DNA from: Owenia fusiformis
Taxonomy: Eukaryota; Annelida; Polychaeta; Sabellida; Oweniidae
Direction of reading: 5' to 3'
Assembly (NCBI GenBank): GCA_903813345.2
Contig: CAIIXF020000005.1
Location: 16,557,375 to 16,621,374, forward strand
Length of the DNA stretch: 64,000 bases
The translations under genes and the position numbers were made by a program. The first letter of the stretch is position 1; each line of letters starts with the position of its first letter. Shown piece after piece: positions 1-64,000 of the stretch. The notes under the pieces were generated by a model. The model saw only the letters and a list, made by a program, of their open reading frames with translations, had not been told where the DNA came from and did not search any database.

Positions 1-1159
1 GTAACGGAAATAATTATATATTTTTCCCTTCCAACAGAATAATAAATCTTGTCCTTTTTCTCAACTCCATATAATAGAGAAATTGACCATCTTGAAATCT
101 GATTCCTATCATAATGTAATCCTTCAAGATATTTCTCCACCAGGAGACAATGTAGTCACGCACATAATTGTGACATCATAGTCCGTGCTGTGACATAGTC
201 TCACAAACAACGGATCAGAGGATACTGATGGCACCTTTCAGTATAGGTCGTATATTTCAGACAGGACAGGACAGGAATTTATTGATTTCTGGCCAGAGAT
301 ATTAATCAGGAAGACCTCATGAGGACAGCTAGGGGAGGAATCAGAATTATCTCATTGTCAACTTGTGCTTAACATATACACACACCTGGGTAGGGAAATT
401 TATAGTGGGGATAAGAAGAAGTAACATGTTTGATGCAGTACTAAATCTAATTTGAATAAGGTAGATCCTTGCTGAACATTTAGGCCCCATGCACTCTTCT
501 TGACATGTTTGCACTAAATGTAAATTGGGAGAAGGCAATGAATCATGGACTTACATTTAGTCCTGAATAAATGAGCTATACATCAAGCAATCAACTCCAT
601 CATAGGAAGGGACATCCTCTGAATACAGTGCTCCAGACATCATCCACTACATTTCCTCCTTCCTTGGAAGAACGAGGTCTGAGTTCTTGAGGCCTGGGAT
701 TGGAGAAGAAGGGGGAGGGGGAAACTAGTCTTGAGTCAAGTAGCCCAATAGTCCAAAAGTTAAAAAGCAGTGGTATAACTTTTTTATTCCCCATGAAAGA
801 TTTGGGACAGTGCTCTGTGCAACATGACTTATACAGCAAACCCATATTTTTGTATATTTCATGATAGCTTACATGGGGCTGCAACAACCTTTTGTATCAC
901 TTTGTTTGAAGTATCCTACCTCGTGTATAATGCACAATGTTGCACATATGTTAAAAAACTACAGGGATTGCCAAGTAATTAATATAAATGTTTCATTGTT
1001 GTCCCATTTGTATCCATCCCTGTCCTTAGAATAAAATGTATTCTTCTTTAGAATAATCAATATTGTGGGTATGAGTCACGCTCCAAATGTCTGCAATGTT
1101 ATGTAGAGGCAGATTGTCTGTTCCGATTGCTTCACATATGATGACAGGGTAGCATAATG

Positions 1160-1318
1160 ATTAGAAAAGGGAGGGGGGGGGCAGGCCCCTTGCCAGTTTT
1201 GCAAAGGGGAGATCACTTTTCAAAAAATTACAGGGGGTTAACATTTGACAATTTTGGCCCAAATTCTCTTGAGTGCTCAGAATTATGAAAAACTGCTTCA
1301 TTTGGAAAAAAATTTCAT
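1160..1318 (-). mobile_element. decayed copy of the CAGGCCCGTAGCCAG MITE
   Basis: Read on the minus strand, this stretch follows the same internal order as the complete element at 60,953-61,142: a caccattct-like segment, a ttgggccaaaattgtca-like segment, then ccccctg and a C-rich end. The outer terminal repeat is degraded to ggcaggccccttgccag. It is a relic with no coding capacity, recognised by comparison inside this window only. Confidence 0.55.
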
Positions 1319-3725
1319 CTTTGGCCTCCTCTGTTGTTATAACATAGAGACATAATGTTTGAATGCCCATGGTTGTATATAGTCAACTATACTGTCTCCA
1401 TTATCTATACCCTTTCGATCCTGATGCTGGAGGAGTACTTCAAAAAGACTGAAGACAAAGTGTTTTAAGGTAGTTGTGTCTTTGCATCTTTCATGAGAAA
1501 GCCTCAATTAGATACTGTTGTTGTTGTCCTCACTTCAACATTACGCAATATCATTATGTGAATAACAAACAAAATAATGATAATGAACCTAAATGGTGAA
1601 TGCATGAACAGTCATAGTAATACATTTCCATGCATGATTGGGTAAAACTAATCTCTGCAGAATCAATTTGTGAAATCTGTAATGCTTTAATGCTTCTGTA
1701 TTGTTCCTAGCAAGTGATTACTGGCTATAACTGTCATACCAATGACCCAAGGCTTCATGAAGCAAGCAAGAGGCTTCAATCAAACTGACAGGTTCACATT
1801 TGGTTGCAGGGCCTCATAAGGGATTTGGCCCATTTAAAGGCCTGATGTAAAGTTTGAAAATATTGTTCAGCCACCCAAATATTATCTTTGATGACTTTAA
1901 AAATTATTTGAGACAGTTTCATTTAAAGTTGACTTTTGAAAAAAAGTTTTTTTGTGTTCTATATTTAAATATTTTAAAATGTTACCCTAGCCTTTAATGA
2001 ATTGAAGAGTAAGGGTATTTTTGGGGCTTTGCATTGGACTGGTTATGATTGATCATTGCATTAGAAGGAATAATTGAATTTTGGTATGTTAATTATTCTC
2101 TGGTAGTATTCTTATGCTAAAACCAGCTGTCCTTACATAATTATAGAAAAACAATTTATGGGGTTATGATAATTTATTTTGGCATTAATTATAATGTCTA
2201 ATATGTTACAGAACACATAATTTGTTAATAGCAGCTTTGGCTAATCTCTTGGGCAGATGGTCCTAAATCCATAAAAAGCAAATTGTCGAAAAAGGGTTTG
2301 GAAGAGGCAAAAGAAAAAATAAACATAAGAAAATGGTTATATTCTGCATATATCTCTTGTTTATTACATAACATGCCATAACATCATTTTGACCATCTGA
2401 CACTATTGACCTTGATATTACCATAGATACCCTGCTAAAATATTTTGTGTATAGTATACACATTTTTGTGAACAAAAAAATCCAGAAACAATTTTATGAG
2501 AAAGCCTGACATTATCCAGACATGCCAGAGGGTACACTTCTGTGAGGTATTTTTGCAGGCCTGATTTCCCGTGATAAAGAAAATGTCCCACCCTACTTTT
2601 GTTTTTTATGTATACATTAATATATCAAACACAATAGTCATAATATACCCCAGTGTTTGGATCTATTGTTAATATGCCAATATTCTGGATGAGTCATGGA
2701 AAACTATTGAACTTGATCTTAATGAATATATCAGTCATGCAAAAAATGTAAAATGTAATGGTGAGTGTGAATATATTGATTAATATCAAACATACATATC
2801 ACTAAAGTCTTTATAGATTTTAGAGGTAGATGAGATCCTGTTTTTTGTGTGTGTTATTTTCAATTAGGATATTGATGGATGGTGCCTCTGAATGGTTTAA
2901 TGGCAGTCCCATCTGAGATGAGATAATTTATGGCTTAAAAAAGTCAAGAAGGTCTCTTTATTATGGGTTCTGGGAAGTGTCATTTAATTTATGGGTTCTG
3001 GTGTTTTGCTAGCTTTATAGACCTATAGCATGATTTTAGGTTTTGAAAATTAAGAGGCAAAATTTCATACCTCATACTTAAGGGACATATGGAAATGCCT
3101 GGGAGTGAGAGGCAATCTGTTCGAGATTTTTGAATAAAGGAAGAACTGACTTGCTTTAATGAGAAAAAAAGTTGATAATTCATAAAAATCATCTTCTCAT
3201 TCTGATACTCATCTCATATCCTTTCTTATACAGCAATCTATATTTGAAAAAATACCATGTCATAATATCATCCTCGTAGATTCTAATTTGAATACAATGT
3301 AGTTGACAAGAAATTACGTGAACTTCAATTTGAGTGTATTAAACTTGCAGCAAACCTCACTACACCTGCATTCCTACATTCGGTTGTGTCTGTAGTCCTA
3401 TAAATAGAGACTAAATATTGATTCACTATCTTATTCAAAGTATGTGCTGAAAGGAGGGTTGAAAACATAGCAGTGTATCCGGCACATTTAGACTGTTTTC
3501 GCTCACATTTTACTATCATGTGGTCAAAGATTAACCGAATATGTGAGAAAGATTTCAGCCAATGTACATGCACTATATGTGTTATTTTACGTTTATTTTA
3601 TATTATTACCACCTTGCCGGGCCAGTTCTAGGGGTTTTAGTGCTAGTTTAGAAGGCGTTCATTTTACTATATCGACCTGAGCAATATGTGACGTCATAGT
3701 GGTTGTCAAGAATGCATTTCAGACT

Positions 3726-3748
3726 GGTCGAGAATGCAATTCTCGACC
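3726..3748. repeat. perfect 10-bp hairpin with 3-nt loop
   Basis: The arms ggtcgagaat and attctcgacc are exact reverse complements around the loop gca. It sits in a locally CpG-containing stretch next to a TGACGTCA site at about 3,690. Function is unknown. It could be the centre of an old inverted-repeat transposon. Confidence 0.5.
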
Positions 3749-4734
3749 GGCAATTTTCCCTGGGAAATTAGATATCGTTCAGTGCGTAAGAGTTTCTTGC
3801 TGTTTCAGTCCTGGTAATATTTCACTATACTGCCCTTAGAAATGACGTTATTGTACTATTTGTGCCTTTATAGAAGTAGTGAAGCAATTTATTGTTGATT
3901 TCATTCACAGTTTGGCAAGTTTACAGCTATTTTGAAAGATGACATTAATGTCTTTTGACTAATGTAAGAGGTGTCCAAGACTGATCAAAGCATCCAAATT
4001 CTTTCAACTGGATGCAGCTTTAATATAATGCTGGGGAGAAAATTGAAAGAGTTTTAACATAACCCATTTTTTCTAATATTCTCGTTGATATGCCTTCATG
4101 CAGCACAAATGTATTTCATATACAAGCATGTCATAAGCTATCACTATGGTGATTAATGTTTGTTTCATCATTTCACATCAACTATGTTTTCTTTGACAGA
4201 TTAGATAAATTGATACCCCCAGAAGGATTGTAATATGAAATATTCAAAATGCATTGATTTTTATTACATCTCATATATAATTTTTCCATTTATCAACTCA
4301 AACAGAAATACAGGAGACTGAGAATACATGTACTTGATTTCTAGACAATAAGGGAGAATACTTTACTTGCAGAACAAAAGGTAGAATACTAGTATGTTTC
4401 ATGAAATGTGTGAAAACATTTTGCATGTTAATGCCTTGTTTTGTTTGTCAAAGTAACATCACTGTATCATTATTTCTATTATTGTATAGAAAATCATATT
4501 TGGGATTATTGAATCTTTAATTACATCCCTCAAGTACCTCTTAGTTGGTTTCCTAGAATGTAAGGATTGAATAATTATATAACAAAGGCTTCTATTTATT
4601 CTCTATTTTCCAGCATAAATACAGTTTTTCTTCTAGCGCATTTATTGAAAACGTGGGTGGCACACTTGAGTATATCTCTGTCATTTTCAAAGGGAAATCA
4701 ATCGAAAGAATCTCTCACAAGGAATATGAAATGG

Positions 4735-4821
4735 CATTGTGGGATCCAGTTTCTACAAGTACTATCCCTTGGAATAGAGATACAAGCAGTTTTGATAAAG
4801 AGGGGCTCTGATAAACCAGAA
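4735..4821 (+). repeat. dispersed repeat shared with 26,667-27,411
   Basis: The block cattgtgggatcca, then ctacaagtactatcc..ttggaat, then ctctgataaaccagaatg recurs in the same order at 26,667-26,706 plus 27,397-27,411, where a 661-bp transposon interrupts it. It recurs again in copy 2 of the large duplication. No terminal repeats are visible, so the class is unknown. Confidence 0.5.
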
Positions 4822-5001
4822 TGAATGATTTTATTATGCTGGTTCAATAGTTTTTGGAAAAGGTCCACCCTGAATCTTCACTATGCTTTGACTATTATGG
4901 ATGGCATTTGGGTTTTGATGCTATCTTCATGATCTCAAATGCTGCTCTATGTTTTTATGGTAATTGCATTGGGAAAGTAATATTAGCTATTTAATGAAAC
5001 G

Positions 5002-5199
5002 GAAAATGTACTGTCATAGAAAATGTATTGTCATGGAAAATATACTGTCACAGAAAATGTACTGTTATAGAAAATGTGCTGTCACAGAAAATGTAGATCA
5101 CAGAAAATATACTGACATAGAAAATGAACTATCACAGAAAATGTACTGTCATAGAAAATGTACTGTTACAGAAAATATACTATCATAGAAAATGTACTG
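5002..5199 (+). repeat. 17-bp minisatellite, about 12 copies
   Basis: Degenerate tandem copies of gaaaatgtactgtcata fill this stretch, and one unit is a base short. Because 17 is not a multiple of three, the ORF across it cycles through frames and looks repetitive (Tyr-Cys-His and Glu-Asn patterns). It should not be taken for a protein. Confidence 0.9.
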
Positions 5200-6292
5200 A
5201 TTTCATGCAGCTAACATGCAGCAGTTCGTTTCGCATTTCCATTTAGATGTAGCTTCAGTTTATCCATGCATTTTCATGTTATTAATTATTTTTGTTAGAT
5301 TGGTTTGTGCATAGACTGATGTATCATGCTTTGATATCATTGCCAGTAGAAAAAGAATATAACTATCAAATAACCATCTCTTATTCAGGCTTTTGCAAAG
5401 GCCAGAATAGGTCGAGATATTAGAAGGAATACATGTCATATATGATTTATTAATATTGAGAAACACAGATCAGAGTGGATGAGTCATCAGGTTATAATTA
5501 GGTTAAATACTCATCATTTTCTCCAATATCTTGCCATTTATCTGGTATCTTTGGTCGTTCTGACAATTCTGGGATTAATTTGCTTTCTGCAGATCGTTTA
5601 TCTTTCCAGATTTGATTTAAACAAATATTGGATAAGGATAAAGAATATTGGAAATCTTCTTTCCGATTGATAATGGCCATATTGATAAAACGTCTTATGC
5701 TACGGTTTCAAAACACAACTTTAACTTCTACCATAAAACTGGTTAAAATGACGTTAAGAGAAATGGGACTTAATAAATCATTTAATATGTCAGATAGAAG
5801 CTATCTATTTTATATTTACCATAGACAAATAATTAATGAATATTTGTAATATAAGCATATTTAAATTAAAGAACAGAATATTTATTACATTTTTCTGATT
5901 TATATGATAGCTGGTCATAAACACTAGCTCATTATTCATTTTTTTGTTTCTGGATTTCAAATCATCCTCTCAACTATCTGCTTGGTAAAATCATCACTTT
6001 GGCAATAAATATAGATTTCGCCATCAATAATTTTCCTTTCAGAGAATCAGTTCTAGTGTTTGTCATGAAATCTTAAACTTCCCATGCCATTATCGTAAAA
6101 CTATTATATTTTCAAGTTTCTGCAATGGCGAATATGAAGTGAATAAGTAACATTTGTTATATAATGACTGATTCTCACATTCCCATGGTGATTTTTCATG
6201 TTTCCATGGTGATTTGATGTTCAACCTCTGTAAGGGAATTTCTGAATACCTTCACACTGGCCATAAAAGATGCACTGCATGAGATTGGGATT
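5200..6292. other. non-coding AT-rich DNA
   Basis: I see only short ORFs in overlapping frames, with no recognisable domain and no terminal-repeat element. Confidence 0.5.
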
Positions 6293-6733
6293 TGGTCTTT
6301 AAATGAAGATATCTTTGAGCATAATTGCGGCTGTCCTTGCAGAGTATTGATTGGTCTATTCAAGCGCAGACCATTGACGAGCTATAGGTACTGGATAATT
6401 ATAGATTGAGAGCCCACTATTACTCACTGGAAGTTTCACCAAATCAATGCTAGTGTGTGTTCTTAGAACTCTCAGAATTTAACAGCATAACAGGAGGCGA
6501 TGTTGTGATATAAACATCAACAAAACTTTTCCCAGAGCTTCTTGTTCTTCAACACAACAGTGTCAACTGAAGGAAAAAATCAAGACACACGAATCAAAGA
6601 AATCAAACTCAAGAACTAGGATTGTGTTTCAAGGGAAATCATTCTTGGTGGCTTAATCATAAGACTTTCTTACTTGAATTGATATTTGGATTATTAGAAC
6701 AGCCGGAAAGATTGGATCAGCTTTATCCTTCAG
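6293..6733 (+). other. candidate non-coding first exon (5' UTR)
   Basis: A TATA-like cataaaag lies at about 6,261-6,268. It is followed by a stretch of different texture from its flanks, with no long T runs and with many CAACA/GAAATCAAA-type motifs that resemble an untranslated leader. It ends at ttcag|gtaatatt, an acceptable 5' splice site. The L1CAM-like gene at 59,581 begins with an acceptor just before its ATG, so it needs an upstream non-coding exon, and this is the best candidate I noticed. The start is a guess and the link across about 53 kb is inference. Confidence 0.25.
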
Positions 6734-8099
6734 GTAATATTGTGCAAAACTATAGATTTAGATGGTTATCACTGGATTTTATCAGTAGATTCTTCATATA
6801 AAATTCTTGTATCGATTATAGCTCATTATTTACAGATATTCCAAAGGTATGTAACAGAATTAATATTTTCAGTATTTTTTTGTATTTTTGATTATAGGTT
6901 TTAACTTCATTATTCTTTTTTTATTTAATGGCACAATAGTTTTACATTTTTTTAGAATAAATTATGGTACTTTATTATTAGGCAAAATATTTTATGAAAT
7001 AAATACACTATATTGACAGTTGAGATTTTAAATAGGTTATACTGTAATAATTATGGCTCATAAAACCTGATTATATTCTCACAAAAATGAATTTGAAGCT
7101 GTTACAATTATACTGATTAGTCTTATTACACATGCCTAGAGAGAGATAGATAGAGGGGGGGGGGGGTGCGGGGGAGGAGGGGTTAATCAGAAGCAACTTT
7201 ATGTTACACTATTTTCTAATATAGAATGTATAATGTTGTTCGTGGTATTTGTGCTAAAAGTGTAAAGCCCAATAGACTCAGATAGAATGCTTACACATTC
7301 TTTTGAAGATAATTTATAATGGTTTGATTTTAAGAAGATCTTAGCAATCTCATTTAATGCTATTTATAGCCTTTTGGGAGTTTTATGTAAAATGAATGTT
7401 GGTAGGGAATAGTTTGCTGGCTTATCAAAGAAATATCTCTTATCTTAAAGAGTATCATTCTGATACTAATAGCATCTCTCTGTTTCACCATCTCAGGGCT
7501 GAGAAGAAATGAGATGTCATGGTTTATCATGATGTAAGAGTATAGTAAATTAAAGACTTTTTCCAAAGGGTACATTGAATATGGTTTTGCTAATGTCTAT
7601 AATAGAGTTGGTGACAAAGCAAGGTTGAAGTAGATGGAGTCGCCTCAGAAGTGCTTTTCATCCATGTTTGTCTATTTACTGAAAAAACAACTTGGAAAAA
7701 CATACCATGCCTGGTCAATATTTAATGAAATAAATATCCAAAGAAACTGAGCAATGCTGTGAAAATAAAGCTTACTGCAAACAAAAATGGTGTAGAAGAA
7801 ACAGGAGATATATTGATAACTGAAATCAAGTTCCCTGTTGATGTTGTTATCGAAAATGTGATGTCACACATATTTTTGTCAATAATCCTTTTACTTAATT
7901 GATTACAATCTTATATTACGTGATATTGGTTGTTTTGTCACCGAATGAATTGATTAACTTGGATGTGGAAATCATTGCTTGAATAGCTTTTTTGTATAGA
8001 ATTGAGGTTATGATTGTTTTTACTGATTTTTGGCTCATACAGTATTGTAAAATCTTGTGCTGTTGGGCATGTGGGGGTGTGACATGATCTTAAACAAAA
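6734..8099. other. non-coding DNA
   Basis: AT-rich sequence with a purine/poly-G run near 7,141-7,180. No ORF with recognisable homology and no bounded transposon was seen. Confidence 0.5.
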
Positions 8100-8108
8100 C
8101 AGCTATTG

Positions 8109-8220
8109 TAATCTAGCTACAAGCCCTTGTGACCCCCCTCCACTCCTCATCCCGTCCCTGTATGAGAAGGTGTGTAGTCAAATAGTGAGGGGGGGGTCAC
8201 AGGGGCTTCTAGCTAGACTA
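8109..8220. mobile_element. 112-bp Mutator-like MITE with 9-bp TSD
   Basis: The direct repeat cagctattg occurs at 8,100-8,108 and 8,221-8,229, immediately outside the element. The ends are inverted repeats of roughly 33 bp: taatctagctacaagccc at the left and its near complement gggcttctagctagacta at the right, continuing into C-rich and G-rich tracts. A 9-bp target duplication with long terminal repeats is typical of Mutator-superfamily elements. It has no coding capacity. Fragments of the same end occur near 19,016, 35,028 and 58,571. Confidence 0.8.
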
Positions 8221-8235
8221 CAGCTATTGAATATA

Positions 8236-8414
8236 CAGTAAAACCTGTCTTAGTGAACACCTCTCATTAATGAACACTTGTACTTAGTAAACACCATTTC
8301 AAGACACATTTTACATTGACTCCTGTATAAAAGTCCCCCTCTGTAGTGAACACCTACCTATAGTGAATACTTCTTTGTGGCTCCATAGGTTTTCACTATA
8401 TACAGGTTTTACTG
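8236..8414. mobile_element. 179-bp pogo/Tigger-like MITE
   Basis: Terminal inverted repeats cagtaaaacctgt and acaggttttactg are exact and flanked by TA on both sides, as in Tc1/mariner-pogo elements. The interior carries repeated tgaacacc/gtgaacac words. It starts only 16 bp after the neighbouring Mutator-like MITE ends. Six more relatives lie in the window (12,216; 19,407; 22,952; 52,575; 58,700; 63,167). Confidence 0.85.
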
Positions 8415-8789
8415 TAACTGCAAACTCATCTTTAAAAGTCAGAGGATCCATGTTTTTAGCTATTTGGGAACAGGGTAACATTGATTAGCTCAATCAGATG
8501 ACAGACATCTCCATCACAATGTAGCCAACCATCCAATCTAACGTGTTCAATTAATCCATTATCTCAATCCATTGCCCACTGGTCATTAGGCCCTTGTTTT
8601 ACCATTCATTGACAATGTTTGTATTGATAGACCAAACAATGGCCTATGGGAGCAAGGGGCATCATCGTGGATTGGAATTTCTATGATATATACTGTACAC
8701 ATTTCTGTAATATAATCTGTAATATGGAATGCTGGTTTGAGTTTTGTATCAGTTTCCTTTTTCACCTCTTCACTCCCCCCAGTTTTCTG

Positions 8790-9475
8790 CAAGTTAAAAT
8801 GCTCAATTCTGCAAGTGAAATTAGTGAATTCTGCAAGAAGAAAGGGCTAATTCTGCAGAAATTCCGCGGATATTCGCGGCATTTTTTTGCGGTTATTATA
8901 AAAAAAATCAAGATTGGTTTAACAAGAACAGTATCATATATTCTAAAAACATGATCCATTTTAAATGTTTTATATTTATTCAGATTTTATTTCAAATTTC
9001 ACATTTTTCGAAACTTCAAACACGGAGGATCGGGCGCATAATGGGAGTCACGATATATGTAAATCAGGTTTTAAGTGTAATATCTCATTGGAGTTCGAAG
9101 TTTTCGATCAATAACTTAATAATATAAATAACTGTTATTAATTTATGTCTTTGTTTAACTTTCTGACGAGAACCGAAAGAAAAACTAATGGTTTTCGAAC
9201 CAGTAAACGGGAAAATATCGTGATAGTCAGGTAGTCAGTCACTACATACATGCTGCCATCTAACGGCAGAAATCAAACGATGGCGTTTAGAATTTTCACT
9301 TCGCATAATTTGGGTTATTTCTGCAAGGGATTTGACTGAAAACGTGTCAAATTGTTACAGGTAAGACTGACTTTTTAAACTTTTGGAAAATATATGGATT
9401 CTGCGGAAAATTCCGCGGAAATTGACCAAAATAGTTGATTCTGCAATTCCGCGGGCAGAGGCAAATTCCGTCCCG
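8790..9475. repeat. CpG-rich patch with ttctgc..attccgcgg repeats
   Basis: Both edges carry copies of ttctgcagaaattccgcgg-type words (8,852-8,873 and 9,397-9,422), and cgcggatattcgcgg lies at the left. The words are in direct rather than inverted orientation. The interior from about 8,890 to 9,390 is ordinary AT-rich DNA. This probably marks a degraded transposon whose exact ends I could not define. Confidence 0.4.
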
Positions 9476-9510
9476 CTCTGCAAACACGGAATCCTGGGGG
9501 CAGTCTTGGT

Positions 9511-9543
9511 CATCTTGATTCACAAGGTTTCAGTAGCTACAAC
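9511..9543 (+). repeat. 33-bp dispersed repeat
   Basis: The segment starting catcttgattcacaaggttt is shared with 17,342-17,374 and its duplicate at 33,354-33,386, with two mismatches. It lies just beyond a transposon-like patch in each case. The class is unknown. Confidence 0.5.
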
Positions 9544-10039
9544 CTCACCGGGTCAGATACAATGTCTTTTGGTTAAATGAGGCTAGCATACAGAAGATAT
9601 TTATAATTAGACCCTTGATTCCCAAATGGTGCCTCTTTTAAAATACTTTGCTCCATTCTCATATAGGTACTGGTGGATCCAGGGGGCCAGGGGGCCCTTC
9701 CTTAGTAGATCAAGCCATTTTATTGCCAGAACAAATCTTTTTGTATTAATAAGCCATCTTTTATTACCATATTTATTAAGATATTTTAAGTCAACTTTTT
9801 AGTGTTTGAAAAAGATTTCATTGGAGTTATGAAAAGCAGATGACAAATTAGGTATTAGCATATAATTCAGCATGATGTCAAGTAAAACAAAACAAATGCC
9901 ATACTTCAAATGTGACTGTTACAACAAGCCCTCCCAGTTGGCACACATAATTTAACAACCAACAGAAAATGTCTTTGAAGAAAGAAAAACTGAAAGATCA
10001 TTCAAGGTTGTGTCTTTGGCATCAAATTACATGTACAAC

Positions 10040-10417
10040 TACCCTTTGCATTCGTTTGACTTCACTTCTTAAATGAGAGCTTCGTCTTCACTCTTTCAAA
10101 CTGAAATAAACCTGTGAACTCACCGCGCCAATCAGTGTTCGTCGGCCAAATTTGACCGACGTTCTATATATGGTCATTCCTTCTGACGTCATTGTTGAGC
10201 CCGGAATTGACCAATGACGTGTGTATATTTAATTAGAACGCATTTGGCATATGTTTCTCCAAGCTCGCTGATTGGTGGAAGAAAGGTCAGCACGTAGGTC
10301 AAAAGTGATTTATTACCCAAACTGTCACCGGTACCCATCGTGGGGGCGGGGCTACTAAACTGTAATATGGTCTCTGCTTGGCAGAGTGTAGTTTAACTAG
10401 ACTCTGCACGCAGGGTA
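10040..10417 (-). mobile_element. 378-bp Mutator-like MITE with promoter-like interior
   Basis: The element begins taccctttgc and ends gcagggta. The perfect 9-bp direct repeat atgtacaac occurs on both sides (10,031-10,039 and 10,418-10,426). Read on the minus strand it contains a GC box (10,342-10,351), an upstream CCAAT (10,271-10,275), a second CCAAT-type site (10,211-10,215), TGACGTCA (10,184-10,191) and a TATA-like catatatag (10,163-10,173), in that order. There is no ORF. The 9-bp target duplication supports assignment to the Mutator superfamily. Confidence 0.85.
10163..10351 (-). promoter_or_regulatory. promoter-like motif cluster inside MITE
   Basis: GC box, CCAAT boxes, CRE and TATA-like sites occur in the usual order of a vertebrate-style RNA polymerase II promoter, about 20 bp apart at the CRE-TATA step. 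All are carried by the transposon. Activity is not shown. If active, transcription would run leftward toward 10,040 and beyond. Confidence 0.4.
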
Positions 10418-10426
10418 ATGTACAAC

Positions 10427-12213
10427 ATATTTCCCGGCATGTGGCAATTTTCTGTTTAGTGTTTGTCCTACATTCATTTTATTTTTGCCATAAACATTTT
10501 TAGGATTATTTGGATTATTTCCTTCGTGTCATGTTTCAATAAAAATGTCAATGTTAATACCATCAGGGTCTTCCTGTGTTTAGACTTACCAGAACCAATC
10601 TATTACATGTGTTATGAATATGTCATTTTGTTCTTAGCTCATTCTCGCTTTGCATTACAAATACAGGCTTTATCCAGATACAGGTACAGTTTGCTATGGC
10701 TTATATGAACCTTTTTAATTGGCTCATAAATCAGGTTTCTTTATGATTAATTTTTAAAGTGTTGAAACAATATTCCAAACTTTTATGTGGCTAAACCTTG
10801 TCACACACTTCTCAAGTTCATGTAGATACGGACCATCTGGATTGAACACTGAGACTCGGGACCAGCTTAAATTGTAGTATCTAACATCTCCTTTAGTGAT
10901 TCAAATTCTAGCACAAACAAGGTTCTCCTTCAGAGATTCAAACTCATGCTCTTCATTCAGGGTAGAAATGATTCAATTAATTTATTTGTAAATTTAAGCT
11001 ACACATTTCACAAAATCCCCCACAAGCCCTATGTCTCCATTCTCGTTTTCCTCATCTTCTGGAATCAACTCCCCTTCTTTAGCCATCCTCCATCTTTTTC
11101 CATCTATTTAAAATTTTGTGATATTCTAAAGATTACCTCTTATCAGTTTTTATTCCTTTTGCTCATGAAATACCATTCTGATTCATCAGAGTCACTCTTT
11201 ATCTATTGCACAGGTGGATTACGGGATGGTCAAGTATCTTAGGGCCCAGATAAGTAGGCCTTCTTAGCCCTCATTTTTTAATTGAAGGCCTTGAATTTTC
11301 AAAAGGGCCCAATTCTTGGTTTAAAGGGCCTATTATCTTTTCTCGCACAAATGCGAAAAGTTTTTTTTCTGACTTGAAATTCCCCCCCTTCTTTGTTATT
11401 TTTCAGCTCCTCCCCTGCTGTGGTCCCATAATGATAAAATACCTTCTTGGATCAAAATGAATCTATAGATTATCAGTTTTATTTTTGTCTATCACTGATC
11501 AGAGAAGCAACATTTTGAGTGGTTAGTGATAACCCCAACCACAGGGTAAAGGGTTGCAATCATATCAAATACCTCACATTCAGTCAACGCACATATCATT
11601 CCCTTGCTTCTGCATTAGGCAGACCTAGTCAGGATCAAGCACCTAGAAACTCAAACCAAGAACTTTAGTAAAGCAGAAAAATTAGCATTAAGATAGAAAT
11701 CAATTAAAAAGTAAGAAAATATAGAATAAGGAGGCAGTTTAATGATTTAAGTTTTGGTTTCAGATATATAAAACTAAGGATTACGACGCTACTTTGGATC
11801 TGTTTGGATTTGAGTGGAATTGAGTCAAGTACATTGAAGTGAGAGATCCGAACTTGAACACCCACGTGAGATCTGAAATGCTGGTGATTTGAAAGTCTAT
11901 ATTCAAGGTTAACTGGTAAGTACCATGTCTTGTACATGTTGTTAGGTCTTTTTACAGATTGGTAATTCATTAAATGAAAAATGAGAATCTATGGAAGGAT
12001 ATGGCATATCCAACATTGTTTGCAGCTATTTTAATGTTTGCAGAGTGCATGTTCCAATAGAGAATATTGGGCTTGAGTATGGTTCAGCATTGGACATCCT
12101 CTGGTCAAAGAGCGCTGCAGGTTCAGCTTTGTACTTTCTGTCTTTCCTTTCTTATTCTGAATCTGGAAGTATTCCATTCAGTGGATAATGTATGATCTTA
12201 TGGGACGATAGTA
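10427..12213. other. non-coding DNA with transposon debris
   Basis: Around 11,245-11,345 the words agggcccag, aggccttgaattttcaaaa and gggcccaattcttgg resemble the interior of the 55,430-55,591 element, so a decayed relative probably lies there. No convincing gene was seen. Confidence 0.45.
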
Positions 12214-12215
12214 TA

Positions 12216-12374
12216 CAGTGAAACCATTATATCCAAATACCTCTCAATATGAACACTTTTTGGTCCCAATTTTATTATCTCACATGCACATTTTAAACCT
12301 TGAAATATGAACAGTTGCTAATTCAACCATTTTTGGCACATTCCAGTGGCGTTCAGATTTTACAGGTTTTACTG
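12216..12374. mobile_element. 159-bp pogo/Tigger-like MITE
   Basis: Bounded by cagtgaaacc at the left and acaggttttactg at the right, with TA on both sides. The interior cctctcaatatgaacac and ttggtccca words match the copy at 22,952. It is non-coding. Confidence 0.8.
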
Positions 12375-13665
12375 TATTCAAAAGTGGTTCAGAGTTTTAT
12401 TCATGTTTCATGCACAATGGGTTTTATCATTGGAATGAATGCTTGGAATGACTAGTCCTTTTAACCCAGTGCAATCATCCTGATAAACCATGGTATCTTA
12501 TTTCTTCTCAGACTGAGTGAAATAAAAAATATGAGATGAGTATCAGAATGAGTGCAACAGGATCTTTATTATGTATTCTACAGACATTAAGACTAATTTG
12601 TGTCCTGTCTTTGCAGGTTGTTTTCATTAGCATTAATTGTATATTTCGATTTGTGCTGACATTTTATCCACAATAGGAACAATCTCATTAGCATCCTCCT
12701 ACTCTCTGTCTCAATCCTATTGCAATATGTTAGCACAGAACAGTCCGATGAATAACTATGAGTAAGAGGCATTGGTTATTTATGAAGATGGGTAATATAA
12801 TTGCATGAGGAGCGACTATATCGTCATGTATACCATGCAATTGTTTTGTAAGATGATTACCAATTTTTGTTTGTTTTTACTTTTTTTAAATTAATAACTG
12901 CTAAAAGTAAAAATTGCTTCTTGGACAATCTTATTTCATCTTTGTTGATGGAATCATTTAATGTCCCATATTTGTGAAAATAATCAATGTTATAATGGAT
13001 AAGTGAATAATCCTAGACTTGGTTAAGTGTCTGGTAAGAGTTATTGTATAAATAAGTAAAAAGTAAAGTGAGACCTCAGGGCTACTTTAAAAAACAAGTC
13101 TGAACATGTGTTTCTATGGCAACCATGGCTTGGAGGAACCGCAACACCTCAGAGTGCTTAATTGTTGAATCTATGAGTGGAATCTGAATTCCTGCTTGAA
13201 AAAGACAATATCCTGTAGAGCTCAAGGGATTTTATTGTGTAAGCACTCTGCTTCTGATAGCTCTACTGCAGTATTATGTTATAGGGACGGGCATTGTAGG
13301 TGCATACAAATGAATGAGTCACTGTCTGTCGCCATGGTAGTCTGTGCAAAGATCTTGTTTCCATGTCAACAGAGAAAAAGAGGATTGACATAGGGCATGA
13401 TATGAAGAATCTTTTGAGTACCACTGGTTGTAATTAAACAGATCATCATGATCGTACAAAGTTGTTATTATTAGTTTTTATTTTAAACTGATGTATCAGA
13501 TATATTCTCTGTGGCAGATGGATGGAATATTAAGTACAATTTAAAGGGTAAAAAAACATAATGTAGCATGTGGATATCATCATGCTAGGATCTCAGAAAA
13601 CAGTCTCCAGTCATATTTATTTCATATCATTATACTAATAATTTATATGAATCCCTGTATGTCAT

Positions 13666-13911
13666 TACCCTGCGTGCAGAGTCTAGTTAAACTACACTCT
13701 GCCTAGTAGAGACCATAATTTAGTAGCCCTGCCCTCACGACGGGTACCGGTGACAGTTTGGGTAAATCACTTTTGACCTACGCGCTGACCTTCCACCAAT
13801 CAGCGAGCTTGAAGAAACATACGCCAAATGCGTTCTCATTAAATATGCGCATGTCATTGGTCAATTCCGGGCTCAAAGATGACGTCAGAAGGAATGACCA
13901 TATAAAGAACG
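13666..13911 (+). mobile_element. truncated Mutator-like MITE (copy 1)
   Basis: It starts with the family terminus taccctgcgtgcaga and stays collinear with the full element at 25,670-26,047 through the CCAAT, CRE (13,880-13,887) and TATA-like (13,899-13,907) motifs. It stops matching just after aagaacg, so about the last third is missing. The GC box is damaged here (ctgccctcacga). Confidence 0.8.
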
Positions 13912-15211
13912 CTTGTTGTCAGGTATGAGCTACATACATTTTCATGACACCATCAAGTTGTGACATCAAAAGCTTTTTTGTGTCTGGCCCCGGGTGTCTG
14001 GTATTTGCATGGTATAGCCGTCAGCATTTGGTGTCAATATTGTTGCACTTTTGGAGTTGCAAATTGGTTGTAACATTTTTCATGTAAATGCCTTGTGGCA
14101 ACGTGTTATAAAATGCCAATCTGTAACTTGTAACTTCGGGTTTTTTATGTGACCTTTTTACCCACACAGTTCACAATGTAATAATCATTATAGCTCACCT
14201 CCTACCCAATAGAGCAAGTGTAAAGTCTATCATGTCTTACAACAATCAAATCGGACTCTATACCAGAACTCCTATTTCATCCATTGTTATCACAGTATGT
14301 AACAGGAACCCGAAATCCCACTCATATGAGCTCTTAACACATGAGTGACTCATATGATATAATGGCCATATGAGATAATAATTTCATTTCAGATGGACAT
14401 CTTAATAATTCACCTTATTTGCATAAGGAGTTATATAACTGTAATCAAATTCTGAGCGTCATTTTGATTACATTTCACGCTCAAATTAATTTAACTCAGA
14501 GTAATCCATCAATGACGTGATATTATATAAAACAATGGGCCCCAGTGTAATATATGATTGACCACATAATCATACCTCTGTGACGTTACTTAACTATGGA
14601 CATGAAGGAAATTACGAAATTTCTTGAGATTATAAATTACTGAAAAATCTGAAAGGGTATTGAAGGGACTGAATGAGTCAGACCAAAGATCCAATGTCAG
14701 GCTAACACTAGAATTTGAACAATTGAATCGTAGTTATAAGTTCTATAAAGGATAATTGATTGTTTCCCTATTGTTTTTGTTGTTTTTCTGTTGTCGGGTT
14801 TGGGCATAATTCCAACAATCCCCTTGCATACCTCCTAGAAAGACTGGAGTGTGGGTGATTTTATTCATTTATATTGATTAAACCACCAAATTCAATTTTT
14901 ATGAGTAATTTATACTAGAGTGTTTTTTTGCAATAATCTGGAGAAACTTGAGGTGATTCAAATTGATTAAATGGTTCAAGTTTTCCCAACTGGGCATAAT
15001 GCCTTGTTTCCTGATTTGGATTTTTTATCCGTCAGTTCCGTACAATCCCATGTATAGTCCCAAAATGAGGCCAATTTTAGCACTTTCTTTGGGTGCTGAT
15101 TGAGATTGTATTTCAGGGAGTCCAGATTTTTCTGATAATCTTCTTTCAACAGACAAGATTAAAGTTACTATGGTGATATTTCATTTTGATCAAACATAAG
15201 GGTAACATTAT

Positions 15212-15574
15212 CAGGCCTGTCAACTTGGGAACACCTAACATGAGTGACTTGGAAATGTTGAACACCTCCCCTCAAAATGTGGACACCTTGGTCCAAAATA
15301 GGTACAAAATATTTCGAACGGAATGCGTGACATATCCGTAATTCGCGTGAAAAGTCCGAACGAAATGCGTACGTTTTTTCCCGTCGTTCGTATTTTTGCT
15401 GTGTAGACGATCTTTTTTAGAAAATTTTCTACAGAAATATTTTTGCTTGACAATTACCAGGTAAAATGTGTATTTGCGTGACATTTTCTGTCACGCAAAA
15501 ATAACTGGCGTGACTTCAAATTCTTCAGCAAATGTGTGACAAATACGCAAATTGCGGGACAGTTGAAAGGCCTG
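15212..15574. mobile_element. 363-bp MITE, CAGGCCTGTCAAC ends (copy 1)
   Basis: Terminal inverted repeats caggcctgtcaac and gttgaaaggcctg match with one mismatch and are flanked by the direct repeat cattat (15,206-15,211 and 15,575-15,580). The interior is unusually rich in CpG (gcgtgac, ttcgcgtg, cgtacg). It holds an internal hairpin gcgtgacattttctgtcacgc at 15,476-15,496. The superfamily is uncertain, and ORFs across it look fortuitous. Confidence 0.75.
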
Positions 15575-16551
15575 CATTATGAGTGAAGTTATCATCATAA
15601 TATGCAACTTCACCCAGGAGCTAATATTATTGAAATCATTCCCAATGTCGATTATGATAAACTTTATTGAGCAAAGTACAAAGTTTGAACCATATTTTAT
15701 ACAGAACTTAAATCCTTGATGTTTGATAAAATCATGCATTTATTCCAGCATTGAACAGAGGCTATAGATCAACAGATATTAACGTCAGATAATGCTGAAA
15801 TATAATATTTCATGATCTCTGCAAACTTTCCTACCAGGACCCACTGGGAAATGTCTCATATTAGAGGATTTCCTCATTTTTGTGGTAACATTTTTAATGA
15901 AATATCGGAAACAGATTTAGGTTTCATAAAACGTTGTTTGTAAAATAATCTCCTTAATGATGTATGTTTGGCTGAAAGTCAACTGTAACAAGAGCTTTTG
16001 TTTGTAGCTAATTAGGGTATGAGGTTTGACATTCCTTAATTTATTGTTAGCATCCATGTGGATGTTGGAAATAAACAATTACAGGCTTTAGAGCTTCTGA
16101 AATATTGAGGTTCAGCTTGTTCTTTCGGTGATCAATCATTTACATTTATGCAATTACAATTATTTTGTTTTTTCCTATTGTGTTCTCATTTTCATACTGA
16201 ACCTTCATTGCCCTTTTGGAAAAATGCCAGAGACAATTAACTCATCCTTGGTCCAATGGTATTTCAATACTTTCTCCAACTGCTATAGCAGTGAAGTCCG
16301 ATCTTGAAGAATGAATTTAGTCAAAGATATGCAAAATGATGATGGTTATTCCTCAAAATAACCCTAATTTCTTAAAAGTTAGATACTATAGTAAGTTATA
16401 TTCTTACATTGAGGCCCTATCCCATCAATGATGGCGACTTGGCAAGTAACTCTATTCCTTGGTGAGTTTTCTCAGTTTCTCCAATCCCTGTTATGCAGAC
16501 GAGACTAATATGACCACCGTGACATGTCTGGCTTGAGGTGCTGAGATTACA

Positions 16552-16977
16552 TCATATTATATCAGCATGATCAGTAGATCCATCATCAGTGGCAGGAGGA
16601 ACTTCATCAATCATCTCATGAGGTTCATCTCCTGCAGCCTTATCCAGGGTGGAGAGGTATTCTTTCTGGATCAGATAACATAATTTGCTGTTCATATTTT
16701 GTTGTTCAATTTGATATGTTTTGTTGGTATGTTTAAACATGGTATCTCCATTGTTAGATCTCTTACCATCTACATGTATTTTATCATCAGTTACAGTAAC
16801 ATTGCCATCATCAATCACATCATCAGTCTCATTCCCTGCAGTATTATTTCCTGCAGTGAGGTGTTCACATTCAGAGTAACATGACATAATTCTACATTTT
16901 TCTGTATGAGTTATTTTGTAAGCAAAGACATATCCTCCTTGCGCTAAGTCGATTCGATTCCCTATTTTTATATTCAT
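16552..16977 (-). CDS. unrecognised 141-codon ORF, shortened allele
   Basis: The ORF starts at an ATG preceded on the minus strand by a pyrimidine-rich stretch ending in TAG, which could be a splice acceptor. The predicted product is acidic and Asp/Thr/Asn-rich, with several N-glycosylation-type sequons (NNT, NET, NVT, NKT) in its first half, and it has no signal peptide. I do not recognise a family. It ends at a TGA that reads CGA in the duplicated copy at 32,566. It may be a spurious ORF, a pseudogene or an exon. Confidence 0.2.
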   Translation of the reverse strand: MNIKIGNRIDLAQGGYVFAYKITHTEKCRIMSCYSECEHLTAGNNTAGNETDDVIDDGNVTVTDDKIHVDGKRSNNGDTMFKHTNKTYQIEQQNMNSKLCYLIQKEYLSTLDKAAGDEPHEMIDEVPPATDDGSTDHADII

Positions 16978-17098
16978 TTATTCTAAAAAAGGCTAATAGT
17001 CTATAATGCTATATTTTTTCAGAAAGGTGCTCATTTGCATCGTGAAAGGTTGTTTCTTTCATTATGAATAAAGCCCCTAATTTCAGATGCTTCCCTAA

Positions 17099-17294
17099 CA
17101 TGGGCGTAGCGTCCGGTACGCTGGGTACGCACAGGCGTACCAGATGGTTGCAAATTCGCTCCAAATACAACCAAATTTCAAAAATTTCCTGGGGGAGAAC
17201 CCCCACACCCCCCTGAATACTTATTTTTTGATTCACTCAACTTTTGTTCCTGTGGTGGTGGCGTACTATTTAGAAAAATAGCGCTACGCCCATG
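17099..17294. mobile_element. 196-bp MITE with CATGGGCGTAGCG ends (copy 1)
   Basis: Perfect 13-bp terminal inverted repeats catgggcgtagcg and cgctacgcccatg are flanked by the direct repeat cctaa (17,094-17,098 and 17,295-17,299). The interior has an acccccacaccccc tract. An ORF of 75 codons overlaps it but belongs to the repeat. It looks distantly like the CAGGCCCGTAGCCAG family in its ends and C-rich interior. Confidence 0.8.
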
Positions 17295-19015
17295 CCTAAT
17301 GTTTTACCCTTTCCATAGTTTGAGATCATTTTGAATAAAACCATCTTGATTCACAAGGTTTCAGTTGCTCCAACTTTGTGTTATAATCTTGGAATTTTAA
17401 GATAACAATAAAACCCCATGCTAACATTTTCACTGCTGACAACAGTATAGTGCCCATCCCTGGGAAAACATGACCTATGTTGTTAATGTGGGGGCTATCC
17501 AGCCTTGGCCCAAGAGTAATTCATTGCATTACATGAGCTGCTATGAAAGCAGTGAAGGAACAATCTTGATGAATAAGGCTACCTCACATGATGCTTTTCT
17601 AGGAGCTGTATTTCCTGCAGACTGATAGAGACATGATTTCATATATTTCACCATCCTCCAAATATAGGGCTCCCTTCTTCCAAGAATGAGGTAACAGTTC
17701 TGGAGGACTTTTCTGTTGATATATCACAAATTTTATCAGAACATTCATTTTTTTTATTGTATCATTACTCGCATCATTACCTACCTTTTGTCACTTACCA
17801 TTTGTACAAAAATATTCCCTCAATAACATGATGTTGCCTATTTCTATATCTGGACATGATGATATGAGGAAACTAATACTTTTCCTACAAAAATTGTACA
17901 TGAAACAGAAAATACCCTTTGAAGAATGTAACAAGCTTTGTAATAAAATAAGTGTAATTAGTTTATAGTCTTTGATACAAAAATGAGTTGCTAGGCAACT
18001 GTTCACAGAGTTCCAATGAAGTATCATCAACTCAAGTAAGCTAAATAAGCAAAACTCAATTACTTTTTTTCAGTTAGATGTTTTCTTTTAACATAAGCTG
18101 ACTAAAATACAGATTTCATAATGTCAAGAAGATTATATACTGTCTATGATACAGTTTCTTCATCCTTCGATCACAGGGCTTCAAAATCCAGAACATATTC
18201 TTTCGTTTTACCCCCTGGACACCTGCTTAGGAGGATGCAGTTTCTTACAACCATAATTTTTATGAAGATTTAATTATTTTGTAAAGACATGCATCAAGCT
18301 GATGTACAAAATTCTATAATTCTATAACATATTTTTTCAATTCTCATGAATGTTTAGTGATTTGAGGGAAAATCATTTGTTCATTTGTTAGTTTCAGATT
18401 GACATATTTATTACTGGTGTATTTGATCTTGATATTTTTCAATCTTATCAGTTTTATCAAGACTACCATGTTATCAGCATTCTGATTTATTCACTAACAT
18501 CTCTATGGGGACATGAGAAGCAAAAATCATTTCACTGCCTCCAAGAAGGACATTCAGAGATATTTATGATTCAAAGTTAGATTAAAGCCAAACAGATTAT
18601 TGCTTATGAAAGACTAATGTTCCTGACCCAATAGCAGGGTGTACAAGTGGATTCAGAGAGATTGTGATCGTCATGGAGATGCCAATGAAACAGATCATGT
18701 GATAGCTTTCATGGTCACTGACTCTGCTCGTAATTATGAAAGATTGTTTTATTTTATATTTCTGACAGGTGCTGTATATCATGAATAGGGTAATAAAAAT
18801 AAATGGAACTTAGAAGTAGAATCAATATTGGCTCTAATTCCCCAAGTATTTTACTTGAACAGTGGGGAGCAGCCAAGAATTTTTTTCCTTTTTAAGAGGT
18901 ATATTTCTTAGTCTGTTTGGTAGGAATACTGTCTAACTATCAGGCATTGCTACTTCTGAAAAACTCTTTGGATCTATTTCACAACCTGGAGACTGAGGAG
19001 GAGACTAGTCAGGGA

Positions 19016-19048
19016 GGGGGAGGGGGTCACAGGGGCTTGTAGCTGCCA
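19016..19048 (+). mobile_element. fragment of C/G-rich Mutator-like MITE end (copy 1)
   Basis: The word ggggtcacaggggcttgtagct matches the right terminal repeat of the element at 8,109-8,220. No partner end was seen, so it is a solo end. Confidence 0.5.
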
Positions 19049-19406
19049 AAGTACTTGGACTGAAGGATGGCATTGACATGTCACAAATCCCACAGCCTTG
19101 GATTGAATAGCAAACTGAATTTACATTTATTATAATTCAGTGATCAGATTGTCTGATAATGGTCTAATTAATCAGTATGATGATAGTGCTGATTGTATAT
19201 AAACAGATAATAGCTGGACCAGAAGCTCATCTTCATTACATAATTACATAATCTTGATAATTAGTGTCATCTGGTAATAAGATCACTGGTCATCTAATAT
19301 GTTTCCCTCTGATCAAATAATCAATTCATGAATTATAGGGAAGCTTTTCATACTCATGTCTCTGCCTTTTCAAGCCTTTGCATTATTTTAGACTGATTTG
19401 GGAATA

Positions 19407-19450
19407 CAGTAAAACGTGTATATCTGAACACCTCTGTTCAGATATAATGG
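19407..19450. mobile_element. pogo-like end collapsed into a hairpin (copy 1)
   Basis: A left terminus cagtaaaacgtg, preceded by TA, runs into a perfect hairpin. Arms tatctgaaca (19,421-19,430) and tgttcagata (19,435-19,444) flank loop cctc. The second terminal repeat is missing. Confidence 0.6.
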
Positions 19451-19496
19451 ATATATGTTCTGATTATTTTTTGTGTTAAAGAAACCTGGAAATGTA

Positions 19497-19686
19497 CAGG
19501 CCCTTAGCCAGGGAGAAAACCTCCCCCCTCCCCTTAGCCAAATATTCTTTCAAAGACACACCGTTTTTCACCATTATGAGCACTTAAGTGATTTTGGCCA
19601 TTTTTGGAACGAAATTGTCATAAGTGAAGCCCCCCTGAAATTTTTTAAAAAGTGAACCCCCTTGGCAAAACCTGGCTATGGGCTTG
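19497..19686 (+). mobile_element. 190-bp CAGGCCCGTAGCCAG MITE (copy 1)
   Basis: It has the same length and internal order as the copy at 60,953-61,142, including tttttcaccatt and gtgattttggcca segments. Its ends are slightly decayed (caggcccttagccag and ctggctatgggcttg). An ORF crosses it, but this is transposon sequence. Confidence 0.8.
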
Positions 19687-20077
19687 ATATTAACAGTTAA
19701 CACCTGCTTATATAATTTTAGTAACTTCCCCTACCATCCATTATCTCCCTCTGTTTGAACCAGTTTGGGCAGAATCATACCACACCAGAATTCAAATTAC
19801 ATAATTTCAATGTTGGGCCATTTTCACTCAGCATCCATAGTTGATGATCTGTTTGTCCTGAGAGACAGTTGGCTGTTAAAACAACAGTAATTAGCCCCCA
19901 CTCAATCACCCCCCTCCACTCCAGTCAGCCAGCAAGGTGGAGAGAGCAGGTGTGCTGGAAACACATTAATTACAACTACTTAAGTATGTCCATTCATTGA
20001 AGCAACTGTTCACCAAATGTTTGCTAACACTTACTGAGGGATGTCAGTTCTCATGTGTTTTCGTGATATTTTTGTTT

Positions 20078-20188
20078 GATATCTCGACTTGATTCAAAGT
20101 GTGTTTCATATTTTGATATCTTCACTTGATTCAAAGTGTGTTTCATATTTTTATACCTCAACTTGTTTTAAAGTGTGTTTCATATTTT
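20078..20188 (+). repeat. 37-bp tandem repeat, three copies (copy 1)
   Basis: Three head-to-tail units share the core caaagtgtgtttcatattt with a few substitutions. The whole block is exactly three 37-bp lengths. Confidence 0.85.
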
Positions 20189-22951
20189 GACATCATAGTT
20201 TTGTTTCATAGTTCCCTGATTATGACTTTCTAGAGTCATTGATTTATTTCTTGCAAGTCATAATGAATTGCTTAATGAATGTTTCAAATTATGACATATT
20301 CATATTCATTACTCCTAGCGTTATTGGACTTCAAACAGAAGTGAAGGTTACACGCAAATGATATATCCATTGCATGGAGTAAGTAATTATCTTTGATATA
20401 ACGAAACATATGAGTTAAAAAATAAATCGTGAAGTATTCTTAGTGTTTTTATGAAAAATAGCATGCTCCGTCACAGCGGACAAATCTTTCGATACCAGCC
20501 TGTGTTGATAGTCAAGGGAAAATTATTTGCTTCACTGAAAATCTGTGTTCAATAAGGTTGGCATGTTTTCTTAGTATTATTTTGTCCCTTCAAGGTTGTT
20601 GACCGCCACTCTGTCCTGGAGCTTAATGAATCTGACAATTAGTGACTTTTACTTCTCAAATTATTTTAATTGCTTATTTTCCCAGCAATTGAACTGAACA
20701 ACCCCCACAAACAATATCAAAATGAAATGAGATAAACCTGCATGTTTTTTTCTGTTGTGAGATTTCATCTCTTTCTTCAATTTTATTGCTATTGTGAATG
20801 TTTTATTATTCTCAAGCTTCTTTTGCTTCTACCTTATGCTGTCTTCATACAAAGATTGCATATTAATGTATGTATAAAAAAGATAAAATGTCAGTTGTGA
20901 AATATATTATCTACACTGATATTTTTTATAAGACCATCAAGTTTGAAATATTTTCATCTTCATGGTGACATTGTTATGGTCTCCAACTTCTTTATGGATG
21001 GTGTTCGGCGGTTGGTGCTTGGCATTTGGTATATTAACAAATGGCACAAGTGGTGACATTTTGCATGTTCATGCCTTGTTCTCATTTTCCCTTTTCCAGG
21101 TTCATTTCTTTTCCCTTTGATTCAGGTTCTCGGGCCAACATAGCCAAGGAGACTCTTGTTTACAGTCCAGTTAAAATCAACATGTGTTTTCTGTTATTCA
21201 TGCTTGGGCATTTGCTCTCTGGAATTTAATATTGCAGAAAATTAAGCTAGAGAATCAACAGTTTCACTTTGATGGTCATAAGATTCCAAATGGACTTCAT
21301 ATGTTGGGGTAAAGTGATATATTACTTTGCAAGGTTGCCCCAGGAATAAGCAAATAGGTCCCAATGTGTTTTCCTTTTTACAAAATGAATGAAAATGCCA
21401 TTTCCCAGACATAACCAGAAAACTATGTTCTTAAAAAAATTGAAAAAGAACAGAAAATACAACATAACATACATATATGAAATTACATGTACCTGTCTTC
21501 AGCAGTCAAAAGTTTTAGATATTTTAAGAGGGCTATGAAGGGCTGCTTGGTTAAAGGGCTTCTCCCTAAGGAGACAATGGGATACTATGTATCTAAAAGC
21601 ATCACATTGCATCATGTTACATTAACCACTGAGCAAGTTCAATGTGGTTGCATACTTCATAGTCTGAGTATGTAAGTTTGCAGTATAAGATATATAGCAA
21701 TTTCAAGCCACCCTAGGGTAAGGTTAGCATAACCTTATAACACTATCTCTATGACTCACTCTATATGTTATCTTTAAGTCATGTAGAACTGATATTTCCA
21801 AGCAACCTGACAGAAAGTTCAACAGACTTGCATTTATTAGGATTCTAGAATCAGTATGAATGTAACTCATATCCTCATCAGTGTCGCTATGGTAATTCTT
21901 TTAGAATATAATATCTCATCAGAAATTGATAAGTCGTTCAAGTCATAGAGCATGAGCATGACGTCTAATCTGGTTTGGCCCATACTGAAACTGATACAGG
22001 ACATTCTACGAAAAGGAAATAATAAATGAATAAGCTCTAATAATAATGGCCATTTATAGTAAATTTATTTTCAGAAACATTATTTTTTGCAGGTTTACAA
22101 CTGCTTCATACAAGATATTTTGATTACTGCATGGTAAAAGATTTGACTTGACCAAAGAGCCATGGCGAGATATCACAGTCTCCTATCAGTGTAGTCTCGT
22201 ATCAAGACACTATTTACCCCCTATTCTATCTCAGTCTCAGATTAAGTTTAGGAAGGTGTCAGGGGCTTGATGCAAGACTATTATTCTTGCTTCATTTGCT
22301 ACATTTGTTTGTATTCATGTGAGTCTCTGGTCAGTTTCCTGGTCAGATTCACAGTCAGTCCTGTCTCCTTCCATTAGCTTCACTTCACCTTATATCAGCA
22401 GAACCTGCCAGAGACAACTGGAATAAACAAGCATTGAACTCATAGAAACACTGATCATTGTAAATAAGGAAATCCCTTGATTTGCTTATTTAAAGCGACA
22501 TTCAGTTAAAATAGACTGGTTCAGTGAATATGGCAATTTTATGGAAATCATTTTATTTACTCAGGAAAATGAAAATTAAGGGAATGTCACTCATGTTTTC
22601 ACTGATTTTATGAGATTATCTTGTATTTTGCGACTAATTAATTATATCAATGTTGAAATTGGCATCAGCTGGTGGTGGATTTTGCTTATTTTTGTTCAGA
22701 ATTTTGTAGTAATATTGAATTGTAAAATTTAACTGAGTAATACATACCCAGATGATGTAATCTCATTGCTCTCACTCATTTGCTAGCCTCCACCTAATAT
22801 ACATGTTAGCATGTTGTCTAAAATCAACATTTTTCAAAGGATTATCTCATACGGCCTGCTGTGTTATCTAATATTGAATAAAAGTCGATCCATTATGTGC
22901 TTTTAAGTCATCTGGGGATTAAGAATAAATCTATACCATTAATGAATATTA

Positions 22952-23126
22952 CAGTGAAACCTGTATATCTGAACACCTCTCTAATCTGAACACCTCTCAA
23001 TGTGAACACTTTTCTTGGTCCCAGTTTGTTATCTCACATATTTAAAAAACTAGAAATGTGAACAATCTTTAATCTGAACACTTTTGGCCAGTTTCAATTG
23101 CGTTCTGATTAGACAGGTTATTCTTT
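22952..23126. mobile_element. pogo-like MITE, right end decayed (copy 1)
   Basis: It begins cagtgaaacctgtatatctg after a TA. The interior tctgaacacctctc and ttggtccca words match 12,216-12,374. The right terminus acaggttattcttta has lost the clean inverted match. Confidence 0.7.
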
Positions 23127-23716
23127 ATTTTCATTGATATAATGTTACATGCAAATATTTGACGATGATTTTTCTAATTCTACATGTCATGAAAAACAAC
23201 ATGGGTCATTTATGGCCATTAATCCCAAGGCTTCAAACTTAGTATAAACATTTTATGATGTAAATGTACCAGCAATTGTGCTTAGATATACCAGCAGTCA
23301 ATAGCTGATGAATCAACACTTTTTGAAAAGGATATGTTTTGGAGAAAATGAATTGCCGAACTTAATCTATGATTGCACAGCAAAGAGGGCGTCTTCTAAT
23401 TGTGGGCTTAAGCGCAACATTTGATTGTTCACTGTTGTTATATGTCAAAGCAAACGTTGCCATTCATGAATGGTTAAGAGAGATTAGTCTTGGAAAAGAT
23501 GTATTTATTGATCTGGAAGATTATATAGGGGCTTCGTGCAAGAATAAAGGGAGATCGAGAAACAAATGTCAATGGAACAGGTATAGTATCCATGGAAATA
23601 TTTAAATATACAAAATAATTATAAGATATGCAAGTTGGATTCTGGCGATTCCCAGACCAAAGGTGCATGGATTAAGGTTTGTAATAGAGGGAAACATTTA
23701 AATAAACAAATGATTA

Positions 23717-23876
23717 CAGGCCCGTAGCCAGGGGGGTTTCAATGGGTTCAGGCAACCCCCCCCCCCACCCCTGGCCAGAAATTCTTTCAAAATCATGCAG
23801 TTTTTCACCATGCTGAGCAATTTTTAAATGATTTTAGGACCAAAATTGTCAAAAGTTAACCCCCTCTGGAATTTGA
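23717..23876 (+). mobile_element. right-truncated CAGGCCCGTAGCCAG MITE (copy 1)
   Basis: A clean left end caggcccgtagccag is followed by the family interior (ttctttcaaaatcatgcagt, tttttcaccat). The sequence diverges after ccccctctggaatt, so the right terminal repeat is missing. It contains the C run of 11 at 23,756-23,766 that is 10 in the second copy. Confidence 0.75.
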
Positions 23877-24399
23877 TTCTGCTTGACTTTTGGGATTCAA
23901 CAACCACAAGTGTGTGAGCTCATAGCATCATCCTACCTGGTTGTCTCACCTGAGTCTGTTGATGTAAGACCAATCAATAGGTAAATCTCCAAAGATACAG
24001 GTACGTCATACAGGGAGATATCTAAATAAACAAATAATTATGAGATATGCAGCCAGGATTCTGAGGATTCTCTGATATGTTAGACTGTTTTGATTATCTT
24101 ATATGCTCTGATGAACTCATCTGAGAAAGATCATGCTTTGCGAACTTTGACAATCTATGAATGATAAACAAAATTGCCGTTTTATGACCAATAAGACCAT
24201 AGGCCTGGGAACGTGTATAAAAAATGGAGTCGAATATACCAAGTAAAGAGCTTAGGTAGACTACACAATAAGAAAAAAAATCTTATTGCATTACGGTTTG
24301 ATTCACGTATTTAAAGCTTTGTCAAGTACTGTACATATTTTCCATTAAGTCATGGTATACAATTATGATTTCACTCAGAGTCATTTATCTAGTGTATTG

Positions 24400-24609
24400 T
24401 CATATCATAGCTCATCATATTATATCAAATAGGTCATCATATCATATCATAGCTCATCATATTATATCATAGCTCATCATATTATATCATATCATAGCTT
24501 ATATCATATCATATCACAGCTCATCATATTATATCAAATAGGTCATCATATCATATCATAGCTCATCATATCATATCATAGCTCATCATATTATATCATA
24601 TCATATCAT
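24400..24609 (+). repeat. tcatatcatagc-type tandem array (copy 1)
   Basis: Variable-length arrangements of atcatatcatagctcatcatatt and atatcaaataggtcatcat recur about eight times with nested atatc units. There are no unique spacers, so it is a higher-order satellite and not a CRISPR-like array. Confidence 0.85.
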
Positions 24610-24724
24610 GGATGAAAAACATGATGATATAAAAATCTAAGATGAGATTTTTGATTTTACTCCATATTCTTTCCTCTGTAAGAAATCTCCGCACATCTGT
24701 GAGTCATTGATGTAAAAACTAAAG

Positions 24725-24775
24725 TAGCTCCAATCACCGTGGTGATGTATGTTTGACATGCCCTGATTGGAGCTA
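24725..24775. repeat. 12-bp arm hairpin (copy 1)
   Basis: The arms tagctccaatca (24,725-24,736) and tgattggagcta (24,764-24,775) are exact complements around a 27-nt loop. It is single copy outside the duplication, with unknown role. Confidence 0.55.
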
Positions 24776-25669
24776 TGGTTGCGGTACACCTGGCTATAGA
24801 GGCTAACATGTAGCAAGCTATCTCTACGGAAATCATCTGAGTTTGATTACAGCTAATTGCTGATTTTTTTAAGATGTTTCTTTTGCAGTAACTGGTAACC
24901 AGATATTTGACTCTCTAAGGGGGCCTTTGATACCATGTTTTGGTGACTTACTTTTCTCTAAGCTTGATTTCTACTGAATATTTGACCCCAATATTTGTTC
25001 ATAAGCTGCTGATACATTCCATTAATTATAATGTAAGCTACATTTATAGTTGAATCGGTATGCAGTAGTAAGTAGTCGGAGAGTATAACCTCAGGTTCCT
25101 CAACATTTGTCTGATTAGCTTCTTCAGCATATTTATGCAGGGTATGAGGTATGATTACTGAAGTGAAATTGAACAAGTACTGTAGTTATGACAGTGGTCA
25201 CAACCCGACACTCTTTGTGGTATTTACAGCTCCTATCTCTAGACAAGAGGGGGCCTGATAAATTAGAATATGGCACCCCTAGCAACCCTTATATCAGGTG
25301 TACCAGGTTTTACCCAGCATACTACCCTTTGGATTCGATCGACTTCAATTCTTAAAAGAGAGCTCCGTCTTCACTCTTTCAAACTAAAATAAACCTGTGA
25401 ACTCACCGCGCCAATCAGTGCTCGTCGGCCAAATTTGACCGATGTTCTATATATGGTCATTCCTTCTGACGTCATCGTTAAGCCCGGAATTGACCAATGA
25501 CAATTCAGAATTTATTTTAGCGCGTGTTTCTTCAAGCTTGCTGATTGGTGGAAGAAAGGTCACTGCATAGGTCAGAAGTGATTTATTACCCGACTGTCAC
25601 CGGCACCCGTTGTGGGGGCGGGGCTACTAAACTGTAATATGGTTTCTGCTAGGCAGTGTATAGTTTAAC

Positions 25670-26047
25670 TACCCTGCGTGCAGAGTCTAGTTAAACTACA
25701 CTCTGCCTAGTAGAGACCATATTACAGTTCAGTAGCCCCGCCCCCACGACGGGTACCGGTGACAGTTTGGGTAATAAATCACTTTTGACTTACGCGCTGA
25801 CCTTTCTTCCACCAATCAGCGAGCTTGAAGAAACATACGCCAAATGCGTTCTAATTAAATATGCGCATGTCATTGGTCAATTCTGGGTTCAACGATGACG
25901 TCAGAAGGAATGACCATATATAGAACGTCGGTCAAATTTGGCCGACAAACACTGATTGGCGCGGTGAGTTCACAGGTTTATTTTAGATTGAAAGAGTGAA
26001 GACGAAGCTCTCTTTTAAGAAGTGAAGTCAAACAAATGCAAAGGGTA
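25670..26047 (+). mobile_element. nested full-length Mutator-like MITE (copy 1)
   Basis: This 378-bp copy begins taccctgcgtgcaga and ends caaagggta. It is flanked by the perfect 9-bp repeat tagtttaac (25,661-25,669 and 26,048-26,056), which is host-element sequence, so this copy jumped into the older one. It carries intact GC box, CCAAT, CRE and TATA-like motifs and no ORF. Confidence 0.92.
25736..25923 (+). promoter_or_regulatory. promoter-like motif cluster in nested MITE
   Basis: In order: GC box ccccgccccc (25,736-25,745), CCAAT (25,812-25,816), inverted CCAAT attgg (25,872-25,876), CRE tgacgtca (25,896-25,903) and TATA-like atatatag (25,916-25,923). Downstream are a near-palindrome at 25,927-25,946 and a splice-donor-like gcg|gtgagt at 25,963/25,964. 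The motifs are seen directly. Promoter function is inferred. Confidence 0.4.
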
Positions 26048-26718
26048 TAGTTTAACTAGACTCTGCACGCAGGGTACCAGCATACCTAGTATACCAAGCC
26101 AAACCATCAGTCCAAAGTCAATGTCCCTTCCCAATATCTCTCGAGACCGACTACTTTTGACTCAAGGAGTGTAAAGAAGCATCATTATTGATGTTTACAC
26201 AAATGAAGTTGTTATAGCTGATGATGTTTTTTCAGACATTTCCCTAGATGATCCTATCTGTTCATATACACATAGCTTGCTTGTTTTAGTCGCCCCATGT
26301 GTTTATTATAAGTTCCTAATTTAGTACCGTTCAGCATGATCTTGAGGCAAGACTACATGATAAAATGGTACGTTTTGTGGAAAATTTGTTTTTACAGTTA
26401 TGGGAATATCTGATTGGGGACTGGTATAACTGGATCTTGTTATAAGTGGTCAGTCATTAAAGGAGATGTTTCTAGCAGCTTCCAATTAGAAAACCTAATT
26501 CTATTTTTTCTGCAAATGTACTTTGAAAGTTGTCCAAATAACATGGCTTAGAGCTCTTTGAAGAACATCAATATATTAACATCTCACAGTAATTTTAATC
26601 TATTAGACCTAACAGGGTGCTTATCGGAATTATTTTTGATCAGCATTACTGGGAAATGGAGCTCTTCATTGTGGGATCCACTGCAAGTATTATCCATTGG
26701 AATCTCACCAAAGCATTA

Positions 26719-27379
26719 TGGCCTAGTCACATAGCCCGGCCGATGAGGTTACGATGAGCCAGCGATGCAATTTTCACCGAACTCGGCCGAACACCGGCCG
26801 GACATCCGTGGCGTTTGTTGCTTAAAACCGCATCGGTGGTAGCTCGGTGAAATTTTAACTTCGGAGTTAAATTTCACCGGGCTCTCACCGAGCTCCCTCA
26901 TCATGTCATCGCAGCCCCATCGTAACCACATCGGAAAACACGTCGGCCGGTGCACGGCCGAGTATCGGCCGGTGTCCCGTGCATCTGAGACAACCAGAGG
27001 ACGAGGTTTTTTAACGGACAGCGGCCGAGCTCCGACCGAGCTCCGGCCGATGTGGGACAGAGCATCGGCCGGACACTGTTCAAAGCCCGTTAACAACCCG
27101 GCCGGCGATCGCACGGTGTCCTGTTACCTGCTCCGGTACCGGCCTTATTCCTTCCGATGTCCGGCCGGAGTTGCTGCCACATCGGCAGAAAAAAACTACC
27201 ATTTTGAGACAGACTCCGTACGGTCACCGGCCGGTGTTCGGTCGGTCGCCTGAAGATGTCCGGATGGAGTCCGTTCACGTCACCGAGCTCTGCTTCCGAT
27301 GAGGAGAGCTCGGTGGCACCAAAAAAATCCACCGAGTTCTACCGAGGCCGGACATCGGCCGGGCTATGTGACTAGGCCA
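26719..27379. mobile_element. 661-bp GC-rich Harbinger-like MITE (copy 1)
   Basis: Perfect terminal inverted repeats of about 27 bp start tggcctagtcacatagcccg. The element is flanked by TTA on both sides (26,716-26,718 and 27,380-27,382), fitting the TWA target duplications of PIF/Harbinger elements. The interior is packed with cggccg, ccggcc and caccgagctc words and is far richer in CpG than its surroundings. Overlapping ORFs on both strands (116-121 codons) share these words and look fortuitous. It interrupts the dispersed repeat also found at 4,735. Confidence 0.85.
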
Positions 27380-28792
27380 TTAGATACAGTGAGACTCTGA
27401 TAAATCAGAATGGGAGCTCTTGTTAATATTGCTTTTTGAAAGAGTTGCTTCCAATATGGAAATGTCCAGGAGGCCATTTATGAGAAAAGTATGGATAATC
27501 CCTGGATTAATAACCACTCTTAGTCCATTTCTTTTTAATTTTTATTATCCATCCACATGAAAAGATGGTAAAACTTGGACAGTGAATATTTTGTCATGAC
27601 AATGCTACTATGTGTGATTTCAACAATAAACTCTTGATTCTAGAGTTTTAGCCAACAATATATACCTAGAAGAGTGATACCTTATTCAATGCTACTATAT
27701 ACCCAAATTCATAACACAAATTCCCCAGATCAAACTTCCAAGTACCTTGGTTGAGTGATTGGACAAATTCAATTCTTTTTGACCCGAAGTGGCTGAATAA
27801 CATGGACTAATCAAGGATTCACACATATTTACATAGGACTATCTATATTTACTCTATGTTGATTTAAAACACCCCTGATACCTGGAAAACTATGTTTTGA
27901 AAGTCTGACTTCAGCTTGTGTTTATGGCTAGCCACTGGACATGATTCTCACCTAAGGTGTGTTATTTAATGGCACCACTGATTGCAGATTATATCAGGGG
28001 ATTTAGATAATCTGTTCCCTGTCTGCACCTCTCGTGCCATATTTTTCTTTTAGAACTACCACGAAATCATGTTTTTAAGATTGTGGCTTTATATTATCTA
28101 GACATAGACTCAATAGCTACCTTTGATTCAGACTCCCTGAGATTTTGAACTTTATAATGATAAAACATTTTTACCAATTTTTTTATGAAATAAACAACAA
28201 ATAACAGAATTCAATTACTTTTATGGATTTTAGAATTTATAAATAGATTCACTGATAGAGTCCCATAATGTCTCATTATTGCATATTTTGTGACTTCTCT
28301 CTGTGATTCCAACTTTAATTGCCAAAAGCAACAAAGATACAGCAGTTCAGCTACTGTGACTTGAGCACATGATAAATATATTGTCAGACAAGGCAATATT
28401 GCATTTGATCACAAATCAACCATAAACCATATCAACTTATAAGGCCAAAATTTCATCTTTGTACAAGACCTGTTAAACATATATACAGGCAAACTCCATG
28501 GGCATACTTAGAATTAAACTTTTTTATTTACCGTTTTCTGGCAGATTGAAGATGACTGTAAATGTCATCATTGTAAAATTTTATTTACTGCTCAATAAAA
28601 GCATTCTCCATGAGCAAACAGTGATTATAATTCTAACTGGTCCATTTCTCCTTCATCCACTTTTGAGTCATCGGTAATGCAAAAAACATTGGCCACAAAT
28701 CAAGAAAATAGTGCCATTTGTCTTAAGATAAGTGTGGAATTATAAGAAGCATTGATTTCTTGTCAAATTCTCCGTGACTTTCTAAAATAACT

Positions 28793-28794
28793 GT
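28793..28794. other. tandem-duplication junction with 2-bp filler
   Basis: The end of copy 1, aataact, is followed by gt and then the start of copy 2, tgaagatggg. The two bases occur neither after aataact at the right outer edge (44,804 on) nor before tgaagat at the left outer edge (up to 12,782). Non-templated filler with no microhomology fits end-joining or template switching. Confidence 0.8.
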
Positions 28795-29677
28795 TGAAGA
28801 TGGGTAATATAATTGCATGAGGAGCGACTATATCGTCATGTATACCATGCAATTGTTTTGTAAGATGATTACCAATTTTTGTTTGTTTTTACTTTTTTTA
28901 AATTAATAACTGCTAAAAGTAAAAATTGCTTCTTGGACAATCTTATTTCATCTTTGTTGATGGAATCATTTAATGTCCCATATTTGTGAAAATAATCAAT
29001 GTTATAATGGATAAGTGAATAATCCTAGACTTGGTTAAGTGTCTGGTAAGAGTTATTGTATAAATAAGTAAAAAGTAAAGTGAGACCTCAGGGCTACTTT
29101 AAAAAACAAGTCTGAACATGTGTTTCTATGGCAACCATGGCTTGGAGGAACCGCAACACCTCAGAGTGCTTAATTGTTGAATCTATGAGTGGAATCTGAA
29201 TTCCTGCTTGAAAAAGACAATATCCTGTAGAGCTCAAGGGATTTTATTGTGTAAGCACTCTGCTTCTGATAGCTCTACTGCAGTATTATGTTATAGGGAC
29301 GGGCATTGTAGGTGCATACAAATGAATGAGTCACTGTCTGCCGCCATGGTAGTCTGTGCAAAGATCTTGTTTCCATGTCAACAGAGAAAAAGAGGATTGA
29401 CATAGGGCATGATATGAAGAATCTTTTGAGTACCACTGGTTGTAATTAAACAGATCATCATGATCGTACAAAGTTGTTATTATTAGTTTTTATTTTAAAC
29501 TGATGTATCAGATATATTCTCTGTGGCAGATGGATGGAATATTAAGTACAATTTAAAGGGTAAAAAAACATAATGTAGCATGTGGATATCATCATGCTAG
29601 GATCTCAGAAAACAGTCTCCAGTCATATTTATTTCATATCATTATACTAATAATTTATATGAATCCCTGTATGTCAT

Positions 29678-29923
29678 TACCCTGCGTGCAGAGTCTAGTT
29701 AAACTACACTCTGCCTAGTAGAGACCATAATTTAGTAGCCCTGCCCCCACGACGGGTACCGGTGACAGTTTGGGTAAATCACTTTTGACCTACGCGCTGA
29801 CCTTCCACCAATCAGCGAGCTTGAAGAAACATACGCCAAATGCGTTCTCATTAAATATGCGCATGTCATTGGTCAATTCCGGGCTCAAAGATGACGTCAG
29901 AAGGAATGACCATATAAAGAACG
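29678..29923 (+). mobile_element. truncated Mutator-like MITE (copy 2)
   Basis: Duplicate of 13,666-13,911. It differs at 29,747, where C restores an unbroken ccccc in the damaged GC-box region (T at 13,735 in copy 1). Confidence 0.8.
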
Positions 29924-31223
29924 CTTGTTGTCAGGTATGAGCTACATACATTTTCATGACACCATCAAGTTGTGACATCAAAAGCTTTTTTGTGTCTGGC
30001 CCCGGGTGTCTGGTATTTGCATGGTATAGCCGTCAGCATTTGGTGTCAATATTGTTGCACTTTTGGAGTTGCAAATTGGTTGTAACATTTTTCATGTAAA
30101 TGCCTTGTGGCAACGTGTTATAAAATGCCAATCTGTAACTTGTAACTTCGGGTTTTTTATGTGACCTTTTTACCCACACAGTTCACAATGTAATAATCAT
30201 TATAGCTCACCTCCTACCCAATAGAGCAAGTGTAAAGTCTATCATGTCTTACAACAATCAAATCGGACTCTATACCAGAACTCCTATTTCATCCATTGTT
30301 ATCACAGTATGTAACAGGAACCCGAAATCCCACTCATATGAGCTCTTAACACATGAGTGACTCATATGATATAATGGCCATATGAGATAATAATTTCATT
30401 TCAGATGGACATCTTAATAATTCACCTTATTTGCATAAGGAGTTATATAACTGTAATCAAATTCTGAGCGTCATTTTGATTACATTTCACGCTCAAATTA
30501 ATTTAACTCAGAGTAATCCATCAATGACGTGATATTATATAAAACAATGGGCCCCAGTGTAATATATGATTGACCACATAATCATACCTCTGTGACGTTA
30601 CTTAACTATGGACATGAAGGAAATTACGAAATTTCTTGAGATTATAAATTACTGAAAAATCTGAAAGGGTATTGAAGGGACTGAATGAGTCAGACCAAAG
30701 ATCCAATGTCAGGCTAACACTAGAATTTGAACAATTGAATCGTAGTTATAAGTTCTATAAAGGATAATTGATTGTTTCCCTATTGTTTTTGTTGTTTTTC
30801 TGTTGTCGGGTTTGGGCATAATTCCAACAATCCCCTTGCATACCTCCTAGAAAGACTGGAGTGTGGGTGATTTTATTCATTTATATTGATTAAACCACCA
30901 AATTCAATTTTTATGAGTAATTTATACTAGAGTGTTTTTTTGCAATAATCTGGAGAAACTTGAGGTGATTCAAATTGATTAAATGGTTCAAGTTTTCCCA
31001 ACTGGGCATAATGCCTTGTTTCCTGATTTGGATTTTTTATCCGTCAGTTCCGTACAATCCCATGTATAGTCCCAAAATGAGGCCAATTTTAGCACTTTCT
31101 TTGGGTGCTGATTGAGATTGTATTTCAGGGAGTCCAGATTTTTCTGATAATCTTCTTTCAACAGACAAGATTAAAGTTACTATGGTGATATTTCATTTTG
31201 ATCAAACATAAGGGTAACATTAT

Positions 31224-31586
31224 CAGGCCTGTCAACTTGGGAACACCTAACATGAGTGACTTGGAAATGTTGAACACCTCCCCTCAAAATGTGGACACCT
31301 TGGTCCAAAATAGGTACAAAATATTTCGAACGGAATGCGTGACATATCCGTAATTCGCGTGAAAAGTCCGAACGAAATGCGTACGTTTTTTCCCGTCGTT
31401 CGTATTTTTGCTGTGTAGACGATCTTTTTTAGAAAATTTTCTACAGAAATATTTTTGCTTGACAATTACCAGGTAAAATGTGTATTTGCGTGACATTTTC
31501 TGTCACGCAAAAATAACTGGCGTGACTTCAAATTCTTCAGCAAATGTGTGACAAATACGCAAATTGCGGGACAGTTGAAAGGCCTG
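31224..31586. mobile_element. 363-bp MITE, CAGGCCTGTCAAC ends (copy 2)
   Basis: Duplicate of 15,212-15,574, with the same terminal repeats and cattat flanks. Confidence 0.75.
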
Positions 31587-32428
31587 CATTATGAGTGAAG
31601 TTATCATCATAATATGCAACTTCACCCAGGAGCTAATATTATTGAAATCATTCCCAATGTCGATTATGATAAACTTTATTGAGCAAAGTACAAAGTTTGA
31701 ACCATATTTTATACAGAACTTAAATCCTTGATGTTTGATAAAATCATGCATTTATTCCAGCATTGAACAGAGGCTATAGATCAACAGATATTAACGTCAG
31801 ATAATGCTGAAATATAATATTTCATGATCTCTGCAAACTTTCCTACCAGGACCCACTGGGAAATGTCTCATATTAGAGGATTTCCTCATTTTTGTGGTAA
31901 CATTTTTAATGAAATATCGGAAACAGATTTAGGTTTCATAAAACGTTGTTTGTAAAATAATCTCCTTAATGATGTATGTTTGGCTGAAAGTCAACTGTAA
32001 CAAGAGCTTTTGTTTGTAGCTAATTAGGGTATGAGGTTTGACATTCCTTAATTTATTGTTAGCATCCATGTGGATGTTGGAAATAAACAATTACAGGCTT
32101 TAGAGCTTCTGAAATATTGAGGTTCAGCTTGTTCTTTCGGTGATCAATCATTTACATTTATGCAATTACAATTATTTTGTTTTTTCCTATTGTGTTCTCA
32201 TTTTCATACTGAACCTTCATTGCCCTTTTGGAAAAATGCCAGAGACAATTAACTCATCCTTGGTCCAATGGTATTTCAATACTTTCTCCAACTGCTATAG
32301 CAGTGAAGTCCGATCTTGAAGAATGAATTTAGTCAAAGATATGCAAAATGATGATGGTTATTCCTCAAAATAACCCTAATTTCTTAAAAGTTAGATACTA
32401 TAGTAAGTTATATTCTTACATTGAGGCC

Positions 32429-32989
32429 CTATCCCATCAATGATGGCGACTTGGCAAGTAACTCTATTCCTTGGTGAGTTTTCTCAGTTTCTCCAATCCC
32501 TGTTATGCAGACGAGACTAATATGACCACCGTGACATGTCTGGCTTGAGGTGCTGAGATTACATCGTATTATATCAGCATGATCAGTAGATCCATCATCA
32601 GTGGCAGGAGGAACTTCATCAATCATCTCATGAGGTTCATCTCCTGCAGCCTTATCCAGGGTGGAGAGGTATTCTTTCTGGATCAGATAACATAATTTGC
32701 TGTTCATATTTTGTTGTTCAATTTGATATGTTTTGTTGGTATGTTTAAACATGGTATCTCCATTGTTAGATCTCTTACCATCTACATGTATTTTATCATC
32801 AGTTACAGTAACATTGCCATCATCAATCACATCATCAGTCTCATTCCCTGCAGTATTATTTCCTGCAGTGAGGTGTTCACATTCAGAGTAACATGACATA
32901 ATTCTACATTTTTCTGTATGAGTTATTTTGTAAGCAAAGACATATCCTCCTTGCGCTAAGTCGATTCGATTCCCTATTTTTATATTCAT
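32429..32989 (-). CDS. unrecognised 186-codon ORF, longer allele
   Basis: Identical to the 141-codon ORF of copy 1 through residue 141. Base 32,566 is G where copy 1 has A, which turns the TGA stop into CGA (Arg) and adds 45 codons before TAG. It is the longest uninterrupted ORF in the window, yet the composition is that of the flanking DNA and I see no domain, signal peptide or membrane segment. The extension contains CHGG and CITG but no known motif. Confidence 0.2.
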   Translation of the reverse strand: MNIKIGNRIDLAQGGYVFAYKITHTEKCRIMSCYSECEHLTAGNNTAGNETDDVIDDGNVTVTDDKIHVDGKRSNNGDTMFKHTNKTYQIEQQNMNSKLCYLIQKEYLSTLDKAAGDEPHEMIDEVPPATDDGSTDHADIIRCNLSTSSQTCHGGHISLVCITGIGETEKTHQGIELLAKSPSLMG

Positions 32990-33110
32990 TTATTCTAAAA
33001 AAGGCTAATAGTCTATAATGCTATATTTTTTCAGAAAGGTGCTCATTTGCATCGTGAAAGGTTGTTTCTTTCATTATGAATAAAGCCCCTAATTTCAGAT
33101 GCTTCCCTAA

Positions 33111-33306
33111 CATGGGCGTAGCGTCCGGTACGCTGGGTACGCACAGGCGTACCAGATGGTTGCAAATTCGCTCCAAATACAACCAAATTTCAAAAATTTC
33201 CTGGGGGAGAACCCCCACACCCCCCTGAATACTTATTTTTTGATTCACTCAACTTTTGTTCCTGTGGTGGTGGCGTACTATTTAGAAAAATAGCGCTACG
33301 CCCATG
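33111..33306. mobile_element. 196-bp MITE with CATGGGCGTAGCG ends (copy 2)
   Basis: Duplicate of 17,099-17,294, with identical termini and cctaa flanks. Confidence 0.8.
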
Positions 33307-35027
33307 CCTAATGTTTTACCCTTTCCATAGTTTGAGATCATTTTGAATAAAACCATCTTGATTCACAAGGTTTCAGTTGCTCCAACTTTGTGTTATAATC
33401 TTGGAATTTTAAGATAACAATAAAACCCCATGCTAACATTTTCACTGCTGACAACAGTATAGTGCCCATCCCTGGGAAAACATGACCTATGTTGTTAATG
33501 TGGGGGCTATCCAGCCTTGGCCCAAGAGTAATTCATTGCATTACATGAGCTGCTATGAAAGCAGTGAAGGAACAATCTTGATGAATAAGGCTACCTCACA
33601 TGATGCTTTTCTAGGAGCTGTATTTCCTGCAGACTGATAGAGACATGATTTCATATATTTCACCATCCTCCAAATATAGGGCTCCCTTCTTCCAAGAATG
33701 AGGTAACAGTTCTGGAGGACTTTTCTGTTGATATATCACAAATTTTATCAGAACATTCATTTTTTTTATTGTATCATTACTCGCATCATTACCTACCTTT
33801 TGTCACTTACCATTTGTACAAAAATATTCCCTCAATAACATGATGTTGCCTATTTCTATATCTGGACATGATGATATGAGGAAACTAATACTTTTCCTAC
33901 AAAAATTGTACATGAAACAGAAAATACCCTTTGAAGAATGTAACAAGCTTTGTAATAAAATAAGTGTAATTAGTTTATAGTCTTTGATACAAAAATGAGT
34001 TGCTAGGCAACTGTTCACAGAGTTCCAATGAAGTATCATCAACTCAAGTAAGCTAAATAAGCAAAACTCAATTACTTTTTTTCAGTTAGATGTTTTCTTT
34101 TAACATAAGCTGACTAAAATACAGATTTCATAATGTCAAGAAGATTATATACTGTCTATGATACAGTTTCTTCATCCTTCGATCACAGGGCTTCAAAATC
34201 CAGAACATATTCTTTCGTTTTACCCCCTGGACACCTGCTTAGGAGGATGCAGTTTCTTACAACCATAATTTTTATGAAGATTTAATTATTTTGTAAAGAC
34301 ATGCATCAAGCTGATGTACAAAATTCTATAATTCTATAACATATTTTTTCAATTCTCATGAATGTTTAGTGATTTGAGGGAAAATCATTTGTTCATTTGT
34401 TAGTTTCAGATTGACATATTTATTACTGGTGTATTTGATCTTGATATTTTTCAATCTTATCAGTTTTATCAAGACTACCATGTTATCAGCATTCTGATTT
34501 ATTCACTAACATCTCTATGGGGACATGAGAAGCAAAAATCATTTCACTGCCTCCAAGAAGGACATTCAGAGATATTTATGATTCAAAGTTAGATTAAAGC
34601 CAAACAGATTATTGCTTATGAAAGACTAATGTTCCTGACCCAATAGCAGGGTGTACAAGTGGATTCAGAGAGATTGTGATCGTCATGGAGATGCCAATGA
34701 AACAGATCATGTGATAGCTTTCATGGTCACTGACTCTGCTCGTAATTATGAAAGATTGTTTTATTTTATATTTCTGACAGGTGCTGTATATCATGAATAG
34801 GGTAATAAAAATAAATGGAACTTAGAAGTAGAATCAATATTGGCTCTAATTCCCCAAGTATTTTACTTGAACAGTGGGGAGCAGCCAAGAATTTTTTTCC
34901 TTTTTAAGAGGTATATTTCTTAGTCTGTTTGGTAGGAATACTGTCTAACTATCAGGCATTGCTACTTCTGAAAAACTCTTTGGATCTATTTCACAACCTG
35001 GAGACTGAGGAGGAGACTAGTCAGGGA

Positions 35028-35060
35028 GGGGGAGGGGGTCACAGGGGCTTGTAGCTGCCA
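35028..35060 (+). mobile_element. C/G-rich Mutator-like MITE end (copy 2)
   Basis: Duplicate of the solo end at 19,016-19,048. Confidence 0.5.
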
Positions 35061-35418
35061 AAGTACTTGGACTGAAGGATGGCATTGACATGTCACAAAT
35101 CCCACAGCCTTGGATTGAATAGCAAACTGAATTTACATTTATTATAATTCAGTGATCAGATTGTCTGATAATGGTCTAATTAATCAGTATGATGATAGTG
35201 CTGATTGTATATAAACAGATAATAGCTGGACCAGAAGCTCATCTTCATTACATAATTACATAATCTTGATAATTAGTGTCATCTGGTAATAAGATCACTG
35301 GTCATCTAATATGTTTCCCTCTGATCAAATAATCAATTCATGAATTATAGGGAAGCTTTTCATACTCATGTCTCTGCCTTTTCAAGCCTTTGCATTATTT
35401 TAGACTGATTTGGGAATA

Positions 35419-35462
35419 CAGTAAAACGTGTATATCTGAACACCTCTGTTCAGATATAATGG
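35419..35462. mobile_element. pogo-like hairpin fragment (copy 2)
   Basis: Duplicate of 19,407-19,450, with arms at 35,433-35,442 and 35,447-35,456. Confidence 0.6.
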
Positions 35463-35508
35463 ATATATGTTCTGATTATTTTTTGTGTTAAAGAAACCTG
35501 GAAATGTA

Positions 35509-35698
35509 CAGGCCCTTAGCCAGGGAGAAAACCTCCCCCCTCCCCTTAGCCAAATATTCTTTCAAAGACACACCGTTTTTCACCATTATGAGCACTTAAG
35601 TGATTTTGGCCATTTTTGGAACGAAATTGTCATAAGTGAAGCCCCCCTGAAATTTTTTAAAAAGTGAACCCCCTTGGCAAAACCTGGCTATGGGCTTG
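35509..35698 (+). mobile_element. 190-bp CAGGCCCGTAGCCAG MITE (copy 2)
   Basis: Duplicate of 19,497-19,686. Confidence 0.8.
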
Positions 35699-36089
35699 AT
35701 ATTAACAGTTAACACCTGCTTATATAATTTTAGTAACTTCCCCTACCATCCATTATCTCCCTCTGTTTGAACCAGTTTGGGCAGAATCATACCACACCAG
35801 AATTCAAATTACATAATTTCAATGTTGGGCCATTTTCACTCAGCATCCATAGTTGATGATCTGTTTGTCCTGAGAGACAGTTGGCTGTTAAAACAACAGT
35901 AATTAGCCCCCACTCAATCACCCCCCTCCACTCCAGTCAGCCAGCAAGGTGGAGAGAGCAGGTGTGCTGGAAACACATTAATTACAACTACTTAAGTATG
36001 TCCATTCATTGAAGCAACTGTTCACCAAATGTTTGCTAACACTTACTGAGGGATGTCAGTTCTCATGTGTTTTCGTGATATTTTTGTTT

Positions 36090-36200
36090 GATATCTCGAC
36101 TTGATTCAAAGTGTGTTTCATATTTTGATATCTTCACTTGATTCAAAGTGTGTTTCATATTTTTATACCTCAACTTGTTTTAAAGTGTGTTTCATATTTT
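36090..36200 (+). repeat. 37-bp tandem repeat, three copies (copy 2)
   Basis: Duplicate of 20,078-20,188, with no unit gained or lost. Confidence 0.85.
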
Positions 36201-38963
36201 GACATCATAGTTTTGTTTCATAGTTCCCTGATTATGACTTTCTAGAGTCATTGATTTATTTCTTGCAAGTCATAATGAATTGCTTAATGAATGTTTCAAA
36301 TTATGACATATTCATATTCATTACTCCTAGCGTTATTGGACTTCAAACAGAAGTGAAGGTTACACGCAAATGATATATCCATTGCATGGAGTAAGTAATT
36401 ATCTTTGATATAACGAAACATATGAGTTAAAAAATAAATCGTGAAGTATTCTTAGTGTTTTTATGAAAAATAGCATGCTCCGTCACAGCGGACAAATCTT
36501 TCGATACCAGCCTGTGTTGATAGTCAAGGGAAAATTATTTGCTTCACTGAAAATCTGTGTTCAATAAGGTTGGCATGTTTTCTTAGTATTATTTTGTCCC
36601 TTCAAGGTTGTTGACCGCCACTCTGTCCTGGAGCTTAATGAATCTGACAATTAGTGACTTTTACTTCTCAAATTATTTTAATTGCTTATTTTCCCAGCAA
36701 TTGAACTGAACAACCCCCACAAACAATATCAAAATGAAATGAGATAAACCTGCATGTTTTTTTCTGTTGTGAGATTTCATCTCTTTCTTCAATTTTATTG
36801 CTATTGTGAATGTTTTATTATTCTCAAGCTTCTTTTGCTTCTACCTTATGCTGTCTTCATACAAAGATTGCATATTAATGTATGTATAAAAAAGATAAAA
36901 TGTCAGTTGTGAAATATATTATCTACACTGATATTTTTTATAAGACCATCAAGTTTGAAATATTTTCATCTTCATGGTGACATTGTTATGGTCTCCAACT
37001 TCTTTATGGATGGTGTTCGGCGGTTGGTGCTTGGCATTTGGTATATTAACAAATGGCACAAGTGGTGACATTTTGCATGTTCATGCCTTGTTCTCATTTT
37101 CCCTTTTCCAGGTTCATTTCTTTTCCCTTTGATTCAGGTTCTCGGGCCAACATAGCCAAGGAGACTCTTGTTTACAGTCCAGTTAAAATCAACATGTGTT
37201 TTCTGTTATTCATGCTTGGGCATTTGCTCTCTGGAATTTAATATTGCAGAAAATTAAGCTAGAGAATCAACAGTTTCACTTTGATGGTCATAAGATTCCA
37301 AATGGACTTCATATGTTGGGGTAAAGTGATATATTACTTTGCAAGGTTGCCCCAGGAATAAGCAAATAGGTCCCAATGTGTTTTCCTTTTTACAAAATGA
37401 ATGAAAATGCCATTTCCCAGACATAACCAGAAAACTATGTTCTTAAAAAAATTGAAAAAGAACAGAAAATACAACATAACATACATATATGAAATTACAT
37501 GTACCTGTCTTCAGCAGTCAAAAGTTTTAGATATTTTAAGAGGGCTATGAAGGGCTGCTTGGTTAAAGGGCTTCTCCCTAAGGAGACAATGGGATACTAT
37601 GTATCTAAAAGCATCACATTGCATCATGTTACATTAACCACTGAGCAAGTTCAATGTGGTTGCATACTTCATAGTCTGAGTATGTAAGTTTGCAGTATAA
37701 GATATATAGCAATTTCAAGCCACCCTAGGGTAAGGTTAGCATAACCTTATAACACTATCTCTATGACTCACTCTATATGTTATCTTTAAGTCATGTAGAA
37801 CTGATATTTCCAAGCAACCTGACAGAAAGTTCAACAGACTTGCATTTATTAGGATTCTAGAATCAGTATGAATGTAACTCATATCCTCATCAGTGTCGCT
37901 ATGGTAATTCTTTTAGAATATAATATCTCATCAGAAATTGATAAGTCGTTCAAGTCATAGAGCATGAGCATGACGTCTAATCTGGTTTGGCCCATACTGA
38001 AACTGATACAGGACATTCTACGAAAAGGAAATAATAAATGAATAAGCTCTAATAATAATGGCCATTTATAGTAAATTTATTTTCAGAAACATTATTTTTT
38101 GCAGGTTTACAACTGCTTCATACAAGATATTTTGATTACTGCATGGTAAAAGATTTGACTTGACCAAAGAGCCATGGCGAGATATCACAGTCTCCTATCA
38201 GTGTAGTCTCGTATCAAGACACTATTTACCCCCTATTCTATCTCAGTCTCAGATTAAGTTTAGGAAGGTGTCAGGGGCTTGATGCAAGACTATTATTCTT
38301 GCTTCATTTGCTACATTTGTTTGTATTCATGTGAGTCTCTGGTCAGTTTCCTGGTCAGATTCACAGTCAGTCCTGTCTCCTTCCATTAGCTTCACTTCAC
38401 CTTATATCAGCAGAACCTGCCAGAGACAACTGGAATAAACAAGCATTGAACTCATAGAAACACTGATCATTGTAAATAAGGAAATCCCTTGATTTGCTTA
38501 TTTAAAGCGACATTCAGTTAAAATAGACTGGTTCAGTGAATATGGCAATTTTATGGAAATCATTTTATTTACTCAGGAAAATGAAAATTAAGGGAATGTC
38601 ACTCATGTTTTCACTGATTTTATGAGATTATCTTGTATTTTGCGACTAATTAATTATATCAATGTTGAAATTGGCATCAGCTGGTGGTGGATTTTGCTTA
38701 TTTTTGTTCAGAATTTTGTAGTAATATTGAATTGTAAAATTTAACTGAGTAATACATACCCAGATGATGTAATCTCATTGCTCTCACTCATTTGCTAGCC
38801 TCCACCTAATATACATGTTAGCATGTTGTCTAAAATCAACATTTTTCAAAGGATTATCTCATACGGCCTGCTGTGTTATCTAATATTGAATAAAAGTCGA
38901 TCCATTATGTGCTTTTAAGTCATCTGGGGATTAAGAATAAATCTATACCATTAATGAATATTA

Positions 38964-39138
38964 CAGTGAAACCTGTATATCTGAACACCTCTCTAATCTG
39001 AACACCTCTCAATGTGAACACTTTTCTTGGTCCCAGTTTGTTATCTCACATATTTAAAAAACTAGAAATGTGAACAATCTTTAATCTGAACACTTTTGGC
39101 CAGTTTCAATTGCGTTCTGATTAGACAGGTTATTCTTT
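38964..39138. mobile_element. pogo-like MITE (copy 2)
   Basis: Duplicate of 22,952-23,126. Confidence 0.7.
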
Positions 39139-39728
39139 ATTTTCATTGATATAATGTTACATGCAAATATTTGACGATGATTTTTCTAATTCTACATGTC
39201 ATGAAAAACAACATGGGTCATTTATGGCCATTAATCCCAAGGCTTCAAACTTAGTATAAACATTTTATGATGTAAATGTACCAGCAATTGTGCTTAGATA
39301 TACCAGCAGTCAATAGCTGATGAATCAACACTTTTTGAAAAGGATATGTTTTGGAGAAAATGAATTGCCGAACTTAATCTATGATTGCACAGCAAAGAGG
39401 GCGTCTTCTAATTGTGGGCTTAAGCGCAACATTTGATTGTTCACTGTTGTTATATGTCAAAGCAAACGTTGCCATTCATGAATGGTTAAGAGAGATTAGT
39501 CTTGGAAAAGATGTATTTATTGATCTGGAAGATTATATAGGGGCTTCGTGCAAGAATAAAGGGAGATCGAGAAACAAATGTCAATGGAACAGGTATAGTA
39601 TCCATGGAAATATTTAAATATACAAAATAATTATAAGATATGCAAGTTGGATTCTGGCGATTCCCAGACCAAAGGTGCATGGATTAAGGTTTGTAATAGA
39701 GGGAAACATTTAAATAAACAAATGATTA

Positions 39729-39887
39729 CAGGCCCGTAGCCAGGGGGGTTTCAATGGGTTCAGGCAACCCCCCCCCCACCCCTGGCCAGAAATTCTTTCA
39801 AAATCATGCAGTTTTTCACCATGCTGAGCAATTTTTAAATGATTTTAGGACCAAAATTGTCAAAAGTTAACCCCCTCTGGAATTTGA
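39729..39887 (+). mobile_element. right-truncated CAGGCCCGTAGCCAG MITE (copy 2)
   Basis: Duplicate of 23,717-23,876, with one C fewer in the homopolymer (39,768-39,777). This accounts for the change of offset from 16,012 to 16,011. Confidence 0.75.
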
Positions 39888-40410
39888 TTCTGCTTGACTT
39901 TTGGGATTCAACAACCACAAGTGTGTGAGCTCATAGCATCATCTTACCTGGTTGTCTCACCTGAGTCTGTTGATGTAAGACCAATCAATAGGTAAATCTC
40001 CAAAGATACAGGTACGTCATACAGGGAGATATCTAAATAAACAAATAATTATGAGATATGCAGCCAGGATTCTGAGGATTCTCTGATATGTTAGACTGTT
40101 TTGATTATCTTATATGCTCTGATGAACTCATCTGAGAAAGATCATGCTTTGCGAACTTTGACAATCTATGAATGATAAACAAAATTGCCGTTTTATGACC
40201 AATAAGACCATAGGCCTGGGAACGTGTATAAAAAATGGAGTCGAATATACCAAGTAAAGAGCTTAGGTAGACTACACAATAAGAAAAAAAATCTTATTGC
40301 ATTACGGTTTGATTCACGTATTTAAAGCTTTGTCAAGTACTGTACATATTTTCCATTAAGTCATGGTATACAATTATGATTTCACTCAGAGTCATTTATC
40401 TAGTGTATTG

Positions 40411-40620
40411 TCATATCATAGCTCATCATATTATATCAAATAGGTCATCATATCATATCATAGCTCATCATATTATATCATAGCTCATCATATTATATCA
40501 TATCATAGCTTATATCATATCATATCACAGCTCATCATATTATATCTAATAGGTCATCATATCATATCATAGCTCATCATATCATATCATAGCTCATCAT
40601 ATTATATCATATCATATCAT
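40411..40620 (+). repeat. tcatatcatagc-type tandem array (copy 2)
   Basis: Duplicate of 24,400-24,609. Repeat number is unchanged, and one A-to-T difference lies at 40,547. Confidence 0.85.
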
Positions 40621-40735
40621 GGATGAAAAACATGATGATATAAAAATCTAAGATGAGATTTTTGATTTTACTCCATATTCTTTCCTCTGTAAGAAATCTC
40701 CGCACATCTGTGAGTCATTGATGTAAAAACTAAAG

Positions 40736-40786
40736 TAGCTCCAATCACCGTGGTGATGTATGTTTGACATGCCCTGATTGGAGCTA
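40736..40786. repeat. 12-bp arm hairpin (copy 2)
   Basis: Duplicate of 24,725-24,775. Confidence 0.55.
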
Positions 40787-41333
40787 TGGTTGCGGTACAC
40801 CTGGCTATAGAGGCTAACATGTAGCAAGCTATCTCTACGGAAATCATCTGAGTTTGATTACAGCTAATTGCTGATTTTTTTAAGATGTTTCTTTTGCAGT
40901 AACTGGTAACCAGATATTTGACTCTCTAAGGGGGCCTTTGATACCATGTTTTGGTGACTTACTTTTCTCTAAGCTTGATTTCTACTGAATATTTGACCCC
41001 AATATTTGTTCATAAGCTGCTGATACATTCCATTAATTATAATGTAAGCTACATTTATAGTTGAATCGGTATGCAGTAGTAAGTAGTCGGAGAGTATAAC
41101 CTCAGGTTCCTCAACATTTGTCTGATTAGCTTCTTCAGCATATTTATGCAGGGTATGAGGTATGATTACTGAAGTGAAATTGAACAAGTACTGTAGTTAT
41201 GACAGTGGTCACAACCCGACACTCTTTGTGGTATTTACAGCTCCTATCTCTAGACAAGAGGGGGCCTGATAAATTAGAATATGGCACCCCTAGCAACCCT
41301 TATATCAGGTGTACCAGGTTTTACCCAGCATAC

Positions 41334-42087
41334 TACCCTTTGGATTCGATCGACTTCAATTCTTAAAAGAGAGCTCCGTCTTCACTCTTTCAAACTAAAA
41401 TAAACCTGTGAACTCACTGCGCCAATCAGTGCTCGTCGGCCAAATTTGACCGATGTTCTATATATGGTCATTCCTTCTGACGTCATCGTTAAGCCCGGAA
41501 TTGACCAATGACAATTCAGAATTTATTTTAGCGCGTGTTTCTTCAAGCTTGCTGATTGGTGGAAGAAAGGTCACTGCATAGGTCAGAAGTGATTTATTAC
41601 CCGACTGTCACCGGCACCCGTTGTGGGGGCGGGGCTACTAAACTGTAATATGGTTTCTGCTAGGCAGTGTATAGTTTAACTACCCTGCGTGCAGAGTCTA
41701 GTTAAACTACACTCTGCCTAGTAGAGACCATATTACAGTTCAGTAGCCCCGCCCCCACGACGGGTACCGGTGACAGTTTGGGTAATAAATCACTTTTGAC
41801 TTACGCGCTGACCTTTCTTCCACCAATCAGCGAGCTTGAAGAAACATACGCCAAATGCGTTCTAATTAAATATGCGCATGTCATTGGTCAATTCTGGGTT
41901 CAACGATGACGTCAGAAGGAATGACCATATATAGAACGTCGGTCAAATTTGGCCGACAAACACTGATTGGCGCGGTGAGTTCACAGGTTTATTTTAGATT
42001 GAAAGAGTGAAGACGAAGCTCTCTTTTAAGAAGTGAAGTCAAACAAATGCAAAGGGTATAGTTTAACTAGACTCTGCACGCAGGGTA
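41334..42087 (-). mobile_element. outer Mutator-like MITE split by a relative (copy 2)
   Basis: Duplicate of 25,323-26,076, with the same ccagcatac flanks. Base 41,418 is T against C in copy 1. On the element's own strand this changes the donor-like gcg|gtgagt to gca|gtgagt and keeps the GT. Confidence 0.9.
41681..42058 (+). mobile_element. nested full-length Mutator-like MITE (copy 2)
   Basis: Duplicate of 25,670-26,047, with the same 9-bp tagtttaac target duplication and intact motif cluster. Confidence 0.92.
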
Positions 42088-42729
42088 CCAGCATACCTAG
42101 TATACCAAGCCAAACCATCAGTCCAAAGTCAATGTCCCTTCCCAATATCTCTCGAGACCGACTACTTTTGACTCAAGGAGTGTAAAGAAGCATCATTATT
42201 GATGTTTACACAAATGAAGTTGTTATAGCTGATGATGTTTTTTCAGACATTTCCCTAGATGATCCTATCTGTTCATATACACATAGCTTGCTTGTTTTAG
42301 TCGCCCCATGTGTTTATTATAAGTTCCTAATTTAGTACCGTTCAGCATGATCTTGAGGCAAGACTACATGATAAAATGGTACGTTTTGTGGAAAATTTGT
42401 TTTTACAGTTATGGGAATATCTGATTGGGGACTGGTATAACTGGATCTTGTTATAAGTGGTCAGTCATTAAAGGAGATGTTTCTAGCAGCTTCCAATTAG
42501 AAAACCTAATTCTATTTTTTCTGCAAATGTACTTTGAAAGTTGTCCAAATAACATGGCTTAGAGCTCTTTGAAGAACATCAATATATTAACATCTCACAG
42601 TAATTTTAATCTATTAGACCTAACAGGGTGCTTATCGGAATTATTTTTGATCAGCATTACTGGGAAATGGAGCTCTTCATTGTGGGATCCACTGCAAGTA
42701 TTATCCATTGGAATCTCACCAAAGCATTA

Positions 42730-43390
42730 TGGCCTAGTCACATAGCCCGGCCGATGAGGTTACGATGAGCCAGCGATGCAATTTTCACCGAACTCGGCCG
42801 AACACCGGCCGGACATCCGTGGCGTTTGTTGCTTAAAACCGCATCGGTGGTAGCTCGGTGAAATTTTAACTTCGGAGTTAAATTTCACCGGGCTCTCACC
42901 GAGCTCCCTCATCATGTCATCGCAGCCCCATCGTAACCACATCGGAAAACACGTCGGCCGGTGCACGGCCGAGTATCGGCCGGTGTCCCGTGCATCTGAG
43001 ACAACCAGAGGACGAGGTTTTTTAACGGACAGCGGCCGAGCTCCGACCGAGCTCCGGCCGATGTGGGACAGAGCATCGGCCGGACACTGTTCAAAGCCCG
43101 TTAACAACCCGGCCGGCGATCGCACGGTGTCCTGTTACCTGCTCCGGTACCGGCCTTATTCCTTCCGATGTCCGGCCGGAGTTGCTGCCACATCGGCAGA
43201 AAAAAACTACCATTTTGAGACAGACTCCGTACGGTCACCGGCCGGTGTTCGGTCGGTCGCCTGAAGATGTCCGGATGGAGTCCGTTCACGTCACCGAGCT
43301 CTGCTTCCGATGAGGAGAGCTCGGTGGCACCAAAAAAATCCACCGAGTTCTACCGAGGCCGGACATCGGCCGGGCTATGTGACTAGGCCA
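42730..43390. mobile_element. 661-bp GC-rich Harbinger-like MITE (copy 2)
   Basis: Duplicate of 26,719-27,379. I found no difference between the two, although CpG-rich DNA would be expected to mutate quickly. Confidence 0.85.
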
Positions 43391-44800
43391 TTAGATACAG
43401 TGAGACTCTGATAAATCAGAATGGGAGCTCTTGTTAATATTGCTTTTTGAAAGAGTTGCTTCCAATATGGAAATGTCCAGGAGGCCATTTATGAGAAAAG
43501 TATGGATAATCCCTGGATTAATAACCACTCTTAGTCCATTTCTTTTTAATTTTTATTATCCATCCACATGAAAAGATGGTAAAACTTGGACAGTGAATAT
43601 TTTGTCATGACAATGCTACTATGTGTGATTTCAACAATAAACTCTTGATTCTAGAGTTTTAGCCAACAATATATACCTAGAAGAGTGATACCTTATTCAA
43701 TGCTACTATATACCCAAATTCATAACACAAATTCCCCAGATCAAACTTCCAAGTACCTTGGTTGAGTGATTGGACAAATTCAATTCTTTTTGACCCGAAG
43801 TGGCTGAATAACATGGACTAATCAAGGATTCACACATATTTACATAGGACTATCTATATTTACTCTATGTTGATTTAAAACACCCCTGATACCTGGAAAA
43901 CTATGTTTTGAAAGTCTGACTTCAGCTTGTGTTTATGGCTAGCCACTGGACATGATTCTCACCTAAGGTGTGTTATTTAATGGCACCACTGATTGCAGAT
44001 TATATCAGGGGATTTAGATAATCTGTTCCCTGTCTGCACCTCTCGTGCCATATTTTTCTTTTAGAACTACCACGAAATCATGTTTTTAAGATTGTGGCTT
44101 TATATTATCTAGACATAGACTCAATAGCTACCTTTGATTCAGACTCCCTGAGATTTTGAACTTTATAATGATAAAACATTTTTACCAATTTTTTTATGAA
44201 ATAAACAACAAATAACAGAATTCAATTACTTTTATGGATTTTAGAATTTATAAATAGATTCACTGATAGAGTCCCATAATGTCTCATTATTGCATATTTT
44301 GTGACTTCTCTCTGTGATTCCAACTTTAATTGCCAAAAGCAACAAAGATACAGCAGTTCAGCTACTGTGACTTGAGCACATGATAAATATATTGTCAGAC
44401 AAGGCAATATTGCATTTGATCACAAATCAACCATAAACCATATCAACTTATAAGGCCAAAATTTCATCTTTGTACAAGACCTGTTAAACATATATACAGG
44501 CAAACTCCATGGGCATACTTAGAATTAAACTTTTTTATTTACCGTTTTCTGGCAGATTGAAGATGACTGTAAATGTCATCATTGTAAAATTTTATTTACT
44601 GCTCAATAAAAGCATTCTCCATGAGCAAACAGTGATTATAATTCTAACTGGTCCATTTCTCCTTCATCCACTTTTGAGTCATCGGTAATGCAAAAAACAT
44701 TGGCCACAAATCAAGAAAATAGTGCCATTTGTCTTAAGATAAGTGTGGAATTATAAGAAGCATTGATTTCTTGTCAAATTCTCCGTGACTTTCTAAAATA

Positions 44801-44912
44801 ACTTGCTACTTGTAATGTGGTACGCATAGCTTGAATTATAAAATCGGAAAAATATGACTTGCCATTTGTAATGTAGTACTATTGATTAAATAGTAAAATG
44901 GGAAAAAATATC
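44801..44912 (+). repeat. 56-bp degenerate tandem repeat at duplication edge
   Basis: Two units (44,801-44,856 and 44,857-44,912) share acttgc, ttgtaatgt, gtac, attataaaat/aatagtaaaatg and gggaaaaa-type words. The right end of the 16-kb duplication falls three bases inside the first unit. Confidence 0.6.
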
Positions 44913-47609
44913 ACTCATCGGTTACAAAAATAGACAGGGCACATGTATTTGTACAAGAATGTTGAAAAATATTTATTGCATTCTAAACAATGCAAAGAGG
45001 ACAGGAATATACACTAAAGCCACATGTGTAGACAGATTGACCACATGCATGGAAAACACAAATAGAACTCACTATTTGTGTCCAAAGGTTCATCAAGTGG
45101 TCAATCTGTCTGTTGAGGAATTTGGACCTGTTCCATTCTATCTGTCTCTGGATCAATGAATCTTGAATCTTATTATTCCCTGTCTGGTCAAGAAGCAATT
45201 AATCAAATCCCTTTATATCTGTGATAATACACTAACCAACCCACCAATTTGTTTTCATTGATTTACATGGTAGAGCTTCTCATAATCTGTTTGAGCTTCT
45301 TGATTAAACAAAACTCTCGGCACTTCAGATTTAGGAGGAATGGCCATGTTAAGTATCTCATAGAAATTAATTTCGGTTTTAATGTCAACATTAATCAATA
45401 ATAACCTATGAGAATTTATATTTCCAGTGATACTGTTTATTGATTATCTATTATACACAACCATACATATTTGATACAAGTGTGTATATATGGGATATTT
45501 TATGTGCTTTACACCAGATTTCGCCCCCCCCCCCCCAGTATCTATATCCCCAACAAGTTCATCCCCCATCATCTTTATCCCCAACTAGTTCATTTATGTT
45601 CTGATATCACTCTTACCAGACTCTCTTGTCTTCTTGTCTATCACTGGTATGTTTGAGTTCTGAAGTAAGGAAACTATGCTGTGGTTGATATCAATGTTTT
45701 GTTTATATTATGTTGGGAGAGGGCAAAGGGAGCTTGTTGCAAGAATAGATTGTTGGTTCCATAATGAGAAAGTAATCTAAATAGAGGAACACCACAACCT
45801 TACCCTGGACCCCATCATATTCTATCTTAGTTAGTCAGACAATTTAATTCCACATTACTTGATAGAGTAATCTCATCTATTGGTCTAAATGGGAGATCTG
45901 GTATTTTAGATGATGAGAGCTGATAGGTTGTTATCATGACATTATCATGCTACAATGCCCTGGAGAAAAAATAAATTAAAAATATATTGAAAAGACAGTA
46001 ATTATTAAAGAATGAATAAATAGACATGTAGTTGACACTTTGAATTATATAGAAATGCAAGAACATTAGGTAGTTTATTCAAATTTTTAAAAAAAATTGC
46101 TAAGTATATAAATATGAGCAGGCGGATAATTTACGTAAAGTATCTACTTCATGAAGACAGGATATATCTTTAGATAAGTCATTGACTGAATTAATCAAGA
46201 ACTTTGGATAATTAAATTACTGAAAATGGGTTAAGATTGTTATGAAAGTATTGATATTTCTAAAATAGAGGTTACCTCGAGGACAAACTATTTTTGTAGG
46301 TGGGGGTAATGTAACAACCAATACATGCTTGCTTACATGCTTTACTATGTAAATCGTTATGTGATATTGATTATGTAATGGTACTGTTTGAGGGAGTAAT
46401 ATTCTTGCATAATATAGCATAACTTTTTATTAATTGTTTCTGGTTCAATGATAGAAGAAACAATGCTACATTTGCTGATTATCAATGTACAATGGATAGT
46501 GATTTTATATGACATTTCATCAATAACACTTTGCCAATCAACTTCCTTGATGGAATTAGCTAAATAGAAGCACCCTAGGGGCCTTCGACTAAAACATGGC
46601 ATATTTATAATTACTTACTCTCAGTTACTTATATGTATATTGAAGTTGGTGAATTAGTCTATTTGAGGGCCATTAGTATCTAAGTTTGTTAGTATCAAAG
46701 CTTGTCAACATTGCCATTCAACAAAATGTGTCTGAATCTGTTTTCAGGAAGGAAAATATATTCAATTGATTGTCACAAATGGTTTTAATATCTAACCAGT
46801 AACCTCATCAGGAACTTTCATTTTTGATTGTGTTCATATTCATCCTATATTACTTTTTCTATTGCCATGGCAACCTTCATCACATTCTTGATCTCAAAGG
46901 ACACTAAAATAATTTCCTTTAGGAAAATCTAAATTGTGAAATAATTTGTGGTTTGTTTCTTGTTACAGACATTATTTTGTAGATAGTGTTTCATCAACAG
47001 TACAGCCACCCATGGTGTAAAGATGTTACTGTCTGTGGGGAAATGTCACATGTGGTCATGTTTTTTTCTTGTCGCTTCTCTTTAGAATTTGAATGAACCA
47101 TCTGATTTCCTTGCATTTCTTAACAATTTAGAGTGTTAACTACATGCCTGTTTAGTTTTAGAACTCACAATTTCTCTGTTTTTATCTCAATTGTGGATTT
47201 AAAAACATGACCGGTGATACTTTTATGCAAAGTTTGGGCTGTTGTCCTCTTGGGATCAAGGAAACATGTTTTTGTTGTAGGAGTCCATGGAGAAATGTTT
47301 GGGAACTCAGCACCTCGTCTTTCAAGAACTCTGTGTTCAACTTATCATACACAGCAGTTTTACAGAGCATTCTGGCTGGTTTCCTTTGAACCTAGAATCT
47401 GACATCTTTTCCCATAGATTTTGTTTTTAATTTTCTGTTTCTTATCATTGAATTCTGTTTTGGGATGATTTGCCATAGTGAAATCTCACACCCTTGTGCT
47501 ATCAATTTTTCCTAGAGCTGTAAGTCTTGTTCAGGTAAGTTATAAATCAAGCAGTGAAATATTCACATATATAAAGTACTCAATAAGCAAGTATTAAGAA
47601 TGAATAAGT
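44913..47609. other. non-coding AT-rich DNA
   Basis: No recognisable gene. There is a C run at about 45,525-45,537 and scattered short ORFs without conserved features. It is possibly intron 1 of the L1CAM-like gene. Confidence 0.45.
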
Positions 47610-47711
47610 CAGGACTATAGCCAGAGGAGGTGGGGCGGGGGGGGGGGGGGGTTGAGTGACCCAATGGATTTTTAAAAAGTGAAACCCCCTAGCAAAAGCT
47701 GGCTACACACC
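47610..47711 (+). mobile_element. internally deleted CAGGCCCGTAGCCAG MITE
   Basis: The left end caggactatagccag and the right part aaagtgaaacccccta..agctggctac are retained, while the middle of the 190-bp element is gone. A long G run lies at about 47,637-47,652. Confidence 0.65.
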
Positions 47712-50700
47712 TTCAAGTAGACACTCTGTTTTTATTCTAAATGCAAGGGCAGGCCAATATATGTTTTACAGCTAATTTAGCCATTTTGTATTGTAATTAT
47801 ACTTTGACAGCCTTACATGGATTTACATTATTCAGAACCTGCCTCTTAGAATTCTGTAATAACTAAGTTAATTTATGACAACATAAACTACACCTGCCTT
47901 TTCTAGGAATCTCTGGGAAATTGCTGGGATAATGAAACTCGCAGGATGGGTCACTGATCTTAGATGCTTAGATTATAATAGGCTACTATCTAGATTAATT
48001 AATTAATATATGAGGCTGTAAACACACCCATGAAAGATAGGATCTCGCTGTAATTAGTAATTAACTCATTCCTCAGCTTGAAACTTATATTTTACTGTAA
48101 ATTTTCCTGTTGTATTTCTTACCTGCTATCTGGTGAAGTTTAGGTACAAATGCTAAATGCTTGTTGCATAGGGATAACGATATTTTATCTTACTCAATTT
48201 TCTAAACTAAAAGGTTTCTACCATTTCTATCATATCAGGGGTACAATAGTGTATTGATTAAAGTTTTTGTATTTTTGATATGTTTCAAAAATGGTGCTTA
48301 ATTAAATGGAATGTGAAAATGTATATTGTTACAGTAGATATATAGAATTGATGCTTCTGTTATTTATCTGTGTGTTGGTGGTGTGCATAAATAAATAATT
48401 TCAACCAGATCTCACAATTACCCTTGGAAAAACAAGGAAAGAACAGTAGGTAAGGAATGTCTTCTTTTGCTAAGACGCAATATGCAGCTTTGAAGTAATA
48501 TTGATTCATAGTTATTAAATTAAAGTTGCTTTTAATTGCATTTTTAAAGAATCATGGCTTGTCTATTAGAATTGACAATATTATTTCTGAATTTCTTCTC
48601 AGTATTTCCATTTTCCATATTTTCTCCGAATATTTTGTGATTGCGTTATCTCAATAGAAGTCCTCCAATATCCCAGTTATAATGCGGTTGAAGTTGTTCT
48701 TGCACTAAGGGAACTGAATTCCTCTGGACCACATCTTGCTGGGGAAATATCCAAGAAAAAACAACCAAACATGGAGATATGGATAGAATACTAAGTGCTT
48801 GTTGACATTGGGCTGTATATGGATGTTATAAAAATCTGGAAGCCATTTCAAAAATCTGGATTGGATAAAATAGGAGAAATAGCAAAATATGCTTCAAATT
48901 GCTCAATGTTTTAAAATTATTTGAACTAACTGGACGAAACCCCATTGTTTATTGTACTACATGTACATAGAATATCATGAGATAGTCTTTGGAGCAACTG
49001 TTGTATCATCAGTAAACAGGAAGAAGCTGTTGTAGATAAAAAAAAAAGCACACTACTACTACATTTATTTCTTGCACACATGTTAGATGTGTCAGAGTAT
49101 CTATGTCAAACGCTGAATCTTTGCGCTTTTGGTAGTAGGGCCAGTCATAGAGTCTCTTCCCTTGATCTCATTTGGACTAAGTCAGCCGAGAAGATTTGGA
49201 AGGATTCCATTTGTATTACTGTCTGTGGAAGTCTATGGATTATATATATGATTCAGACAGATGCATCATATGTTTATATTGTATTAACTGATGTATTGGA
49301 GCTAAATTAGAACTTACTTTTTACAGTATAAGAGGAGAGCACATGTTTTAGAGACGGAAGAAAAAATTATTTTAGTCATTACTTAATCAGTGGTGCACAA
49401 GGAATAAGCTTTCATTTAATTGTTGGATTATTTAGTTTATTAATACTGATATAGCAGGGAATTAATATAAAGGTGAGATCATTTTTTATCTATTTTTGTT
49501 ATCAGATCTAGATGATTGATATTATAGTGTGGATGGCCATGCTTTGATCAATATTTCATGCCAGGACAACATTCAACTGCATTTGTCCTTTTAATGTTAT
49601 TAATGTTTTTACAGCTTGTCAAACAATTACTTATTTTATCTTCATTAAGGGTCAAATATGAGTTACAACAGCATTACAGATTATATATAGATAGACTTCA
49701 TTAAAATGAATTCAAATTAATAATTTAGGAGAGCTTGTTTTTGATGTGTTGAATCCAAGCAATAAACCATATCCAAGCTCAGTTGTCTGTGAAATAGATT
49801 CATTATTCTATAGGAGATTAGGTTAATCTACCCTTACAGATAATTCACCAACAGCAGATTAACCCGCTGGCCCTTACAGATAATTCACTATAACTCATAA
49901 TTGTCTGCTATATAATAACTTCTCCTCTTGCCTCTGAAAGAATTCAACCATTTTCATTGTGTACTCTTATAATTTTTTGGCACAATGTAAGACATATATA
50001 TGATCTTATTCATGCGTATCAATAACTTTGTGATTCATCTGACATATCAGATAGCACAGGTGAGTGAAGGTGAGCTAAGGTGAGTAATGGGAAGTTGTAG
50101 ACATTCACTATACAGGTGAGGAAAAGAAACTATAACTGGTAGTCATTTATTATATCTGTCAGAAGCAAGGCAAATATAGTATATGGTTTCCGGCCTATAA
50201 AATGATCACAGGTTGATTGCATATACTACATTATCCATCATCCCTATTTTCCCTATAGTGGAACACTTGATAAATAATTTATTAATAACCAGTTTATAAT
50301 AGCTTTAGTCTTTATATTAGGATTCAAGCCTAACACAAAATGCAACATTGGCATTATGATAAACCGTGGTCATCCACCTCCTTTGAAATATCTGTGTAGA
50401 TATCATCAGCCCAGCAAAGAAAGAGTCTGGTATATAAGAATGCCACCTTGGTAGTGTGAGGTCGTGGTGAAAGATAACAATAACTTCCCCACAGGATTTC
50501 CCTGCAAGACCAGAAAAGCCATCAAGATTTTGTCTAGCTTGTTACTTGCCTTAATACATTTGAGCACTCTTCCAGGTTGGTTATGCAGCACTTTAATGGA
50601 TTGTTTGTTTGTTTATTTCTCATTGTTTCTCATTTCACCGAGCATTTGGTGATACATTATAGCTTTCAGAGGCAAGTCAAAAAAGCATAGTTTCCTTTTC

Positions 50701-50766
50701 ATATACATATTACATGTACTTTTGGTAGTGAAAAGTGGATGAAAAATTCATTTTGGTCCCATAACC
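47712..50766. other. non-coding AT-rich DNA
   Basis: A short repeat, cccttacagataattcac, occurs twice near 49,830-49,890, and aggtgag words cluster at 50,058-50,090. No gene or bounded transposon was seen. Confidence 0.45.
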
Positions 50767-50771
50767 TGAGT

Positions 50772-51672
50772 CACGCGGTAGTATCTCTTCGGGACGTATC
50801 GAAACCACTCCGTCCCGAAAAACCGTTAATTTGAATTTAGAACCTACCCCAGTGTTTGAAAATCAAGGATTGTGAGTCTCACACGTCACCGTTTTTCTTC
50901 AAACTTGTTCCGTACAAAGCTTCACAGAAATACCTTTCAGTCGATACATTGTTTTCGTGTACAAAGTACCTCGTTTTAGCGGCGTTTTGGTCCCCAGCTG
51001 TGAGATAAAGCAAATTTTCATAACTTTCAACTGTAAGTTAAGTTATCTCGCCAGTCTTTTACCCATTCTCGCCCATAATTTCAGAATGGACTCCCATTAC
51101 AACCTTCCATCGCTACGTCTTGATTTTTGGGCATCAAACGCAGCAGTTTCTAAATCATCCACACATCGCTTCAAATTTGACCAATACGTCCCGTCATCTG
51201 CCACTACGCCCCGCCGAGTCTATCACTATACACGTAGAGTTGCATTCTAACGGGACGTATTAGTCAAATTTTAAGAGATGTGTGGATGATTTAGAAACTG
51301 CTGCGTTTGATGCCCAAAAATCAAGACGTAGCGATGGAAGGTTGTAATGGGAGTCCATTCTGAAATTATGAGCGAGAATGGCTAAAAGACTGGCGAGATA
51401 ACTTGACTTACAGTTGAAAGTTATGAAAATTTGCTTTATCTCGCAGCTGGGGACCAAAACGCCGCTAAAACGAGGTACTTTGTACACGAAAACAATGTAT
51501 CGACTGAAAGGTATTTCTGTGAAGCTTTGTACGGAACAAGTTTGAAGAAAAACGGTGAAGTGTGAGACTCACAATCCTTGATTTTCAAACACTGGGGTAG
51601 GTTTTAAATTCAAATTAACGGTTTTTCGGGACGGAGTGGTTTCGATACGTCCCGAAGAGATACTACCGCGTG
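50772..51672. mobile_element. 901-bp foldback element with mirrored ORFs
   Basis: Two arms of about 420 bp are near-exact reverse complements around a spacer of roughly 50 bp (near 51,195-51,250). The ends are cacgcggtagtatctcttcg and its complement, flanked by the 5-bp direct repeat tgagt (50,767-50,771 and 51,673-51,677). Each arm contains the same ORF in opposite orientation (plus 50,957-51,250; minus 51,260-51,487), differing at a few residues. No transposase domain is recognisable. The arms are so alike that the insertion must be young or the arms are homogenised. Confidence 0.85.
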
Positions 51673-52072
51673 TGAGTGTTTGTGTTGGGAGAAAAGGATA
51701 AGCTTGTATCATTGATCAGAAAATAAGGATAATTTCTCTCAATGTACTCTTGAGGGTATCACTTACTGTATTCTATTACATTTGATGCAGAGTTTGAAAA
51801 ATCTTTACTTGGTCAGCCAGTCAATGTTAAGTAAACATACATCAATCAACTACAGTCCATATAGCTAATATACTGTGCCTACATTGCCTTGATTTTATGC
51901 TGCTTAGATTCTGTCTTTTATAAGTGAGGTATAGTATAGTAATAGTCTAGATTCAAATGTCTGGTTCTCCTTACCCTACATTCAAGAGCTAATTGGCAGT
52001 AGGGGAATAATGGAACATACACAAGCACCCTTTTTGCAAGGTGGCCGTCTTGCATCAAGATACTTGTGTTGC

Positions 52073-52120
52073 CATAGAGACACTTGTGATGTCATAGAGA
52101 CACATGTGATGTCATAGAGA
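52073..52120 (+). repeat. 20-bp tandem repeat, 2.4 copies
   Basis: Units of catagagacacttgtgatgt follow one another, with a more diverged unit (caagatacttgtgttgc) just upstream. Confidence 0.75.
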
Positions 52121-52574
52121 GGGAGTGGAGGGACATGTGATGGGTCTTTACACAAGACTACAATATGAAAACCATAACTTAGTACCACAGACAGGAAAAT
52201 CTCAAGTACAAGGATTCATACAGAACTCTAAGGGTCAGAAGCATCAATGATTTTAATTGATATAAATAGGTTGTCTTCTCAACAGACTTGAGAAACACAG
52301 GAGATGATTATTACACAATTATTGATGTTAACAGAGGGTCATAATGAAGCGTCTGTACTTCAGTGACTATAACTGCAGTACCACCATGTCTGGCTAGATT
52401 TTATTTATTTTGTCTAATTTTCCACTCACTCATCCACTCCTTTTCCCTGCATCCATCACCTGGCTTGATTTTCTTGCGGTAAGAATTTTACCAAAATGTT
52501 TGCATTGAGCCTCTTTTGCTAGACAGGCCCCCTCAGTGGCCAAGAGACTAGCTTATTGATTTACAGTAAAACTA

Positions 52575-52751
52575 CAGTAAAACCTGTGTATATTGAACAT
52601 TTTGTAATAAGAAAAATCATTCAGTGGTGGTAGGTGTTCACTACAGAGAGGGTAATTTAAACAGAAGTCAGTAGAGTATGAGTGGAAGAAGGGTATCTAC
52701 TAGAGACAGATGTTAGAGGACCTTAGGTGTTCACTAAGACAGGTTTTCCTT
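52575..52751. mobile_element. pogo/Tigger-like MITE
   Basis: The left end cagtaaaacctgt is preceded by TA, and the right end acaggttttcctta is slightly decayed. The interior (ggtaggtgttcactac, agaagtca, tctact.gagacag) matches 58,700-58,861, defining a subfamily. A partial extra tacagtaaaac lies just upstream at 52,562. Confidence 0.75.
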
Positions 52752-54050
52752 AATCGAAAATGGTACTGAATAGTGAATACGCTGTGTTCATCTGCTTTCA
52801 GATTGATGAAATATCTATATGGAACAACAAGTATGTGAGTCACCAGTTGATCATTATTCACTCTTCCATTGACGTCTTTACCCTATTACAATAATGATAC
52901 AGTTGTCCAGAAGAAAGATATCTTACAATTAAATTAGATTTCTTAATTATGGCCTGCTTTGAGCTGTCCTTCCTCTGATCAGGTGATAAACAACTTATTC
53001 AGCAAAAAGACAAGCTTTTTCGTAGATTACAATTACTTGCTAAAAATTGTCATATTTTCTCTCAGGGGGTTGCCCCTTATTGTTTTTTGTTCTACTACGT
53101 TATGGGAGTAAAATAATTCCATTGCAATTAGGATTCCTCCAGCTGTCTTGAGGGTGCAACATTTCAATTTTTGATTGAACAGTGATTATTTTGAGCATTT
53201 TCTCTGGATCAAGCAGACCATCTTCCTAACATACCCTGTCTCTGGTAACATGGTAATCAGGCTAAAGCAACTGTCAAAATAAACATGATTGTTTAGACTC
53301 TTACCAAGCCAGATGTGATAATTCTGTGAATTGCATGATGATCTTTGGGCGACTCCTAAAACATCAAAGTTCAGGTATTACGTTTATCATTTTGGTAATG
53401 ATGTTAATTTTGTATAAATCACTTGAATGTTTATTTTACTTACACTATACCTTCATCATTGTGTCATGGATGATAACTATTTTTAGGAGAGGGGTATCAG
53501 TGATCTCCCCAGCATTAAGGCAAGTGGGCACAGCACCCATCTGAGTCCATGTTTCATTTTTATGTCACTTCCAAGAAGTGTTGAGATTTAGCCACCTTTC
53601 TGTGGCCACCATTTGGTACCACCATCTGTAACAAACAGTCGCACTCATTAATTTCAAACAGGTGATGACATTTTGTCACATTATTACATTATACATGAAT
53701 AGCCTAATGTAGACCCTATGTGACAACGGTAGAATAAAGAGCCTCACAGAGTAAAACAAAAGCTATTAGTGATGATATAATGCTTCTATTTTTGTGTTGA
53801 ATATATCACCATGCAGTTCCAATCAATATTTTACCCCAGTTATTTAGTTAACAGTACATTTATTCATGAGAGAGTCTGTGATGATAATGCATGCAACATT
53901 CTAGGCAAAACAGCAAGCTAGATCCGCCTGTACTAGAAGAGATAAAATATTTCCATAAATTCAATTAAAGGACTGTAGGATGTTTTTATTCACTTGCATC
54001 ACCAAGAAGATGATCTGTCAGATGGTACATGCCTATAGCTATGATTTTCC

Positions 54051-54155
54051 AAGGGTGGGGGAGTGTTACTTTTTAAAAATTCCAGGGCATTCACTTTTGA
54101 CAACTTTTGTTTCACTTGAAATGTGCTCAGAATGGTGAAAAACTGCCTGGCTGAG
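54051..54155 (-). mobile_element. decayed CAGGCCCGTAGCCAG MITE fragment
   Basis: The minus strand retains the order tttttcaccattctga, aaagttgtcaaaagtga, ttttaaaaagt of the family. Terminal repeats are lost. Confidence 0.55.
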
Positions 54156-54805
54156 GGACAGTGGTACTTGTTGGAATGTGGTGTCAGACCTGCATTAAAA
54201 CAGAAAAACCATTAGAATAAATCAGCACTCCTTCAGGTTTACATGCAGTATTAGGTATGTTGCCTGTTCTTTTAACCTGGGAATAAAGGATTCCAAGATT
54301 CATTTTGAGTCTCTTTGACCATTTTTTTGAAAATGTCAAGAATTCAATTTTGGGTGTTTTATTAATCTGCTACCTATACCCTGATGTTTCACTTAGGATT
54401 TCTATAAAAACTGCTGCTTATATATTTGATATATAGCTTTCTTATAAGGTATTTGAGAGATGTCATAAGGAAACTTGTAATTGAATTGTTCCAAAAAGAC
54501 TCCCATGGTTAAATAGCATAAGCAATCCTGAAAATGTCACATGGTATCATTTGAAGTCATGTTTAGGTATTTGATAAATGGATCTCAACAGGTCATTTGT
54601 GTAGGTTGTTTTGGGATAAAGTTTCACATAATAGATTAATCAATCCATGGTGTACATCAGCAGCATCGCTAATCCAAGTGATGTATACTTGCATAATGCC
54701 AGAAACAAGAGAGCAATCATATTATGAGTTCATTTCCTCTGGAAAATGTCAAAAGCTAGATGTGAATAATGAAATAGTCATTGAAATGACAGTGAAGAGT
54801 AGTTC

Positions 54806-54952
54806 CCAGGGGCGACTCTGGGAACCAACAAGGGGTGCCCAAATTTCAGATTTAATAAAAATCAAAATTTGGCCTAAAATAAAAAAAAAGGCCTTAAAAG
54901 GCCCAACTTTTTCTGGGCCCATCCAAGGGGGATCCCCCCAGATCCGCCAGTG
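54806..54952. mobile_element. relative of the CACTGGCGGATCC MITE
   Basis: The right end ccgccagtgg and the interior word families (ggcctaaaa, gggcccat, ggggatcccccc) match the complete element at 55,430. The left end ccaggggcgact is diverged. A 161-codon ORF crosses this region and depends on it, so it is not a gene. Confidence 0.55.
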
Positions 54953-55429
54953 GTTCCTGAATACAAGCCGCATTTTGCTCATAATTGAGTTGCCATATAT
55001 GAGGATGTGTTTACCCCTGTTTTCTATGTTCACCAAGGCATTTTGTGTTATGTGCCTTCAAATGTTGCCCTTTGTGTATTAATAGGTTCCTCAGAGGAAG
55101 AGATATAACATAAATAGAGAGACTCTGATATTACATCAGAGGTCTACAGGTATAGTCAGTATTTCAAAATTGTAATGTGTAGATGAATCTACAAATCTTG
55201 AAGTAAGAATTAGATGGTCACTCCAATGAATTATTTATTATTGCATCAACCATTTTAATTATGTTCTGTCAGAATTCATAGTATTGTAGTTACCTTGTTT
55301 ATAGTTTAGTATTAGCTTCCAATTATTAAGCCAGGTGTTTCAGATTATCTTTGTTGTAATTGCATTTATCATAATACAGCCTACAGTAGTCTGTCTATGA
55401 GAGATCAATGAACAATTGTTGGGATATCT

Positions 55430-55591
55430 CACTGGCGGATCCATGGGGCGCTTCAAAAAGTGGGCCTCTTTGGGTTAGGCCAAATTTTCAAAAATGGGCC
55501 TCAATTTTTTAAAATTTGGGCCCAATTTTTGGTGTCAGGGGCCCTAAATTTTGCCTTTTCGAAACATTGTTAGTGTCTGGATCTGCCAGTG
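55430..55591. mobile_element. 162-bp MITE with CACTGGCGGATCC ends
   Basis: The left terminus cactggcggatcc and right terminus ggatctgccagtg are inverted repeats with one mismatch. The interior is rich in gggcct and aaaatttgggccc words. I could not identify a clean target duplication. A single-ended relative, actggtggatcc, is at 9,669. Confidence 0.7.
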
Positions 55592-57150
55592 GATCTTGGT
55601 CTGTTCTTATTATGTTCTATTCTAAAAAAAACTATAATATTAAAGCAATATGTATTAATGGATTAAATTGTGCTATGTTTTTAAAACTGCAAGCCATCTA
55701 GGATTTTGGGTTGTCATTTTCAATGTTACTTCATCTTGTTGATCCTGCTGCCATCTTTATATCCAACCAAACTATAAATGAATCATCTCTGGATTTAAAA
55801 TAAAAATGAAATCAATGATTAATCAGATATGCAGTTACTTTGATATTCAAAAGGATTTTTGTTATTCATTTAGTTAAACATACAATTATACTGTATTCCC
55901 CAATAATATGTTGTCAAACAAAACACACCAATATTTTCAACCAATTTCAGAAATTGTTCAGCTGTGTACTGTTTTGCATGTCTTCATTATATTTATCTAG
56001 TTATATGTCAAAGGTGTTCTTTTGGAATAAACACTAAATTCACCCAATGATTTAATCATATGGTACTGTCTAGCTCCTCAGAAGTTTTAATTATTTTTTT
56101 CACTTCATATAAGAAAGCAAAGAGCTTGTGTAAATTCTTTATTGAAGTTCAATAATGTAAAAAGCGGGTTTGCACGTAAATCAAATAAACTAGGTGAGAA
56201 TCTGTTACAGATACTATAACAGCTTAAAACGTGTGCTCAGATAAAACCATTACAGTGTTCAAATTTGTCAAGTGGTATAGGATTCTAATTTAGATCAATT
56301 TTCTTCAGATCTTTTCAAAGTTTATAGGATCTTTAGCAGTAATTAACTTGTCATCTGAATGACAGTAAAACCGCAAATATGTAGTACGTAGAAAAAACAG
56401 AGAGACTATTTATTTGTAAAAAAGGAGATACTGGAGACATGATTTGAGGAATAGAGAGTATTACTCCAAGGAGATTACTAGGATATATAGTTTGCATTTT
56501 GAAAATGTAAGTACTGAACTTTTAATGAGAACAGAATCTTTTCCTACACTATTATATTTTTATTCTATGAGTTAGGAGCTGGTAGACATTTCATTCCAAT
56601 ATTTACAAGGTTATTTAAAATTTTAAATAGTATTTGTATAGTAGTTGATATTATTTATATAACCATCTTTTGACAGACATATAGTGACTCTATGGAATCA
56701 CCCATTTATTTATGCAATCCATCTTTTCCTACAACTAATAAACATTAAAACCAAGATAAAGGATGAGATCATTGCCACTTCTACAAGACCCATTCCTATA
56801 CATGTAAAATGTTATTTTGCTCAAAGGATTGCTTCGACCAATATTTATAAGTTTTAGGGTTAGATTGTATCAAATTATGAACATATTTAGAATAATATTT
56901 ATTGATATGAAATAATATTTAGAATAACTGGCATATTGATAGATACATATACTGTAATTAATCTAGTTTATAAACTTGAATGCTTGCAACTACTTTGAGA
57001 CTAGCTACCCCATTCATTCATTTCTTTCACACATGTTTCAGCCAATATTTACTTTATTTTTATTTGCAATTTGAATGTCAAACAGCTGTGCTAGTTTGTT
57101 ATTATACATTTCATTTTCTAAAAAACGCCAGGTTTTACCTTTGAAAGGGG
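55592..57150. other. non-coding AT-rich DNA
   Basis: Very AT-rich, with no recognisable gene, element end or tandem repeat. Confidence 0.45.
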
Positions 57151-57815
57151 TAGAGATTAAAAGGTGGATTGGATCGAGTGGATTGGATTCATGTAAAAGG
57201 TGGATTGGATCGGGAATCTTCAAAATATGGAATTTCTTTTAGATTCTTTCTGTTGATCTCCCTCTAGCTCTAGGCAATTTTCCAATGGAAATTATTTGGT
57301 GATCACTTGGGTCTCTTTGAGGAATCAGAACAAAGCAACAAAATATATATACTCCAATTAGATAGATACTCTTTAAGTATTTTACTGCTTTCCCTTGTAA
57401 ATCAACTTTTATCAGACAAAATAAACATAGATCTGTAGATAAAAGCAGTCATTCAAATTGATGTGTGAATATTCACAAAACATCTCTGCTATGTTCTGTT
57501 TGGACTGTAACAGATGATATAGATCTCCAAATCAGTCGAGTCTGCCTTATGATTCATGAAATGTCTCAAATTACACTTGGAATGAATAAGGTTGTGTATC
57601 AGAAAGTGGGTACCAGGTCATCCTTCTAGCCCATCCAAGCAAAATAATATTTTCATCCATTATTTGACATTCTGGAAGTGAGCAGAGCACCAATCTTCTT
57701 AGAGGGAGATCAATAGAATTTTTAAGGAAAATCCATATTTTGAAGATTTCCGATCCAATCCACCTTTTACATGAATCCAATCCACTTGATCCAATCCACC
57801 TTTTAATCTTTACCT
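57151..57815. repeat. 665-bp interrupted inverted repeat
   Basis: Left arm 57,151-57,266 and right arm 57,701-57,815 are inverted copies with modest divergence. Each arm holds two direct copies of aaaggtggattggatc 35 bp apart. The 434-bp spacer shows no ORF of note. It could be a DNA transposon with subterminal repeats, but I found no target duplication. Confidence 0.65.
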
Positions 57816-58570
57816 TGAAAGGCAACTAGGAATTTAAAGGGCCACACAAAAACTTACTAGAAAGGTGAATGTTTAAGTCACTATATCAAGTGAAACAGAC
57901 TTATGTCAAAGTTTATTTGCTTTTTACTATACATTAACAGGACATGCATGTAGGTTTTGAATAAAAATAAGAATTTCTTTCAATTTTGTCACATGTATAG
58001 GGGTAATTAATTTGTTTGAACCATTTTATGGATTGTTACACATTGTGCCTTTCTGTGTCAGAATATCAAAAATTGTAAATGCCCAAGGCTGAAAATTATG
58101 ATGTGAAAATAAAGAGCAAAATAGCGGTAAATTATACAAAAAATACTTTATAAAAGGATTTTTGATATATTTATAAATTGTGTGTCAGAAATATAAAACA
58201 TAATGTTGAACATAAAGCAGTAATTGTTGTGTGTGTGTATTATAATGAACTTTATGTTGTCAAAACTTTTCAGAAGTAGCTCATCATTTAAAATTCAAAC
58301 TGACATTTTTTGAGTCTCTACTAATAAACATGCAAGACTTATGTCAAGGTGTATGGCCAATGAAAGTAATAGCCTCCAATTATGGGATACCTGTAGGTAC
58401 AGTTATATTACAGATGATGTGCTAGGGTTTTAACTTGATCTTAATAATCTGAAATGAAGCCTTGGCCTTTAATGAGAGTTTAAATGTAAAATGTATTTTA
58501 GTAGTTTCGGTAAACTCCTTTTTGACTCCCTCCTACTACTTAACTACACAGGTATGACAAATTCTCATAA

Positions 58571-58620
58571 AGAAGGTGCGTAGTGGGGGGGGGGGACTAA
58601 GGCTTGTAGCTAGACTAGAA
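58571..58620 (+). mobile_element. solo end of C/G-rich Mutator-like MITE
   Basis: The words ggggggactaaggcttgtag and ctagctagactag-like match the right terminal repeat of 8,109-8,220. The left partner is absent. Confidence 0.5.
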
Positions 58621-58699
58621 TGTTACCTATATTATTAGATGTACTGCCATGATCTTCTTGTTAAATCGGTGATTGGATGTAGGCTATATCAAAGAACTA

Positions 58700-58861
58700 C
58701 AGTAAAACATGCGTATATTGAACATTTTTCAGTGTTGGTAGGTGTTCACTACATGGATGGTAATTTATATACAGAAGTCATTAGAGTTTATGTGGAGGAA
58801 GGTTGTCTACTGAAGACAGTTGTTCATTAGAGAGAGGTGCTCACTAAGAGAGGTTTTAGTG
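58700..58861. mobile_element. 162-bp pogo/Tigger-like MITE
   Basis: Begins cagtaaaacatg and ends gaggttttagtg, with TA on both sides. It shares its interior with the copy at 52,575. A 63-codon ORF overlaps it and is transposon-derived. Confidence 0.75.
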
Positions 58862-59566
58862 TATCTCTTATTGAAAGAGTTTAGATGCAGTAAGGGCTTT
58901 TGCAAAGAGTAAGATGCAGTGATCCAGACAGGAGATGACTAAGCAATGAGTCTTGAGGAAAGAGAATGTTGTCTCATATTATGTTTGCAAGTTTTTGAAG
59001 GATATTGACTTATGCTATATGGGCATGCTTAATCTGACTTTAGCAAAGGATGTGGTCCATATGTTCTGTCTCATTCACCCATTTTTGATGATTTATAAGT
59101 AGATTATATGCTTTTTACAAGTTACTTTTTAAACAAAACTGAATCGATGTGACAATAACAAATGTAGGGCCTTATAAGTAAAGTACTGTAATATAAACTT
59201 TTACCAGGAACTGCAACTAAAGCAAAAAATGAGGAGAATGAAGAATCGAGAATCGAGGATATGAACATAGTTTTTAGAAAATTAATTAACTTTTTACTAT
59301 TAATAGCTGGGAATCTAACAGTTTATCAACAGTCAAAAGGATTATAACACCACCACTACATCATTAATCTCTGTGAGCGTTTCATGATTTATGCCATGAA
59401 ATTGATTGCCGCAGGGATAGTGGATCGTGAAAATATACTTTAAAAATTAGTTATATGTGGTAAGTTCATGAAAATGTGAATTACCCGCCTGAATGCTTAT
59501 TTTACATACTTGTTTTAGTTATAACATACATAGAGTAACCAACATGCATTTTTTGTATATTTGCAG

Positions 59567-59659
59567 ACTAACTGAACAAGATGAGGGGATTAGATTATTT
59601 AGATATCTCCACCATTGGAACTTTACTGCTGCTTAGTATCACTGCCCTACATGCTGCTT
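59567..59659 (+). CDS. exon with start codon and signal peptide
   Basis: The acceptor tatttgcag ends at 59,566. The ATG is at 59,581 after a 14-nt leader (context aacaagATGA), and the donor is t|gtgagt at 59,660. It encodes MRGLDYLDIS then a hydrophobic core TIGTLLLLSITALHAA, a good secretory signal. The acceptor just upstream of the ATG means the mRNA has at least one more 5' non-coding exon. Confidence 0.82.
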
Positions 59660-62600
59660 GTGAGTATGCTTAGGGGGATTGGGGGAGTGGGGAAGGTGTG
59701 TCAGACATTTAGTCATGATCTGAAAACAAGTGAAGGCAAGGTTAAGTTGGTGGGGCCAGTTTGAGTTATAGGGGATATAAATACTAATGTTGGACTTAAA
59801 TTTCACTAAATAGTATTTTCTTCATTGGAAACCTCTGAAAACATTTTTTTCTGAAAAATCTAGTGAGGCACTTACTTGTCCAGTTTTCATCTTACTACAA
59901 AACTAAGAATATTTATCTTGAACTATTTGTATTCTGTTTCTTTTTGGTGATAGTCCTATCAAAATTAATTGGAGGTTATCTGAACGGGTGGTCTTCACTC
60001 CTTTTTTCAATTTAACATCAATGGTAATCAAACTGTCAAATATTCAAAATTATCTGAATGGGGCATGTCTCCTGAATTCATTATTTTATGATTACCTTAT
60101 TTCTTGAAGCTGTTGTTTATAGTATAGGAGTGTGATCTCATCTCAGAGATGATTTTCCTGGCCCTAAGCCAGTCTTCCAAAATCTTGTAATTTTTTCAAT
60201 TTAATTTGTTACAATTTCAGAATTGCATTCTGTTATGTAAGATATAGTTCCTTATTTGTAGAATGACCATCATATCCAAAAAAATAAATTTCTGTGTCTT
60301 TTTTAATTTGCGGATAATTTTAATTAGCATGGGATATATTGAGTGAAAATTAGTAAACTGAAACTGATTTTCCTAAAAATACTGTTTAATAGACAACATC
60401 CCGGAAACAACATATTATTCATTGGAGAAACAAATATTATTCTTTCAATGTCTTTCAATGTCAGTGTCTTTTTATCAAGTAGTACTGGATCAAGCATACA
60501 TTGTAAGGGGAAATTGATGCTTGTTTAAGTTCAACATGCATTTTCACACATCAGTTGACACATTTAGAGCACATTTTTATAAAAACCTTAACTTTTAATA
60601 AATGAATTTCTAGGACACTTAAAAATATGTGTCCTTAGAATCCAATATGATGATATAGGAAACTAATGCAGCCAAATATGTTAACATTGTGTCAGTATGA
60701 AATTATTGGTAATAATCTAAAATTATTGTAATTATATTATACAATTACTATAACCTCATTACCTAATTACACACAAATACATTTTTCGAACATTATTCTT
60801 CAATTATGGCAGGACCTTTATACGTATTAACATGGTCTGACACTGGTGGTTATATGACTTCTTATATGCAAAAAGTGCTGAAAGTGTTAAACCAATTATA
60901 ATTATTATATTATTTTTATGAATATAGTGTGACATGTTGTACTGTATACAGTCAGGCCTGTAGCCAGGGGGGTTTGGGGGGTTCGGGTGAACCCCCCTGG
61001 CCAAAATTTCTTTCAAAATCATGCAGTTTTTCACCATTCTGACTATTTTTTGAGTGATTTTTGGCCAAATTTGCCAAAGTGAACCCCCCCAGAATTTTTT
61101 GGAAAAGTGAACCCCCCTTGGAAAATTCTGGCTACGGGCCTGAATACTTTTCATCACTCTACTTTAGTTTTCTATCTGTGCATGATATGAAACTGCACTT
61201 ATCATGAAAGATCTAATCCTACTTTATCACACATAGATTTGATAGTATATATCTGAAAAAATGATGTTGATATCAGATTGATATGAAGCTCTTCAGAGCC
61301 TACTTATGAGGGACACCCTGTATAATGTATGCATTTTCCACTTCAGTTACCAGTCCCCCCAGTTTTACCAGAGAGCCAGTAAAAGAGTCTGCTTATAAGA
61401 AGAATCAAGAAGTAAAGCTACATTGTGAAGCTACAGGGAACCCAACCCCAGAGTAAGTCCCATCACACTTTTCTATGAATTTGTAATATGGTAGAATTCA
61501 TTCAGGTGTGCATGTTGTTGGATCATGGAGATTTTAAGATCATTAAGAATCATTATAACTTGGACCATGAAATCAGCAGCCCTGAATTGTTTACAGAGCC
61601 ATTCTGTATTCCTCAATATAACTGACATTGTTAGATACAAAACATCGCAGAATGTTTAAGCTTTGTGTAATCTTTGTTTCGGAAGTGCGAGACAAGGTGA
61701 TTTCATGTGTTGCTTTGATCCAAATGCCTCTTGATTTTGGGATTTGGTCTAATATGAGCCTTTTGTTTTGCCTACTACATTTCCTTTTCTTTATTCTCCT
61801 TTGTCTAGGTTCACCTGGGAGAAGGATGGTGTCAAGCTCTCCATGACGGGTGATCGTTACACAATGCGTGATGGTAGCGGCACTCTTACCATTAATAGTC
61901 CTGCATCTTACGACCATGGCACTTATCAGTGCTTTGCCAAGAACCACTTTGGCAGCGCAATCAGTAATAAGGCTGTACTCAAAGAGGCAGGTCAGTTCTT
62001 GTTTTTGAATATTTCATTAAAAGGAAAGCTAACACTGCGTTGGTGTGTTACAAGCTAATTTTCAAAAATATTGTAAATAACTGATTCCTCATTAATTTTA
62101 ATGAAAAGGTGAAAATAAAATAATAAGTTTTAAATTGAAAATGCAGAACAAGTGATAGCACAGAGAGACTATTAGGTGAAACGAAAGTATCATAAGGAGA
62201 CCAACAACAATGTCTCATGTAAATATGACAGTATCATATTCCTCTATATTTTCAGCCCAAGATCCATTTCCAAAGAAAGACGCCCCAGTGACTAACAGAC
62301 CTTTGCTAGGGCAGTCCTTGATCTTGAATTGTCAACCCCCAGCAGGGTACCCTGATGGCAGAATATTCTGGGCTCTAGACTCTGATAGTGAGGAAGCGAT
62401 CAATACCGTCGAACTAAGTGACAGAGTAACACAGGATCACAATGGTAAGTGCTTAAGTTGAATGCCCTTCCTTATTGAAAGATTTTCTTATTAGTCTATA
62501 TTGGTCCTTCCTAATTGAAAGATTTCCTTATTAGTCTATATTGGTCCTTCCTTATTGAAAGATACATTAGTGTGAGTGAATCCCCCTGTCAAAAAATTCT

Positions 62601-63742
62601 TTCAAAACCACACAGTTTGTTTCACCATTCTAACCATTTTCAAGTGATTTTGGGCCAAAGTTGTCAAGTGTGATCCCCCACAATTGTTTCATTCTATAAA
62701 CACTATGTTATTCATATGCATTTGCTGTATTCTATATACTATAAACCCTGTTATTACATGGGTAAAGCATGACATGTTCATTTCGACATATACAGGGTGT
62801 CAAATAAATATGTTCTCCCCTCCTTAGCTTTAACATCCACATGATGTTTGTTGCATCACTTTTTTCTCTACATGATGTCTGTCTTTTTCTTTAGCACATC
62901 AAAACTAGACTGCATGGAACAACTCCACAATAAGTTTCAGATGACTGGCTCAACTAGATGTACTTTTATGCACAAAAGTTCATTCTCTTGAAATTAAGGG
63001 TATTGTATAAATACTGTATGTTCCAGGTAATCTCTACTTTGCTAATGTAATCCAAGATGACAAGAAGGAGGGAGAATCTTATATGTGTACGGTTAACAAC
63101 TTACGTTTGAGATCCTATGTCCAGGGAGATGACCAAACCATACATCCAAAGCACAGTAAGTAGATACAGTTAAACCTGTATATCAGATCACCTCTCTAAT
63201 CAGAAAACCTCTCAGCATGAATTGTTAATTGTATATTTTAGTGATATTTTATATATGATGTAATTGTTTTATACATGTATTTATTATATAACCCATGACA
63301 CTTTAATAAAATTCTACAATACAATACAGTACAATGAATTATTTTTCAGTCCCATTTTTAATTTAATATACCATGGAATTCCCTGCCTATCAGAACTATT
63401 TTGGCTGGTTCCATTGGTGTTCAGATTAGAAAAGTTTTCCTCGATTTTGTACACAAAACTAACTGACTCTAAGCGTAAAGGCTAGTGTTTATGTCACACC
63501 TTGATTGTTGTTATACAAATTAATGTGTATGATGATGTCTCATATAGGTACATTTCCCTCGATCAGGATAAACCCTGTATCCAAAACCTCCCAGTACATA
63601 ACCCTTAATTATATGATGCTGTCTGTACACTTACAGGAGATGATATCCCAGAAGAACCTCCTAGGTTGATGTGGAAGAATCAGTCTCCCCAGATAGGCAT
63701 GCAAGGGAAGGATATCTACATGAAGTGCATCTTTGCAGGATA
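59567..63742 (+). CDS. L1CAM/neuroglian-family adhesion protein, 5' part
   Basis: Six exons with GT-AG introns join into one open frame of 263 complete codons plus a split one, and continue past the window. Residues 1-26 form a signal peptide. Ig1 has Cys53, Trp65 and Cys103 in the usual C..W..DxGxYxC pattern. Ig2 has Cys148, Trp161 and Cys206. Ig3 begins near residue 232 and reaches Cys259. The GNLYFANV motif (186-193) in Ig2 is characteristic of L1CAM, NrCAM, neurofascin and neuroglian. These are surface receptors for axon growth and glial contact, normally with six Ig and several fibronectin III domains, a membrane span and an ankyrin-binding tail, none of which lies in the window. Introns between domains are phase 1 and those inside Ig1 and Ig3 are phase 2, matching the two-exons-per-Ig layout of the family. 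Contactins are the main alternative. Confidence 0.88.
60953..61142 (-). mobile_element. complete 190-bp CAGGCCCGTAGCCAG MITE in intron
   Basis: Terminal inverted repeats caggcctgtagccag and ctggctacgggcctg match at 14 of 15 positions. The interior has paired gaaccccccc tracts. It lies in the intron after the signal-peptide exon. The 117-codon minus ORF crossing it is not a gene. This is the reference copy for the family in the window. Confidence 0.85.
61347..61452 (+). CDS. exon 2 of window, first half of Ig1
   Basis: 106 nt. Acceptor ccacttcag, donor aga|gtaagt. It joins the previous exon in phase 1 (Phe27) and leaves Glu62 split in phase 2. It contains VKLHCEATGNPTP, the B-strand cysteine region typical of an I-set Ig domain. 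Confidence 0.88.
61809..61990 (+). CDS. exon 3 of window, second half of Ig1
   Basis: 182 nt. Acceptor tttgtctag, donor ggcag|gtcagt. It supplies FTWEKDG, the GTLTI strand and DHGTYQCFAKNHFGSA, completing Ig1 with the tryptophan and second cysteine. Reading through either intron would hit stops, so the splice choice is well constrained. Confidence 0.9.
62256..62444 (+). CDS. exon 4 of window, first half of Ig2
   Basis: 189 nt, phase 1 at both ends. Acceptor tattttcag, donor aatg|gtaagt. It encodes the DPFPKK linker, SLILNCQPPAGYPDG with the first Ig2 cysteine, and RIFWALDS with the core tryptophan. The doubled proline after the cysteine is a family feature. Confidence 0.9.
62466..62563 (+). 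repeat. 40-bp tandem repeat in intron, about 2.5 copies
   Basis: Units begin ccttccttattgaaagattt at 62,466, 62,506 and 62,546, with single-base differences. It lies just after the exon 4 donor. Confidence 0.85.
62583..62690 (+). mobile_element. CAGGCCCGTAGCCAG MITE fragment in intron
   Basis: Keeps ttctttcaaaacc, tttcaccattct and gtgattttgggccaaa but has lost both terminal repeats. Confidence 0.55.
63027..63155 (+). CDS. exon 5 of window, second half of Ig2
   Basis: 129 nt, phase 1 at both ends. Acceptor tgttccag, donor caca|gtaagt. It carries GNLYFANV (the Gly is split with exon 4) and ESYMCTVNN with the second cysteine, then a charged linker DDQTIHPKH before Ig3. Confidence 0.9.
63167..63439. 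mobile_element. pogo-like MITE in intron with extra internal DNA
   Basis: The left end cagttaaacctgtatatcag, preceded by TA, and the right part ttccattggtgttcagatta..aagtttt resemble 22,952-23,126. About 100 bp of very AT-rich DNA separates the halves, suggesting a later insertion or expansion. It starts 11 bp after the exon 5 donor. Confidence 0.55.
63637..63742 (+). CDS. exon 6 of window, first half of Ig3
   Basis: 106 nt, the same length and end phase as the first half of Ig1. Acceptor acacttacag, donor ata|gtaagt. It encodes PEEPPRLMW and KDIYMKCIFAG. Tyr264 is split with an exon outside the window. Confidence 0.88.
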
Positions 63743-64000
63743 GTAAGTGGAGAGATTCAACCCTTATGGAGCATTTCATAATAAGTTTGATGTAACATAA
63801 ACACTATATTCAGGGTTAGGGGAAAAAGGGTCATGGACCCTAAGCCTTATATCTGAAAGCATTCCCACTCATTAGTATATGGTGCATCCAGTGTATCTGG
63901 CACGAAAAAAAATAAAAAAAATATTTGTCAAATTAATAAATAAGAAAAAGTTGTCAATAGCATTTGGTTCAATACAAAAGATAAGGAACCTATTACATAA
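63743..64000 (+). other. start of next intron of the L1CAM-like gene
   Basis: Begins with the donor gtaagtgg. The matching acceptor and the second half of Ig3 are outside the window. Confidence 0.75.

Follow-up and report, generated by a model that had tools for sequence, protein, structure and literature searches.

A high-copy MITE family of Owenia fusiformis whose short copies lack a promoter-like core and are joined near degenerate inner copies of the terminal repeats

The 378-bp element at 10040-10417 of the window (the whole stretch of 64,000 nucleotides of Owenia fusiformis DNA that was analysed) belongs to a high-copy non-autonomous DNA transposon family (MITE) with 9-bp target duplications, in which a form with a promoter-like core coexists with a form reduced to its two ends. 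The best explanation that we can offer, and one in which we place middling confidence, is that this MITE loses its core through transposase cuts at inner copies of its terminal repeats followed by end joining, while the source elements would be under constraint. A previous reading of the window from its letters (the sequence-only reading) had presented the element as a mobile promoter, an idea that the sequence comparisons given below partly support: the element would be an occasional mobile promoter at best, and is apparently of more interest as a transposon that repeatedly loses its middle.

The element, its ends and its family

The sequence-only reading had placed a 378-bp repeat devoid of an ORF at exactly 10040-10417, and both statements were borne out: the element starts TACCCTTTGC and ends GCAGGGTA, the 9-bp target duplication ATGTACAAC flanks it on both sides, and its longest ATG-started ORF is 49 amino acids long. 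The terminal bases are TACCCT and AGGGTA; TACCCT is all that the two ends share exactly, and there is no long terminal repeat. The flanks of the core are unlike each other, and the core has no flanking duplication. Rfam gave 0 matches anywhere in the window, and Pfam gave 0 matches in the three window ORFs tried and in the six frames of 7601-12402 around the element. The parts of the element are (nt, position within the element):

10031-10039, unstranded: left target duplication, 9 bp, ATGTACAAC
10040-10417, + strand: complete element, 378 bp, core-bearing full-length form
10040-10089, + strand: left end, nt 1-50, retained in short copies
10089-10096, + strand: left inner repeat CACTCTTT, nt 50-57, a degenerate copy of the outer TACCCTTT; left break edge
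10090-10386, + strand: core, nt 51-347, 297 bp, with promoter-like motifs; missing in short copies
10381-10388, − strand: right inner repeat GCAGAGTG at nt 342-349, marking the right break edge; reads GAGGGTA in four of the old copies
10387-10417, + strand: right end, nt 348-378, retained in short copies
10418-10426, unstranded: right target duplication, 9 bp, ATGTACAAC

In the species' own genome (498 Mb, 525 contigs), 4,895 places match the first 24 bases of the element with at most three mismatches, compared with 0 for the reversed control. The best 40 copies, which are those nearest the window copy, show 2 to 13 differences from their consensus, and 38 of them carry an exact 9-bp duplication. 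The C1 sample was collected from one chromosome with the exact left 24-mer: among 100 listed left ends, 80 were fetched, 4 were already in the set, 8 known short copies were skipped and 8 were left unread. The 80 sampled copies comprise 39 short ones (64-95 bp), 34 that are full by length (L121, a short copy with another insert, is counted here), 2 of intermediate size (250 and 328 bp) and 5 without a recognised right end; since 8 known short copies were skipped, the short share of 39/80 is if anything low. The duplication is exact in 31/39 short and 28/34 full copies of the sample. The target duplications, compared over 61 sampled copies, seldom have T at position 1 (8%) or A at position 9 (15%) and are A/T in the middle, a weak symmetrical target preference.

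Sixteen older copies, with 71-79% identity to the young consensus, define an old subfamily. Its alignment held 17 copies, of which W25323 was dropped for the frequency and consensus comparisons. The loci had been chosen either by the left block (L131-L139; L131-L133, L135-L137 and L139 of these 9 were unused for the old subfamily) or by the right inner block (L140-L156; L140, L141, L151, L154 and L156 of these 17 were unused), and block conservation in L131-L156 is therefore partly built in.

Short copies and their junctions

In the short copies, nt 1 to ~50 are joined to nt ~348 to 378. The 39 sampled ones comprise 37 distinct sequences and about 30 junction strings, the latter an approximate count with fuzzy anchors. 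When both arms were required exactly and 0-30 nt of any sequence were allowed between them, the short-form pattern matched 578 places in the genome (control 0); at least 33 junction forms are present among the 100 of the 578 matches that were listed, and 17 forms occur once only. Throughout the 100 listed joints, scored by alignment with the full-length consensus, the left side is retained to nt 51 at most and the right side from nt 346 at the earliest. Inside these edges the loss of bases is variable, with microhomology of 0-1 nt and fillers of 1-23 nt (33 forms, 100 listed matches). Patterns for short copies that required the left or the right inner repeat matched only 2 and 1 places, respectively, versus 578 for the free junction.

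Slippage between direct repeats was rejected as a general cause of core loss on account of the 0-1 nt of microhomology in the 33 forms. The sampled short copies L049 and L090 have 2-4 nt of microhomology and are joined further out, L090 being ambiguous.

Some junctions are common to several short copies, so part of the junction variety is inherited and not newly made. L093 and L099 have the same joint between different target duplications, which suggests that the short elements move by themselves. Since 39/80 sampled copies have spread without it, the core with its promoter-like motifs is unnecessary for movement of the family.

Ordinary internal deletions at random places, for example through interrupted gap repair, could also generate short copies if the smallest two-ended forms were then amplified, an account that we regard as unlikely. 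Interrupted gap repair was reportedly recognised by Hsia and Schnable in 1996 as a source of maize MuDR deletions. Fillers and microhomology fit end joining, and a few deletions at other places do exist (L087, L105 and L131). In PIF/Harbinger assays, moreover, smaller elements moved more often (PMC10288884, available portion). However, selection for small size would sharpen the minimum of the sequence kept, whereas it is the maximum that is sharp (2 and 1 places against 578), and no copy of 96 to 249 bp is present among the 80 sampled. Fixed paired breaks followed by trimming and joining would produce such a sharp maximum.

Both edges of the joints lie at the inner repeats. Read inward, the right edge is CACTCTGC and the outer end is TACCCTGC; on each side 6 of 8 bases are alike between the inner and the outer repeat (P = 0.00015, core shuffles, both edges within 2 nt). 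On the left, nt 46-60 have accumulated 2 substitutions in 73 copies versus 21 expected, the lowest count of any 15-mer between nt 25 and 334, and each half of the sample shows the deficit (1 versus 8.5 and 1 versus 12.3). In the right block (336-349), 2 substitutions were counted versus 11.4 expected in the C1 sample, and 9 versus 7.9 in the best 40 copies, where this block shows no special conservation. For these mutation counts, the motif-site counts given below and the inner-repeat tests L079, L121 and W25323 were dropped, and truncated copies without a right end were outside the counts. The right inner repeat reads GAGGGTA in the old copies L079, L133, L134 and L138, with GGGTA as at the outer end; GAGGGTA is absent there from L131 and from the decayed L130 copy. 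Inner copies of the end repeat are thus present at both ends, and neither has a target duplication of its own.

We propose that mobility would depend on the two ends (nt 1 to ~50 and ~348 to 378), each with TACCCT... as its outer terminal repeat and, further in, a degenerate copy of that repeat (CACTCTTT at nt 50-57, GCAGAGTG at nt 342-349). The transposase may sometimes cut at the inner rather than the outer copies and, because no duplicated target lies beside the inner copies, the breaks would then be healed by error-prone end joining. The outcome would be a mini-element of 64-95 bp with an individual junction and without the core; retaining both ends, it could keep jumping. We infer recurrent paired breaks at the inner repeats that are end-joined, with a transposase as the probable cutter; which enzyme this would be is a guess, since no transposase with the element's ends was found. 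In the mosquito MULE Muta1, excision is precise when target duplications flank the element; in their absence a few flanking bases are missing from most sites, and at some sites as many as 13 bp of the element's end remain (PMC5225508, available portion). The inner repeats have no flanking duplications, and a Muta1-like transposase cutting there would therefore leave joints of the kind seen. One observation runs counter to the mechanism: the usual cut would be at the edge of the repeat, yet the joints often retain 1-2 nt of the inner repeat.

A reversed history, in which an 80-bp form with a freely varying spacer is ancestral and one copy gained the core once, seems to us quite improbable. The sharp edges would then be trivial, as the core starts there, and the exact join GTCTTC/TGTAG does occur among short copies; old short copies exist as well. 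On the other hand, several of the listed joints retain the core bases G347 or A346-G347, the core lacks a flanking duplication, and the likeness between core ends and element ends (P = 0.00015) would be a coincidence. Furthermore, the right arms match by era: GTTTAACTAG is the arm of young copies, both short and full, GTTTATAACTAG is that of old full copies, and forms like the latter are found in the short copies L121 (clear, GTTTATAGCTAG), L136 and L007 (both decayed), so that parallel change would be needed. It is simpler to suppose that the core was lost repeatedly in both eras, the number behind this being small (three old short copies, two of them decayed). L121 itself (361 bp) belongs to the short copies; its right arm is of the old type and is interrupted by ~290 bp of unrelated inserted sequence.

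Finally, the core might be a separate nested transposon excised by its own enzyme, in which case the joints, which do look like footprints, and the inverted end repeats at the core edges would both be accounted for. We consider this very unlikely, because no core-only insertion was seen in searches with patterns allowing up to 3 mismatches, which an older core family could escape. The searches for core ends beside foreign flanks gave 0, 3 and 2 matches, of which four read as indels or truncations and the fifth (C6:22448857) was left unread. In 17 fetched old-type loci with altered flanks, the right inner repeat likewise lacks a 9-bp duplication (L154, without a left end, is uninformative); 4 of the 17 carry one at the outer ends with 0-2 mismatches.

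If the core is truly cut out at the inner repeats, this one genome would contain a ready-made footprint library of hundreds to thousands of natural joints, recording the mis-cuts of one transposase together with the end-joining repair of the animal, and the recurrent origin of very short (64-95 bp) MITEs would be explained. The mobile-promoter idea would be altered too, since the promoter-like cargo would go missing at many insertions. The portions of the literature within reach of the search (subscription papers and Repbase lay beyond it) contained no account of the core being lost at inner repeats.

Promoter-like motifs of the core

The GC box, CCAAT, inverted CCAAT, CRE and TATATA that the earlier reading had listed were all found in the window element, CCAAT twice; the last two lines give the truncated copies elsewhere in the window:

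10128-10132, + strand: CCAAT-1
10165-10172, unstranded: TATA-like site TATATATG
10184-10191, unstranded: CRE-like site TGACGTCA; reads TGACATCA in the old-subfamily consensus
10211-10215, + strand: CCAAT-2, within ~28 nt missing in old copies
10271-10275, − strand: inverted CCAAT (ATTGG)
10343-10352, unstranded: GC box GGGGCGGGGC
13666-13911, − strand: 5'-truncated copy, nt 121-378, with a damaged GC box
29678-29923, − strand: 5'-truncated copy, nt 121-378, with a damaged GC box, in the second duplication unit

Dinucleotide shuffling (20,000 rounds) never brought all four motif classes together and gave three or more in 0.06% of cases; three or more occurred in 0 of 1,186 other 378-bp stretches of the window (the classes were picked after the fact, so that chance is understated in both tests). 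As a set, the motif cluster is beyond chance expectation. The order of the motifs is promoter-like on the minus strand, and a reading on the plus strand is possible too.

The 73 near-full-length copies have CCAAT-1 intact in 72 cases, CCAAT-2 in 71, ATTGG in 55, the CRE in 63, TATA in 63 and the GC box in 53. The statement that all copies hold the motifs fails, since 39 of the 80 sampled copies are 64-95-bp short forms and hold none of the four classes. The supposedly fixed content and spacing of the motifs hold in the young subfamily only, because TGACGTCA is found in 0/16 old copies, whose consensus reads TGACATCA, and the segment of ~28 nt with CCAAT-2 is missing from them. Damage to the GC box of the truncated window copies was confirmed in both (listed above).

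The sequence-only reading had named motif sites mutating as fast as neighbouring bases as one half of what would refute its idea. This is what the 73 young copies display: 1.59 substitutions per motif site versus 1.57 per site in the remaining core, and 28 variant alleles at motif sites versus 34.3 ± 5.7 in random blocks (P = 0.16). Motif sites are therefore not visibly preserved after insertion. The two subfamily consensuses, by contrast, differ at 1 of 36 motif positions and at 43 of 209 positions in the remaining core (Fisher P = 0.0045; block permutation P = 0.0042; P = 0.0014 to 0.027 when one motif is left out). Without CpG sites the figures are 0/32 and 34/172 (P = 0.0017). Five motifs entered this comparison (CCAAT-1, ATTGG, CRE, TATA and GC box), all at sites outside the blocks by which loci were selected; columns had to hold at least 7 old copies, or at least 8 for the frequencies within old copies, which removed CCAAT-2. 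Among the old copies themselves, the majority frequency is 0.89 at motif sites and 0.86 elsewhere (P = 0.11).

The low motif change between consensuses, a single comparison between two subfamilies, suggests constraint on motif sites in the full-length source elements. Against such constraint stand the absence of TGACGTCA and of the CCAAT-2 segment from the old copies. The between-consensus and the within-copy results are both compatible with it if dead copies then decayed neutrally; dead copies of a once-useful promoter would likewise mutate evenly at motifs and neighbours. If the motif sites are constrained, the core would probably be a promoter, or a binding site for host transcription factors, in places where the element is moving, any transcription from it being a prediction.

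Capture of a host promoter that the element then spread, seeding new transcription starts, is in our opinion a poor bet as the full story. It would agree with a motif cluster beyond chance and with motif sites that are alike in both consensuses, and promoters are present in the TIRs of MuDR (PMC3310237, available portion). Set against this, motif sites in young copies decay like their neighbours, those within old copies decay nearly like the rest, the CRE is in none of the 16 old copies, and about half of the sampled copies are coreless. We put forward a transposon with a detachable promoter as a doubtful possibility: a core bound by transcription factors would be selected in the sources, and the transposase, cutting at the inner copies of its own end repeats, would delete it at insertion sites with V(D)J-like variety of joints, so that each insertion could undergo a single, one-way switch from a locus with a promoter to a silent 80-bp scar still able to jump.

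Relation to known elements and other copies in the window

A 9-bp target duplication is not specific to MULEs. The name Mutator-like, given in the sequence-only reading, is kept as a provisional one: the duplication fits, falling in the range of 8-11 bp recorded for MULEs (PMC6446971, available portion), while the long terminal inverted repeats that are a MULE trait are missing from the element. Their absence does not exclude a MULE, since MULEs without long terminal inverted repeats exist (same source).

No autonomous partner was found at the MULE-domain loci read, at Merlin-type loci or in other interiors behind the left end. The MULE transposase domain (PF10551) occurs at 8 places in the genome, of which 5 were read (~3 kb on each side), none bounded by the ends of the family, and 3 were left unread. 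One MULE-domain locus (L045) carries a separate 71-bp short copy. Merlin-type (IS1595-like) loci had no match to the family. L135 was rejected as a partner: its left end is identical at 60/60 bases and is followed by unrelated DNA, in which 7 kb hold no right end and no reading frame exceeds 150 amino acids. The candidate L112/L130 proved to be a broken short copy.

MITEs in general are similarly short, non-coding, high in copy number and uniform, with target duplications. The present family differs in its very short terminal inverted repeat and in that copies of two size classes coexist, those with a promoter-like core and those of 64-95 bp with varied joints. Internal-deletion derivatives of MuDR are said to keep both ends and the target duplication and to have filler bases at their joints, as here; joints in this family are very numerous and clustered at two fixed edges. 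Plant tandem-TIR MULEs (PMC3310237, available portion) likewise have outer and inner end repeats on both sides, the inner ones without a target duplication and both conserved. Their repeats are long, whereas those described here are ~8 bp, and in the Owenia family the stretch between the inner copies has been repeatedly lost while the outer ends stay. In the text available, the authors of that study saw no case among PM-ZIBP elements of a single-repeat form arising from a tandem-repeat one. We do not claim membership of the tandem-terminal-repeat MULEs, because the inner repeats are 8 bp and not long TIRs. The animal MULEs Muta1 (Aedes aegypti, PMC5225508) and Rehavkus (PMC6446971) have 8-9-bp target duplications according to the portions available, that of Rehavkus, which is recorded from annelids, being 9 bp; the joints of the family resemble Muta1 excision without flanking duplications. 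Neither a matching transposase nor long terminal repeats were found here, in contrast to both.

The other copies in the window are:

25670-26047, − strand: second full-length copy, 98% identical to the consensus, target duplication GTTAAACTA, inserted in an older copy
25323-26076, + strand: older copy split by this insertion (25323-25669 plus 26048-26076 past the duplicated target), target duplication CCAGCATAC
41334-42087, unstranded: the nested pair repeated, lying in the second of two 16-kb tandem units

At 25323-26076 and at 41334-42087, a young copy is nested in the right end of an older family copy. What appears to be an inverted dimer results from this nesting of the copy at 25670-26047, and its second occurrence is accounted for by the 16-kb tandem duplication (12783-28792 and 28795-44803, 99.96% identity), which is either very recent or an assembly artefact. 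L139 (complement of 6836-7058) holds two left ends in tandem, spaced by ~96 bp and both including the conserved left block. Elsewhere in the window, 50772-51672 is a near-perfect 900-bp palindrome, 94.7% self-complementary over its length, and is probably a foldback element.
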